Below are positions 1-50,625 of a stretch of 50,625 nucleotides of DNA, piece after piece. This DNA comes from Candidatus Woesearchaeota archaeon (GTDB taxonomy: Archaea; Nanobdellota; Nanobdellia; Woesearchaeales; GW2011-AR9), in NCBI GenBank assembly GCA_018657845.1, contig JABHWJ010000013.1, positions 1 to 50,625 on the forward strand, read 5' to 3'. Both the position numbers and the translations under genes were made by a program. How positions within the stretch are numbered: the first letter of the stretch is position 1; each line of letters begins with the position of its first letter. The notes beneath the pieces were generated by a model. That model did not search any database. It was not told the origin of the DNA and was given only the letters and a program-made list of their open reading frames with translations.

Positions 1-6
1 TGTTAT

Positions 7-47
7 GGTTGTTGGGTAGTGGAAATCAACTAGACAAGTAGACAACC
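7..47. repeat. imperfect inverted repeat upstream of xerA
   Basis: GGTTGT at 7-12 is the reverse complement of ACAACC at 42-47, and the loop contains the near-repeats TAGACAAG and TAGACAAC. It sits just before the recombinase promoter. It could be a binding site or a chance hairpin. The 5' end of the window cuts the region, so no more can be said. Confidence 0.25.
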
Positions 48-57
48 ACCATGAAGG

Positions 58-66
58 TATATAAAT
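58..66 (+). promoter_or_regulatory. TATA box for the recombinase gene
   Basis: TATATAAAT is centred at 62. Transcription would start near 88, which makes the ATG at 89 a leaderless start and rules out the ATG at 65, because that codon overlaps the box. Confidence 0.6.
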
Positions 67-88
67 GAGGAGATCTTGTTTATGGTTT

Positions 89-910
89 ATGGGAGCTATT
101 GAATTGATGAGGAAGGAATGCTTGAGGAGAAGGTATAGTTTAGAGACGGTTAAAGCTTATAGTTATTGCGTGGGGAAGTTTTTGAGAAGGAATTCTAAAG
201 AGGTTAAGAAAACAACTAAAGTAGATGTGCAAAGGTATTTAGATTATTTGGTTGAGCGAGGAGCTTCTGCTAGTACTTTAAATGTTAACTTAAGTGCACT
301 AAAGTTTTTGTTTGAAGAGATTTTAGGAAAGAAGTTAACTGTAAAAGTTAAGTTTGCTAAGGTTCCTAAACGATTACCTGATTTTTTGACTAAAGAAGAG
401 ATTAAGAAATTGTTTGAAGCAATTGGCAATCCTAAGCATAAACTGATGATTGAATTATTGTATTCTACTGGGATGAGGGTTAGTGAATTAGTCAATCTCA
501 AAGTAGAAGATTTATGTCTTAATGAAGGGTATGGCTGGGTTAGACAAGGAAAGGGCAATAAAGATCGGCCGATGGTAGTTGCAGAAAGAATTAGAACAAG
601 ATTGAGTGAGAGGATAATAGGGAAGAAATTAGAGTCTGGAGATTTTGTTTTTCAAAGTTATTGTGGGAAGTATTCTACAAGCACTATTAGAAAGATTTTG
701 GAGAGGGCAGCTAAAGAATCTGGAATAAGTAAGAGGGTTCATCCACATATGTTGAGGCATTCTTTTGCTACCCATTTAGTTGAAGAAGGCAATGGGGTAG
801 ATGTGATTCAGCCATTATTGGGACATAATCGGATTGAAACCACGATGGTGTATTTACATGCTTCTCCAAAGAGGTTTCTTAGTGTGAAAAGTCCTTATGA
901 TTCTTTGTGA
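89..910 (+). CDS. xerA: XerA/XerC-D-type tyrosine recombinase
   Basis: This is a site-specific tyrosine recombinase, 273 aa from the chosen start. Residues 1-85 form the SAM-like core-binding domain and about 95-270 the catalytic domain. All catalytic residues are visible with XerD-like spacing: R130 in TGMRVSEL, K155 in GKGNKDR, H220 and R223 in HPHMLRHSF, H246 in LLGH, and Y255 in TMVYLH. The archaeal family resolves chromosome dimers at dif sites, but plasmid and virus integrases share the fold, so the host role is inferred from the short XerA-like length and intact motifs. I chose the ATG at 89 because the TATA box at 58-66 would overlap the longer start at 65. It is convergent with the PAP2 gene. 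Confidence 0.9.
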   Translation: MGAIELMRKECLRRRYSLETVKAYSYCVGKFLRRNSKEVKKTTKVDVQRYLDYLVERGASASTLNVNLSALKFLFEEILGKKLTVKVKFAKVPKRLPDFLTKEEIKKLFEAIGNPKHKLMIELLYSTGMRVSELVNLKVEDLCLNEGYGWVRQGKGNKDRPMVVAERIRTRLSERIIGKKLESGDFVFQSYCGKYSTSTIRKILERAAKESGISKRVHPHMLRHSFATHLVEEGNGVDVIQPLLGHNRIETTMVYLHASPKRFLSVKSPYDSL

Positions 911-947
911 GAACGATTAATTGAAGATTGGAAAAGTCGAAATATGT

Positions 948-1397
948 TTAGAAAAAAGTGGTAATGTAGAAAGCGATTAACCCTAAGATGAGACCACCAA
1001 AGAGGTCGTACCAATCATGTTTCTTAAGATAGATTCTGGAGTAGGCAGTGAAAACTGCGATTGTTGTGAAGAAGGTGATTGTTAAAGGGGTAGGAAAGGA
1101 TTGGTTGAAGATGAGGGCTAGGAAAACTACCCTAGCAGTATGGAGACTAGGAAATGAAGAGGCATCTATTCTTTCAATGAAATTGTGATGGTTTTGTTTT
1201 TTAGGACGATTTTTGAAATAGAATATTCTGATAAGGATTACTATTAATAGGGTGGAGATTAAACCAAAGATTAGTTTTATGGTTAAAAGGTGTTTTTGGA
1301 AAGCGAGAGTTAAAAGGATGATTATTGAGAAGAAGACAAAACTTCCCAATGAAGTGAGGTCACGGAAAAATTGATGAATAAATTTTTGATATTTCAT
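948..1397 (-). CDS. PAP2-family membrane phosphatase
   Basis: This 149-aa integral membrane protein has the three PAP2 motifs: R57 x6 R64-P65, PSLH at 83-86, and S120-R121 x5 H127 xxx D131. PAP2 enzymes remove phosphate from lipid phosphates at the membrane. It lies downstream of a UbiA-type prenyltransferase. In mycobacteria the equivalent pair, Rv3806c and Rv3807c, makes decaprenyl-phosphoryl-ribose and then removes its 5-phosphate. I infer the same job here: dephosphorylating a polyprenyl-phosphoryl-5-phosphoribose. Other polyprenyl pyrophosphate or phosphatidate substrates are possible. The 95-nt gap to the UbiA gene is strongly A-rich on the coding strand, and a TATA-like stretch near 1478-1495 could give it its own promoter. 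Confidence 0.8.
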   Translation of the reverse strand: MKYQKFIHQFFRDLTSLGSFVFFSIIILLTLAFQKHLLTIKLIFGLISTLLIVILIRIFYFKNRPKKQNHHNFIERIDASSFPSLHTARVVFLALIFNQSFPTPLTITFFTTIAVFTAYSRIYLKKHDWYDLFGGLILGLIAFYITTFF

Positions 1398-1492
1398 TTT
1401 TGGTTGTTTTTTGATATTTCTTTTTTTGTCATTCTATTATTTTTTTAAGTTGTTGTTTTTTTGTTTTTGATTTTTTCTTAAATATAAATAAC

Positions 1493-2347
1493 TTAAATAT
1501 AAATTATAATTAATGTAGTGATAACCCAAAGTAAGGTTCCGATCATTAGGGGTTTATCCCTAAAGCTTTTTTCGGGATGGCGGGTTATTTCCGATCCTTC
1601 GTTAATGAGATTGAAGTAACGGAAGATGACGTAAAGAGCAAAAGGAAGGGTATAAAGGAGTTTTTGGTGTTGGCTGAGAAAAGAGTAAAGTGCATAAGAG
1701 ATTATTAATAAGGTGGTGGAGATGACCATTAAGGAGTTGGTGGTAGTGAGGGTGTATTCTTTGAGAACTTTTCTAGTGGAGTGGGCTTTTTCTTTGAGGA
1801 AGAGGAGATCAGCGTGACGTTTTCCAATTGTAAGGAAAATGGAAAGGAAAAAGGGACAAAGAATTAACCAGGGAGAAATCTTTACTTCGATAAGATATGC
1901 TCCAGAGATTGCGCGGAGGACGAATAAAGAAGCGATGGCGAGAATGTCTCCAAAGAGGATATGTTTAAGATAGAAAGTGTAGATTTGGCTAAGGATGAGG
2001 ATTGCTAAGACAAGGTAGAGGAAATTTATGTTGAGTGCGGCCGCTAAAGTTACTGAGATTAGGAAGAAGATTATTGCTGAGATAATGGCGGTTTCTTTGC
2101 TAATGGTGTTGTTGGCCAAAGGTCTCAGTTTTTTTTCAGGATGAAGTTGATCTTTTTTTAGGTCAACTAGATCATTGATGATGTAATTAGTGGAAGAGAT
2201 TAAGCAGAGAGAGATAAATCCAAGAATTGAGAAAGTTAATGGTTTAAGATGGAAGAGATTCCCAGAGAAGAAAAGAGCTAAGAAAATAACTAGGTTTTTG
2301 TACCATTGTCTTACCCTAATGAGATTGAGGAAATGTTTTAGTTCCAT
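1493..2347 (-). CDS. UbiA-family prenyltransferase, decaprenyl-phosphate phosphoribosyltransferase-like
   Basis: A 284-aa polytopic membrane enzyme with about nine hydrophobic segments. The first Asp-rich motif is N58-D59-xx-D62-xxx-D66. The second conserved region, GKRHAD at 175-180 followed by RKVLKEYT, matches the subgroup that transfers phosphoribose from PRPP to a polyprenyl phosphate rather than the quinone or geranylgeranylglycerol-phosphate subgroups. The N-terminal RQWYKNL is also typical of that subgroup. Its product would be the lipid-linked pentose donor for the GT-C enzymes of this cluster. It lies 28 nt downstream of the GT-C gene and is probably co-transcribed. UbiA membership is firm; the subgroup assignment comes from remembered motifs. 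Confidence 0.8.
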   Translation of the reverse strand: MELKHFLNLIRVRQWYKNLVIFLALFFSGNLFHLKPLTFSILGFISLCLISSTNYIINDLVDLKKDQLHPEKKLRPLANNTISKETAIISAIIFFLISVTLAAALNINFLYLVLAILILSQIYTFYLKHILFGDILAIASLFVLRAISGAYLIEVKISPWLILCPFFLSIFLTIGKRHADLLFLKEKAHSTRKVLKEYTLTTTNSLMVISTTLLIISYALYSFLSQHQKLLYTLPFALYVIFRYFNLINEGSEITRHPEKSFRDKPLMIGTLLWVITTLIIIYI

Positions 2348-2375
2348 TTAAGATTTAGATAAATAGTTTTAGTTT

Positions 2376-3842
2376 TTAAGATTTTGGTTTTAAGATGAAG
2401 TAAGTGCACTCAAGAATTTGTTGGTGGTGGCGTTCTTGAAGGGTTTCTTTTAGGATGATGATGTTTTCTTGTTTGAGGAGTTGGAGGAATTGTTGTTTTT
2501 TATCTAGGCAGGTTTGATCTTGAGGATGGCAAATGAGTTCACAGGCGTTAATGATGATTAACTCAGCCGTGGACTTCTTGTTTTGGTAGATAGGAAGCGC
2601 ATAGTCCATTCCACTTAAAGGAATGATGGAATTATCAAGGTAAGAGATTAACGAAGGACTAGTAGTAAGAATGGGTCCTTGAATATTGTGATCCTGGATG
2701 TATTCTACAAATTGAGGATTTAGATCTGGGTTTTTTTCCATGTTGAATAGGTAAGGAAGTCCAATGATGATGAGAATGACGACAATGAAAATGAATGCAG
2801 TAGATTTAATAAATGGTTTCTTTGATTTTTTCAGTTTTTGATAGATTTGAATGATGTAGGGGGAGACGATGATAGCTAGGAAGGGAACAGCAAAAACAAG
2901 ATAACGGATTTCTTTTCTAGCTACAAAGAAAGTGAAGTAGAGTATTAAGAGAGTGGGGATTAAGTAGATAAGGAAAATCGAGGAGTTTTTCCAAGATCGT
3001 TTTTTGATAAAATCATAAAGGCCATAAAAGTAAACTAAATAAGGGGGGTTCTTGAGGAAGAAATTAGTTAGATAAAATAATATTCCAGTCCCATAAAGCC
3101 AGGTGGCGGTGGAAACTATCCAGTTTCCGGAGAGGAATGGTTCTAATGGATTAGGGTAAGTGAAGTAGTTGAAGATTAAATAAGGGAGAGTAGGGATGAG
3201 GAATCCCATTGTGAGGATGAAGAGGTGTTTTATTTTTTGTAGGAATTTAGTGTTGTTGAAAATTAAGATTATATAGGTAGAGAGAAGGATTATTCCTAAC
3301 GGAAATTTGGTGAGGAAAGCTAAGGAAGTAAAGATTCCAGAGAGGAAAAGATTTAGAGCTGATTTTTTGGTTTGAGAAATGAAAAAGTAGATTGCTAGGA
3401 GGATAAAGAGAATGGCAAGAGGTTCAGAAAGAACTAAGCCGGTGAACATGAAGAAAACAGGGGTGAAACTGAAAAGAAGAGCAGAGAGAATTGCGGATGT
3501 TTTGTTGAAAAGTTTTTTGGTGATGTGGTAAATTAGGGTGATGCTGGCTAATGAGAAAATTAGATTGACGAGTTTGGCAGTGAGGATAACTGGAAGATTA
3601 AGTTTCCAGAATGTCCCCAGTAAGATTGGGTAAGTTAAGGGACGAAAGGATTCCCATAATCCTAGTTTTCCTTGGGTGAAAATGTATTTGCCCATGCCAA
3701 TGTAAACATGGCTATCCCACCAGAGGTTGTAGTTTAAGAGAAGGTAAATAATTCTAGTTATTAAAGAAATTAGAAGAATCCAAAAAAGAGGATTCTTATG
3801 AAAAGACTTACTAATTTTTTGGAAGGATTTAACAAAGTTCAT
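2376..3842 (-). CDS. GT-C glycosyltransferase, PMT/ArnT-like
   Basis: A 488-aa membrane protein with about 11-13 hydrophobic helices and a C-terminal extracytoplasmic part. The first loop after TM1 carries W41-W42-D43-S-H, then W63-E64-S and RPLTYP at 67-72. This is the acidic-residue pattern of PMT_2 enzymes, which use polyprenyl-phosphate sugars as donors outside the cytoplasm. It would transfer a sugar, plausibly the pentose made with the neighbouring UbiA and PAP2 proteins, onto a lipid or surface protein. Its start overlaps the end of the upstream thioredoxin-fold gene by 14 nt, which suggests translational coupling. The acceptor cannot be read from sequence. Confidence 0.8.
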   Translation of the reverse strand: MNFVKSFQKISKSFHKNPLFWILLISLITRIIYLLLNYNLWWDSHVYIGMGKYIFTQGKLGLWESFRPLTYPILLGTFWKLNLPVILTAKLVNLIFSLASITLIYHITKKLFNKTSAILSALLFSFTPVFFMFTGLVLSEPLAILFILLAIYFFISQTKKSALNLFLSGIFTSLAFLTKFPLGIILLSTYIILIFNNTKFLQKIKHLFILTMGFLIPTLPYLIFNYFTYPNPLEPFLSGNWIVSTATWLYGTGILFYLTNFFLKNPPYLVYFYGLYDFIKKRSWKNSSIFLIYLIPTLLILYFTFFVARKEIRYLVFAVPFLAIIVSPYIIQIYQKLKKSKKPFIKSTAFIFIVVILIIIGLPYLFNMEKNPDLNPQFVEYIQDHNIQGPILTTSPSLISYLDNSIIPLSGMDYALPIYQNKKSTAELIIINACELICHPQDQTCLDKKQQFLQLLKQENIIILKETLQERHHQQILECTYFILKPKS

Positions 3843-4518
3843 CTTCTGTTAATGATTCACAAATAAGTTCGTGTAGTTGTTGTTTAGGAATCATCCCTTC
3901 ATATTTCTTACCATCGATGATCAAGGTAGGATATTGGTTTACCTTAAATTCAGAAGCTAGAATTTTAAGGAGAGATTCACTGTCTTGGAAGTTCATATTA
4001 ATGGGGAAAACTAAAACTTTTCCTTCAAAAGTATTACGAAAGTAAGTTAGTAGAGTTCCTTGACTGGGACAGTTAGGGCAGTCTTCTTCATAGAAGTAAA
4101 GGATTGGAACGATCTCAAGATTACAAAGCTCTTTACTTTTTTTAGCGAAGAGCCAATAACGAATATTGTCTAAGAGGTATTTTCTTCCGGCCATATCAAA
4201 TTCTTCGGGATCTAATCTGGAGTCTTTTTCATATTCAAGGAATTCACTTAAAGATTCAGAGAGATCTTCAATGGCCCCATTAAGAGTGGTTTGAAGTACA
4301 GGACAGATGTCTTCTTGTCCTTCTAATTCGTTAATATAATAATATTGTAATTGTAAACTTTCATATTCATTTTCTTGGTTTTTGTTAACTTTTTCCATCC
4401 AGTTGCCCCGGTAGTTTTCCATGAGGAAGCCGAGAGTAAGGCCGAGAGAAAAGATTAAGGCAGTAAGGATTGCCGCTAAGATATACTTGTCTTTGCTTAT
4501 TTTTCTTTTTGTTTCCAT
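3829..4518 (-). CDS. membrane-anchored thioredoxin-fold protein
   Basis: A 229-aa protein with one N-terminal membrane helix (about 12-33) and an acidic exported domain. The C-terminal third looks like a thioredoxin fold: a beta strand (VPILYFYEED), the redox pair C147-P-N-C150, and a cis-Pro loop YPTLIIDG with P197. Further cysteines at 72, 132, 220 and 229 could form structural or resolving disulfides. The segment between the anchor and this domain (about 45-130) is helical and unassigned. It probably performs thiol-disulfide exchange on exported proteins, perhaps the Cys-rich surface proteins of this window. It lies within the glycosylation cluster and overlaps the GT-C gene. Confidence 0.7.
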   Translation of the reverse strand: METKRKISKDKYILAAILTALIFSLGLTLGFLMENYRGNWMEKVNKNQENEYESLQLQYYYINELEGQEDICPVLQTTLNGAIEDLSESLSEFLEYEKDSRLDPEEFDMAGRKYLLDNIRYWLFAKKSKELCNLEIVPILYFYEEDCPNCPSQGTLLTYFRNTFEGKVLVFPINMNFQDSESLLKILASEFKVNQYPTLIIDGKKYEGMIPKQQLHELICESLTEDELC

Positions 4519-4584
4519 GAGATTACCTTCGAATATTCTTTATTTTGAAGTTTAAGTATTTATAATGATTTATGTTTTTGAGAG

Positions 4585-5889
4585 TTACCATTTTGTTTTC
4601 TTACCAATGCTAAATTGGATTAAAGAGAGGATTAAGATTGTTCCTTTGATTAGATAATAAACGGCGAAATAGGGAATGAAATGGATGTAGCCATGTTTAC
4701 GGATCTTTTCATTAGCGTTTTTATGGGCGAGATAAAAGAAAGTAAAGGTTATTGAAATGAGAAAGATGAAAATGAATATCTTTTTGAATTCAAAATTGAG
4801 AATGTTGAAGTTAGATAAACTGAGATTCTTTAAGTAAACCAAGAAATCAAAGTTTAAGATATAGGCGTTTTTCATTTTTTTAATTACTGGGAGGATGAGA
4901 TAGTAAAAGGCAAAAAAGAATCCAGTAAAAGCAAGTACGAAACCAAAAACGTTTTTGGTCATTTGCATGATTCCAAAATCTCCATACTTACGGTCGAGGA
5001 CCATGCTTCTATATTGATGAAGGCAAGAGATACTTCCTTGATACCAACGTCTTCTTTGTTTGTAGAATGCTTTAAGGGTTCCAGGAGAGTTAGTGTAGAC
5101 ATAACCATCAAAACATTGTTTGATAAGGTAGGATTCTTTTTGAACCCGGTAGGCTATTTCTTGGTCTTCGGTAAGGTTAGTAGGATCGAAGCCGCCAAGT
5201 TTTTTGATGATTGAAGTTTTGTAAAGGGAGAATGGTCCAGGAGCTACGTAAACAGAATCAATTTGGGCAGAGAGACGAGAGACGAGAATCATTAGGAGAT
5301 ATTCTATCCATTGGATTCTTTGGAGAATTTTCTTAGGATCTTTTACTTTCATCGCGGGAGTGATGATGGCTAATCTGGGGTTATTCTGTTCTTGATAATA
5401 AGAGACCATCTTTTTTAAAGTTAGGTGGTGGACTTCGGAATCTGCATCTAAGCAAGCGAAGAATTCCCCTTTAGCTAATTTTAAGGCTTTGTTCATAGAA
5501 GTAGCCTTACCCACGTTTTGGTGGGAGATGAAAGTGATGTTAGTTGGGGTGTTGTTTTCCTCATTATTTTTTTGGTGAAGAATTTGGATGAATTCATCAA
5601 CGACTTCTTTAGTGCGATCAGTGCTTCCATCATTAACTACAATTATTTCTAAATTTTCTTTTGGGTAATGTAAATTGAGAACAGATTGGATTGTTTTGAG
5701 GATAGTGTCTTGTTCATTGTAAGCAGGGATAATAACAGAAACGAAAGGAAAATGTTTTGGTTCAGTTGAACGGGATTCTTCCTGGTTGAAGAATGATCTT
5801 TTATCTAAGAATATTAATAAGAGGAAAATTGAGAAGTATAGAGAAATGATGTAAGCAGTCCATAAAATTATCTCAGCAAAAAACTCCAT
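4585..5889 (-). CDS. GT2 family membrane glycosyltransferase
   Basis: A 434-aa protein with an N-terminal helix, a cytosolic GT-A domain (about 48-290) and C-terminal membrane helices. Visible motifs are SVIIPAYNE, the NDGSTD nucleotide-binding loop, D148-A-D150, the acceptor-site T240-E-D242, and QRRRW at 278-282. This is the signature of processive or inverting enzymes of the cellulose/chitin/poly-GlcNAc synthase group. It would use a nucleotide sugar to extend a lipid-linked glycan or a surface polysaccharide. The gaps on either side are larger than elsewhere in the cluster, so it may have its own promoter. The sugar specificity is unknown. Confidence 0.85.
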   Translation of the reverse strand: MEFFAEIILWTAYIISLYFSIFLLLIFLDKRSFFNQEESRSTEPKHFPFVSVIIPAYNEQDTILKTIQSVLNLHYPKENLEIIVVNDGSTDRTKEVVDEFIQILHQKNNEENNTPTNITFISHQNVGKATSMNKALKLAKGEFFACLDADSEVHHLTLKKMVSYYQEQNNPRLAIITPAMKVKDPKKILQRIQWIEYLLMILVSRLSAQIDSVYVAPGPFSLYKTSIIKKLGGFDPTNLTEDQEIAYRVQKESYLIKQCFDGYVYTNSPGTLKAFYKQRRRWYQGSISCLHQYRSMVLDRKYGDFGIMQMTKNVFGFVLAFTGFFFAFYYLILPVIKKMKNAYILNFDFLVYLKNLSLSNFNILNFEFKKIFIFIFLISITFTFFYLAHKNANEKIRKHGYIHFIPYFAVYYLIKGTILILSLIQFSIGKKTKW

Positions 5890-5910
5890 GAATAAACCCC
5901 CTAGTTGTTA

Positions 5911-5959
<49 letters not shown>

Positions 5960-5990
5960 GGTTATGTTGTTTTGTTGTTGTTAAACTTTT

Positions 5991-6071
5991 ATTAAAAGCA
6001 ATTTGCACGGCCCGAGATGAGTTCTCAAAACAACGAACTCATGGGCCTCCCTTGGCAAAATCGCTTTTAAT
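5991..6071. other. long imperfect hairpin between glycosylation genes
   Basis: The arms ATTAAAAGC (5991-5999) and GCTTTTAAT (6063-6071) pair perfectly. An inner stem GAGTTC (6018-6023) with GAACTC (6035-6040) closes a loop of about 11 nt, and GGCCC and GGGCC segments pair between them. The middle is much richer in G and C than its surroundings. It starts about 20 nt after the stop of the minus-strand 463-aa gene. No U-tract follows, so it may be a structured RNA, an mRNA-end stabiliser or a remnant element rather than a simple terminator. Confidence 0.7.
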
Positions 6072-6090
6072 GTTAGTGAATGTGTCATTG

Positions 6091-7482
6091 TTAATTGAAC
6101 TCCCAAATCTCATTTTGTTCTGAAAGATGAATTCTTTTAAATCTTTCGTTCTTAAAGATGAACAAAAGTCCTTGGTCATGAGGAAGGGTGTTCTGCATTT
6201 GTTCTGTGATGAGGATGTGAGAGATGTGGTGCCTTTCTAAAATTGGGAAGGAAACTGAAGGGTAAGATGAAGAGAGAACTTCTTGAGATAAATAGAATTT
6301 TTCATCATACAAGGGATCATCAAAAGTAAGGAAAGGATCTTTTTGAGAAAAGTATTGGATTAAGTAACTATTTTCAGTGGTAGAAAAAATTTTATCTGGA
6401 GTAAGGATGGGTTGGTCTTTGAGGGCGAGGAGAGTTTCTTCAAGCTCAGGGGTTGGTGAAAGAGTAGAGAGCCGATCTATGCAAGTGAGGGTAGAGAAAA
6501 TTATTCCTAAGATCAGAAGGAAGATAGTAGCGTTTTTGATAATTTGAAGCTTCCATTCTTTGTTGAATAAATAGACAAATCCAAATGTAGCGAAGATTAA
6601 AAGGATGAAGTTGAGATAAATCAAAGAAGAGGTTTGATAGATGTATAATGGGATGAAAAACGGAAGGAAAAAATAAGTGAGATAAAATTTGTTTTTTTTC
6701 CAGGTAATGGTTAATCCAATGATTGCGAGGAGGAAAGCAAAAAGACTAAGTCCAAAGATTCCACCTAAATCTGAGAAAAGATCAAAGAGAATGTTTTGAG
6801 AAAGATAAGGGCCAAGTAAGAATGGTTTTCCTAAAACTAAGTTAAGTGAAGTTAATAAAAAAATCATAATTCCCAGAGGTTTGACGTAATTGTCTTTTTT
6901 TAAGTAAAAGTAAAGAGCAAGGAGTAGTAGAGCTAAGAAGGAACTGAATAAATCGAAGAAAGGAATGAGAAAGAAGGGAATGTAGGAGAGGGATTTGAGA
7001 AATTTGTTTTTGCTGAACAATGCCGAGAATCCAGCGAGGAGAAGGAAGATGAATAATGAGTGATGGGAAAGGGTGGCGAAAGTGAAAATAAATACAGGAG
7101 ATAGGATAATAAACAAAAGGAGGAAGAATTCTTCTTTAAGAGAGAGGTTGAATCGTTTAGTTATATTATTAAGTAAGAGTAAGGAGAGGATTCCTAATAA
7201 TGATGTGAAAATTTGTGCTAAGTAAGGGAAGTGAGGCAGGTAAGAGAAAAGGTGAAGGATTAAGTGGTAAGGGTTTTGCCAAAAGTTACTAAGATTAATT
7301 TGAGTGGCAGAGTAAAGAGGGTGATAAGATGATGTGGAGATGAGGAGATAATTGTGGTTAAGAATTCTAAATAAGAACGGTAAACTTAGAGTTATAATTA
7401 GGAAAAGAGGTAAGTATATTGATTTGTATTTAATCAAGTGTCCTAATACTGTATTTATGGTTTTGTCGGTCTGAGTTGACAT
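6091..7482 (-). CDS. polytopic membrane protein, degenerate STT3-like paralogue
   Basis: A 463-aa protein with roughly 11 hydrophobic helices and an exported C-terminal part of about 120 residues. Its tail resembles that of the neighbouring 500-aa protein: a stretch like YFSQKDPFLTFDD, then DEKF, two serines, and ISHILIT, matching YTSQRKNFMDTQF, DERF and LHYLLVS in the partner. In the first loop the partner has TYDSYFHLR, whereas this protein has SSYHPLYSA and lacks the acidic residue. It is therefore likely a non-catalytic or differently acting partner. Its start overlaps the end of the 500-aa gene by 28 nt, so the two are probably coupled. Confidence 0.65.
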   Translation of the reverse strand: MSTQTDKTINTVLGHLIKYKSIYLPLFLIITLSLPFLFRILNHNYLLISTSSYHPLYSATQINLSNFWQNPYHLILHLFSYLPHFPYLAQIFTSLLGILSLLLLNNITKRFNLSLKEEFFLLLFIILSPVFIFTFATLSHHSLFIFLLLAGFSALFSKNKFLKSLSYIPFFLIPFFDLFSSFLALLLLALYFYLKKDNYVKPLGIMIFLLTSLNLVLGKPFLLGPYLSQNILFDLFSDLGGIFGLSLFAFLLAIIGLTITWKKNKFYLTYFFLPFFIPLYIYQTSSLIYLNFILLIFATFGFVYLFNKEWKLQIIKNATIFLLILGIIFSTLTCIDRLSTLSPTPELEETLLALKDQPILTPDKIFSTTENSYLIQYFSQKDPFLTFDDPLYDEKFYLSQEVLSSSYPSVSFPILERHHISHILITEQMQNTLPHDQGLLFIFKNERFKRIHLSEQNEIWEFN

Positions 7483-8957
7483 CTTACTTTGTAAATATGA
7501 ACTGTGTTGCTATATAATAATTCAAAACATCTTTGGTCAATATAAGGAGGTAATTCTAAATTATAAATAGATTTACTTTGAGGAGAAACTAATAGGTAAT
7601 GAAGGTTATATCTATCGAAAAGACTAATCGCTTGAGTTTGATAAGAGGTGCTGAAAAAAGAATTAAGATGAGAGAAACGTTCATCAATATCTTTGATTAA
7701 AGAAAATTGGGTGTCCATGAAATTTTTTCTTTGGCTAGTGTAGGCTAAGAGGTGACCTTCAGATAGGGAAGTTATTATAGTTGCTTGGGGGTTGGTGTTT
7801 TCTTTAATCCAAGTGAATGCTTTGAGATCTTCATCAGAAGGTGTTTGTTGCTGAAGGGCATAAGTGAAAGAGGGTATGATTGAAGTAATGATAAAAAGGA
7901 TTAAGATGATTATTGGTAAAACTGTAGTCCAACGTTTTATTTTAGTAAAATGAGTTTTTTGAAGATAAGGAGTGAAGGAAGTATACGCTTGGGCGAAGAA
8001 GATAGCTAAAATAAGACCAAAAAACATTAGGGCTAGACGAAATTCAACAAAATTGATGATTGCTAAGAATGCGGTGGAAATTGCTAGGCCAAGGAGGAGA
8101 AAAACATTTTTGTTTTTTTGTTCGAATAAAGATCTGTAAATTGTATAAAGTCCGATAAGGAAAGGAATCACGCCAATTAAGATTAGAGAGTTTAAGATGG
8201 AAATGTTAGGGAAGTATTGATTCATAATTTGAGGGGGAACGTTCTGCCAGATGAAGCTAGGCCCTTCAGTAATGAGAGTTCGTTTAAAGAAAAGAAATTG
8301 GGTCCAGATGAAAAGGAATAATGAGAAAAGAGCAAGTTCTAATTCTGCTTTGTCGGTTCTTTTTTCTTCAAGTTTGGAAAGGAACAAGTAGAAGAGGGTC
8401 CCTATTATTAGTAGGGCTGTGGCAGCACTAGTAAGAGAAAGGATTAAGATAGAGATGATGTAAATGTAATTGAACTTTTTTTCTCTGATTTTCATCAAGG
8501 AGTAAATGGCGAGTAAGGATAATGGGAGGAATAGGGATAATGGAGTGAAGGAATTAGTTTGGAAAAGGATAGGGATGAATGCAGAGATGAAGGCTGCGAA
8601 TAAAGAAGGGTTGTTTTTTTTGGTAATTTGTTTAGCAATGATGAAAATTAAAAAAGGGATTAGGGAGAGTAAGATGTTGGGGAGGAGTTTAGCTACTAGG
8701 TCTAATGGTAAGAATAGATCTAATGAAGCGGAAAGGTAATGAAACGCAGGTAGGAAGATCAGAGTTCTTCCGCCATAGGAAAGCGGGTCATCATAAAGTG
8801 GGAGGCCATGACTGGTTATGTGTTCAACCTGTCTTAGGTGGAAATAAGAATCATAAGTGAAGTTAGAAATAGAGAAGGCGAGGATTAATCTTAACATAAG
8901 AGTAAAGATAATTATAGCCAAAAGGAAGTATTTGGTTCTTTTTTCATTTGTGACCAT
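7455..8957 (-). CDS. GT-C glycosyltransferase, short STT3/AglB-like
   Basis: A 500-aa membrane protein with about 11-13 hydrophobic helices. After TM1 it carries TYDSYFHLR (D36, H40) and then a DDP motif at 56-58 followed by YGG, the pattern of the metal-binding first loop of oligosaccharyltransferases. The C-terminal exported domain begins near 385 with FTWIKENT and a region resembling the area around the WWDYG motif, although that motif itself is not present. STT3/AglB proteins transfer a lipid-linked glycan to Asn of exported proteins. This one is short for that family and may instead be a monosaccharide-transferring relative. It is the first gene of the minus-strand cluster and diverges from radB. 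Confidence 0.65.
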   Translation of the reverse strand: MVTNEKRTKYFLLAIIIFTLMLRLILAFSISNFTYDSYFHLRQVEHITSHGLPLYDDPLSYGGRTLIFLPAFHYLSASLDLFLPLDLVAKLLPNILLSLIPFLIFIIAKQITKKNNPSLFAAFISAFIPILFQTNSFTPLSLFLPLSLLAIYSLMKIREKKFNYIYIISILILSLTSAATALLIIGTLFYLFLSKLEEKRTDKAELELALFSLFLFIWTQFLFFKRTLITEGPSFIWQNVPPQIMNQYFPNISILNSLILIGVIPFLIGLYTIYRSLFEQKNKNVFLLLGLAISTAFLAIINFVEFRLALMFFGLILAIFFAQAYTSFTPYLQKTHFTKIKRWTTVLPIIILILFIITSIIPSFTYALQQQTPSDEDLKAFTWIKENTNPQATIITSLSEGHLLAYTSQRKNFMDTQFSLIKDIDERFSHLNSFFSTSYQTQAISLFDRYNLHYLLVSPQSKSIYNLELPPYIDQRCFELLYSNTVHIYKVRCQLRPTKP

Positions 8958-9014
8958 GATTTAAGTGAAAAAGAGGTTTTATTTTATAAATATGTAGGGT
9001 TGAGAGTCGAAATG

Positions 9015-9023
9015 TTTATAATA
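9015..9023 (+). promoter_or_regulatory. TATA box for radB
   Basis: TTTATAATA is centred 26 nt before the radB ATG, implying a leaderless mRNA. Confidence 0.55.
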
Positions 9024-9044
9024 TTTGGTAATTGAGATATTTAA

Positions 9045-9713
9045 ATGAAAGTTTCTACGGGGGCAGAATTTTTGGATAGAGTGTTTAATGGAGGGTATGA
9101 TACGGATGTAGTTACTACTATTTTTGGCCCTTCTGGAAGTGGGAAGACTAATCTTTGTTTGATTTCTGCAGTTAAGGTTGCTGAGCAAGGAAAGAAGGTG
9201 GTGTTTATTGATACGGAGGGAGGGATTTGTGTAGAACGGATTAGGCAGATCTCTAAAGATTATGAAGGGGTGTTGAAAAAGATCGTTTTCTTTAACCCAT
9301 TTAATTTTGTTGAGCAGCAGGAAGTTTTTGAAACTCTTAAAGAGATGGTGAATGAAGAGGTAGGGATGATTGTTGTAGATAGTATTTCCATGTTGTATCG
9401 GTTAGAGTTAGGTAAGGGCGAAGGGGTGTACGATGTTAATGTAGCCTTAGGAAGGCAGATTGCTCATTTAGTTGAGATTGCTAGGCGGCGTAAGATTCCG
9501 GTGTTAGTTACTAATCAAGTTTATTCTGATTTTGATAATAAAGATAAAGTGAAGATGGTTGGTGGCGATTTGTTGAAGTATGGTTCCAAGTGTTTGATTG
9601 AATTAATTAATTTGGTTAATTCTAGAGGATTAGTGTTGAGGAAGCATAGGTCGTTGCCTGAAGGGTTGAATGTTAAATTTAAGATTGTTTCTGAAGGGAT
9701 TGAAGAAGTTTAG
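9045..9713 (+). CDS. radB: DNA repair and recombination protein RadB
   Basis: RadB is the archaeal RecA/Rad51-superfamily paralogue that assists RadA in homologous recombination. The 222-aa length fits the family: a core ATPase domain without the N-terminal helix-hairpin-helix domain of RadA. Walker A is GPSGSGKT at 28-35. Walker B ends in D112 of MIVVDSIS, and a DTEGG motif at 56-60 lies in the expected place. The C-terminal strand region (LRKHRSLPEG) is typical. It stands alone, diverging from the glycosylation cluster, with a TATA box placed for leaderless translation. Confidence 0.92.
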   Translation: MKVSTGAEFLDRVFNGGYDTDVVTTIFGPSGSGKTNLCLISAVKVAEQGKKVVFIDTEGGICVERIRQISKDYEGVLKKIVFFNPFNFVEQQEVFETLKEMVNEEVGMIVVDSISMLYRLELGKGEGVYDVNVALGRQIAHLVEIARRRKIPVLVTNQVYSDFDNKDKVKMVGGDLLKYGSKCLIELINLVNSRGLVLRKHRSLPEGLNVKFKIVSEGIEEV

Positions 9714-9720
9714 AATAAAT

Positions 9721-9729
9721 TTATATAAT
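9721..9729 (+). promoter_or_regulatory. TATA box for the APH-type kinase gene
   Basis: TTATATAAT is centred 30 nt before the ATG at 9755, directly after the radB stop, so the kinase gene probably has its own transcript. Confidence 0.5.
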
Positions 9730-9754
9730 TAATAATTTTAGTTAATTCTGATAG

Positions 9755-10708
9755 ATGGTTGCTAAAACAAAGTTTTCAAAAGAGGAATTAAATAAGATTC
9801 TGTTAGATTATGATTTAGGGAGATTGAAAAGTTTAAGATTATTCAAAGAAGGGACAGTACAGACGAATATCTTTCTTGAGACAACTAAGGACAATTATGT
9901 TTTAAGATACTATGAAAATAGATCAAAAGAATATGTTCTTTTTGAGGTGAACATTCTTCATTATTTTAGTGATCATAACTATCCTTGTGCAACTCCAATA
10001 AGAAATGTTCATGGGGAGTTTATTGGTAGGTATAAAAAGAAGTATTTTGCAATCTTTGATTATGTTAAAGGAAATCATATTGAGAAACCAACTAAAATTC
10101 AAGGTCATGAATTGGGAAAGTATCTTGCTAAGCTCCATAACATTTCACAAAGTTATAGGCCTGATTATTTGGAGGTTAGAGAAACTAAAGATAAAAAGTT
10201 TTGTTTGGACACTGCAAAAGTTGAAGGAAAGAAATTCAAATCAAGGATTAAAGCAAACAAAAGAATGGAAATTTTAAAAAGAGAAATTGGTAAGGTAAAA
10301 TTGCCAGGTTCTCTACCGAAAGGGGTGTGTCATGGTGATTGGGATATTACTAATTTGAAATTTGAGGGAAATAAATTAGTCGGGGTTTTGGACTTTGATG
10401 ATTCTTGTTATACTCATTTAATATTTGATGTGGCTAATTTTATTTATTATTGGGCGTGGATGAGGGAGAAAAAATTTGATTTTAGTAGAGCAAGATCTTT
10501 ATTGAAAGATTATTTGAAATATAGAAAACTTTCTGAAATAGAGAAAAGATATTTGTTTGATGGAATAAAGATGGTTATCTTTACTTATATGGGTTGGTTT
10601 TTTTATGAGAAGTGGAAGAATGAAGATGTGTTTGAGAAATGTAGGAACAGACTTGAATTTTTAGATGGAATTGGCCGGGAAGAGTTTTATAAAAAGCTGT
10701 TTAAGTGA
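9755..10708 (+). CDS. APH/homoserine kinase II-like phosphotransferase
   Basis: A 317-aa small-molecule kinase of the aminoglycoside phosphotransferase superfamily. The catalytic loop is H193-G-D195-W-D-I-T-N200 and the metal-binding motif is D213-F-D215. The N-terminal lobe has the TNIFLETTKDNYVLRYY strand pattern seen in ThrB2-type homoserine kinases and related choline or fructosamine kinases. The substrate cannot be decided from motifs. Homoserine, choline-like alcohols or a sugar are plausible, and antibiotic resistance is unlikely to be the native role. Its 3' end overlaps the convergent PAP2-like gene by 8 nt. Confidence 0.75.
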   Translation: MVAKTKFSKEELNKILLDYDLGRLKSLRLFKEGTVQTNIFLETTKDNYVLRYYENRSKEYVLFEVNILHYFSDHNYPCATPIRNVHGEFIGRYKKKYFAIFDYVKGNHIEKPTKIQGHELGKYLAKLHNISQSYRPDYLEVRETKDKKFCLDTAKVEGKKFKSRIKANKRMEILKREIGKVKLPGSLPKGVCHGDWDITNLKFEGNKLVGVLDFDDSCYTHLIFDVANFIYYWAWMREKKFDFSRARSLLKDYLKYRKLSEIEKRYLFDGIKMVIFTYMGWFFYEKWKNEDVFEKCRNRLEFLDGIGREEFYKKLFK

Positions 10709-11546
10709 TTAATTGTTGACATTCTTCGTGGGTGAGTTTTTGATATTTTCCAGAAAGAACTATTTCTTGGTTAACTAATTCTGGTAGAGTTAATCCGGAG
10801 TCTGATTCTTGGTGATATTGGGTTGCAATTTCAGAAAAAGGAATGTCTGGATAAGTTATTTGGAGTTGATCAAATTTTGAGGTGAGGTCATCGAACTCTT
10901 GTTTGGGAAATGTTTTTGTGAAAGCTTTATTGGCACAGATCATTCCATAGATGACATCTACAACAGCATGTTGTTTTGTGTATAATACTGAAGAGAACAT
11001 TGCACCCATGTTTTTTTCATAAGGTTGAAATTCATTTGGAGGGATGATTGATTTTCCAATGTTGTAAGCTAGAACTGAATAAGTAATGTGTAAGCTAGGG
11101 CAGCAATTAACTGGATCATCCCAGTATTGGACAAATTTTAATGCCTTATCTTTGTGTTTTGTTGGCCGGGGCATGAAGGTTGGAATTGTTTTGAAAACAT
11201 CGGCAGCAAGTTCATTAGCGTATTTGAAACAGTCGGTGATTTCTTGCACTTCTTGGTTTTCGATGCAAGCAATACTGAAGTGTTTGGCTAATGAGAAAAA
11301 TTGAGGAACAATTAATGAATAGGCCTTGGCATCTTTTGGTTTAAAGGGAATTCTTTTATCTATCTCTGTTTCTACACAATACTTGTCTGCGTTTCTGATT
11401 AGGTTTTGAGTCCGGTGATATTGATTCATCCAGTCCCAAGCAATGTCTAGGAGAATTCTTCCTTTTTTACTGGTTTGTAAGTGTAAGAACTCTCTGATTA
11501 CTGGGAGAGTAAGTTTTACTGGTGGCATTGGTGGTAGAGAAAACAT
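10701..11546 (-). CDS. soluble PAP2-like (AUR1/IPC synthase-type) protein
   Basis: A 281-aa protein with a recognisable PAP2 active site: FMPRPT near 125-130, CCPSLHITYS (PSxH motif), and a third motif S-x4-K-Q-H-A-V-V-D-V. The CPSLH and QHAVVD variants resemble the AUR1/inositol-phosphorylceramide synthase branch. Family members are usually polytopic, but I see no convincing membrane helices here; the flanking regions are charged and helical. It may be a soluble or peripheral lipid phosphatase or phosphotransferase. A TATA box centred about 26 nt upstream supports a leaderless start at 11546. It is distinct from the 149-aa membrane PAP2 protein at 948-1397. Confidence 0.6.
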   Translation of the reverse strand: MFSLPPMPPVKLTLPVIREFLHLQTSKKGRILLDIAWDWMNQYHRTQNLIRNADKYCVETEIDKRIPFKPKDAKAYSLIVPQFFSLAKHFSIACIENQEVQEITDCFKYANELAADVFKTIPTFMPRPTKHKDKALKFVQYWDDPVNCCPSLHITYSVLAYNIGKSIIPPNEFQPYEKNMGAMFSSVLYTKQHAVVDVIYGMICANKAFTKTFPKQEFDDLTSKFDQLQITYPDIPFSEIATQYHQESDSGLTLPELVNQEIVLSGKYQKLTHEECQQLIT

Positions 11547-11566
11547 ATTATCTGAGGAGTAAGTTT

Positions 11567-11574
11567 ATTATAAA
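11567..11574 (-). promoter_or_regulatory. TATA box for the soluble PAP2-like gene
   Basis: On the minus strand this reads TTTATAAT, centred about 25 nt upstream of the ATG at 11546. Confidence 0.5.
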
Positions 11575-11621
11575 TTTATTTCTGTGTTGGAGTGGATACA
11601 TGAGCTAATGTTTAAGGAATG

Positions 11622-11630
11622 TTTATATAA
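11622..11630 (+). promoter_or_regulatory. TATA box for the 79-aa membrane protein gene
   Basis: TTTATATAA is centred 28 nt before the ATG at 11654, supporting this small ORF as a real leaderless gene. Confidence 0.55.
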
Positions 11631-11653
11631 TGAAGAATTAATATATTTAAATT

Positions 11654-11893
11654 ATGAATAAGAAAATTATTTTAATTGGGGTTATTGCGGTGTTGATACT
11701 TTCTTTAGTGATAGTGTTTACTGTTTTTAAACACGATTATCGGCCAGCTACATTGGATGGAGATAAATGTTTCACTTATACTCAAGATTGTACTTGTTTT
11801 GGATCACTTTTGGTTATGGAAAGTTTTCCTCTTCAATATAATTGCCAAGGGTTAGAGTTCTGTGAAGAGATTAATGTTACTGAATGTGATTAA
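11654..11893 (+). CDS. small membrane-anchored Cys-containing protein
   Basis: A 79-aa protein with one N-terminal hydrophobic helix (about 4-25) and an exported domain of about 53 residues. That domain has six cysteines, in the order C-x6-C-x-C and then three more near the C-terminus, consistent with disulfides. I do not recognise a family. The well-placed TATA box and the alternation of a helix with a compact Cys domain argue that it is expressed. It lies between the PAP2-like gene and rpsB, with no functional link visible. Confidence 0.6.
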   Translation: MNKKIILIGVIAVLILSLVIVFTVFKHDYRPATLDGDKCFTYTQDCTCFGSLLVMESFPLQYNCQGLEFCEEINVTECD

Positions 11894-11924
11894 TCTTTGT
11901 TAGGTATTGATATTCCCAGAAACC

Positions 11925-11933
11925 TTTATAAAG
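11925..11933 (+). promoter_or_regulatory. TATA box for rpsB
   Basis: TTTATAAAG predicts a start near 11955. That leaves a leader of about 100 nt before rpsB, unlike the leaderless neighbours. Confidence 0.5.
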
Positions 11934-11954
11934 TACTGACGAAAATAGATAGTT

Positions 11955-12057
11955 ATAGCCGACGCTTATCCGTTGTAGGGTAAAGCATTACACATTGAGG
12001 CAAAAAAAATATGTGAATAAGACTTATTCTTATTTGCTAATGGAGCTAAAATAAAAA
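11955..12057 (+). promoter_or_regulatory. structured 5' leader of rpsB
   Basis: The predicted leader holds a hairpin of GCTTATCC (11964-11971) with GGGTAAAGC (11978-11986), closed through one bulge and a G-U pair, and a palindrome GAATAAGACTTATTC (12015-12029). A weak Shine-Dalgarno TGGAG lies at 12041-12045. A ribosomal protein gene with such a leader suggests autogenous control, but the structure is only inferred. Confidence 0.4.
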
Positions 12058-12666
12058 ATGGTAGCAGAACAACAAGAGAATTTACTCTTACCTTCAGCTG
12101 AATACTTGAAGTCAGGAGTACATATTGGAACTAAATTTAAAACTAAATATATGAATAATTTCATTTACAAAACTAGGCCAGATGGGTTAAGTGTTTTGAA
12201 TTTGAAGAAAATTGATGAAAGAGTCAAAGTTGCAGCTAAGTTCTTATCACAATATGAACCTCAAGATATTTTGGTGGTAGGTAGGAGAGAGAATGGCTGG
12301 AAAGCTTTGAAGATGATGAATAAATTAGCTGGAATCAGAGTTATTACTGGAAGGTATCCCCCAGGAATTCTAACTAATCCAAATCTAGAAACTTTTATTG
12401 AACCAAAGGTATTGGTAGTTTGTGACCCTTGGCCAGATAAGAATGCAGTAGAAGATGCTTTGAAAGCAGGAATGCCTATTGTGGCATTATGTGATACAAA
12501 TAACCAAACCAATAATCTTGATTTGGTAGTTCCTTGTAATAATAAAGGAAGGAAATCCGTAGGGATAGTAATATATTTGTTAACTCAAGAATACTTACGT
12601 CATAAAGCTGTGTTGAAGGGCGATGAAAAGTTAGGCGCCGAAATAGACGACTTTACTGATGAATAG
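12058..12666 (+). CDS. rpsB: 30S ribosomal protein S2 (uS2)
   Basis: A 202-aa archaeal uS2 of the small ribosomal subunit. Typical segments are visible: GTKFKTKYM near the N-terminus, VGRRENGWKA, RYPPGILTNP, PKVLVVCDPWPDKNA, and IVALCDTNNQTNNLDLVVPCNNKGR, ending in an acidic tail. The length is normal for archaea. It is not next to the usual archaeal partners (uL13, uS9, rpoN, rpoK, enolase), as in many rearranged DPANN genomes. Expression is probably from its own promoter with a long leader. Confidence 0.97.
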   Translation: MVAEQQENLLLPSAEYLKSGVHIGTKFKTKYMNNFIYKTRPDGLSVLNLKKIDERVKVAAKFLSQYEPQDILVVGRRENGWKALKMMNKLAGIRVITGRYPPGILTNPNLETFIEPKVLVVCDPWPDKNAVEDALKAGMPIVALCDTNNQTNNLDLVVPCNNKGRKSVGIVIYLLTQEYLRHKAVLKGDEKLGAEIDDFTDE

Positions 12667-12673
12667 ATTTATT

Positions 12674-12692
12674 CTTTTTTTCTTTTTATTTT
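12674..12692 (+). terminator. T-rich terminator after rpsB
   Basis: A run of T blocks starts a few nt after the stop codon, the typical form of archaeal intrinsic termination. Confidence 0.5.
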
Positions 12693-12732
12693 ATCATTTC
12701 GTTTATTTACCTATTAAGGAGGGGACTTGTTG

Positions 12733-13434
12733 ATGTCTGACAATATTATTGAATTAAGAAGTAGGGAAGATCTAGAAAGAATTGTAAAAACAAGTCTTAG
12801 TGATTTTTTCAGTAATCAACTTAGAACATTTTTGAATGAGAACCCAAACTCTGTTGATGATATAAAACGTGAGATTTCTTTGTTTAATATCACTGATGAT
12901 CTTGAGAAAAGATATGAGAAGAAATTAGAGCATTTTTGTGGTTTTATCCGAATGTTTTATTTCGGCATGAGCCGTGATAAGGTTGATAAAGAGGATATGT
13001 TATTCCATGGGTTTTTGGATCAATTTCAAGGTGAAGAATACTTTGAGATGGCTTATTCTTTTAGAAATTCACGAGATAATAGTATTGATAATCTTAATGC
13101 TCTTCAAGAATTTATAAATGGTGAACTGATTAGTCATAAATTGGATCTGAATTCTATCCGGGAGCCCAGTTTTCTCTTACCTTTCATAATGGGTCTTTAT
13201 CCAAATGCTGATAGCTTGAATCATACATTTTTAAACTATCTTGAGAAACAAGTGGAATCTGTTGGACAATTAACTAGAAACCTCATGTTGGTTTTTGGAA
13301 AACTACAGGGCATTGATCAAAATGAAGTTTATAGGGATGTGGCAATGCGTAAGAAAAAGTTCATAGAATTATCATTTTATGAACATAGTTTTGTGCCAAT
13401 GGTAGAATGTTTATACGAATCTTATCAGCGTTAG
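12733..13434 (+). CDS. hypothetical protein, mostly helical
   Basis: A 233-aa acidic, soluble protein with no signal peptide, membrane helix or cysteine motif. I do not recognise a family. Predicted content is largely helical, with segments such as RSREDLERIVKTSLSDFF and KKLEHFCGFIRMFYFG. I chose the ATG at 12733 over two in-frame TTG codons just before it because AAGGAGGGG lies about 8-10 nt upstream, a strong Shine-Dalgarno and one of the best in the window. T-rich blocks flank it on both sides, so it is probably monocistronic. Confidence 0.65.
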   Translation: MSDNIIELRSREDLERIVKTSLSDFFSNQLRTFLNENPNSVDDIKREISLFNITDDLEKRYEKKLEHFCGFIRMFYFGMSRDKVDKEDMLFHGFLDQFQGEEYFEMAYSFRNSRDNSIDNLNALQEFINGELISHKLDLNSIREPSFLLPFIMGLYPNADSLNHTFLNYLEKQVESVGQLTRNLMLVFGKLQGIDQNEVYRDVAMRKKKFIELSFYEHSFVPMVECLYESYQR

Positions 13435-13437
13435 ATT

Positions 13438-13453
13438 CTTTTTTTTTCTTTTT
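13438..13453 (+). terminator. T-rich terminator
   Basis: Nine T, then C, then more T, immediately after the stop of the preceding helical protein gene and before the TATA box of the next gene. Confidence 0.5.
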
Positions 13454-13463
13454 AACAAAACAT

Positions 13464-13472
13464 TTTTATAAT
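13464..13472 (+). promoter_or_regulatory. TATA box for the histidine phosphatase gene
   Basis: TTTTATAAT is centred 26 nt before the ATG at 13494. Confidence 0.55.
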
Positions 13473-13493
13473 TATGTTTAAAATAAGTTTTTT

Positions 13494-14054
13494 ATGAAAT
13501 TAATCATAGTTAGACATGGGGAAACTGAAGAGAATAAGGCACATATTTTGCAAGGGCACTTACCCGGAAAACTTTCTCAGTTAGGAATTGAACAGGCAAA
13601 GAAAGTTGCTTTGAGATTAAAAGAAGAACCAGTTGAGGTTATTTATTCGAGTGATTTGGCAAGAGCTGTTGACACTGCTAAAGAGATTCATAAGTTTCAT
13701 CCTGGTGTGGATTTAATATTTACAGAAAAGCTTAGAGAAAAAAATATGGGAAGTTATACTTCTCTTAATTATAAAGAGGTTGATTGGGACAATCCTCCTA
13801 AGGATATGGAAACTAGAGAGAGTATGAGGATAAGAGTTAAATCTTTGATTGATGAGGTTTATTCAAAATATCAAAATAAGACCGTTGTCTTTGTTGGTCA
13901 TGGGGGAATAAATAAAGCTATTATTGCTTTGGTTAAAGGAGAAGGAGTAGATTATGATTTGGTCAATTCAGGAAATACTGCAGTAACTATTTTTGAGATT
14001 TATGAAGATAACAAACATAAGATTCATTGTCTGAATTGTACTAAGCATTTGTGA
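13494..14054 (+). CDS. histidine phosphatase family protein (phosphoglycerate mutase-like)
   Basis: A 186-aa protein with the branch-1 histidine phosphatase motifs: RHGETEEN at 7-14 with the phospho-acceptor His, the LARAVDTA region, E in LREKNMG, and VGHGG near 139-143 with the second catalytic His. The family includes cofactor-dependent phosphoglycerate mutases, alpha-ribazole phosphatase and broad phosphatases. This length and the MGSY signature fit a phosphatase of the GpmB/CobC type better than a true glycolytic mutase. No cobalamin genes lie nearby, so the substrate is open. Confidence 0.85.
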   Translation: MKLIIVRHGETEENKAHILQGHLPGKLSQLGIEQAKKVALRLKEEPVEVIYSSDLARAVDTAKEIHKFHPGVDLIFTEKLREKNMGSYTSLNYKEVDWDNPPKDMETRESMRIRVKSLIDEVYSKYQNKTVVFVGHGGINKAIIALVKGEGVDYDLVNSGNTAVTIFEIYEDNKHKIHCLNCTKHL

Positions 14055-14111
14055 GGTAACTAGTTCTTTTAGAAGAGATGATTTAGAGTAATTAAATGGT
14101 CTTTAATAATA

Positions 14112-14120
14112 CTTATAAAG
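14112..14120 (+). promoter_or_regulatory. TATA box for the yvcK-like gene
   Basis: CTTATAAAG is centred 30 nt before the ATG at 14146. It supports that start over the in-frame TTG at 14134. Confidence 0.5.
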
Positions 14121-14145
14121 GGAAAATCGATGTTTGTTAAATAGG

Positions 14146-15114
14146 ATGAAAAAGAAGATTGTGGTCATTGGTGGAGGGACAGGAAACTTTACAGTGTTAC
14201 AAGGGTTAAAGAATTATCCTGTGGAGTTAAGTTCAATTGTTTCGATGGCTGATGACGGCGGAAGTACTGGGGTTTTGCGCGATGAATTGGGAGTATTGCC
14301 TCCAGGAGATGTGAGACAATGTTTAGTTGCTTTATCAGGATCATCACGTTTGATGAGGAGTTTGATGAATTACCGGTTTGAAGATGGATGTTTACAAGGA
14401 CACAGTTTTGGAAATTTATTCTTATCTGCTTTGGAGAAAGTTACAGGTAGTTTTGAAAAAGCAGTAGATGAGGTAGGGAAGGTTTTATTGATTAAGGGGA
14501 AAGTGATTCCAGTTACAATTAATCAAACCAGATTGAAAATGATTTTGAATAATAAGAAACTGTTGGATGGAGAGTGTCAGATTCACGAATCTACTGAAGT
14601 CGATCAAGGATATACTGCGCTTTATTTGGAACCTTTTCCTACAGTGAATCAACGAGCGATTGATGAAATCAGGAATGCGGATTTGATTGTTTTAGGTCCG
14701 GGCGGATTATATACTTCTTTAATTCCAAATTTACTTGTGGAAGGAATGAGTAAGGCTTTAAGGGAAACGCAAGCTAAGAAAGTTTTTGTGGTTAATCTAA
14801 TTAATAAAAAAGGTCAAACCACCAATTTTTCTACTGGGGATTATTTGAAAGAGATAAATAGATTTACAGGAAGGAATGTTTTTGATCATGTTATAATCAA
14901 TGATGGTCTTCCTCCAGAGGAATTAGTTGCCAAGTATAAAGAAGAAGGAGATTTAGTTAAAGATGATTTGGAGGATCCAAAAATTATTAGAGCTAATTTA
15001 TTGGGTAATGGATTTAAGGAAGTACAGAAAGGGGATTTGATTAAGAGGAATTTAATTCGTCATGATTCTGATAAACTGGCTGCAGAGTTGATGAAACTTG
15101 TTGAAACTTGTTGA
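14146..15114 (+). CDS. yvcK: YvcK/CofD-like family protein
   Basis: A 322-aa protein of the YvcK/UPF0052 branch of the CofD fold. The N-terminal VVIGGGTGNF, SMADDGGSTG, LPPGDVRQCL and QGHSFGNL segments are diagnostic. YvcK proteins bind UDP-sugars and control central carbon use and cell shape in bacteria; CofD transfers a lactyl-phospho group in F420 synthesis. The DDGGSTG motif and absence of F420 genes favour YvcK, though the archaeal role is unknown. A sugar-nucleotide pyrophosphorylase follows two genes downstream, which fits a UDP-sugar link. The repeated GAAACTTGTT at its 3' end (15101-15130) spans the stop codon. Confidence 0.85.
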   Translation: MKKKIVVIGGGTGNFTVLQGLKNYPVELSSIVSMADDGGSTGVLRDELGVLPPGDVRQCLVALSGSSRLMRSLMNYRFEDGCLQGHSFGNLFLSALEKVTGSFEKAVDEVGKVLLIKGKVIPVTINQTRLKMILNNKKLLDGECQIHESTEVDQGYTALYLEPFPTVNQRAIDEIRNADLIVLGPGGLYTSLIPNLLVEGMSKALRETQAKKVFVVNLINKKGQTTNFSTGDYLKEINRFTGRNVFDHVIINDGLPPEELVAKYKEEGDLVKDDLEDPKIIRANLLGNGFKEVQKGDLIKRNLIRHDSDKLAAELMKLVETC

Positions 15115-15142
15115 TTATTGAAACTTGTTAAATGGATTTAAG

Positions 15143-15628
15143 ATGAAGGAAAAATTATTAATTTTTGATTTAGATGATACATTGATTGATACTAATGGCG
15201 TTTTAAGAGAGGAGACTGTTTGGGAAGATGTGGAAAAGTTGACATTATTGCCTGGAGTGAAAGATTTCTTTATTAATTTTTCAGGAAAGAAAGTTTTAGT
15301 AACAAAAGAAACTGATGAAGGATTGCAGAGTAAGAAAATAGAAGTTTTAAAGATAAGAGATTTATTTGTTGAGATTCTGATTTGTTATAATAATGAAGGA
15401 AAGAAAAAATGTTTTGAAAAAGTGATGAATGATTTTCCGGATGATGAGCTTTGGGTGATTGGAGATCGGAGAGATTCAGAGATTAGGCATGGTAATGAAT
15501 TGGGTCTGAAAACAATGTTATTGAAGCGTGGAAAATATAAAAATTTAAAAGCTAAAGATGGGTTAGAGGTCCCAGATTATGAAGTAGAGGGATTTGAGGA
15601 ATTAACGGAGATAATATGCAAGCAGTAA
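15143..15628 (+). CDS. HAD-superfamily phosphatase
   Basis: A 161-aa HAD hydrolase. Motif I is FDLDDTLID near the start, with the nucleophile Asp and the general acid two residues later. A VTKET stretch takes the place of motif II, and the acidic motif IV is IGDRRDSE. The cap is minimal. These enzymes dephosphorylate small phosphorylated metabolites. The ATG at 15143 puts DLDDT at the expected distance; a TTG at 15125 is less likely. Its end overlaps the nucleotidyltransferase start by 13 nt, so the two are coupled and it may act on a related sugar phosphate. Confidence 0.8.
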   Translation: MKEKLLIFDLDDTLIDTNGVLREETVWEDVEKLTLLPGVKDFFINFSGKKVLVTKETDEGLQSKKIEVLKIRDLFVEILICYNNEGKKKCFEKVMNDFPDDELWVIGDRRDSEIRHGNELGLKTMLLKRGKYKNLKAKDGLEVPDYEVEGFEELTEIICKQ

Positions 15629-16713
15629 TTCTAGCAGCAGGAAAGGGAACGAGGATGTATCCCATGGCGATTAATAAGCCTAAGCCTTTAATAGAGGTAG
15701 CTAACAAGCCAGTTTTAGAACATACGCTAGATCAGATGCTAGGATTAATCGAAGAAGTAGTTATTATTGTGGGTTATAAGAAAGATATGATCATAGAAAG
15801 ATTTGGAGATAATTATAAAGGAATGAAAATCACTTATGTGGTACAAGAAGAGCAAAAAGGAACTGGACACGCGGTGTCAATGGCTCGAGAATTTGTTAAA
15901 GAGAAATTTTTGGTATTAAATGGAGATGATTTGTTTTCTAGAAAAGATATGGAGAACATTTCTAAATATAATAATTGTATTTTGGTTAAGTATAAAGAAG
16001 ATCCTTCTGCGTTTGGGGCGGTTGTTGTTAAAGAAGGGAAGGTTATTGATATTGTAGAGAAATCTAAAGAGTTAGTTTCTAATTTAGTTAACGCAGGAAT
16101 GTATTGTTTTTCTTTAGGGGTTTTTGAAATTTTGGAAAATTTAGAACCTTCAATTCGAGGAGAGTATGAGTTGACGGACGCAGTTAAGATTTTGGCTTCA
16201 CAAGGAGAGATGTATTATGAAGAGGTGAAGGGTTATTGGATTCCGGTGGGTTACCCATGGCATATCATTGAGGCCACCGAGAAATTATTAGAAGAGAGGG
16301 AAGAAGTTTCTATTAGGGGATCGTTGGAGAGTGGAGTGATTGTGGATGGTTCTATAGATATTGGGGAAAGTTCTATTGTTGGGGAAGGAACGTTGTTACA
16401 AGGAACAGTAGTTGTAGGAAAAAATTGTAAAATTGGTAGGAGTTGTAAAATAAAAGGTTTTAGTGCTATTGGGGAGAGGGCTGTAATTGAAGACGGCGTG
16501 GAATTAGAGGATGTGATTGTTGGGGCTGGAGCTCGGATCGGAGCTGGTTGCGTGATAAGGGATTCTGTTTTGGGAGAAGGCTCAATTGTTTCTTCGGGAG
16601 TTAAGATAGATAATAAAAATTGTGGTTGCAAGAAGAATGGGGGGAAGGGAGTTTATGTTGGAGATGATTGTAAGGTAGGAGATGAATTTGAGGAAGGAGT
16701 AGCGGTTGATTGA
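15616..16713 (+). CDS. bifunctional-type sugar-1-phosphate nucleotidylyltransferase with left-handed beta-helix
   Basis: A 365-aa protein. Residues 1-230 are a nucleotidyltransferase domain (AVILAAGKGTRMYPM, KPKPLIEVANKP, GTGHAV, LNGDDLF, NAGMYCF). About 235-365 form hexapeptide repeats of a left-handed beta-helix. This is the archaeal GlmU-like arrangement that makes UDP-GlcNAc or dTDP/UDP-glucose from sugar-1-phosphates, sometimes with acetyltransferase activity. The helix domain is shorter than in the characterised archaeal enzymes and contains an insert, NCGCKKNGGKG, so acetyltransferase activity is doubtful. Its product would feed the GT2 enzyme of the glycosylation cluster. Confidence 0.85.
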   Translation: MQAVILAAGKGTRMYPMAINKPKPLIEVANKPVLEHTLDQMLGLIEEVVIIVGYKKDMIIERFGDNYKGMKITYVVQEEQKGTGHAVSMAREFVKEKFLVLNGDDLFSRKDMENISKYNNCILVKYKEDPSAFGAVVVKEGKVIDIVEKSKELVSNLVNAGMYCFSLGVFEILENLEPSIRGEYELTDAVKILASQGEMYYEEVKGYWIPVGYPWHIIEATEKLLEEREEVSIRGSLESGVIVDGSIDIGESSIVGEGTLLQGTVVVGKNCKIGRSCKIKGFSAIGERAVIEDGVELEDVIVGAGARIGAGCVIRDSVLGEGSIVSSGVKIDNKNCGCKKNGGKGVYVGDDCKVGDEFEEGVAVD

Positions 16714-16768
16714 TTTTTTCTAAAGATTTTTGTTAATTATGGTTAATAAATAAACTTAAAATAAAAAG

Positions 16769-16778
16769 TTATATAAAA
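16769..16778 (+). promoter_or_regulatory. TATA box for the uORF-deoA transcript
   Basis: TTATATAAAA predicts initiation near 16800. That is upstream of the uORF at 16815 and much too far upstream for a leaderless deoA. Confidence 0.5.
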
Positions 16779-16814
16779 CCAAAAATATTTATTAATAAAA
16801 AAAGAGGTTATTGT

Positions 16815-16883
16815 ATGAAGTTTAAAGTTAAAGATACGGAAGAACAAGTTCTTCGGACCTTCCACTCAGGGGATCAGAAATGA
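16815..16883 (+). CDS. 22-aa upstream ORF mimicking the start of AMP phosphorylase
   Basis: This small ORF begins MKFKVKD, almost the MKFRVKD start of deoA, and ends with FHSGDQK, which resembles LHSGDRV at about residue 33 of deoA. Its TGA overlaps the deoA ATG (ATGA at 16880-16883). GAGG lies upstream at about 16804-16807. A perfect inverted repeat GAAGAAC-AA-GTTCTTC (16839-16854) sits inside it, and GGGGA at 16869-16873 could serve as the deoA ribosome site. It may be a coupled leader peptide or the shrunken relic of a duplicated gene start. Confidence 0.5.
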   Translation: MKFKVKDTEEQVLRTFHSGDQK

Positions 16884-18358
16884 AATTCCGTGTGAAAGAT
16901 ATGGATATAGCTACAGGAGATATTCTAGTTGCTATTCTAAATGAGAAAGATGCCAAGAAACTAGATCTTCATTCGGGAGATAGGGTGTTAGTGAATTATG
17001 GAAAAAAGTCAACTGTAGCCATATTAGATATTTCTGAAAGTAAAAGAGCTGTTCCTGAAGGAAAAATTGGATTATTTGAAGAGGTTTTGGACAAATTACA
17101 TATTAAAAAGGGAGCAGTTATAGATTTAGGGTTTACTGGCAAGCCAGAATCTGTTAAATATATTAGAGATAAATTATTCGGAAAAACATTGGCTTATACT
17201 GAGTTGTATCGTATCATAGATGATATTACTAATGATAGATTAACAGCGGTTGAAAAAACTTATTTTGTTGCTGCGGGGTTTATTAATGGTTGGAGTACCG
17301 AAGAAGTTGTAGACATGACTAAGGCAATGGTAGAAACTGGCGGGCAATTGAAATTTCCAGGAGTTACGTTAGATAAACATTGCATTGGGGGAGTGCCAGG
17401 AAATAGAACAACCATGATAGTTATTCCGATAATTGCTTCAGCAGGATTTACAATTCCAAAAACTAGTTCGAGGGCAATAACTTCTCCCGCGGGAACGGCA
17501 GATACAATGGAATGTCTGGCTAGAGTAGAATTACCTGAGAAGAGAATAAAAGAAATAGTTAGAAAAACAAAAGCTTGCATAGTTCATGGTGGAAGTATGA
17601 ATCTTGCTCCTGCAGATGATAAGATAATTGAAGTGGAACACCCTCTGTCAATAGATGCAGAAGGGCAATTGTTAGCTTCAGTGATGGCGAAAAAGTATAC
17701 TGTCAGTGCCAATCATGTTTTGATAGATATTCCTTTGGGAAAAACTACTAAGGCCAAAAATAAGAAAGATGCTAATCACTTGAGGAAGATGTTTGAGTTG
17801 ATTGGAGCAAAATTAGGAATGAATGTTATTGTTATAATTACAGATGGATCTCAACCAATAGGGAATGGGGTCGGTCCATTATTAGAATCAGAAGATGTAA
17901 TGGCGGTTCTTCGTAATGACCCATTAGCTCCAGAAGACCTAAAAGAGAAAGCAATTAAAATGGCTGGAATCTTATTAGAGATGACCGGAAGGTATAGGAG
18001 AAGAGAGGGTGCGAAAGTTGCTAGGGAAATTCTGAAAAGTGGTCAGGCTTTAAAGAAGATGCAAGAGATTATCAAGGCACAGGGAAGACAGAAGAAGTTT
18101 ACCTTGGGAGAGTATAGAAAACCAGTCAAGAGTGGAAAGAAGGGGAGAGTGAAAGAGATTGATAATGAGATTATTGCTAAGATTGCACGGATGGCAGGAG
18201 CACCTCACGATAAGGGATCAGGATTATTTATTAATAAAAAAATAGGAGATTCTGTTAAGAACGGAGAATTATTGTATACTTTGTATGCAGAAAATAAGTT
18301 TAAGTTGGATCTGGCGGTAGAATTCTTAAAGAAGAATAAAGGGTATATTATTGGTTAA
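16880..18358 (+). CDS. deoA: AMP phosphorylase
   Basis: A 492-aa archaeal member of the thymidine phosphorylase family, EC 2.4.2.57. It splits AMP with phosphate into adenine and ribose-1,5-bisphosphate, the entry to the archaeal AMP/pentose bisphosphate pathway. The N-terminal extension domain (about 1-85), absent from bacterial DeoA, is present. KHCIGGVPGNRTT, the phosphate and nucleotide loop TSSRAITSPAGTADTME, and the GGSMNLAPADD segment are typical. No ribose-1,5-bisphosphate isomerase or RuBisCO lies in the window. The adenine released can be reused by the APRT domain encoded at 30509. Its 3' end overlaps the convergent trmI by 4 nt. Confidence 0.93.
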   Translation: MKFRVKDMDIATGDILVAILNEKDAKKLDLHSGDRVLVNYGKKSTVAILDISESKRAVPEGKIGLFEEVLDKLHIKKGAVIDLGFTGKPESVKYIRDKLFGKTLAYTELYRIIDDITNDRLTAVEKTYFVAAGFINGWSTEEVVDMTKAMVETGGQLKFPGVTLDKHCIGGVPGNRTTMIVIPIIASAGFTIPKTSSRAITSPAGTADTMECLARVELPEKRIKEIVRKTKACIVHGGSMNLAPADDKIIEVEHPLSIDAEGQLLASVMAKKYTVSANHVLIDIPLGKTTKAKNKKDANHLRKMFELIGAKLGMNVIVIITDGSQPIGNGVGPLLESEDVMAVLRNDPLAPEDLKEKAIKMAGILLEMTGRYRRREGAKVAREILKSGQALKKMQEIIKAQGRQKKFTLGEYRKPVKSGKKGRVKEIDNEIIAKIARMAGAPHDKGSGLFINKKIGDSVKNGELLYTLYAENKFKLDLAVEFLKKNKGYIIG

Positions 18359-19089
18359 AATTTTCTACAGAAAGTTAGAAAACCAGTATGGCCAAGCATT
18401 TGAAACTCTGGACGCATGATTTTGTCTTCAATTTTCCATTTCCGTTCTAGAAGTTCTAATGTTTCGATTACTTTAATTTTTGTTCTTCTAGTGGAGTCAA
18501 TGAATATTTTTACTTGAGTGAGGTTGGGAAGATAGACAACTAAGTGAGCTCCAGATTTAAGAGACTTTTCTGCATGGGGAATCACTTGCCAGGGTTCAGG
18601 GAGATCCAAATTGATTAAATCTAATTCTTTTTCTTTGATGCCTTTGTAAATGTTATCTTGTTTTAGGTGAAGATTTTTGAGGTTAAATAGTTTAATATTT
18701 TTGTTGATGATATCATAATGTTCTGGGTTGATTTCGTAAACAGTTATCTCTTTGCAAATGTTGGCTAATGAAAGGCAGAGAGAACCAGAACCCCCTCCAG
18801 CGTCAACGATTTTGGAACTGTGGTTTATTCCAGTTTTAGCGATGACTAGGCCAATGTCTTTAGGTAACATTACTTGGGGTCCACGTTGTAGCGATTCCCA
18901 GAGGTCAGGAAAAGTAGGGTTGATTAAGGAGAAATTCTTTTCTTTGTTTGAAGTTAAGGTTTCTTTTTTTGACTTAAGATCTTTACTTTTGATTATACCA
19001 AAAGAGGTATGAAAGTCTTCATCTAGGTCTTTTACGAAAAACTTTTTTCCAGTGTTTTTTTCAATTAATATTTTTTTTATGTTTCTCAT
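18355..19089 (-). CDS. trmI: tRNA (adenine-N1)-methyltransferase TrmI-type
   Basis: A 244-aa SAM-dependent methyltransferase of the TrmI family, which makes m1A57/m1A58 in the tRNA T-loop in archaea. Visible are the family motif RGPQVMLPKDIG, the SAM-binding VDAGGGSGSL, the NLDLPEPW active-site region, and the C-terminal RPEFQMLGHTGFLTF. The ORF is open to 19167, but I chose the ATG at 19089. It lies one nt after the dcd-like stop, starts the normal N-terminal strand (MRNIKKILI), and avoids a long overlap with the upstream gene. It is co-transcribed with the dcd-like gene. Confidence 0.88.
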   Translation of the reverse strand: MRNIKKILIEKNTGKKFFVKDLDEDFHTSFGIIKSKDLKSKKETLTSNKEKNFSLINPTFPDLWESLQRGPQVMLPKDIGLVIAKTGINHSSKIVDAGGGSGSLCLSLANICKEITVYEINPEHYDIINKNIKLFNLKNLHLKQDNIYKGIKEKELDLINLDLPEPWQVIPHAEKSLKSGAHLVVYLPNLTQVKIFIDSTRRTKIKVIETLELLERKWKIEDKIMRPEFQMLGHTGFLTFCRKF

Positions 19090-19090
19090 T

Positions 19091-19630
19091 TTAAACTTGC
19101 ATCTCTCTAGTTTCAGTTGTGACACGTCCGCCTTGCCATTGGCCCCGATATGAAGAAGTGGATCCATCTATTTTGATAAAGAAACATTGACAGAATCTCG
19201 CTCCAAGTTCAATTTCTATTTCACAAGGACCAGCATTATAAATTGCGGGATGAAGGATTCCAGAATAACCAGGATCACCAACAGTTCCTCTCATGATTAC
19301 TCCCATTCTGTGAAGGGTAGTTCTGGGTTTGAATACAACAAAAACATCTTTGGGAACGTTAATCTTTTCTACAGTTTCAGCGATAAGATATTCTCCGGGT
19401 TTAAGGATATAAGAAGATTTATTATCTGAATTGTAAGAAGCAAGTTCTTCTACTTTGGGAGTTTGTCGTTCGTCTATTCCTAAAAATCCTTTTCCTTTTA
19501 ATTTGAACAGTTTATTTAATCTTAGGTCGATGACAATACTTTCGGGATTGTTGAGTTCTCTTTCGCAAAGACCTTCAACAAGATTGTTTTCTTTGATTAA
19601 TTGTTGAACTTTATTGGTTCCAAGGATCAT
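19091..19630 (-). CDS. dcd: dCTP deaminase/dUTPase family protein with altered active site
   Basis: A 179-aa member of the trimeric dUTPase/dCTP deaminase fold, which controls dUTP and supplies dUMP. The RTTLHRMG loop, DPGYSG, YNAG and GARFCQC segments and the C-terminal SYRGQWQGG tail are typical of the deaminase branch. The segment ILHPAIYNAG aligns by eye with IVLEFYNSG of E. coli Dcd and puts Ala where the catalytic Glu138 is. Deaminase activity is therefore uncertain; a dUTPase-like or regulatory role is possible. It is divergent from taw3 with a shared TATA element and leads into trmI. Confidence 0.75.
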   Translation of the reverse strand: MILGTNKVQQLIKENNLVEGLCERELNNPESIVIDLRLNKLFKLKGKGFLGIDERQTPKVEELASYNSDNKSSYILKPGEYLIAETVEKINVPKDVFVVFKPRTTLHRMGVIMRGTVGDPGYSGILHPAIYNAGPCEIEIELGARFCQCFFIKIDGSTSSYRGQWQGGRVTTETREMQV

Positions 19631-19650
19631 AGGTTAAGGGAGCAAGAAAG

Positions 19651-19660
19651 GTTTATATTT
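19651..19660. promoter_or_regulatory. shared bidirectional TATA element
   Basis: GTTTATATTT lies midway between the ATGs of dcd (19630) and taw3 (19681). Read either way it is an acceptable TATA box centred about 25-26 nt before a start codon, so one element could serve two leaderless transcripts. Confidence 0.5.
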
Positions 19661-19680
19661 GTTTTGGTGTTCTGGAGAAT

Positions 19681-20229
19681 ATGGACTTTCAAAATAATAA
19701 AAAGACATTCTTAGCTAAGTTAGATAAAAGTAAAAAAGGAGGAATTGATGAGAAAGTTATTTCTTTAATTGGAGTTATTAATAGTAAAGAGAATTATTAC
19801 ACTACTTCTTCTTGTTCTGGAAGAGTGGGGTTATTAAAGGGTTCTGAAAAGAAGAATGAAACAGAATGGTTAAAGGTTAGCCATGATTTGATTAAAGAAG
19901 ATTTCTTTGGATTGGAGAATAACAAGGGTTTGGTGTGGTTAAGGTTAGAGCCATTTATTATGCATATCTGTTGTAAGGATTTAGAATCGGCTAATATTTT
20001 GTTGGGTGGGGCTAAGAGGACGTATAAGAAAAGTTGTATTCTAAGTGTAAGTAACAAGTTTATTGTGGAAATAAGAGGGAGTGAACAATTAAAGATGCCT
20101 TTTTATGATGATGGAGAACTGTTATTCTCTGGAGAATTAACTTGGTTGAGAAATTTTATTAATGAGAAGTTGGGGAAGATTTGGGAAGGAATAAATAAGT
20201 TTGAGTTAATTCTAAAGGAATTAAAATAA
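19681..20229 (+). CDS. taw3: tRNA wybutosine-synthesizing protein Taw3
   Basis: A 182-aa TYW3/Taw3 methyltransferase, which N4-methylates the wyosine precursor at G37 of tRNA-Phe. Diagnostic features are DKSKKGGID near residue 15, TTSSCSGR at about 41-48, the PFIMHICCKDLESA segment, and a later VEIRGSEQLKMP. The length matches the family. It has a leaderless start from the TATA element shared with dcd. Its partners Taw1 and Taw2 are not in the window. It is convergent with the Cys-rich surface gene at 20245. Confidence 0.9.
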   Translation: MDFQNNKKTFLAKLDKSKKGGIDEKVISLIGVINSKENYYTTSSCSGRVGLLKGSEKKNETEWLKVSHDLIKEDFFGLENNKGLVWLRLEPFIMHICCKDLESANILLGGAKRTYKKSCILSVSNKFIVEIRGSEQLKMPFYDDGELLFSGELTWLRNFINEKLGKIWEGINKFELILKELK

Positions 20230-20250
20230 ATAAAAAATAAAAATTTATTG
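20229..20250 (-). terminator. T-rich terminator (minus) after the Cys-rich surface gene
   Basis: On the minus strand, blocks of T follow the stop of the 377-aa gene and extend into the short gap before the taw3 end. Confidence 0.35.
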
Positions 20251-21378
20251 TATTACTAGTTCTCCAATACAACAACAAGCATCTATTGTGTCACACCTTC
20301 TAGGTATTGGGCTTTCATAATTGTAACCTTCAACACTACAAGTTATTTCTGCAGTATTGCCATGTCTGTCAATACAAGCACCATCTAAATATGGTTCTTT
20401 TTTTGCTATTCCCGTACAGAAATCTCTACATTCTTTGTCTGGGTCTGGTAAGCAAGCACCTTCACTACAACCAAAATCACAATTAATGCCTATTCCACTA
20501 CAAGCAGAAATACATTCAGTTGAAGGAAAATATTCAATTAGATTATTATCTTCACAAATATCAACATAGTCTAATCCATTGCTACCTGTGCAGGTTCCTT
20601 TTACACTTGATTCTAATCCACCATCAGTATCTTCAAAATCACAACTTTCTACACAACTGTTATCTTGGCAGATAGAATCTTCTGTACATACTTGTCCCTC
20701 ACAATCATTGTCTGCACAATCTATTGTGTTATCTCCATCATTGTCAAAAGTGTCCGCACAAGAATCGTCTGAAAAGAATTCTGTACAATCATCACAAGGT
20801 AGGCATTCTCCCTCATTACAATCTCCTGCACAGGAGACATAGCCACCAGCTTCAAAAGTTAGTGCACAACTATAAACTCCTTGATCTCCAATGATTTCTT
20901 CAGTACATTCATTATCATTCATCAATCCCCATGGTCCAGAACCTTCGGTGTGTGTAGCTACAGTGACTTCTTCCCAATTAATACCATTGCCAAACCAATT
21001 TGCACATTTTGGCCAAGTTTCTTCAGGAACACTTTCTTCATCACCACTATCGCCTCCGCCTCCACCGCCAGTACTTTTCTTACCTTCGGGTTTCTTTTCT
21101 TCAACAGTTTTTTCTGAATCTGTGTTTGTAGTTCCGCTAGTTTCTCCTGGTTCTGTTGTTGTTTCTACTCCTTCTTCAGAAGAAGATTCGTCAACAGATG
21201 GTTCATCTGCAGCAGGAATTGGTGTGGGTTCTTCTTGAATTGCAGAAATGATGATGACAGTTAGAATGATTAAGGTTAATATTCCTAATGTTAACTGCCA
21301 GATCATTTTTTTATTATTTAATAAAGAACTTGGTTTTTTTTTAATAGATTTTTTAATTTTTATAGATTTCTTAGCCAT
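20245..21378 (-). CDS. membrane-anchored Cys-rich surface protein
   Basis: A 377-aa protein with a basic N-terminus, one membrane helix (about 27-47), an acidic Thr/Ser/Glu/Pro-rich linker with a Gly run (about 50-115), and a Cys-rich exported domain with over 30 cysteines. One stretch, FDNDGDNTIDCADNDC, is an Asp-rich repeat of the thrombospondin type-3-like kind that binds calcium in extracellular proteins. It is probably tethered with the Cys domain outside the cell. GGTGAT lies 6-7 nt before the ATG and gives a good ribosome site. The exact family is unknown. Confidence 0.7.
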   Translation of the reverse strand: MAKKSIKIKKSIKKKPSSLLNNKKMIWQLTLGILTLIILTVIIISAIQEEPTPIPAADEPSVDESSSEEGVETTTEPGETSGTTNTDSEKTVEEKKPEGKKSTGGGGGGDSGDEESVPEETWPKCANWFGNGINWEEVTVATHTEGSGPWGLMNDNECTEEIIGDQGVYSCALTFEAGGYVSCAGDCNEGECLPCDDCTEFFSDDSCADTFDNDGDNTIDCADNDCEGQVCTEDSICQDNSCVESCDFEDTDGGLESSVKGTCTGSNGLDYVDICEDNNLIEYFPSTECISACSGIGINCDFGCSEGACLPDPDKECRDFCTGIAKKEPYLDGACIDRHGNTAEITCSVEGYNYESPIPRRCDTIDACCCIGELVIQ

Positions 21379-21479
21379 GGAAATATCACCTTTTTTTAAA
21401 GTTAACAGTTTGATTGTTTAACTAATTAATACTTCTTGTAATATAAATGTTTTGGGAGAAAGAATTTTTATTAAGAACA

Positions 21480-21513
21480 AATAGAAAATAAGAAAAATAA
21501 AAGAAAAAAGAAA
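21480..21513 (-). terminator. T-rich terminator (minus) after the 1101-aa surface gene
   Basis: Read on the minus strand, the sequence after the stop is several T blocks separated by single bases. Confidence 0.45.
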
Positions 21514-24500
21514 TTACTTCCGTTTCTTGGTTACTACAGCTACACCTAATCCTACTGCAACAAGTATTAATATAACCAACACACCTAACAAAGCGACATA
21601 GGTGTTACTTTCTCTAAATGAAGAGGTCACTCCAGATACAGATGTTTCTGCTACGCTTCCGGGTCCTTTGAGTTGGTCAATTATTTGTTGTGTTAAAGAG
21701 GGCGTAGTTAAGTCGGCAGTAGACGAAGATTCACAAGGACCTACATTTAATGTAAGTTTTTCAGTGTCTTCTAAGATGTCATCTCTGTAAACTTCTACTT
21801 CGATGGTGTATTCTCCTTCTTTTGCATCAGTTACATCAAGAGTAAAAGTTAGAGTGTCATCGTTGTCATTATCAGAGTAATCTTCTAATTTTAGGTTTTT
21901 CTTTTCTAAGTTAATTCCTAAATCAGTGTTTTTTACTCTGATACTTACGTCATCTTCGTCTTTAGTTCCAATGTTCTTTATGAGTACAGATAGAGAAACG
22001 TATTCGTTACAGTAGGTTTTTTCTACTAAACTTGTAGATGAAATTACAATGTTGTGAGAATCTCTTTCAATTCCTACATCTTTGGTTTCTTCATCAGCGT
22101 GTTCTGCTCCGTCACTGGTTTCTCCTTCAACTTCAATGATAAGTTCGTATTCATCTTCTTCTAGGTCTGAAGGAAGAGTGAATTTGATGGTTTCTTTGTG
22201 GTCGTCTCCATCATCTAAGTCGAAGTTCTCAGAGATTTCTTCTAAGTCATCTTCATCGTCATCAATGTTTTTGATGGTGATGGTGATGAAAACATCTTCT
22301 AAGTCGTCGTTTCCTGTGTTCTTAACATTAACTTCGATTTCGTTTTCTTCTCCAGGATAAAATTTACCACTACTTTTACCATTAACTTCAACATCTTCAA
22401 TGATTAAGTCACTTTCAGCTTGTAGGTAAAGATCAATTGTTGAGGAGACGGTAGTCGCATCAGCTTTAGCTTCAACTTTTATGTCTCCAAGATTATCTTT
22501 CTTACCATCAGCATCTTCAGGAACGTAAACGGAAACCCAAGCAGTAACTTCTTCGAGAGGATCAAGTGTTCCCAAATTTAGTTCTTCACTAAAAGTTCCA
22601 CTTTCAGTAAGAGAGAACTTAACTTGATAATCGTTGTTAATAGCACTAGTGATTTTTGTTTCAGTTAAAGAATCAAGAGTTCCTTTGTTCTTAACAGTGA
22701 AGGATTTTTTGAAGGTGGTTTCACGAGTAGCATCTTCGATTTCAATCTTATCAGTTGTAGTTAATCCAGCTCCTAATTCATCAACAACTTCGTAAGTAGA
22801 GAAACCTTCGAATGTAGTGAAGACATAAGTGTTGCTTTTTTGTTCGCCTACACAATCTTCACAAACTGCGTTGTCTTTCAAGATTACTGGGTTACTGAAA
22901 GAGGTACTGTAGAAAGTAATAGTAGCATCAACGTTAGTGAATTCTTCTGCCATACCTATTGAAGTATCAATAGAAAGGTAGTGTTCACTTAATTCGATTA
23001 CTTCATCTAAGTCAGTGAGGTCTCTTAGATCAACAGCTCCGAATTCTACTTTTCCATAATCGTTTTCAATAACTAACTCCCAATCTTCTAATTGGTTGTC
23101 AGTTGCATCTGCAGGAATGTTGGTTTCAAAAGATTCTGCAATGGGAATTTTACTAACTAAGATGCACCATTCTTCTGTTTCTTCCCCGTTGATTGCGGCA
23201 TATAAGTAATGAGCACCTTCTCCATCTGGAGAAAATTCATAGCTGCTTCCGGTGTGGACAGGATCTTCTAATTTTGAATTGTACCAAGTAACTAAATGGT
23301 CGTATCCTTCTTCAGCAAGAGTTACTTCTAAAGCTGGTTCGAAAGCAATACCATCAGCAATGGCCCAACAGCCATCAGTTTCTGGTGTCCAATCTTCAAT
23401 GCAACTGTTTCTTTTTATGTCTACAGTTTCTGTGGTTGATTGAGTAGAGTCATCTCTGAAAAGAGCTTTTACAGAAATTGTGTTAGTAGTTTCTTCAGTG
23501 AGTTCGTCTGCATAAATCTTTACAGATTTTGTTTTGACTTCGTTAGGATTAATTGTAACTCCTGGAAGATCAAGTTCTATGACTTCGTTGTCAGAAGAGA
23601 TAAGGAAGTGAACATCATCTTCAATATTGTCTCCAGCGTTAGTGTATTCAATTACAACTTTAGTAAATTCTTTACAAGTAAGTTCTTCTTGAAGTACTTT
23701 TAAGTTTGAGATAACAATATCTGCGGGTTCTTGTTCTACTACAAAGACAAAATCGAAAAGGTCATTACGTAGAGATTTATCCATGTAGTCTTTTCCTTCT
23801 GCTTTGATATTAACATCATATTTCCCTTCAGGAACTTCATAAGAAAGGCTTTCTTTCAAAATAACTACTTGAGAAGCTCCAGGATTTAGATTAAAAGTTT
23901 CGGTATCTTCGAAAGTAAAATCTAATGAAGATACTTCGGCAGTGATTCCAGTTACCATATATTCTAGATTGTTTTTAACAGTAAATTGGACACTAACTTC
24001 TTCTAAAGGATTAACTGGAGTAGATTCTTCTCCAGAGGTTACAGAATCGCCATTAACTTTAACTCCACTAATAGTAAGAGCAGAAGTGATTGTAGCATCT
24101 ACTGTAAACTCTGTAGGTTCATATCCATCGTTGGCAGTAAAGGTGCAGGTTCCTTCTTTACCATTGTCTTCCCAATTGCCCAAAGATAAGGTTAATTCAT
24201 TACCGTCGATTGCACAAGTTATTCCACCAGTAGCGACAGCACCAGTAAAAGCTAAGATGTCGCCATCAGCGTCAGTAATGAAATTGGTTAAATTTAAGGT
24301 TTTTTCTTCTGTGTTGACTTCTTCTAATTTCTGAGCGGAAATGGTTCCTTCGGGAACTTCGTTAGCATTTCCATTACTGGATCCTAATGTAGGAGTGTCA
24401 AATTCTTTCCAGATAGAAGAACCGTCGTGTTGTCTTCCTAAAGATTTACTTTTGCCAGGAACAGCAAGATCTCCGTCTTCTCCATAAGAAGCGTCGTCTA

Positions 24501-24819
24501 CTGTATTTCCATCGCTATCTTTTAGGATGAGTTTTTCTCCAACATTATTAAGAGTAAGAATAGCAGCTAGTGATTTAGTTTTACCTGCTTTTATTTTTAT
24601 TCCTGTAAGAGAAACGACTTTATTATCGTCTTCAATGGTCCAACCATTAAGAGTAATGGTTTCACCAGCATTGTAAAGTTCGATTCCATCAGGATTTGTG
24701 GAAAATTCATTAATAAATACTGTTCCGGTGTAATCGGAATCTGCTAATGCTGCTCGAGTAGTTAAAAGAAGAGCAACAATTGCTAATACAACAAAAAAGA
24801 TTTTGTGGTTTGTTTTCAT
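21514..24819 (-). CDS. large surface protein with lamin-tail and CARDB-like domains
   Basis: A 1101-aa exported protein. Signal peptide about 1-26. About 30-145 is a lamin-tail domain (FINEFSTNPDGIELYN, LNGWTIED, KLILKDSDGNTVDDASYG). It continues with repeated acidic beta-sandwich domains of the CARDB/NEW3 type, identifiable by alternating strands and motifs such as VTVKNTG-like VNVKNTGND. A C-terminal membrane helix (about 1073-1096) ends in KKRK. It is a candidate S-layer or envelope scaffold and a likely substrate for the glycosylation cluster. GAGGT about 11 nt before the ATG supports the start. It is paired with the 478-aa protein upstream, which shares its final beta domain and anchor. 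Confidence 0.75.
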   Translation of the reverse strand: MKTNHKIFFVVLAIVALLLTTRAALADSDYTGTVFINEFSTNPDGIELYNAGETITLNGWTIEDDNKVVSLTGIKIKAGKTKSLAAILTLNNVGEKLILKDSDGNTVDDASYGEDGDLAVPGKSKSLGRQHDGSSIWKEFDTPTLGSSNGNANEVPEGTISAQKLEEVNTEEKTLNLTNFITDADGDILAFTGAVATGGITCAIDGNELTLSLGNWEDNGKEGTCTFTANDGYEPTEFTVDATITSALTISGVKVNGDSVTSGEESTPVNPLEEVSVQFTVKNNLEYMVTGITAEVSSLDFTFEDTETFNLNPGASQVVILKESLSYEVPEGKYDVNIKAEGKDYMDKSLRNDLFDFVFVVEQEPADIVISNLKVLQEELTCKEFTKVVIEYTNAGDNIEDDVHFLISSDNEVIELDLPGVTINPNEVKTKSVKIYADELTEETTNTISVKALFRDDSTQSTTETVDIKRNSCIEDWTPETDGCWAIADGIAFEPALEVTLAEEGYDHLVTWYNSKLEDPVHTGSSYEFSPDGEGAHYLYAAINGEETEEWCILVSKIPIAESFETNIPADATDNQLEDWELVIENDYGKVEFGAVDLRDLTDLDEVIELSEHYLSIDTSIGMAEEFTNVDATITFYSTSFSNPVILKDNAVCEDCVGEQKSNTYVFTTFEGFSTYEVVDELGAGLTTTDKIEIEDATRETTFKKSFTVKNKGTLDSLTETKITSAINNDYQVKFSLTESGTFSEELNLGTLDPLEEVTAWVSVYVPEDADGKKDNLGDIKVEAKADATTVSSTIDLYLQAESDLIIEDVEVNGKSSGKFYPGEENEIEVNVKNTGNDDLEDVFITITIKNIDDDEDDLEEISENFDLDDGDDHKETIKFTLPSDLEEDEYELIIEVEGETSDGAEHADEETKDVGIERDSHNIVISSTSLVEKTYCNEYVSLSVLIKNIGTKDEDDVSIRVKNTDLGINLEKKNLKLEDYSDNDNDDTLTFTLDVTDAKEGEYTIEVEVYRDDILEDTEKLTLNVGPCESSSTADLTTPSLTQQIIDQLKGPGSVAETSVSGVTSSFRESNTYVALLGVLVILILVAVGLGVAVVTKKRK

Positions 24820-24879
24820 TTTATTTTTTACCTCAAATGAATTTTTATTTGTTTATTGTTTGTTATTTATTGTTGGAAG

Positions 24880-26316
24880 TTATTGTTTTACTAATGCAAC
24901 TATCAAGATGCCAATAATTATTAGGGTAACTCCCATTGCTAAAATCATTAATACTACCATCAAAGTAGATTCTTCAAATTTTAACTCTGTAGATTCTAAC
25001 GGTTCATAAGTTGCGGCAGCATTCAAATTAGGGGTGGCAGGTGCAGCAACAGCGGTTGTAGTAATTTCTGGAATAGTTTCCTTAGGAGCTTCTGGTTCGG
25101 AGGTAGGTTCTGGGGTAGGTTCTGCTTCTGGCTCAGAAGGCACAGTAGTACATTCCTTGACTTCTAAGTAAACTATTTTTTTATCTCCAAAGACGTTGTA
25201 ATCATAGTAAGAAATTATATCAATAGGATATGTTCCTACTTCGAAATCTTTGTCTAAGTCAATGATTATTTTTTCTATGTGAGAATTATCATCTTCGTGG
25301 CCACGTTCTAAAGCAAAATTATAATCCATATCGATTCCTAAGTCTGTGTTAAGGATAGATAGGGCAGCATGACTTTGTTTACTGCTCCCATAATTAGTTA
25401 CTTTAACGATTAGATTTGATCTTCTAAGACAGGAAATTTCTTCAGGATCTAATGTGGCGCTTTCTATTCTAACATCATCGGTTTCTCTTTCAACTTCTAA
25501 ATAAATGATCCAGTCTATGGTGAATTTAGCTTTATTATCATCTTTGGCTTCTATTTCAACATCTAATTGATAAGTTCCTTTTTCAGTATCCATAGGAATT
25601 TCAAAATTTAAAATGATCTCTTGATCTTTATCGGAGAGGTCTTCTCCAGCAAGAAGATCGAAGTCTTCTTCTTCATCAAGATCTTTACCAAATTCAGAAT
25701 CGTCTAAAGTTAAAGTTATGGTTCCTTCCATGTCTCCATAATCATAATCTTCATCAAAAAGATTTTCTAATCGAAAACCAAGACGAATTTTATCTCCAGG
25801 ACTAAGATTCTTAACTTCAGTTTCGTCATCGTTAATTGCTTTTTTATAATTGTCGAAGTTGTTAACATAAGCATAGATCTTCTTTATTTCAAGCATTGAG
25901 TGGACGTTAGTTCTTATAGGGATAGAAGTTTCTTGACCAGATGAGGTGGTTATTTTTAGAGTGGCAATATCATGCTCTCCTTGGTCGGCTTCTACAGGAA
26001 TCTGAGTTTTAAGGTTAATTGTTTTTTCAGTTCCTTCGAAAGTAAAAGAATAACTATCAGAAGTAGTTGTGGAAAACTTTACATCATAATCTGATTTTAC
26101 ATCAATGATTGTTAAAATTACTTCTTCAGTTTCGGCTGAATTTTTAAGTGTGAATTGTTGGTCTAAATTTAGTTCTTGTTCATCATCATCGAGGTCATCA
26201 TAATCAACTTCTAGGATCACCTGATTATCATCTACAGAAAGTTCTGCTTGGGCAATACTTGCTAGTAGAATTAAGATAAATACGCTTAAGATTAGTTTAG
26301 TTTTAATTTTACCCAC
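24880..26316 (-). CDS. surface protein, short paralogue of the lamin-tail protein
   Basis: A 478-aa exported protein. Signal peptide about 1-24, then acidic beta domains, a Pro/Glu/Thr stalk (about 395-430), and a C-terminal membrane helix (about 450-475). The last folded domain resembles that of the 1101-aa neighbour: a lone Cys before the strand, then the shared NTDLGI element, and a closing Cys. The start appears to be GTG at 26314-26316, because no ATG precedes the signal peptide. A TATA-like ATTTATAAG is present at 26352-26360. The two genes are 60 nt apart and form an operon. Confidence 0.7.
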   Translation of the reverse strand: MGKIKTKLILSVFILILLASIAQAELSVDDNQVILEVDYDDLDDDEQELNLDQQFTLKNSAETEEVILTIIDVKSDYDVKFSTTTSDSYSFTFEGTEKTINLKTQIPVEADQGEHDIATLKITTSSGQETSIPIRTNVHSMLEIKKIYAYVNNFDNYKKAINDDETEVKNLSPGDKIRLGFRLENLFDEDYDYGDMEGTITLTLDDSEFGKDLDEEEDFDLLAGEDLSDKDQEIILNFEIPMDTEKGTYQLDVEIEAKDDNKAKFTIDWIIYLEVERETDDVRIESATLDPEEISCLRRSNLIVKVTNYGSSKQSHAALSILNTDLGIDMDYNFALERGHEDDNSHIEKIIIDLDKDFEVGTYPIDIISYYDYNVFGDKKIVYLEVKECTTVPSEPEAEPTPEPTSEPEAPKETIPEITTTAVAAPATPNLNAAATYEPLESTELKFEESTLMVVLMILAMGVTLIIIGILIVALVKQ

Positions 26317-26422
26317 CCCTGGATATTTTTCTATTGTTGAGTAGTCACAAGATTTATAAGGATTTATATACTGGAGTATATATGTTCGTTATATATTAAG
26401 AGAAAAAGAAAATAAGGAATAA

Positions 26423-26914
26423 TTAATCTCTTGGTTTGGTCCCTGCATAGAAGAATTTTTCAATGGAAACATCGGTGTCATTGAAGTTTCCTGATCTCGG
26501 ATGATTTTCTGCACTTGGAGGTGGAGTTGGTTGAGGCACAGGAGCTGCCTGCTGATTTGATTGAACTGGCTGAGGGGTTGGCTGTGGTCGAGGAGCTGCG
26601 CGGATAATCTTGAGTTCTTGGATTTTCTTATCCATACCTTCTAAGCGCTCTCTGAATTCTTTTATTGTTTTAACCATAAATAAAGTGTTTTTTTCTAAAA
26701 TGTCTTTGATCTTCTCATCAGTGAGCTCTTGTTGTTTTTCTTGATTTTGGGAAGAGGTATGGATATCATGATTAGTTTCTTTGAGGGAGGTGTAATCTTG
26801 TTTAGAAAGAAGCTTTTCTGCCTGTTCGATGGCTGCTTCACGATCGGGAGTTAAACCCTGTTTCATTAATTCTAAGGCTAAATCATTAATTTTTTGAATT
26901 CTTTCAACGTTCAT
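26423..26914 (-). CDS. hypothetical coiled-coil protein with Pro/Gln linker
   Basis: A 163-aa soluble protein. Residues 1-35 are a helical pair, about 65-100 a coiled coil (TDEKIKDILEKNTLFMVK, FRERLEGMDKKIQEL), about 105-138 a Pro/Gln/Ala linker, and the end is a short conserved-looking motif DVSIEKFFYAGTK. I do not recognise a domain family. The tail motif looks like a docking peptide. AGAGGT about 9 nt before the ATG supports the start. It lies between surface-protein genes but has no export signal, so it may be a cytoplasmic partner of the envelope proteins. Confidence 0.55.
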   Translation of the reverse strand: MNVERIQKINDLALELMKQGLTPDREAAIEQAEKLLSKQDYTSLKETNHDIHTSSQNQEKQQELTDEKIKDILEKNTLFMVKTIKEFRERLEGMDKKIQELKIIRAAPRPQPTPQPVQSNQQAAPVPQPTPPPSAENHPRSGNFNDTDVSIEKFFYAGTKPRD

Positions 26915-27024
26915 TTTGTGTACCTCTTTAATATAAATAGTGTTTTGAGAGAAACAACTGCTTCTTATAACGTTTTCTATTCTTGGGTATATTCAATAAT
27001 CTTACCAAGATCTTTGGTTTTTAT

Positions 27025-27345
27025 TTAAGGTTTAGAAATAGTTCCACAAACAAAGGGGATTTTGAAAGGAATTACTCCAATTGTGCTGAGATAAACTGCT
27101 ACTAAAGCAAGGATTAATCCGACGAAAAAACCAAGAATGGCGAATTTGAACTCAATAATGGCTAATTGTCCTTTTTTATTTTTATTAAATCCAGGAAATA
27201 AGAAACCACAAACAAAGGGGATTTTGAAAGGAAGAATACTTTTAGCACCAAGATAAATTAAAGCTAAACCTCCAACCAATCCTACAAAAAAACCTACGAA
27301 GAAATACTGCAATTCAATCATCCCAAGTTGGCCTCTTTTGTTCAT
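27025..27345 (-). CDS. duplicated KGQ mini membrane protein
   Basis: A 106-aa protein made of two copies of one unit: a K(R/K)GQL start, an acidic residue, one hydrophobic segment, and the ending PFKIPFVCG. The (K/R)GQxxxxE pattern resembles class III signal sequences of archaeal type IV pilin-like proteins, cut before the Gln. The Cys at the end of each unit may be lipid-modified or disulfide-bonded. A TATA box at 27368-27376 places a leaderless start at the ATG at 27345; the longer frame to 27393 would cross that promoter. The function is unknown; the shape suggests a small membrane or pilus-like component. Confidence 0.6.
   Translation of the reverse strand: MNKRGQLGMIELQYFFVGFFVGLVGGLALIYLGAKSILPFKIPFVCGFLFPGFNKNKKGQLAIIEFKFAILGFFVGLILALVAVYLSTIGVIPFKIPFVCGTISKP
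27044..27071. repeat. 28-nt direct repeat, copy 1
   Basis: Identical to 27206-27233, offset 162 nt (54 codons). It encodes the repeated PFKIPFVCG end of the mini membrane protein. Confidence 0.9.
27206..27233. repeat. 28-nt direct repeat, copy 2
   Basis: Identical to 27044-27071. The flanking parts of the two units have diverged, so this segment shows recent duplication, gene conversion or strong constraint. Confidence 0.9.
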
Positions 27346-27367
27346 AAGTTGGGAAAGTATTTTTAGG

Positions 27368-27376
27368 TATATAAAT
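27368..27376 (-). promoter_or_regulatory. TATA box for the KGQ mini protein gene
   Basis: The palindromic-looking TATATAAAT on the plus strand reads ATTTATATA on the minus strand. Its centre is 26-27 nt upstream of the ATG at 27345. Confidence 0.5.
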
Positions 27377-27437
27377 GTTTCTTTTTGGGACAAATAGTAA
27401 AATAACCGAAAGGTTTATAAATGATTGATGTAAATAG

Positions 27438-27446
27438 TTTATAAAG
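27438..27446 (+). promoter_or_regulatory. TATA box for tfb
   Basis: TTTATAAAG predicts a short leader of about 14 nt holding GGTGAT (27471-27476), a ribosome site 5 nt before the tfb ATG. Confidence 0.5.
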
Positions 27447-27481
27447 TTAACGTGAGGGATGTTTCTAATCGGTGATAAAAA

Positions 27482-28405
27482 ATGCGAAGAACAACTATAT
27501 CAGAATGCCCGGACTGTGGTTCTAAGGACCTTAGAAAAGATAGAGAGAAAGGAGAAGTTATCTGCAAAGAATGTGGACTAGTCGTAGAAGAAAAAATGGT
27601 CGACTTTTCTCAGGAATGGAGAGATTTTAGTGATGATGGTGGAGAAAGTAAACGTAGAACTGGGGCGCCAAGCACGTATACTCAATTTGATCAAGGATTG
27701 GGTACAGAAGTAGGAACTACTTCAGATTTTTATAAATTAGGTAGCGAGGGAGCTAAAGATAAGTTTTTTAGATTACGTAAGTGGCAATATAGGATTAGTA
27801 CTGCTATTGAGAGAAATCTTAAGGTTGCTTTGGCTGAATTGAAGCGAGTTTCTAGTTTTTTGAAATTACCTAAATCCGTAGAAGAAGAATCAGCTAGAAT
27901 TTATACTATGGCTGTACAAAAAGGATTAGTACGTGGAAGATCGATGGAATCTGTAGTTGCAGGAGCTTTATATGCTGCTTGTAGAAGGCACGAAGTTCCT
28001 AGAACTTTAGATGAAATGGGTGAGGCTTCTGGAATTGAGAAAAAAGAAATTGGTCGGACTTACAGGTTTGTGACCCGCGAGTTGGGGATTAATATCTTAC
28101 CTTCAAATCCAGCAGATTATATTCCAAGATTCGCTTCTGCTTTGAATTTATCAGCTGAAACTCAATCTAGGTCTGTAGAGATTTTAGAACAAGCTAGGGA
28201 TATTGAGTTAACTTCCGGAAGAGGACCAACTGGAATTGCAGCTGCTGCCCTTTATGTTTCAAGTTTGATTCATGGAGAGAAAAGAACTCAACGAGAAGTT
28301 GCTGACGTTGCTGGAGTTACTGAAGTTACAATCAGGAATCGATATAAAGAACTGATTAAGAAACTTAAGCTGACGAAAGAAGTTGAGAAGAATAAAAAGA
28401 AATAA
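27482..28405 (+). CDS. tfb: transcription initiation factor IIB (TFB)
   Basis: TFB bridges TBP-bound promoter DNA and RNA polymerase. The 307-aa length is standard. The N-terminal zinc ribbon has C9-xx-C12 and C28-xx-C31, followed by the B-finger/reader region (EWRDFSDD). Two cyclin-like repeats cover about 100-200 and 205-300. The C-terminal cyclin repeat retains the recognition-helix region (VTEVTIRNRYKELIKKL) that contacts the BRE next to the TATA box. The many clear TATA boxes of this window are its presumed targets. It is divergent from the KGQ mini protein gene. Confidence 0.97.
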   Translation: MRRTTISECPDCGSKDLRKDREKGEVICKECGLVVEEKMVDFSQEWRDFSDDGGESKRRTGAPSTYTQFDQGLGTEVGTTSDFYKLGSEGAKDKFFRLRKWQYRISTAIERNLKVALAELKRVSSFLKLPKSVEEESARIYTMAVQKGLVRGRSMESVVAGALYAACRRHEVPRTLDEMGEASGIEKKEIGRTYRFVTRELGINILPSNPADYIPRFASALNLSAETQSRSVEILEQARDIELTSGRGPTGIAAAALYVSSLIHGEKRTQREVADVAGVTEVTIRNRYKELIKKLKLTKEVEKNKKK

Positions 28406-28427
28406 TTTCTTTTTTTATTTAATTTTT
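28406..28427 (+). terminator. T-rich terminator after tfb
   Basis: Blocks of T7 and T5 follow the tfb stop directly. The next gene begins about 25 nt later, so some read-through is likely. Confidence 0.4.
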
Positions 28428-28452
28428 AGGTTTTAGGTGTTATGGATCGGAA

Positions 28453-29094
28453 ATGACTAGAATAGACCCAGAAATCTATCAAAGAGTTCAAAGAAGAGTT
28501 TTATATTCTAAAAAAGAAGAGCTTAAAGGAAAGGTTTCAGGAAACGTTAAAGTTACTTTATTGGATCCAACAGATTTTTATTTAAAATGTGACGAGGAAG
28601 ATTTTCTTAACATTTCTATAGTTGATAAACAAGGGGCAAGATATTACAGTGTTTTTTGGGATACTCAATCTAATTTATCTGGATTTTATGATGCTTCTGT
28701 GGAATTTTATCAAAATGTTATTGTGGACCCTACAGTTCAAGCAAGAAATAAAGCAATGAATAATCAGGTTCTTTTTACTGGTGAGGGAGATCATGATTTT
28801 ATTAGTCTAGATCAATATTTAAATGGAGACTTTAATTGTGATTCTGATTTTGAAGAAGGGGTTTTAAGATTATTTACTCCTCATTTTGATTTAGGTTTTG
28901 AGAAGCTTTCAATATATGAATATACTAAAATTTCTGTTGTTTCTCACCAAGATTTATCTCCACATATTGCCAAATTAATTCAGAAAACTTCTCGTTTTGG
29001 TTTTCAAGAATCTGAATTAGAAAATTTAGAAACTTCCGTAACTTATTTATTACATGACAAATTCTTAAGAGGAAGTGATTCAAAATGCAAATAA
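28453..29094 (+). CDS. hypothetical protein
   Basis: A 213-aa soluble acidic protein without signal peptide or membrane helix. The pattern is mixed alpha/beta with a beta-rich middle (VKVTLLDPTDFYLKC, FLNISIVDKQG, YYSVFWD) and a helical C-terminus. I recognise no catalytic motif or family. It overlaps the following HIT gene by 10 nt and follows tfb closely, so the two genes are probably translated together and may act together. Confidence 0.6.
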   Translation: MTRIDPEIYQRVQRRVLYSKKEELKGKVSGNVKVTLLDPTDFYLKCDEEDFLNISIVDKQGARYYSVFWDTQSNLSGFYDASVEFYQNVIVDPTVQARNKAMNNQVLFTGEGDHDFISLDQYLNGDFNCDSDFEEGVLRLFTPHFDLGFEKLSIYEYTKISVVSHQDLSPHIAKLIQKTSRFGFQESELENLETSVTYLLHDKFLRGSDSKCK

Positions 29095-30125
29095 CTCCGG
29101 AAGTAAAAGCACAATTAGAAGAGCAGAAGAAGCAGTGTGTCTTTTGTAAATTAATTTCTGGAGAGATGGAAGCAAAGAAGGTTTTTGAAGATAATATTGT
29201 TATTGGTATGTTGGATATTTATCCGGCGAAGAAAGGACATGTATTGTATATGTTAAAAGAGCATTATCCAATTATGCCATATATTCCCCCAGATGAGTTT
29301 AAACATTTTTTTGGTTTGGTGCCAAAAGTGTGTGGGGCGATTAAAGAAGGATTAGTGACGACTGGGGCGAATTTGTTTATTGCTAATGGTTTTGTGGCTG
29401 GGCAGAAAGCAGCTCATTTCTTAGCGAATGTTTTTCCAAGAGATAATGGGGATGGGTTTTTTAACTTTTTATTTAAGTTAAGAGACAATACCTTAACAGA
29501 AGAACAGATTAAGATGTTGGGTCATAATTTTCCTTTGATGATGAATAATCATTTTACTAGAAATCCAGCAGAGTGGCATAAAGGAAAAGGAGAAGTCCCT
29601 AATTTTTTGAAAGAGATTTATGAAAGTTCTATTCCAATTTATGAGGATGAAAAGGTGCTTTGTATTCTTCCAAATAAAGAGTTGATTGGAGGCCATATAG
29701 AAATCTATAGTAAATTAGAAGAGAAGTTTATTGAGAAACTTTCTATTGAAGATTCAAGCCATTTATTTTTTACAGCTTCGTTTGCGGCTACGGCATTGTT
29801 TGAAGGGTTGAAGGCTCAGGGAACAAACATTATTTTAAAATCCGGTTTTTCTGACGATAACAAAGAAGGGAAGTTGTGTGTTCACGTTTTACCTCGATCA
29901 GAGAATGATGGTTTACAAGGAATGATGTGGGAACCAAAACCTCCAAAAGATGAATTGGATGTTGTGCTGAAGAAGATAAAAGAAGAAGTATGGAAAATTA
30001 AATATGTAGAAGAAAAGAAAGTTGAAGAGAAGAAAAGAGAACCAGAAGTGATTAAGATAAAAGTTGAGAAAAAAGAAAGTTCTTCTGATGAAATCCGGAA
30101 GGCGTTAGAAAGAATAAAAAATTAA
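29085..30125 (+). CDS. tandem HIT-domain protein with degenerate active sites
   Basis: A 346-aa protein with two HIT folds, about 15-125 and 190-280, and a charged Lys/Glu coiled-coil tail. HIT1 has the CVFCKLISGE start (zinc-type CxxC) and GQKAAHFLANVFPR. HIT2 has KLCVHVLPR. The catalytic triad HxHxH is broken in both: H111-x-L113-x-N115 and K263-x-C265-x-H267. The central nucleophilic His is absent from each domain. The protein probably binds nucleotides or acts as a scaffold rather than hydrolysing or transferring AMP. It is coupled to the hypothetical gene upstream. Confidence 0.75.
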   Translation: MQITPEVKAQLEEQKKQCVFCKLISGEMEAKKVFEDNIVIGMLDIYPAKKGHVLYMLKEHYPIMPYIPPDEFKHFFGLVPKVCGAIKEGLVTTGANLFIANGFVAGQKAAHFLANVFPRDNGDGFFNFLFKLRDNTLTEEQIKMLGHNFPLMMNNHFTRNPAEWHKGKGEVPNFLKEIYESSIPIYEDEKVLCILPNKELIGGHIEIYSKLEEKFIEKLSIEDSSHLFFTASFAATALFEGLKAQGTNIILKSGFSDDNKEGKLCVHVLPRSENDGLQGMMWEPKPPKDELDVVLKKIKEEVWKIKYVEEKKVEEKKREPEVIKIKVEKKESSSDEIRKALERIKN

Positions 30126-30137
30126 TTATACTCTAAG

Positions 30138-30493
30138 ATGGAACCTTTAAACACTTATTTAACGAAGAAAGGATGGTCTGATGACTTGGAGAAAACTATA
30201 GAAAGATATCCATATCTATTTGCAATTTTTTTAAAGAAGGTCATTGGCAGGCACTCGTCCCTGGTTGGAATATTGTTTATTTCACTAAAGAGTATTTTGC
30301 TGGAGTGAAACATATTAAAGAACATCAGGATTTACTTAGACAATTTGAAAATGATCGACTATTAATAAACAAATATACTAATCAAAGAGAGGTTGCAAAA
30401 GTGATGGGAGATACTGTTACTGCAGATCATTTAGATGAGAAAATATCTTTTTTGGCTCAATCTCAAGTTTATAGGATTTCTAATCTTAAATAA
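30138..30493 (+). CDS. frameshifted small gene (candidate -1 frameshifting or pseudogene)
   Basis: Frame 0 starts at the ATG at 30138 and reads MEPLNTYLTKKGWSDDLEK, ending at a TGA at 30306-30308 (56 aa). The -1 frame from about 30233 to 30493 reads a coherent protein (FKEGHWQALVPGWNIVYF, then KEHQDLLRQFEND) with no start of its own until a GTG at 30305. The switch falls at T TTT TTA (30227-30233), a standard -1 slippery heptamer. The joined product would be 118 aa. I recognise no family. Alternatives are a one-base homopolymer error in the assembly or a decaying gene. It lies 12 nt after the HIT gene. Confidence 0.55.
30227..30233 (+). other. slippery heptamer T TTT TTA
   Basis: In frame 0 the codons are ATT TTT TTA AAG. 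A -1 slip gives TTT TTT AAA GAA and opens the downstream frame. Only a weak stem (CAGG with CCTG, loop 8 nt) is visible about 15 nt downstream. Confidence 0.5.
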
Positions 30494-30508
30494 TATCCAT
30501 CTGTTCTT

Positions 30509-31813
30509 CTATTCTCCATCAAATTTTACTAAATGAAAAATATCATATCCTTGCAGTTTTTCTCTTCCTTTAAGGTCTGGGAGATCAATTATAATTGCAA
30601 TCCCAGATATGGTTCCACTTAATTTTTCCACTAGACGACAAGCAGCTTTCATAGTTCCTCCGGTGGCTAAGAGATCATCAATGATAACCACATTATCTTC
30701 TGCACTAATAGAATCTTTGTGCATTTCAATTTGGTCAATACCATATTCTAATTCATATTCCTGAGAAACAGTTTCAGGAGGAAGTTTTCCCTTTTTTCTT
30801 ATTAGCACCAAAGGAAGATTTAATTCGTGGGCAAGAACTGAAGCAAAAATGAATCCTCTAGAATCAATACCTACTATTTTTGTAGGGTTCTTTTTTTTAC
30901 AATATTCCTTTAGTTTAGTTATTGAATGTTTAAATGCTTTGGGATCTCTTAGTAAGGTAGAAACATCTCGAAACATTACTCCTTGTTTAGGCCAGTGAGG
31001 AGTTGTTCTGATTGATTTCTTTAAGTCAAATTCTTTTTCGTTTTCTGTTATTGGTTGAGATGGTTGTCCAACTTTGGGAATTGTATTAGTGAGTAAATTA
31101 GTTACTTTCTCGACATTTTGTTCAAATATTTCTAATACGGCTTCCCAGGTTACTGGTTCTTCGTTTTCTTTCCAACAATCATAATCTGTGGACATGGCAA
31201 TAGCAGCATAAGGGATATTAATTTCGTTAGCGAGGGTAGCTTCAGGAGCAATAGACATGTTAATAATGTCTGCGCCCCAAGCTCTGAACATATGAGATTC
31301 GGCCTTTGTTGAAAACCGGGGCCCTTCAATGGTAACTACAGTTCCTTTTTTATGGTGGTCTATTTTAAGTTCTTCAGCAGTTTTTACTAGAGCTTCTCGA
31401 AGTTGTTGATTGAAAGGATTGGCCATGGGAGTATGAGCTATTTTTCCTGGCTGGAATGATTCATGAAAAGAAATTTTTCTATGTCTGGTGAAATCAATGA
31501 ATTGATCAATGATAATAAAATCTCCTCGTTTGATTTCTTCCTTAAGACTTCCACAAGCAGTGGTTGCTAAGATATGGGTGCAACCAGCATCTTTGAGAGC
31601 TTGAATGTTGGCACGAAAGTTAATTTGGGTTGGAGGAATGGTGTGTTGTCGACCATGGCGAGCAAGGAGAACGACTTCAGTGTCATTTATTCTTCCAACT
31701 TTTAATGAAGAAGAAGGTTGACCATAACGTGTGTCAACAATTAGTTCATGAGCGTCTTGTAAAATATCTGGGTTGTTTAGTCCAGATCCACCGATGATTC
31801 CAATTTTTACCAT
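30509..31813 (-). CDS. fused MTA phosphorylase - adenine phosphoribosyltransferase
   Basis: A 434-aa two-domain enzyme. Residues 1 to about 250 are a trimeric-type purine nucleoside phosphorylase of the MTAP family (IGIIGGSG, LARHGRQH, TTACGSL, TIEGPRFSTKAE, NMSIAPEA, MSTDYDCW). About 270-434 are an APRT domain (VGIDSRGFIFA, and the PRPP loop VVIIDDLLATGGT at 375-387). The first half releases adenine from methylthioadenosine and the second turns adenine and PRPP into AMP, so the fusion would pass adenine along. It is separated by 1 nt from the adenosine kinase gene and follows SAH hydrolase. Some MTAP-like proteins prefer inosine or guanosine; the context favours MTA. Confidence 0.88.
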   Translation of the reverse strand: MVKIGIIGGSGLNNPDILQDAHELIVDTRYGQPSSSLKVGRINDTEVVLLARHGRQHTIPPTQINFRANIQALKDAGCTHILATTACGSLKEEIKRGDFIIIDQFIDFTRHRKISFHESFQPGKIAHTPMANPFNQQLREALVKTAEELKIDHHKKGTVVTIEGPRFSTKAESHMFRAWGADIINMSIAPEATLANEINIPYAAIAMSTDYDCWKENEEPVTWEAVLEIFEQNVEKVTNLLTNTIPKVGQPSQPITENEKEFDLKKSIRTTPHWPKQGVMFRDVSTLLRDPKAFKHSITKLKEYCKKKNPTKIVGIDSRGFIFASVLAHELNLPLVLIRKKGKLPPETVSQEYELEYGIDQIEMHKDSISAEDNVVIIDDLLATGGTMKAACRLVEKLSGTISGIAIIIDLPDLKGREKLQGYDIFHLVKFDGE

Positions 31814-31814
31814 T

Positions 31815-32798
31815 TTAATTTACCTCTTGTTTGAGTTGTTCGGAGTTTAGATCTTTTAAGTTTACACCAATTCTCTCTACCACTTTTGATGCTAATAATG
31901 AACCCAATTTTCCAGCTTTTTCTAAGTCCCAATCATTACAGAAACCATAAAGAAATCCGGCAGCATAACTATCTCCTGCCCCAGTTGTGTCAATAGCTTC
32001 GGTGAGGAAGGGTTCGATAAAGTTAACAATTCCATCTTTGCAGATTAAGGAACCTTCTTTGCCAATTTTAACAATGGCGATTTTAACATGGTTGGCTAAT
32101 TCTTGAACAGCTTCTTCTGGTTCTAGGCCAGTAAATTCTTTAGCTTCAGTTTCATTAACAAAAACAATGTCTGCATGATTCATTACTAAATCTTTAAGAA
32201 ATTCTTTATTTCTTCTGATTAATCCTGGATCGGCTAGGTCAATAGAAACTAACGTGTTGTGTTTCTTGGCTAGTTCGATTGCATGTAGGATTGTTTCTTT
32301 AGTTGGCCCTTCAATTTGGTAACCTTCTAAATGGAGGACTTTGCTTTTTTGAATGTCTTCTTCTAAGACGTCTTCTTTAGCTAACTGAATTGCTGCCCCT
32401 AAGTGAACGGAGAAAGTTCGTTCTGAATCTGGAGTGATGAAGGTCAGGGCGTGACCAGTTATGGATGGGTGGGTGTTTATTTTTGTAGAGACTCCGTTTT
32501 TTTGTATCTCTTGGATGTAGATTTCACCATGTTCATCAGTACCTACTTTTCCGCAAAGAATAGATTTTCCTCCGAGGAAAGAGATACACTTGAGAGTGTT
32601 TGCTGCACTACCTCCAGGAACTTTTTCTATTTTTAATTGGTGTTGGTTGATTTTTTCTAAAAGAAGTTTTGCTTGATCTTCTTCAACGAGATGCATTTCT
32701 CCTTTAGCTAAATTAAATTCAAGAAGTTTATTATCATCTACTTCTACAAGAAGGTCCATTAAGGCATTTCCTAAACCGATTACGTCGTATGTTTTCAT
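31815..32798 (-). CDS. adenosine kinase, PfkB family
   Basis: A 327-aa ribokinase-like sugar/nucleoside kinase. The N-terminal GLGNALMDLLVEVDD, the substrate loop PGGSAANTLKCISFLGG, and the anion-hole motif DTTGAGDSYAAGF (270-282) with catalytic Asp276 are clear. This subtype, with GNALMD and a lid of about 25 residues, is the adenosine kinase-like group. It would phosphorylate adenosine made by the SAH hydrolase upstream to AMP. It sits between ahcY and the MTAP-APRT fusion with gaps of 14 and 1 nt. Confidence 0.82.
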   Translation of the reverse strand: MKTYDVIGLGNALMDLLVEVDDNKLLEFNLAKGEMHLVEEDQAKLLLEKINQHQLKIEKVPGGSAANTLKCISFLGGKSILCGKVGTDEHGEIYIQEIQKNGVSTKINTHPSITGHALTFITPDSERTFSVHLGAAIQLAKEDVLEEDIQKSKVLHLEGYQIEGPTKETILHAIELAKKHNTLVSIDLADPGLIRRNKEFLKDLVMNHADIVFVNETEAKEFTGLEPEEAVQELANHVKIAIVKIGKEGSLICKDGIVNFIEPFLTEAIDTTGAGDSYAAGFLYGFCNDWDLEKAGKLGSLLASKVVERIGVNLKDLNSEQLKQEVN

Positions 32799-32812
32799 TT
32801 TTTGTATTTGGG

Positions 32813-34225
32813 TTAATATCTGTAATGCTCTGATTTATATGGCCCTTCTTTTGGAACATCTAGATATTTAGATTGTTTGTCAGTCATGACATCAAGTTCT
32901 ACTCCGATTTTTTTCAGATGCAGTCTAGCAACTTCTTCATCTAATTCTTTTGGTAGAACAGTTACGCCAAGTTCATGAGGTTTTGTCCACAATTCAATTT
33001 GAGCAAGAACTTGGTTAGTGAAACTGTTTGACATTACAAAACTAGGGTGGCCAGTTGCACATCCTAAATTAATTAATCTTCCTTCTGCAAGAATATAGAT
33101 TTCTTTTCCATCCAAAGTATATTTGTCATATTGTGGTTTGATGTTTTCTTTAGTTGCTCCAGATTTGTTATCTAACCAATCCATATCAATTTCGTTGTCA
33201 AAGTGACCGATGTTACAAACTATCGCTTGGTCTTTCATCATTTGAAAATGTCTGTCAACGATGACATGATAATTTCCAGTAGTTGTTACAAAGAGATCTC
33301 CTTCTTTGGCAGCGTTGTCCATCTTTTTAACTTCATATCCTTCCATTGCTGCTTGTAAAGCATTAATTGGATCGATTTCTGTTACAACTACACGACAACC
33401 ATATCCTTTAAGTGATTGGGCGCAACCTTTTCCAACATCTCCATAACCAGCAACAACCGCAACTTTTCCTGCTAACATTACATCGGTTGCTCTTTTGATT
33501 CCATCAACTAAAGATTCTCTACATCCATAAAGATTGTCGAACTTAGATTTAGTTACAGAATCATTGACGTTAATTGCAGGGAATAAAAGTTTTTTTTTTC
33601 TAGCCATTTGGTAAAGTCTGTGCACACCAGTAGTAGTTTCTTCAGAAACTCCCTTTACTTCTTTAACCACATTAGTCCAACGTTGATTATTTTCGGTGTA
33701 GGTTTCTTTAAGTGAGTTAATTAATTCTTTGAAGTCTTCTCCTTCCGTAGAATAATCTTGTTCTAAAACTGAAGAGTCCTTTTCAATATCTACTCCTTTA
33801 TGGATCATCATGGTAGCATCCCCACCATCATCAACAATTATTGTTGGGCCTTTTCCTTCTCCAAAGTCTAACGCTTTCTTGGTGCACCACCAATATTCTT
33901 TAAGAGATTCTCCTTTCCAGGCAAAAACTGGAATTTCTTGAGCTGCAATCGCAGCAGCAGCATGATCCTGTGTTGAGAAAATATTACAAGAAGCCCATCT
34001 TACTTCTGCTCCGAGAAGTTTGAGGGTTTCGATTAGAACTGCGGTTTGAATTGTCATATGCAAAGAGCCCATGATTCTTGACCCTCGAAGGGGTTTACTT
34101 TCTTGGTATTTTTCTCTAATTGCTATAAGGCCAGGCATCTCTTTCTCGGCAATTTTGATTTCTTTTCTTCCCCAATCTGCTAAGGAGAGGTCTTTTATTT
34201 TATAATCAGTAAAGTTTTCATTCAT
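32813..34225 (-). CDS. ahcY: adenosylhomocysteinase (SAH hydrolase)
   Basis: A 470-aa cytosolic NAD-dependent enzyme that splits S-adenosylhomocysteine into adenosine and homocysteine, removing the inhibitor of methyltransferases. [22 protein letters not shown] and the NAD loop GYGDVGKG are present. It is of the long type with an inserted segment near 150-200 (around [10 protein letters not shown]), and it ends in YKSEHYRY, matching the C-terminal NAD-contacting tail of bacterial and eukaryotic enzymes rather than the shorter archaeal form. The ATG at 34225 is chosen because AAAGGTGA lies 5 nt upstream; the in-frame GTG at 34234 is part of that ribosome site. Confidence 0.95.
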
Positions 34226-34270
34226 ATTAGTCACCTTTTTGTATTTATTTTAAGGTTGAATCTAAACACA

Positions 34271-34280
34271 ATATATATAA
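34271..34280. promoter_or_regulatory. TATA element between ahcY and gatD
   Basis: ATATATATAA is centred about 28 nt before the gatD ATG. Its symmetry also allows minus-strand use, giving ahcY a leader of about 23 nt with its AAAGGTGA site. Confidence 0.45.
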
Positions 34281-34303
34281 AGATTTAGGAATTATCTTTC
34301 ACT

Positions 34304-35593
34304 ATGGCCAATGCAGGTGATTATGTAAAAATACATACTAAAAAGGGCGTAGAGGAAGGAATCCTAATGCCTAGTTCTGATGAAAATGTGGTTCTTATTA
34401 AATTAGATAGCGGTTATAATTTGGGTTTTGAAAAGAAAAAGATTACTAAGATGAACGTAGTGAAGAAAGGGGTTAAAAAAGAAGAGAAAGGTAAACGGAT
34501 TGTTAAAGACAAGAATTTACCCACCATTGCGATTTTACATACAGGAGGAACGATTGCTTCCAAAGTCGATTATAGGACTGGGGGGGTGGCGACTGAATTT
34601 AGCCCCGAAGAATTAATAAAATTATTTCCAGAGTTGAAGAAGATTGCAAATGTTGAATCAGAATTGATTGCTCAAATGTGGAGTGATGATCTGCGTTTTA
34701 AACATTTTACTTTAATTGCCAAGGCCGTGGAGAAATATGTTAAAAAGGGAGTTAAAGGAATTATTGTAGGAATAGGAACAGATAATTTGGCTGTTGCCGC
34801 TGCCGCACTTAGTTTTATGGTGGAGAAAAGTCCAGTTCCGATTGTTTTAGTGGGGGCACAAAGAAGTTCTGACAGAGGAAGTAGTGATGCAGGAATGAAT
34901 TTAATTTGTGCAGCAGAGTTTGTGGTTAAATCTGATTTTGGAGGTGTAGGAATTTGTATGCATGAAAGATCTGGTGATAATAATTGTTTGATTTTGTCTG
35001 CGAGTAAAACTTATAAATTACATTCTTCTCGTCGAGATGCGTTTAGGCCGGTGAATTCTGAGGCTCTTGCTAAAATAAATTATAAAACTCGTGAAATTAA
35101 GTTTTTGACTAAAGATTATCCCCATAAAAGTAAAGAATTAGTGGTTAAATCAAAGATGGAAGAAAAGGTTGGTTTGTTAAAGATTCATGTCAACATGTTT
35201 CCTGAACAGTTTTCATTTTTTCAAGGTTATAAGGGATTAGTAATAGAAGGAACTGGATTAGGACATACTCCAGGACAAGTTCCTAATCCTGACTGCATAG
35301 TGCATAAGAAAATCTATCCAGCGATCAAAAAATTAGTGGATTCTGGTTGTGTGGTAGTGATGACTACTCAATGTATTTTTGGTGGAGTAAATATGAATGT
35401 TTATGATAAAGGTCGAGATTTGTTGTCGTTAGGAGTAGTATCTGGAGGAGATATGTTAGCTAACACTGCCTTAGTGAAGTTATCTTGGTTATTGGGAAAT
35501 TATCCTCAAAAAGAAGTTGTAAGGTTTGTGGGGAAGGATTTTCGAGGAGAGATTAATAAAAATATTAGTTATGAAGAAGACTTTTTAAAATGA
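34304..35593 (+). CDS. gatD: glutamyl-tRNA(Gln) amidotransferase subunit D
   Basis: GatD is the asparaginase-like subunit of the archaeal GatDE complex. It frees ammonia from glutamine or asparagine to convert Glu-tRNA-Gln to Gln-tRNA-Gln. The 429-aa protein has the N-terminal SH3-like domain (about 1-70) unique to GatD, then the asparaginase domain with LHTGGTIAS (first catalytic Thr), IVGIGTDN, and ITG-like GAQRSSDRGSSDAGMN. The GatE subunit is not in the window. Its last 4 nt (ATGA) overlap the start of the lipoprotein-like gene. Confidence 0.94.
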   Translation: MANAGDYVKIHTKKGVEEGILMPSSDENVVLIKLDSGYNLGFEKKKITKMNVVKKGVKKEEKGKRIVKDKNLPTIAILHTGGTIASKVDYRTGGVATEFSPEELIKLFPELKKIANVESELIAQMWSDDLRFKHFTLIAKAVEKYVKKGVKGIIVGIGTDNLAVAAAALSFMVEKSPVPIVLVGAQRSSDRGSSDAGMNLICAAEFVVKSDFGGVGICMHERSGDNNCLILSASKTYKLHSSRRDAFRPVNSEALAKINYKTREIKFLTKDYPHKSKELVVKSKMEEKVGLLKIHVNMFPEQFSFFQGYKGLVIEGTGLGHTPGQVPNPDCIVHKKIYPAIKKLVDSGCVVVMTTQCIFGGVNMNVYDKGRDLLSLGVVSGGDMLANTALVKLSWLLGNYPQKEVVRFVGKDFRGEINKNISYEEDFLK

Positions 35594-35880
35594 AAAAAAG
35601 ATTATTTCTAGTTTTGTTATTGGGGTTGTTTTTAGTAATGTTTACTTTTATGGGCTGTAAAGAGGTTCCGGTAGAGAAACAGTGTTTTGTTGATGAAGAT
35701 TGTGTTAAGGATGTTTGTTGTCATGCTTCTGATGCCGTTAATGTTATTTATGGTCCTGATTGTTCAGGGATATTTTGTACTTCTGTTTGTGCAGAAGGAA
35801 CAACTGACTGTGGCCAAGGAGAATTGAAGTGCAAAAGAGGAGAATGTCAAGTTGTGTTGAAGGAGAATATTGAAGAGTAA
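35590..35880 (+). CDS. small Cys-rich lipoprotein-like protein
   Basis: A 96-aa protein with a signal peptide ending in a lipobox-like FMGC (C23), followed by a compact domain with twelve further cysteines, including a DCVKDVCCHA segment and a KCKRGEC end. C23 may be lipid-anchored, leaving a disulfide-rich module on the outer face. The ATGA overlap with gatD implies translational coupling, although no functional link is obvious. Similar Cys-rich modules occur in the larger surface proteins of this window. Confidence 0.65.
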   Translation: MKKRLFLVLLLGLFLVMFTFMGCKEVPVEKQCFVDEDCVKDVCCHASDAVNVIYGPDCSGIFCTSVCAEGTTDCGQGELKCKRGECQVVLKENIEE

Positions 35881-35910
35881 ATTTTTTGTTGTTCTAATTT
35901 TTTGGGAAAA

Positions 35911-35920
35911 GGTTTTTAAG
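35911..35920 (+). promoter_or_regulatory. possible TATA box for tRNA-Leu
   Basis: GGTTTTTAAG lies about 34 nt before the mature tRNA 5' end, allowing a short 5' trailer for RNase P. Confidence 0.3.
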
Positions 35921-35949
35921 TGGAAATCTAATCTGGATTTATTATTTAT

Positions 35950-36081
35950 GCGGGGGTGGCAGAGTCTGGTCAAATGCGCTAGCTTGAGGTGGCGAGAGAC
36001 AAAGTCTTTGAGGTTTACTGTCTACGCCAGCAAACGGCTAGTCCCTTAGTGGGTGCGCGTGTTCAAATCACGTCCCTCGCA
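35950..36081 (+). tRNA. tRNA-Leu(GAG) with intron
   Basis: The acceptor arms GCGGGGG (35950-35956) and CCCTCGC (36074-36080) pair, with discriminator A36081. The D arm is GCA...TGC with GGTCAAA. The anticodon stem CTAGC (35979-35983) pairs with GCTAG (36037-36041). The spliced loop is TTGAGGG with anticodon GAG at 35986-35988. A class II variable arm (CCC-TTAGT-GGG) and a T arm around GTTCAAATC complete it. CCA is not encoded. Confidence 0.93.
35990..36035 (+). other. tRNA-Leu intron at position 37/38
   Basis: A 46-nt intron lies between G37 and G38, the canonical archaeal site. TGGCG at its 5' end pairs with CGCCA near its 3' end, and AGAC-AAA-GTCT forms an inner hairpin, as expected of a bulge-helix-bulge substrate for the splicing endonuclease. 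Confidence 0.8.
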
Positions 36082-36123
36082 CATTTTAATTTTAATTCTG
36101 TGTTAATTAATTCTAATCCAAAG

Positions 36124-36133
36124 TTATATAAAT
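36124..36133 (+). promoter_or_regulatory. TATA box for the PAC2 gene
   Basis: TTATATAAAT is centred 27 nt before the ATG at 36156. Confidence 0.55.
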
Positions 36134-36155
36134 GAAGAGTTAATTTTGAAAGGTT

Positions 36156-36974
36156 ATGAGTGGTTCAAGAGATATCTGGGAAATTACACAAGAAGTTAAG
36201 AATTTGCCTAAGTTAAATGACCCTGTTTTTATCGAAGGTTTGCCAGGTATAGGTAATGTTGGAAAGATTGCAGTGGATTTTCTAGCTGAAGAATTAAAGG
36301 CTGTGAAATTATTCTCATTTTTTTCGTATAGGTTTCCTCATTCTGTTTTTGTCAATGAAGAGAATATGGTAGAGATGCCAAGAATTGATATTTATTATAA
36401 GAAATTTAGAGGGAAGGATAAACGAGATTTAGTTTTGTTGACTGGGGATTTACAACCAATTGACGAAGAGAGTTGTTATAGTTTTTGTGATGAAGTTATT
36501 AAGATTGCTAAGAACTTAGGATGTAAAGAAATTGTGACTACTGGAGGAATTGGATTACAAAATGCTCCAGAGAAACCAAGAGTTTATTGCACAGGTAATG
36601 ATGAGAAATTAATGAAGAAGTATATCAAAAAAGGAATTATGGTAGAACGAGATATTTTTGGAGTCGTTGGACCAATTGTTGGAGCTTCAGGATTGTTGGT
36701 TGGCCTAGGAAATCTTAGGAAGATATCAGGAGTAGCTTTATTGGCAGAAACATTTGGCCACCCAATGTATTTAGGAATCAAAGGGGCGAAGGAAATTCTT
36801 AAAGTCCTTGATGATCAATTAAATATTGGGATTAATTTTAAGAAATTGAATAAAGAAGTTGTTGATTTAGAAAAAGAAGTGATGAAGAGAACTAAAGATT
36901 GGGCAGCAGCATCATCTAAAGGAAAGATGGAAGTGGCTGGAGCGAAGAAGAAAGAAGCGAGTTATATTGGATAA
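36156..36974 (+). CDS. PAC2-family protein (proteasome assembly chaperone-like)
   Basis: A 272-aa archaeal PAC2 protein. FIEGLPGIGNVGKIA at about 24-38, LTGDLQPIDEE, TTGGIGLQN and VVGPIVGASGLLVGLG are characteristic, and the C-terminus is a helical, charged tail. Eukaryotic PAC2 and archaeal relatives such as PbaB assist proteasome assembly or act as ATP-independent chaperones. No proteasome genes are visible here, so the role is inferred from the family. It lies between tRNA-Leu and the surface operon. Confidence 0.88.
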   Translation: MSGSRDIWEITQEVKNLPKLNDPVFIEGLPGIGNVGKIAVDFLAEELKAVKLFSFFSYRFPHSVFVNEENMVEMPRIDIYYKKFRGKDKRDLVLLTGDLQPIDEESCYSFCDEVIKIAKNLGCKEIVTTGGIGLQNAPEKPRVYCTGNDEKLMKKYIKKGIMVERDIFGVVGPIVGASGLLVGLGNLRKISGVALLAETFGHPMYLGIKGAKEILKVLDDQLNIGINFKKLNKEVVDLEKEVMKRTKDWAAASSKGKMEVAGAKKKEASYIG

Positions 36975-37002
36975 TTTTGGTTAAATTAGCTGATTCTTAG
37001 AA

Positions 37003-37038
37003 TTTTTTAGAATTTTTTTAGCGAGGTTGTTTTTTTCT
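37003..37038 (+). terminator. T-rich terminator after the PAC2 gene
   Basis: Two tandem TAGAATTTTTT units and a further T run lie between the PAC2 stop and the TATA box of the surface operon. Confidence 0.5.
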
Positions 37039-37050
37039 CTTAAACACAAC

Positions 37051-37060
37051 TTTTATAAAT
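37051..37060 (+). promoter_or_regulatory. TATA box for the surface operon
   Basis: TTTTATAAAT is centred 26-27 nt before the ATG at 37082. It is the only clear promoter seen for the genes up to the end of the window. Confidence 0.55.
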
Positions 37061-37081
37061 AAATATAATATACTTTAGGTC

Positions 37082-39109
37082 ATGCATAAAAAGAGGTGTA
37101 TTAGAGATAGGAATAGTTGGGAGAGTAATAAAAAAGGTCAGCTAACAATTTTTATAATTTTAGGAATTGTGCTTATTATTGCAGTTGCTTTGGGATTGGT
37201 TTTATGGAAAGGGACAGCTGTTTTTAAGCCAAGTAAAATATTTCTTTCAGAAAAAGGAAAAGTAGAATCTCAGATAACTTCTTGTATTTCGATTATAGGG
37301 CAGGAGGCTCTAGATATCATCGGGGCAACAGGAGGATATATTGAAATTCCTGATGAGATTTCTAAGGATGGTGGAAGTCATCTTAAACTTTCTCCATTTA
37401 TACTTGTCCCCTATTGGAGTGTGGGGCAATCAAAAAGAATTCCTTCTATAGATTTAGTCAAGGAAAGAATTGATGCATATATGGAATCAAGATTGCCATC
37501 ATGTATTTTTGCACCCTCTGAATTATTTGATGAATTTGATATTGTTGAAAAAGGTCCAGTGGAATCAAATGTTGAATTAGTAGATGGAGGAATTATCTTT
37601 AATGTTCGATATGATCTAGAAGTTAGAAATAAAGATGGATCTGTAGTTACAGAATTAATTGATCACTTAGCAGAATCTGATATTAAACTAAAGAACCTTC
37701 ATGAGATGGCCAGTGCAATAATGGAAGCTGAATTTGAAGAGTTGAAGTTAGAAGATATAACTATGGATTTAATTTCTCTAGAACACCCAAAGGTTCCTTT
37801 AATTGGTTTTGATATGAGTTGTACTAAAAAGAAATGGAAAGTAAATGAGGTACAAAGTACTTTGCAAGATATGTTAAGAGTTAATGTGGGAGAATTAAAA
37901 GTAAGTGGAACAAATTATGTGGAATTTCCAGAAGAACTTCCCTATTATAATACTCATTATGTTTGGAATGTAGGTTTAGAGGATCCAGAAATTACAGTTA
38001 ATCTAAATTATCAAGATGGGTTTCCGTTTTATTTCCAGGTGACTCCAAGTCAAGGAAATACTATGAAAAGTGGAGTTCTAGGGGGACAAAGTTTGTTATC
38101 CTTTTTATGTTTGCAATCTTGGAAGTTTACTTATGATGTGAGTTATCCAGTGATGGTAGAATTAATTGATGATACTACTGGGTATTTGTTTAATATGGCT
38201 TTTACAGTTCATGTGGTGCGAAATCAAGCTAATCGGAATGAAGCTACCACTACAATAAATCCTTCGCTATTAATTGATATTGGGGGAGATAATGAAGTTT
38301 ATTGTGAAGATTATGCTAAAAAACCATTGTTAGTTAAAACGTATGAGTTAATTCAGAATGAAGAAACAGGAATTTCTGACCATAAGCCTTTGAAAGATGT
38401 AGAGATAAGTTATACTTGTTTAAAGTATACTTGTGAGATGGGTGAAAGTGATTACAATTATGCAAAATATGGCGACGTAGCAATTTTAGATGAGATGTTT
38501 CCTTATTGTCCAGGTGCTTTATTGAGAGGAAACAAAGAAGGATACAAAGAAGCAATGGTGAGAGTAGTAACGGACAAGTATAAAGAAGTTGAGTTGAACA
38601 TGATCCCTATTTATTTATTAGATTCAGAGAAAATAAAAGTTGTTAAACATGGGTTTAAAGATCCTTTAACTGGAATTGAGGATGTTGCGGGGGCAGATGC
38701 TTTGGAAAAAGGAGAATTGGCTTCAGTAAAAATAACTAACAAGAAAGGAGGGGAAGTTTTCCACGAAGCAACATATATTTATCGTATGGAGAAAGGAGGG
38801 TTTAGTTTATTAGATCTTAATGAAGAGGATTCAGCAAAAGCTGAAAGTAGTTTAGAGTTATTGGGAGGAACAGATTTCAGTTATGAATTGGAAATTTATG
38901 TTTTTGATGAAACTGATATCAAAGGAGGATATCAAGGAATTTGGGATGTTGATTGGGATTCTTTGAAAAGTGGAGGAGATGTCGTTTTCCATGTATTAGC
39001 TCAAGACTCATGGGATTCCGATGTTGATATGTTTGATTTTGTAGCAAATTTAGATGTGTATAGTTCATATGTAACGGTTCCAACAATCGGGAGCGTAGGT
39101 GAAGAATGA
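37082..39109 (+). CDS. KGQ-type membrane-anchored surface protein
   Basis: A 675-aa protein with a short basic N-terminus, then NKKGQLTIF (about 17-24) leading into one hydrophobic helix (about 22-42). This is the class III signal-like start of archaeal pilin-related proteins. The exported part is mostly beta, opening with a Cys and GQEAL and then ATGGYIEIP, a combination I associate with large conserved DPANN surface proteins. Cysteines are few. It is the first gene of the surface operon and overlaps the next gene by 4 nt (ATGA). It could be a pilus-like or secretion-platform component. Confidence 0.7.
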   Translation: MHKKRCIRDRNSWESNKKGQLTIFIILGIVLIIAVALGLVLWKGTAVFKPSKIFLSEKGKVESQITSCISIIGQEALDIIGATGGYIEIPDEISKDGGSHLKLSPFILVPYWSVGQSKRIPSIDLVKERIDAYMESRLPSCIFAPSELFDEFDIVEKGPVESNVELVDGGIIFNVRYDLEVRNKDGSVVTELIDHLAESDIKLKNLHEMASAIMEAEFEELKLEDITMDLISLEHPKVPLIGFDMSCTKKKWKVNEVQSTLQDMLRVNVGELKVSGTNYVEFPEELPYYNTHYVWNVGLEDPEITVNLNYQDGFPFYFQVTPSQGNTMKSGVLGGQSLLSFLCLQSWKFTYDVSYPVMVELIDDTTGYLFNMAFTVHVVRNQANRNEATTTINPSLLIDIGGDNEVYCEDYAKKPLLVKTYELIQNEETGISDHKPLKDVEISYTCLKYTCEMGESDYNYAKYGDVAILDEMFPYCPGALLRGNKEGYKEAMVRVVTDKYKEVELNMIPIYLLDSEKIKVVKHGFKDPLTGIEDVAGADALEKGELASVKITNKKGGEVFHEATYIYRMEKGGFSLLDLNEEDSAKAESSLELLGGTDFSYELEIYVFDETDIKGGYQGIWDVDWDSLKSGGDVVFHVLAQDSWDSDVDMFDFVANLDVYSSYVTVPTIGSVGEE

Positions 39110-42100
39110 ATACTAAAAAACTGGTGACTTTATTTATCATTATGTTAATGGTAATGCTCCCAGTAGTTTCAGCTGTGGAAATTTCAGAAGTGGTGGTAAG
39201 GGATGTCACTGAAACTGGAGCAACAGTAGAATGGTTGACTGATGAAGAAGCTGATAGTGCAGTTGATTATGGTTTAGATAAAGAAAATTTTTCTAATGAA
39301 ATGAATGAAGAAGAGGTTTTAGAACATTCTGTGGCTTTGGTTGGTTTGGATTCTGGAAGTGATTATTATTTTAAGGTAATGAGTGGTGATGCAGAAGATG
39401 ACAATAGTGGAGATTTTTATTCATTCAAAACTTTAGAAGGAGAGGTTGTTGAGGAAGAAGGTTTTAAGTTAGAGATTGAAGTTCCAGAATATCTTGCAGA
39501 AGAAGAGGTTGATCTTACAGGGGTAGCTTCGGTAGGAAGTAAGGTTAAATTATATCTTGATGGGTTATTAGAAGGGATTGTAACTGTTAGTGAAGAAGGA
39601 ACTTTTGAATTTTTGGAAGTAGATTTGACGAGAAATGAGTGGAATACTTTATTGTTTTTAGCTAAGAGTGGAGAGGAGGAGATTAGTAAGGAGTTTAAGG
39701 TATTTGTAGATCTGAAGGCTCCACAGATAAGTTTGATTGGAGAGGTTCCTGAATTTCTTTTGGAAGCTGAATTAGCTATTAAGGGTAAGATCGGTGAGGA
39801 AGCCCAAGTAGTGGTTTTACTTAATGAACAAGAGGTTTATAATAATAAGACTAGTGAGTTTTTAGTTGATTTAACTTTGGTTGAGGGAGAGAATACCTTA
39901 TTAATTAGTGCAGAAGATTTAGCTGGAAATAAAGAATTTGTAGAAAGAACTATTTTATTAGACATGTCTGCTCCCGAAGTAAGTTTTGATTTTGAAAAAG
40001 GGATGGAATATTATCAAGGGAATGCAGAAACACAGATTTTTGGACAAACAGAAGCAGGAGCAAAATTATATCTTTATTATTTTAAACAAACAGCTTCTGG
40101 AAAAGATCCAGACTTTAGTAGGGCTTTTGGTGAAGCAACTGCCGATGAGAATGGAAGCTTTGTTTTTGACGAAGTAGATTTAGATCACCCGCCTACATTT
40201 ACTTTATTAGAGAAATTAGGCCCTAAACAAGTACCACAAGAATTATTAGAAGTAGAGATTTCTTCTTATGAAGGGGCAGATCAACAAGAAAATTGGATAA
40301 CTTATGTTTATGTTATTGCTGAAGACAAAGCAGGTAGGGTAGGTTATGCAGAGAAAACTATTCAGATTCATTCTTGTTTCTCTGGAGAGTTGAAGTTTAA
40401 TGTTATGCCATTGACTGAATTTCAGTTACCTAGACGTTTGGATCCAGATTTATTAGATGACGGAAGACAGGTTGTTACAATGGTTTTAGATTTAGATTAT
40501 TTGGGACAAGGTCAACCGTTAACAGATGCAAATGGGAATATTATTTCTGAAGGTTTTGAGATTAGTGATATTAATTTTAGAAAAGCTTGTACTCATGGAA
40601 TGATTGATGATGAGAGCACGGCATTAGCTTGTAAGATTTTGCCAGAGACTCCACAGAAAAAAGTTCCTAATGCCAATAAGGATGCTTGGTTTGTTCAATA
40701 TACTTTAAACTCTGCTGAAGATTTTAGTGAAAAGGAAGATGATTTTTGGAATGATTTTAAGAAAAGGCAAGTTGTGTTTCCAATAAAAGCAGAGATAAGT
40801 TATCGAGAAAGATTAGCCCCTGGACAACAAGGTTATAATTCTAATCAATATGGGGGACAACAGAGCCCATATAGTCAATATAGTCAATACAGTGGTTCTG
40901 GAAGTAGTCTTTATGGAGGTAGTAGTTATGGAAGCGCATATGGCAGTAATTATGGTAACAATGTTTATGGAAGCCAATTATATGGTCCTTTGAAAACACA
41001 AACGGTTTGTTTAAATCCTGGTTATTTCGTAGATATTCCAATTGATAGTGAAGATTTAATTCCCGATTGGTTGGCTGATGATGGAGTTAGAATTCTGAAT
41101 AATACAATAGAAACAATTGATACAATAAATGAATATTTGTATGATGCAATGGTTATTGCGGGAGTTACTTGCGGAGCGAGTTTTATATTGAGGATGGCAG
41201 CTAGATGGTATAGGTTATTCCAACAGAAATGGGAACCTTATCTTTCAGAAGCTGAAAAACTTGCTGCGGCAGTAGGTGTAACTACAGGAGAAAAAGGCCA
41301 ATGTCCTTTGGATCAAGGTGGACTATTTGCTGATGACACAATTGCTAATTGGAAGAAGTTACAAAATAGTGATCATGCAGACAAGCAAACAGCTAATTTC
41401 CCAGAAAATTTAGATGATCTTAGTTTGAATCTGAAATTGAATTGTCCAAAAACTGCCAGTGCTTGGAAAATAGAAGATGGAATAGATCAAGTTTTCAAAT
41501 ATTCTTGTTATCGGGTGTTCTGTAAAGCGGCCCCCGCTAGATGGACTGAGGATAAAACAGAAACTAAGGTTCAAGCAACCATATTAAAGGGTCAGAGTTG
41601 TGGAGGAACAACTGGAAAAGGATTACCTCTACAGAAATTAGAAAATTGTGATAAAGAATTTACTTACATGAGTACTTCGTTGGGTTTGAAAGGAATCCAG
41701 CAAACTGGGACTGAAAACTTGAGAGATTGTTGGAAAGGTCCTAATGGAGTAATCTATTTTTATTTTAAGCAGAAGAATACAAATGTAGATGAACGAAATA
41801 AAGGGATATATCATTTAACACCATTAGATCATATTACTGGTTCTTTTGGAGATATTCCTGCAGATGATTTAGTTGTTTATCAACCAAAAGGTTCAGATAA
41901 TTATATTGTGGGGGTAGATGACACTTGTAATAATCTTTGTAAAAGGACTCCTGGATTTGAGGCTTTGAAAAAGGGACAAGGTTTAACTAAAGCTTGTAAG
42001 TTAGAGAAAAAAGACGGTTCTATTGAAGTGAATACTGGAGAATTTACTGCAGGATATACTAAAGATTGTTTTATTAATGAAAAAACAAAAACTTTACAGC

Positions 42101-44526
42101 AGTGTATCTGTGTGGGAGCTGAAGAGAAACAAGAAACTTATGCGGCGAGAACGGCATTAAGGGCGGATGGAAATAATGTCGAAGAGTGGTCTTATCGACA
42201 AGATCGGATTTTCCAAGAATCTAATGAACAACAAGGAACTTATTACCCAAAATGGAGATATTATGGGGGAAGAGATTTCCCAGCTAGTTTTGGTTTAAAC
42301 CATTTATTAGATTATACGCGTCCAGATAATGAGGAGATTGCAGAAGTCAATCCAAATACTCAACATATTGGGGCAGTGCAAAGTTTGTGCATTAGTGGAG
42401 TGTACAATAGGTTAAAATTATTAAGAGACACTTTAGATTATGTGGCACAGTGTATTACTGATGCGAAACATAATAGTATAAATGATGCAGGAATTTGTAA
42501 ACATTTAATGAGTCAATATGTTTGTGGTTTGGTATACAAGATAATTGCATATGCTGCTAAAGGATGTTTACCAATAACTTTTAGTGATGAAGAATCTAAG
42601 GGTAGTTTTGATAAATTAGGAAAAGGAATAGAACTTGGAATTGGTTCTCTTTATGAAACAGTAGATACTTCTTTTGAAGATTTGAAAAGTGAGTTTGGTA
42701 ATGCTAAATTAAATGAATTTGTATCTGGAGGAGTAGAAGGTTTTACTCGATCGGTGTGTATGGCAGCATTGGGTTATGATTGGGTTTTTGATATGGATTT
42801 CTTAATGGATGCAGCTTATGCAACTCCATTTAAGACAACTGCCTTAGTGATACCAGAAAGAGAATTAGTATCTTATGATCCAACTCAGAAATCAGCTATC
42901 TATAGTTATAGCTTGGGAGCGTCATTATTTCCGGGATGTGATATCCGAAGTTGGAATGTTAAATTGAAATGTGTGGGTCCAGAAGACATGGGCAAGCCAG
43001 GAGTAGATTGTACCCAACAAGGCTGTGACTGTGCGAAGATCTCAGGAGCTTCTCCATTCTCTTACGATCGGGAAAGGATAATGGAGGGTGGAACTGGATT
43101 TGATGTAAGTGCCGGAGGATATGCTAGTTTACCTGTACCTTCGCCACAAATTATTACTAGCCAATATAGATATGATCACGTTGTAGTAGAGTTGATGTTA
43201 GAGCAATATGCAGATCCATCGACTTGTTTTGATGAAGGATATTTCACTGGAAATGTAGGGAGATTCTATTTCCCAGTTGTAGAAGTTGGAAGTGAGCCAA
43301 GTGTGGATTGTAATGTTGATTTAGAGTCAGGTAGATTTATTTGTAGTGGGTTGTCTGAGTTTTTTAGTACCGGAGCAGGTTACTTTGAATGGCCATTTGT
43401 GGATTGTGCAAATCAGGAATCGGGAGGGTATGTTGCATGTAATAGTCCAAATGGAATTATAAAAGGAGATCCCTTAATTATAAGACCACACATAACTACT
43501 GATGGGACGCAAGATTTGTGTATGTATATGACTTTAAATGGAGGTCCACAATCAATCACGAAAGTAGGAAAGATTCCTAAATTAAATGTGGGGTCAATAA
43601 GTCCTACTTATTCTTTTAGTCCAAGTTTAGATAATAGTTGGTTTGTGGGAGGGTTAGGAGAGAATATTTTCTTGGACCAGGGAACAAGTAATCTTGGGTG
43701 TAATGATGCACTTGCAAAGGAGAAAACTGGTGATCCAATAAAGTCTAATGGGGTATTTTCTGTATCTTTTACAGGAGGAAGTATTGCTGGAACTTTTAAA
43801 GTGAAGGTGGGTGCGACTGTTGAAACTCCAGGTTATACAAAAAGTGAAGAACTCTTGATTAACCCTGCCAATAGTGGGCAAGATTTTAATGTTAATCAAA
43901 TAAATCAAATACCCTTTGTGGTAGGCGGATATAAAATTAAAAACATTTTGAAGAGTACTTTTGTAGGGCCGAATGGGAAGTGTACTTGGAAGACGCAATC
44001 AGCTAACACTCCTGGGATGCAAACAACTGGGACGAAGACATTAACATTAAGTATGGAATTAAGGTATCCTGGATTGGGAGGAAGTTGCGAATTAGGAGTT
44101 ACTACCAAAATACCAGGTTCACAATTTGGAGTTACAGGACATCAACAACCAATAGTAATTCAGGAATCTAAAATATCTTTGGTTAGCCAAGATGTCCAAG
44201 AAACTTATGATTACTTTTTGGCAGGATCATATGCAGATACTTTTACTCGAGCAATTAATATGGTCCAAGGCAATGAGGGAGGAGAGAAGGAAATCCATGC
44301 TTATTATTTGGCTGTTGCGGCGAGAGTTTTACAAGGGGCAAATCAAGCAGAGAATACAAATCCTAAAGCGTATAAAGATGAAGTTGTTGGTTTGATTACC
44401 CAGTTTGCTAATGAAAATTATGGTCCAGAGATTAAAGGAAGGAATGATTACAAGAAAATAGCTGCGTATATGAAGGAGATTGGGAACGCTTTTGGAGTAA
44501 GTGGGGATATTTTGTCTAAAATTTGA
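39106..44526 (+). CDS. giant surface protein with FN3, Ig-like and prion-like regions
   Basis: An 1806-aa protein. Signal peptide about 1-23. About 25-115 is a fibronectin type III domain (TGATVEWLTDEEADSAVDYG, SDYYFKVMSGD). About 120-400 are Ig-like beta domains with VDLTGVASVGSKVKLYLDG-type repeats, as in adhesins. About 570-630 is a low-complexity Gly/Ser/Tyr/Gln/Asn tract with repeated SQYSQYS and YGSxYG. A hydrophobic helix lies near 680-705. The rest is a long Cys-containing region and a helical C-terminus. The internal helix suggests a membrane-spanning topology with domains on both faces. It is probably an adhesin or scaffold for the peptidases of the operon. Confidence 0.7.
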   Translation: MNTKKLVTLFIIMLMVMLPVVSAVEISEVVVRDVTETGATVEWLTDEEADSAVDYGLDKENFSNEMNEEEVLEHSVALVGLDSGSDYYFKVMSGDAEDDNSGDFYSFKTLEGEVVEEEGFKLEIEVPEYLAEEEVDLTGVASVGSKVKLYLDGLLEGIVTVSEEGTFEFLEVDLTRNEWNTLLFLAKSGEEEISKEFKVFVDLKAPQISLIGEVPEFLLEAELAIKGKIGEEAQVVVLLNEQEVYNNKTSEFLVDLTLVEGENTLLISAEDLAGNKEFVERTILLDMSAPEVSFDFEKGMEYYQGNAETQIFGQTEAGAKLYLYYFKQTASGKDPDFSRAFGEATADENGSFVFDEVDLDHPPTFTLLEKLGPKQVPQELLEVEISSYEGADQQENWITYVYVIAEDKAGRVGYAEKTIQIHSCFSGELKFNVMPLTEFQLPRRLDPDLLDDGRQVVTMVLDLDYLGQGQPLTDANGNIISEGFEISDINFRKACTHGMIDDESTALACKILPETPQKKVPNANKDAWFVQYTLNSAEDFSEKEDDFWNDFKKRQVVFPIKAEISYRERLAPGQQGYNSNQYGGQQSPYSQYSQYSGSGSSLYGGSSYGSAYGSNYGNNVYGSQLYGPLKTQTVCLNPGYFVDIPIDSEDLIPDWLADDGVRILNNTIETIDTINEYLYDAMVIAGVTCGASFILRMAARWYRLFQQKWEPYLSEAEKLAAAVGVTTGEKGQCPLDQGGLFADDTIANWKKLQNSDHADKQTANFPENLDDLSLNLKLNCPKTASAWKIEDGIDQVFKYSCYRVFCKAAPARWTEDKTETKVQATILKGQSCGGTTGKGLPLQKLENCDKEFTYMSTSLGLKGIQQTGTENLRDCWKGPNGVIYFYFKQKNTNVDERNKGIYHLTPLDHITGSFGDIPADDLVVYQPKGSDNYIVGVDDTCNNLCKRTPGFEALKKGQGLTKACKLEKKDGSIEVNTGEFTAGYTKDCFINEKTKTLQQCICVGAEEKQETYAARTALRADGNNVEEWSYRQDRIFQESNEQQGTYYPKWRYYGGRDFPASFGLNHLLDYTRPDNEEIAEVNPNTQHIGAVQSLCISGVYNRLKLLRDTLDYVAQCITDAKHNSINDAGICKHLMSQYVCGLVYKIIAYAAKGCLPITFSDEESKGSFDKLGKGIELGIGSLYETVDTSFEDLKSEFGNAKLNEFVSGGVEGFTRSVCMAALGYDWVFDMDFLMDAAYATPFKTTALVIPERELVSYDPTQKSAIYSYSLGASLFPGCDIRSWNVKLKCVGPEDMGKPGVDCTQQGCDCAKISGASPFSYDRERIMEGGTGFDVSAGGYASLPVPSPQIITSQYRYDHVVVELMLEQYADPSTCFDEGYFTGNVGRFYFPVVEVGSEPSVDCNVDLESGRFICSGLSEFFSTGAGYFEWPFVDCANQESGGYVACNSPNGIIKGDPLIIRPHITTDGTQDLCMYMTLNGGPQSITKVGKIPKLNVGSISPTYSFSPSLDNSWFVGGLGENIFLDQGTSNLGCNDALAKEKTGDPIKSNGVFSVSFTGGSIAGTFKVKVGATVETPGYTKSEELLINPANSGQDFNVNQINQIPFVVGGYKIKNILKSTFVGPNGKCTWKTQSANTPGMQTTGTKTLTLSMELRYPGLGGSCELGVTTKIPGSQFGVTGHQQPIVIQESKISLVSQDVQETYDYFLAGSYADTFTRAINMVQGNEGGEKEIHAYYLAVAARVLQGANQAENTNPKAYKDEVVGLITQFANENYGPEIKGRNDYKKIAAYMKEIGNAFGVSGDILSKI

Positions 44527-44554
44527 TAATTTAATATTTGTTTAATTTAATAAA

Positions 44555-45082
44555 ATGAGAGAAAAAAGAGGGAAGGCGAGGACGATTGTATTGTTATTAC
44601 TATTTTTAATAGTGTTCTTGGTATTGATATATGGTGGTTATTTTTATAAATTAATGGAAAAAGAGAAAGTAGAATTGGACGAAGATTTAGGATTGGGAGA
44701 AGAACCAGATATTGGAGAGGTAACTGATTCTGAGGAGCCTGAAGTGGTGGAAGATGTTTCAGAAGAATCTGAAGAAACTTTAGTCGGATGTAATAAACAT
44801 CTTGAGGAATTAAATTGTGTTAAAGAGGGTTGTTTGTGGGAAAGTGATTTAATTTTATGTTATGATTACGGAGAGATTGAAGAAGAGTGTAGTTTTAGTG
44901 AGAGTGAAAATGATTGTTTGTTGTTTGGTTGTATTTGGAATGAAAAAGATCTTTCTTGTGAGGAATTTGAAGAGACGTCTGATGTTTTAGGTTGTTTTGA
45001 TTTTATTGATAAGCAGAATTGTGAGGCAGAGAATTGTTTTTGGGATGCAATAGAAGAACTGTGTGAGGAAAGAGAAATATGA
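44555..45082 (+). CDS. membrane protein with three CxW Cys repeats
   Basis: A 175-aa protein with one N-terminal helix (about 10-32), a very acidic linker (about 38-75) and three copies of a 25-30-residue repeat. Each has the form C-x8/9-C-x4-C-x-W-x6-C: CVKEGCLWESDLILC, CLLFGCIWNEKDLSC and CEAENCFWDAIEELC are the cores. The C..C.W spacing resembles PSI/plexin-like disulfide modules of extracellular proteins. Its last 4 nt overlap the start of the large peptidase gene, so the two are coupled, and it may tether or assist folding of that protein outside the cell. Confidence 0.65.
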   Translation: MREKRGKARTIVLLLLFLIVFLVLIYGGYFYKLMEKEKVELDEDLGLGEEPDIGEVTDSEEPEVVEDVSEESEETLVGCNKHLEELNCVKEGCLWESDLILCYDYGEIEEECSFSESENDCLLFGCIWNEKDLSCEEFEETSDVLGCFDFIDKQNCEAENCFWDAIEELCEEREI

Positions 45083-48000
45083 AGAAAGGATTTTTATTAA
45101 TGTTTTTTTTTGGGTTGTTTTTTTTAAGTGCAGGATTAGTTCAGGCAATAATTCCTTATTCAATTTTGGTTCAAGACTGTGATCCGTATATGCTTAGTGA
45201 GACTGGATGTGCTACTAATGATCTTACTGAAGACGTTTATTATTTTTATGATGAAGTGGAGAGGAGTTGGAAGTATCAATTAGACTCTGGACTTACTTTA
45301 GGGACTGGAGAATGGTTAGAATTAAATGAGATCTCTATAGATATACAAGATAATGTTTTTGATCCAGGGATTGAAAGTTGTGGACAACATGATTTTATTT
45401 ATCGTGAATATTGTTGGCTTAATAATTTTTTGATAGAAGCGCATGAAGATTCAATAGAATGGTTGTATGATTCTGAAGAAGCTTATGATCCAGTTTATTT
45501 AGATGGGTTAGATGTAATCTGTAAATGGCATCGACAAGAGGAAATAGATTCTGGACCTTGGTCGCCTGCCACTGGTCTCAACCGCCCATTTGAAGGGAAG
45601 ATTTTTTTTGTTCCTGAATTATTAGAAACAGAATATCCAGTGGAAAAAATATTATATCCTGGGGAGGATTTGGGAGTTGTTACTACTGCGTTTGCATGTG
45701 ATAATTCTCAAATGAAATTAAAACAAGAAGAAGAATTAAATTTTGAATTTTCTAGTTTGGGCCAATATTGTGATTATTCTTTTGAATGCGAAACGGGAGT
45801 TTGTGCAGATGGGGTTTGTTGTGATCAGAAATGTGATTGGGGGTGTTCATCTTGTGCTTCAGAAGGAAACGAAGGATCTTGTGTTCAAAAACCAGAAAAC
45901 ACAACTTGCGGAAATGGTAAAATTTGTACTCTAGAAGGAGAGTGTAAAAAAGAGTTGGGAGTGAAATGTAGTCTAGGAGAAGAGTGTTTAAGTGGTAATT
46001 GCAACAGCGGGGTTTGTTGTAACGTAGAATGTGAAGGTGGTTGTGAGTATTGCAATAAGCCTGGAAAGGTGGGGACTTGTATTTTTAGATATAGTGGTTA
46101 TCCTGGGTTAGATTATTGTCCAGCTGGAGAAGTTTGTGATGGTTATGGTGGATGTAAAGAAGGAAAAGTTGTGTGGTTGGCAAACGAACAAGATGTTCCT
46201 CCGGAAGAAGAGTTCACTGATGAAGTGATTATAGATGATCCCGAAAGTGTAAACTATTTGTGTAAGAATTGTTATGTTACTCCTTATCAAGAAACTGAGG
46301 CGGTTGGAAAGGCATCGGATGGTTTTTTATTGAATGGAGTTAGATTGTTACTCAATGACCCTAGTTCTCCTTATCTATCTGCTAGAAAAAATAATTATGG
46401 TACAATAGAATTAATCAGATCTTTAGAAGCAGCCTCTTGTTATATGAATCAGAATTTTGGGGGAGTAAAATTACAGATAAACGATTTGAGTAAAGAGAAA
46501 GGGGGAGAAATATCTGGACATGCTAGTCACGAGAGTGGGTTGGATGTAGATACTGGAATATTTACTTTTTCTAACGGGAATTTTGAAGGAGAATTAAGTA
46601 AGAAATGTTTATCTGAGATTGTTGTTGAAGTTAATTCTGAAGGAAAGGAAGTGAAGAAAGTTGGTTGTAAGGCGGGAAAGGTTTATGATTCTTTTAATAA
46701 TCCAGAAGCCTTAAGAGCCAATTGGGAATTTTTGAAAAAGTTAAATCAAATTTATGATGTACAATTTATTTTCTTGGATAAAGAATTGATAAATCCAATT
46801 AAAAAATATGCCACTTCTATTGGCGAAGGGCATCTTTGGGGGGAAGTAGGAGGTGTGCTTAAACATTGGCCCAATCACCATCATCATTATCACATCAGAT
46901 TAAAGTGTCCACTTGGAGATAAAAAGTGTAAGGGTGCAGGAGCGGTTAAGGAAACCCCCTGTGAAAGTGTTGATGAAGAAATAAATAATTGTGAAAGCAC
47001 TTTCAAAAAAGAAGGTTTTCAATGTATGTTTAAGGGAAGTGAAGGAGATGCAATTACTTCTGGATGTAAAGTTACAGAAGCATGTTATGGTGGAGAATGT
47101 TGTTCAGCAGGAGATTATTGTTGTCCAATCAGTGGAGAGAAAGGAAAATTAGTAGGGAAAGAATTAGATGAGACCGCAGTAATTGTAGAAAGTTTAGAGT
47201 GGAAAGAAACTAATGTTGAAGGGGCGGATTTGTATATTTATGAAACTCAATGTAAATCTAAATTAAATGAGTTGAATGATAGGGTTGAGGGGATTGTGTT
47301 ACCTAAAGGATTAGCTAAAGAGTCTACCTTAGGAGAGGTATGTGCAGATGCTTCATTTGAAACAATGATAATTGGAAGTCTTCCATATCCGACAAATCTT
47401 AAAAAATGGGAAGATGCAATAAAAGCAGAAGGCTTACCTGGAAAAACATGGATGGGGAAATTAGATTCTAATGGTCCAACTGATGAAAAGTTCATGGAAG
47501 ATGTTGGAAGAGATTCTTTGCTTTTTATTCCATGTACTACTGATTTAAGTCAACCCTTAGAAATATTTTATTTTTTGCATGGAAATAGGGGATTTGGTGG
47601 TCCAAAAGATTTGAATGATTTTAAAACTAGGGCGGCTCCTAAAATTAAGGAAATGGGTTTAGATGGAAGAAATATTATTTGGGTGATTCCGGAATTACCT
47701 TGGTCTTCAGGAGACGAATCTAAGCAAGCGCTAGCTAAAGGAACTGGAAGGGCAATTCCTAAGAGGCAAAAAAGTCTTTTGGCAAAGGGAAATTTGGAAG
47801 GAATAGACTTTGTTCAATTTCATCAAGATATCATGGTGATTATAGAAGAGCTTGAACCAAGTTTTGATGAAAGTTTAGTTACTTATATTTCTATGGCTGG
47901 TCACAGTGCAGGAGGAGCGGCCTTATGGTGGGCAGCAGAAAGTGGGGCTTTAGAAACTTTAGCAGTTAATAAAATAACTTTTTCTGATGCCGATTATTTT

Positions 48001-49017
48001 GGTGGAGCGAAAAAAGTATGGGCGAAGTATTTTGGTGGAGGAAAAGTTCCAGGGGGACTGGGAGCAGAAATTGGAGCAGAATTAAACTTGTTAGTTCAGG
48101 ATCCTAGCAACAGGGGTGCCCATAATCCTACAGCTTCGGCGTTGAGTTTTATTAAAAAATGGAAAGGAAATCTTCCAGATAATATTAATTATGTTCCTTT
48201 AAAGATGAAGCATAGGCCAATTGGGAAATATTCCTTATCTTGGGTTAGTGATAATCCTCCTATTGAGGCTGTAGATATTCCTTATGTCAATAGAGAAATA
48301 ATTGAAGATGGTTCTAAAAAAGAAGTAAAAGTTTATTTTTATTTTCATGGTAATACTAAATCTACCCAGAGTAAGAGTTTTGTAGAAAGTTATGTAGAAA
48401 ATTATGATCTGTTAGAAAATATGGCTGGGTTAGAAGAAAAGACTGGAGAGAAAGGAGTTTTGGTTGTGTTGAAAGGAGCTTCTCCTAACAGTGTGGGAAA
48501 TTCTGGACAGTGGATGAAAGGGACAAGAGGAGATGAATCTTGGTTTAGTTGTTTTTATGATGAAGCTTTAGTGAAGTTAGATGATTTGGGTTTAAAGCCT
48601 ACTTCAATGAGGTTGATGTCTCATAGTGCAGGGGGTAAGGCGATTAGGAATATTGTTAATTCTGGGTTTTTGGGCGAATCGGGATTGTTGCCTTTAGAAT
48701 CTGTATCTTATTATGATTCTTGTTATGGGGGTTGGTGTAGTGATGTTATGGATGAAATTGTGGATGAAGAAGCAGAGATTTTTGCTATCTGGTCTCCAGA
48801 AGGAGCTTCTCCCCAGAATAAGGTTTCAGCATTTAGTTTTTTGACTGGGATGAGTAAGGAAGAAGTGAAAGGAATGAAAAATGGAGATGTATATGAAGGA
48901 AAGGAAGGATTTGAAAATACTGTTTATGCTGTTAAGGTAGAAGAGTCTCATGGAGATGTAGTGAGGAAATGTTTTTACAACTATATTTCTGATGGGGAAT
49001 GTGAGGCGGCTAGTTAA
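45079..49017 (+). CDS. secreted M74 (MepA-type) peptidase fused to two serine-hydrolase domains
   Basis: A 1312-aa exported protein. Signal peptide about 1-23. About 25-225 is an unassigned N-terminal region, and about 228-360 a Cys-rich module (CDYSFECETGVCADGVCC type). About 395-625 is a MepA/M74 metallopeptidase domain with GHASHESGLDVD (zinc ligands H484 and D491) and H600-xx-H603-x-H605 in HHHHYHIRLKCP. About 800-1010 and 1090-1300 are two alpha/beta hydrolase-like domains, each with a nucleophile elbow, GHSAGG (S943) and SHSAGG (S1183). MepA cuts peptide cross-links of murein; the hydrolase domains could de-esterify or de-acetylate. All catalytic residues I can check are present. Confidence 0.8.
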   Translation: MKKGFLLMFFFGLFFLSAGLVQAIIPYSILVQDCDPYMLSETGCATNDLTEDVYYFYDEVERSWKYQLDSGLTLGTGEWLELNEISIDIQDNVFDPGIESCGQHDFIYREYCWLNNFLIEAHEDSIEWLYDSEEAYDPVYLDGLDVICKWHRQEEIDSGPWSPATGLNRPFEGKIFFVPELLETEYPVEKILYPGEDLGVVTTAFACDNSQMKLKQEEELNFEFSSLGQYCDYSFECETGVCADGVCCDQKCDWGCSSCASEGNEGSCVQKPENTTCGNGKICTLEGECKKELGVKCSLGEECLSGNCNSGVCCNVECEGGCEYCNKPGKVGTCIFRYSGYPGLDYCPAGEVCDGYGGCKEGKVVWLANEQDVPPEEEFTDEVIIDDPESVNYLCKNCYVTPYQETEAVGKASDGFLLNGVRLLLNDPSSPYLSARKNNYGTIELIRSLEAASCYMNQNFGGVKLQINDLSKEKGGEISGHASHESGLDVDTGIFTFSNGNFEGELSKKCLSEIVVEVNSEGKEVKKVGCKAGKVYDSFNNPEALRANWEFLKKLNQIYDVQFIFLDKELINPIKKYATSIGEGHLWGEVGGVLKHWPNHHHHYHIRLKCPLGDKKCKGAGAVKETPCESVDEEINNCESTFKKEGFQCMFKGSEGDAITSGCKVTEACYGGECCSAGDYCCPISGEKGKLVGKELDETAVIVESLEWKETNVEGADLYIYETQCKSKLNELNDRVEGIVLPKGLAKESTLGEVCADASFETMIIGSLPYPTNLKKWEDAIKAEGLPGKTWMGKLDSNGPTDEKFMEDVGRDSLLFIPCTTDLSQPLEIFYFLHGNRGFGGPKDLNDFKTRAAPKIKEMGLDGRNIIWVIPELPWSSGDESKQALAKGTGRAIPKRQKSLLAKGNLEGIDFVQFHQDIMVIIEELEPSFDESLVTYISMAGHSAGGAALWWAAESGALETLAVNKITFSDADYFGGAKKVWAKYFGGGKVPGGLGAEIGAELNLLVQDPSNRGAHNPTASALSFIKKWKGNLPDNINYVPLKMKHRPIGKYSLSWVSDNPPIEAVDIPYVNREIIEDGSKKEVKVYFYFHGNTKSTQSKSFVESYVENYDLLENMAGLEEKTGEKGVLVVLKGASPNSVGNSGQWMKGTRGDESWFSCFYDEALVKLDDLGLKPTSMRLMSHSAGGKAIRNIVNSGFLGESGLLPLESVSYYDSCYGGWCSDVMDEIVDEEAEIFAIWSPEGASPQNKVSAFSFLTGMSKEEVKGMKNGDVYEGKEGFENTVYAVKVEESHGDVVRKCFYNYISDGECEAAS

Positions 49018-49019
49018 AG

Positions 49020-49601
49020 ATGAGTTTTAATGTAAGAGGAGTTCCAAGGGTTGTTTTAGTTTTGTTAATTATTGGAGGGCTTGTTTTTTTAAGTGCTTTA
49101 ATCTTAGGAGTTACGAATTTGAGTGGGGCTTCTGGAGGAGAAGGAGATGCACTTCTTTATCAGAATGGTCCGTTCGGTGAAGGATTAGTGTTGAAGAATT
49201 TTCAATGGTGTGATTATGTAGATATTTATTATAGATGTATTAATCCAAGGAGTACTTTTGATGTTCCAGGGAGTGTATCTTTTACTTTAACTGTGGAAAG
49301 TGATGTAGTGAGTGGAGGGGTACAGTTGGTAGAAAATTATGCAATTAAGGATAAAGAAGGAAATTATCATTTAGTGATGGATGAAGCGAATGCTATTTAT
49401 TTTGAAGGGATTAGTTCTGAAGATAAGGATAAAGTTTTTTTTAAGAATTCATTTAGGTTAGAAGAAGATCTTAGCCCGGGAGATTATATTTTGGAGTTAG
49501 AAGTAGAGAATCTTTTGTTTGGGGGAAAGTTGACGTTGGAAGAAGAAATTAGTGTTGAGGAAATTTTACCAGAAGATCCGGCAGGGGTGGAGTACCAATG
49601 A
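49020..49601 (+). CDS. membrane-anchored beta-domain protein
   Basis: A 193-aa protein with one N-terminal helix (about 9-32) and an exported beta-sandwich domain (about 45-180). The strand pattern is VSFTLTVESDVVSGG, NYAIKDKEGNYHLVM, and later SPGDYILELEVENLL, similar to CARDB-like adhesion modules. It has two cysteines (CDYVDIYYRC) that probably form a disulfide. It starts 2 nt after the large peptidase gene and overlaps the next peptidase by 4 nt. It is likely an accessory of the peptidases. Confidence 0.6.
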   Translation: MSFNVRGVPRVVLVLLIIGGLVFLSALILGVTNLSGASGGEGDALLYQNGPFGEGLVLKNFQWCDYVDIYYRCINPRSTFDVPGSVSFTLTVESDVVSGGVQLVENYAIKDKEGNYHLVMDEANAIYFEGISSEDKDKVFFKNSFRLEEDLSPGDYILELEVENLLFGGKLTLEEEISVEEILPEDPAGVEYQ

Positions 49602-50625
49602 AAAGATTATTCTGGATTTTGATGATTGTTTTAGTTATGTTTGGTGTTCAAGCACAAGTGGCACCTATTTCTGGAGGGGGGAGTAATGATCCTGGTGTGC
49701 CCCAAGTTGTTTTATCTGGAGATATATTGCAAGATTGTCCGCATTTAGATTTTAATAGCCACAGTAATTCGGAGGCTGTGGGGAAACAATCAGCTGGAAG
49801 TTTGGTTAGTGGAGTGAAGTTACCAGATAGATCTTATTTTAATAAGAATTGGCAATCTTCCAACAATGACGAGCAATATGGGACGATAGAATTAGTAAAT
49901 ACTTTGGAGTTAACTGCTTGTTATATGAATTTGATGTTTGAATCTACTCCTCTTAAAGTTCATGATTTGAGTGTACAAAATGGTGGAAAATTGAATCCAC
50001 ATAAAAGTCATCAGAATGGTTTGGATGTCGACGTGGGATTTTATTTATATGAGGGAACTAGTAATTATGTTAATGTTTGGAAAGAAATGTGTGATCGGGA
50101 GGGAGAGGGAAAAAATTGTTATGCTGCAGGCACTGGTAAATATAATGTAGATCTTCAATTCTTACATCCAGATTCTTTAACGACCAATTGGTGGTTTATT
50201 AAAACGCTAATTAATGTTTATGATGTTCGAGCCATTGCTTTTGATCAAGTTTTACAAGATGTTTTGGAAACTCATGTAAGGGATGTTTTAGGTGAGGGAG
50301 AAGCATGGGATAGACATAAACCCTTGTTTGCTAAATGGCCTGGACATCATGATCATTATCATATTAGGTTGAAATGCCCAAAAGGAGATTTGCACTGTGA
50401 GGGAAGTAAAGCAGAGAAGAATTTTCCAGGAGAGGGGTTTGTAGATCCAGGAGTTCCATCACAAGAGCTTGCGGAGCAGAATACACAAACAACTGGACAA
50501 CAATTACCTGGAGAGCAAACTACTACGGGAGCCTCACCAATTGGAGGGAGTACCCAAGGAGGAGTACAACAATCAACAATTCCTAATTGTGCTTATTGTC
50601 AGAAAATAGATAGTTCTTGGTTAAA
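49598..50625 (+). CDS. secreted M74 (MepA-type) peptidase, partial at window end
   Basis: The visible 342 residues start with a signal peptide (about 1-20). The M74 domain covers about 45-270: PHKSHQNGLDVD provides zinc ligands H138 and D145, and H250-xx-H253-x-H255 in HHDHYHIRLKCP provides the catalytic and third ligand positions. The CPKGDLHC end retains the disulfide seen in MepA. A Gln/Thr/Gly-rich linker (about 285-325) and a Cys-containing start of another domain follow before the sequence ends. It is a paralogue of the M74 domain in the 1312-aa protein, sharing YGTIELxxxLExxxCYMN. Confidence 0.82.
   Translation, partial: MKRLFWILMIVLVMFGVQAQVAPISGGGSNDPGVPQVVLSGDILQDCPHLDFNSHSNSEAVGKQSAGSLVSGVKLPDRSYFNKNWQSSNNDEQYGTIELVNTLELTACYMNLMFESTPLKVHDLSVQNGGKLNPHKSHQNGLDVDVGFYLYEGTSNYVNVWKEMCDREGEGKNCYAAGTGKYNVDLQFLHPDSLTTNWWFIKTLINVYDVRAIAFDQVLQDVLETHVRDVLGEGEAWDRHKPLFAKWPGHHDHYHIRLKCPKGDLHCEGSKAEKNFPGEGFVDPGVPSQELAEQNTQTTGQQLPGEQTTTGASPIGGSTQGGVQQSTIPNCAYCQKIDSSWL

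What the first reader, a model, noticed from the sequence alone, without database searches (positions are those of the whole stretch)
46262..46929. Intact murein-endopeptidase-like (M74) domain in an archaeal surface operon
The domain has every residue of the MepA active site I can check: H484, D491, H600, H603, H605 and the RLKCP disulfide. Archaea do not make murein. An exported, intact enzyme is best explained by action on bacterial cell walls (predation, competition, or feeding on a bacterial neighbour), or on an unknown cross-linked archaeal envelope polymer.
Basis: partly seen in the sequence, partly recalled or inferred. Interest (0 to 1): 0.85.

Follow-up and report, generated by a model that had tools for sequence, protein, structure and literature searches.

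The report
Archaeal wall-cutting enzyme in surface operon
A tiny archaeon that shows no sign of making a bacterial-type wall carries two intact copies of a bacterial wall-cutting enzyme, placed in a conserved surface gene cluster whose last position holds a different bacterial-wall-cutting enzyme in most of its relatives, which suggests that these archaea attack or open the walls of bacteria.

Summary
Residues 408-626 of the 1312-aa ORF (45079-49017) form an M74 domain: Pfam 60 bits, AlphaFold pLDDT 91, best PDB match MepA at E 1e-11. All six catalytic histidine/aspartate positions are kept. A second M74 domain sits in the ORF that runs off the contig end (49598-50623). The contig is archaeal (TFB, RadB, archaeal S2, GatD; kin to Woesearchaeota), and archaeal M74 domains separate from bacterial ones on one branch (98/92).

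The genes lie in an operon whose first gene has homologs in 48 of 49 genomes of the family. The position after a 193-aa gene is a variable slot. Among 26 genomes where it is visible, 17 encode a secreted recognised peptidoglycan hydrolase there (SLT, Amidase_2, M15, M23, lysozyme-like or M74), often with an esterase-like domain.

No Mur ligase or PBP was found in the host genome. Best reading: a core surface apparatus of Woesearchaeales that delivers interchangeable murein hydrolases to bacteria, with M74 as one module. The fold and context are shown; the bacterial target is inferred (about 0.7); the lifestyle is open. Archaeal murein hydrolases were already proposed (PMC8204110, PMC12352652). 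I found no report of M74 or of the exchangeable slot.

The parts
37082..39109 (+). 'P675': 675-aa membrane-anchored surface protein with an N-terminal pilin-like hydrophobic segment; first gene of the conserved operon
   Evidence: Homologs at 37-51% identity in most of the 48 of 49 family genomes with a match; 172 of 279 phylum genomes at E<=1e-25
39106..44526 (+). 'P1806': 1806-aa secreted surface protein with fn3/Ig-like N-terminal domains
   Evidence: Sub-threshold Pfam matches to fn3 and Ig-like families; homolog directly follows P675 in nearly every family locus examined; in L171, another family of the order, its homolog carries a C-terminal Amidase_2
44555..45082 (+). 175-aa membrane-anchored cysteine-rich protein with trefoil-like repeats
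   Evidence: Trefoil match 22 bits against cut-off 21; start of the next gene overlaps its stop; no homolog seen in the other operons
45079..49017 (+). 1312-aa secreted protein: signal peptide, cysteine-rich region, M74 domain, two alpha/beta-hydrolase-like domains
46300..46956 (+). M74 domain 1, with H481 H484 D491 H600 H603 H605 R607 and C610/C617
   Evidence: PF03411 60.1-64.5 bits; residues; model pLDDT 91.4 matching MepA
47398..48252 (+). alpha/beta-hydrolase-like domain H1, putative triad S943-D970-H1045; homologous domains are fused to M74, SLT, M23 or M15 in relatives
   Evidence: 40% identity with the L022 domain; profile match E 5e-68; invariant triad in 8 aligned domains. No Pfam match
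48289..49014 (+). second alpha/beta-hydrolase-like domain H2 (SHSAGG motif)
   Evidence: Putative triad aligned with H1; no Pfam match and no confident model
49020..49601 (+). 'P193': 193-aa membrane-anchored protein that precedes the hydrolase slot
   Evidence: Homologs at E 1e-13 to 1e-29 directly before the slot gene in the relatives
49598..50625 (+). slot gene: secreted protein of at least 342 aa with M74 domain 2, truncated by the contig end
   Evidence: M74 65.1 bits; 4-base overlap with P193; same position as the hydrolase genes of relatives
49775..50422 (+). M74 domain 2, with all six catalytic His/Asp positions and the cysteine pair
50588..50620 (+). linker motif CAYCQKIDSSW, resembling the C(x)nCxxIDxxW motif of slot proteins
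   Evidence: Motif in 14 of 28 slot ORFs of relatives and 0 of 368 other ORFs in the same loci; seen in the window ORF

Best explanation
The two M74 domains are zinc DD/LD-endopeptidases of the MepA kind, secreted by a Woesearchaeales (DPANN) archaeon. They are the catalytic modules of a conserved cell-surface operon: P675 (anchored, pilin-like), P1806 (large adhesin-like), P193 and a variable hydrolase slot. Shown by computation: the fold, an intact active site, operon conservation, and replacement of M74 by other peptidoglycan hydrolases at the slot in sister genomes; export signals are read by eye. Inferred: the apparatus touches a bacterium, the hydrolase cuts its murein (M74 at peptide cross-links, the linked esterase-like domains perhaps removing acyl groups), and this opens the wall for attachment, nutrient uptake or killing. 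The catalytic module is exchanged over evolution, probably to fit different bacterial targets.
For: M74 sequence and fold and conserved active site. Archaeal contig. Archaeal M74 domains separate from 32 bacterial ones plus MepA on one branch, 98/92, so this is not a recent contaminant; relatives include a single-cell genome. Operon marker in 48 of 49 family genomes with the slot after P193. Slot proteins carry SLT in 8 genomes, M15_4 in 6, Amidase_2 in 3, and M23 or a phage-lysozyme-like domain in others. 8 of 38 SLT ORFs in the family lie in the slot against 0.045 expected, P 2e-16. Profile searches found these domains almost only in slot genes or in the large protein after P675. H1 hydrolase is fused with M74, SLT, M23 or M15 in different genomes. 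M74 + Amidase_3 in one polypeptide in G114. Amidase_2 fused to a P1806 homolog, and SLT, SLT+M23 or VanY in the syntenic large protein of other families. No Mur ligase or PBP in the genome. An independent study proposed that large SLT proteins of Woesearchaeota and Pacearchaeota act on bacterial walls (PMC8204110).
Against: No enzyme activity, expression or bacterial partner is shown. No recognised peptidoglycan-binding domain was found in the window proteins. Four of 26 visible slots have no recognisable peptidoglycan hydrolase domain and five have only weak or uncertain ones. Some slot domains (GDSL, metallophosphatase, FGE-sulfatase-like, endo/exonuclease-phosphatase) are not murein-specific. 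The genome is 89% complete, so absent pathways could be missing sequence. The window's slot gene is cut off.
Confidence: 0.7

Rival explanations
1. The enzymes act on a cross-linked polymer of the archaeon's own envelope, or of an archaeal host such as a pseudomurein maker, as wall-remodelling or entry enzymes.
For: The operon is near-universal in the family, as expected for housekeeping. Slot proteins also carry esterases, phosphatases and sulfatase-like domains that could act on glycoproteins.
Against: No Mur ligase or PBP in the genome; in relatives the Mur-ligase-type genes are one or two per genome, as for folylpolyglutamate synthase, never a full set. From general knowledge, lytic transglycosylases and muramyl-amidases need MurNAc and D-amino acids, which pseudomurein lacks. 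The repeated swapping of murein-specific enzymes is hard to explain if the substrate is not murein.
Confidence: 0.13
2. The enzymes are murein hydrolases used only for scavenging dead bacterial wall material or as diffusible antibacterial weapons, not for contact with a living bacterial partner.
For: Archaeal peptidoglycan hydrolases that kill bacteria are known (PMC12352652). Some family members have small stand-alone M74 proteins of about 250-300 aa.
Against: Here the hydrolase sits in an operon with large membrane-anchored surface proteins and, in another family of the order, is fused to the large surface protein, which points to a cell-attached apparatus. Near-universality in the family is unlike the patchy distribution reported for weaponised archaeal hydrolases (PMC12352652).
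Confidence: 0.14
3. The M74 genes are bacterial contamination of the assembly or a very recent transfer without function.
For: M74 is otherwise a bacterial family, best represented among the hits by Myxococcota and Bdellovibrionota.
Against: The contig carries archaeal TFB, RadB, S2 and GatD. Archaeal M74 domains split from bacterial ones with 98/92 support. They occur in 12 of 49 family genomes and in two further families of the order, and the genes overlap conserved archaeal operon genes.
Confidence: 0.01

Closest known systems
MepA, penicillin-insensitive murein endopeptidase (MEROPS M74, Pfam PF03411; PDB 1tzp, 1u10)
   Same: Fold, zinc-site and catalytic residues, RLxCP cysteine pair; sequence profile E 1.7e-38
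   Different: MepA is a stand-alone periplasmic enzyme of a murein-making bacterium; here the domain sits inside large secreted archaeal proteins with alpha/beta-hydrolase domains, in a different sequence clade
[quoted passage not shown]
   Same: Archaeal lineages that include this one; large surface proteins carrying or accompanied by murein hydrolases; the large protein after P675 in L175 and L176 has C-terminal SLT
   Different: That report names only the SLT domain in one protein family; here M74, M15, M23, Amidase_2 and others swap at a fixed operon slot, and the window genome has no SLT. That the two are one system is my inference
Archaeal modular peptidoglycan hydrolases that kill bacteria (PMC12352652)
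   Same: Archaeal enzymes with murein-hydrolase domains; reported as prominent in Nanoarchaeota
   Different: Those were selected for a cell-wall-binding domain; none is recognised here. M74 and MepA are not mentioned in the main text; its supplementary table could not be read
Polymorphic toxin systems of bacteria (general knowledge)
   Same: Conserved delivery genes with an exchangeable C-terminal or last-gene enzymatic module
   Different: No immunity genes and no known secretion apparatus seen; the modules are largely envelope-directed hydrolases

Membership tests
Peptidase M74 (PF03411) | Profile score above curated cut-off | tested here: met
   60.1 and 65.1 bits against 25
Peptidase M74 (PF03411) | MepA fold | tested here: met
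   Model pLDDT 91.4; MepA hits E about 1e-11, TM 0.65-0.68, rmsd 5.6-6.5 A
Peptidase M74 (PF03411) | Zinc ligands and catalytic His/Asp (MepA H113, D120, H211, H206, H209; numbering from general knowledge) | tested here: met
   H484, D491, H605, H600, H603 aligned and invariant; zinc geometry itself not measured
Peptidase M74 (PF03411) | Cleaves D-Ala-mDAP or mDAP-mDAP cross-links of murein | not testable with these tools
   Needs purified protein
Archaeal modular peptidoglycan hydrolases (PMC12352652) | Catalytic plus cell-wall-binding domain | tested here: not met
   Pfam scan of both proteins finds only M74
Archaeal modular peptidoglycan hydrolases (PMC12352652) | Export signal (32% of those enzymes have one) | tested here: inconclusive
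   Sec-like N-termini read by eye in both M74 proteins; no signal-peptide predictor was available
Woesearchaeota/Pacearchaeota SLT proteins (fam00969) | Murein-like lytic transglycosylase domain | tested here: not met
   No SLT match anywhere in the window genome; 28 of 49 family genomes have one, 8 in the operon slot
Conserved P675-P1806-P193-hydrolase operon described here | Gene order P675, P1806, P193, secreted hydrolase | tested here: met
   37082-50625, with an extra 175-aa and 1312-aa gene pair inserted between P1806 and P193
Pseudomurein endoisopeptidases | Pseudomurein endoisopeptidase domain | tested here: not met
   No such match in Pfam scan of the operon proteins

The most novel reading that the evidence does not exclude
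The P675-P1806 operon is a core contact apparatus of Woesearchaeales and related orders of the class for exploiting living bacteria. Its last module is a polymorphic murein hydrolase tuned to the wall of the current bacterial partner, so the enzyme type at the slot may record which kind of bacterium each archaeon lives on or preys upon.
Probability: 0.45. Interest if true: 0.9.

Novelty: new variant of a known kind. Interest (0 to 1): 0.75.

Why it matters
All cultivated DPANN archaea need archaeal hosts (abstract of PMC11291902), and whether the many uncultured Woesearchaeota live on bacteria is an open question. A family-wide surface operon with interchangeable murein-cutting enzymes makes this directly testable: the enzymes can be expressed and assayed, and the operon proteins can be tagged in enrichments. 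It also adds M74, M15, M23, amidase and lysozyme-like modules to the lytic transglycosylases already noted in these archaea, in a setting (surface apparatus, exchangeable catalytic slot) that points to contact with living bacteria.

Tried and rejected
Structure of the two C-terminal hydrolase domains: the model was poor (mean pLDDT 38.8, two-sequence alignment) and was not used; their identity as alpha/beta hydrolases rests on the GHSxGG motif and conserved Ser/Asp/His. Sequence search of the PDB with them gave nothing significant. Idea that the window slot gene continues into an NlpC/P60-like domain as in L022: the L022 protein has no Pfam or PDB match and no homolog was found in the window genome, so this is left open. 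Recent bacterial transfer or contamination: rejected by contig content and tree. Co-occurrence of M74 and SLT across genomes: 9 of 12 M74 genomes have SLT against 19 of 37 others, too weak to use. A first active-site table had a numbering error of four residues and was replaced. My notebook entry that the divergent M74 of G045 has lost a zinc-ligand Asp was wrong: the Asp aligned with D120 is kept.

Full report
WHAT WAS CLAIMED AND WHAT IS THERE. The 1312-aa ORF at 45079-49017 (+) contains a Pfam Peptidase_M74 match over residues 408-626, 60.1 bits against a cut-off of 25. The named residues are present at the stated positions. In an alignment with 20 archaeal domains and E. coli MepA, the positions H481, H484, D491, H600, H603, H605 and R607 are invariant; the C610/C617 pair is shared with MepA and with part of the archaeal set. 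The predicted structure is confident (pLDDT 91.4, pTM 0.87) and its best solved matches are MepA (E about 1e-11), followed far behind by Hedgehog and LdcB/VanY domains. A profile of the 34-sequence alignment finds only MepA in the PDB, E 1.7e-38. A second M74 domain, 65.1 bits, lies in the ORF that starts at 49598 and runs off the contig.

THE GENOME IS ARCHAEAL. The same contig encodes TFB, RadB, archaeal-type ribosomal protein S2, an AMP-phosphorylase-type enzyme and GatD, all archaeal or archaeal/eukaryotic families. The genome is 863 kb in 44 contigs, 89% complete. The nearest named M74 loci are Woesearchaeota, including a single-cell genome, AG-343-C14 (L022), which makes binning error an unlikely explanation. 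The bacterial M74 relatives in the genome collection are mostly Myxococcota and Bdellovibrionota. In trees of the domain, the archaeal sequences fall on one side of a single branch (SH-aLRT 96, where one divergent viral row fell among them; bootstrap 98, SH-aLRT 92). This is an established archaeal lineage of the domain, though the direction and date of the original transfer are not determined. Within the phylum, M74 was found only in the window's own order: 12 of 49 genomes of the family and a few in two other families.

DOMAIN PARTNERS. The C-terminal half of the 1312-aa protein has two alpha/beta-hydrolase-like domains with GHSAGG and SHSAGG motifs and a putative Ser/Asp/His triad (S943, D970, H1045), which aligns in eight such domains. 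The first (H1) is 40% identical to a domain of the L022 protein, where the order is hydrolase then M74. Other archaeal M74 domains are fused to a PGA_cap (CapA-like) domain (L016) or to Amidase_3, an N-acetylmuramoyl-L-alanine amidase (L020). The L024 locus encodes, two genes after its M74 protein, a 1280-aa protein with metallophosphatase, SLT and phosphodiester glycosidase domains.

THE OPERON AND ITS SLOT. Searching the 675-aa protein encoded 6 kb upstream (37082-39109) gave homologs in 48 of 49 family genomes and in 172 of 279 phylum genomes at E<=1e-25. I fetched the surroundings in 38 family genomes and mapped the genes. Where the contig reaches far enough the order is constant: P675, a 1500-2300-aa homolog of the window's P1806, a homolog of the window's 193-aa protein (P193), then one or two secreted proteins of 400-1065 aa (one outlier of 1731 aa), often followed by enolase and a RelA/SpoT protein. 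In the window the same order holds, with a 175-aa gene and the 1312-aa M74 gene inserted between P1806 and P193, and the second M74 gene in the slot after P193. Most adjoining genes overlap by a few bases or are a few bases apart.

WHAT OCCUPIES THE SLOT. Pfam scans of the slot proteins found SLT (8 genomes), M15_4 carboxypeptidase (6), Amidase_2 (3), M23, and a phage-lysozyme-like domain with DUF2272. Weak or sub-threshold hits were Hydrolase_2, Glucosaminidase and M74 (G045; clear by my own profile). GDSL, metallophosphatase, FGE-sulfatase-like and H1 domains accompany them. Of 26 genomes with a visible slot, counting the window, 17 have a recognised peptidoglycan hydrolase, 5 have weak or uncertain ones (including DUF2272 in G032 and an M15 domain in a nearby ORF of G025) and 4 have none. 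The enrichment is not chance: 8 of 38 SLT-bearing ORFs in the 49 genomes are in the slot against 0.045 expected from the DNA it occupies, P 2e-16. Profiles built from the slot domains and run over all ORFs of the fetched loci hit essentially only slot genes or the large protein after P675; the profiles came from slot sequences, so this control is one-sided. A linker motif C(x)nCxxIDxxW is in 14 of 28 slot ORFs and none of 368 other ORFs; the window slot gene ends at the contig edge with CAYCQKIDSSW.

THE FUSED FORM. In 20 loci from other families the P675 gene is kept and followed by a protein of similar size. In L171 this is a sequence homolog of P1806 with a C-terminal Amidase_2. In L175 (SLT and M23), L176 (SLT) and L174 (VanY, with a sub-threshold SLT) the protein is related by position only. 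These C-terminal hydrolases suggest that the large SLT proteins noted earlier in Woesearchaeota and Pacearchaeota (PMC8204110) belong to the same system; that identification is my inference.

TARGET. No Mur ligase and no PBP transpeptidase was found in the window genome, while the same searches ring in the bacterial controls. In relatives, a Mur-ligase-type protein occurs once or twice in 13 of 49 genomes, which I read as folylpolyglutamate synthase, not a murein pathway. Enzymes that share no fold but share murein as substrate replace each other at one locus, and in one relative M74 and a muramyl-amidase are one polypeptide. Bacterial murein is therefore the most economical substrate. What remains inference: the activity itself, the surface location, and whether the outcome is attachment, feeding or killing.

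RELATION TO KNOWN WORK. Archaeal peptidoglycan hydrolases able to kill bacteria have been shown (PMC12352652), with Nanoarchaeota noted as rich in candidates; M74 or MepA is not mentioned in the main text, and its supplementary table was not available to me. Large SLT proteins and possible bacterial hosts were proposed for Woesearchaeota and Pacearchaeota (PMC8204110). I found no report of M74 in archaea or of the operon with an exchangeable hydrolase slot, but the library holds only open-access papers. Hence 'new variant of a known kind'.

Noticed in passing
L020:1-2082 (G114) and L016:1513-3573 (G227): Single archaeal polypeptides that combine M74 with Amidase_3 (L020) or with a PGA_cap (CapA-like) domain (L016).
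   Followed up: partly
L024:3331-15637 (Woesearchaeota SI074_bin25): A second kind of surface locus: pilin-like genes, an anchored M74 protein, a cysteine-rich membrane protein, and a 1280-aa protein with metallophosphatase, SLT and phosphodiester glycosidase domains.
   Followed up: partly
L022:1995-3935 (single-cell genome AG-343-C14): Gene near the M74-hydrolase gene with the CAYCxxIDxxW motif followed by a Cys/His-motif domain resembling NlpC/P60 by eye; no Pfam or PDB match.
   Followed up: partly
window 30509-31813 (-): One 434-aa ORF fuses S-methyl-5'-thioadenosine phosphorylase and adenine phosphoribosyltransferase.
   Followed up: no
window 2376-8957 (-): Cluster of membrane glycosyltransferases (PMT-type and family 2), possibly for surface protein glycosylation.
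   Followed up: no
window 21514-24819 (-): 1101-aa surface-type protein with Lamin Tail and CARDB domains.
   Followed up: no
L102 and L103 (IMG/VR contigs, 86 and 118 kb): Viral contigs with a 623-aa protein holding a divergent, sub-threshold M74-like domain with HVSHQSGRDVD and HANHYHIR motifs, near phage-type genes.
   Followed up: partly
slots of G023, G006, G016, G047 (L124, L137, L149, L159): Slot proteins without a recognised murein hydrolase but with FGE-sulfatase-like, GDSL, metallophosphatase or endo/exonuclease-phosphatase domains; the 1731-aa one has no Pfam match.
   Followed up: no
window 1-20000: GC skew stays strongly positive (0.22-0.48) even across 1-9 kb where the genes are on the minus strand, and is near zero at 20-26 kb.
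   Followed up: no
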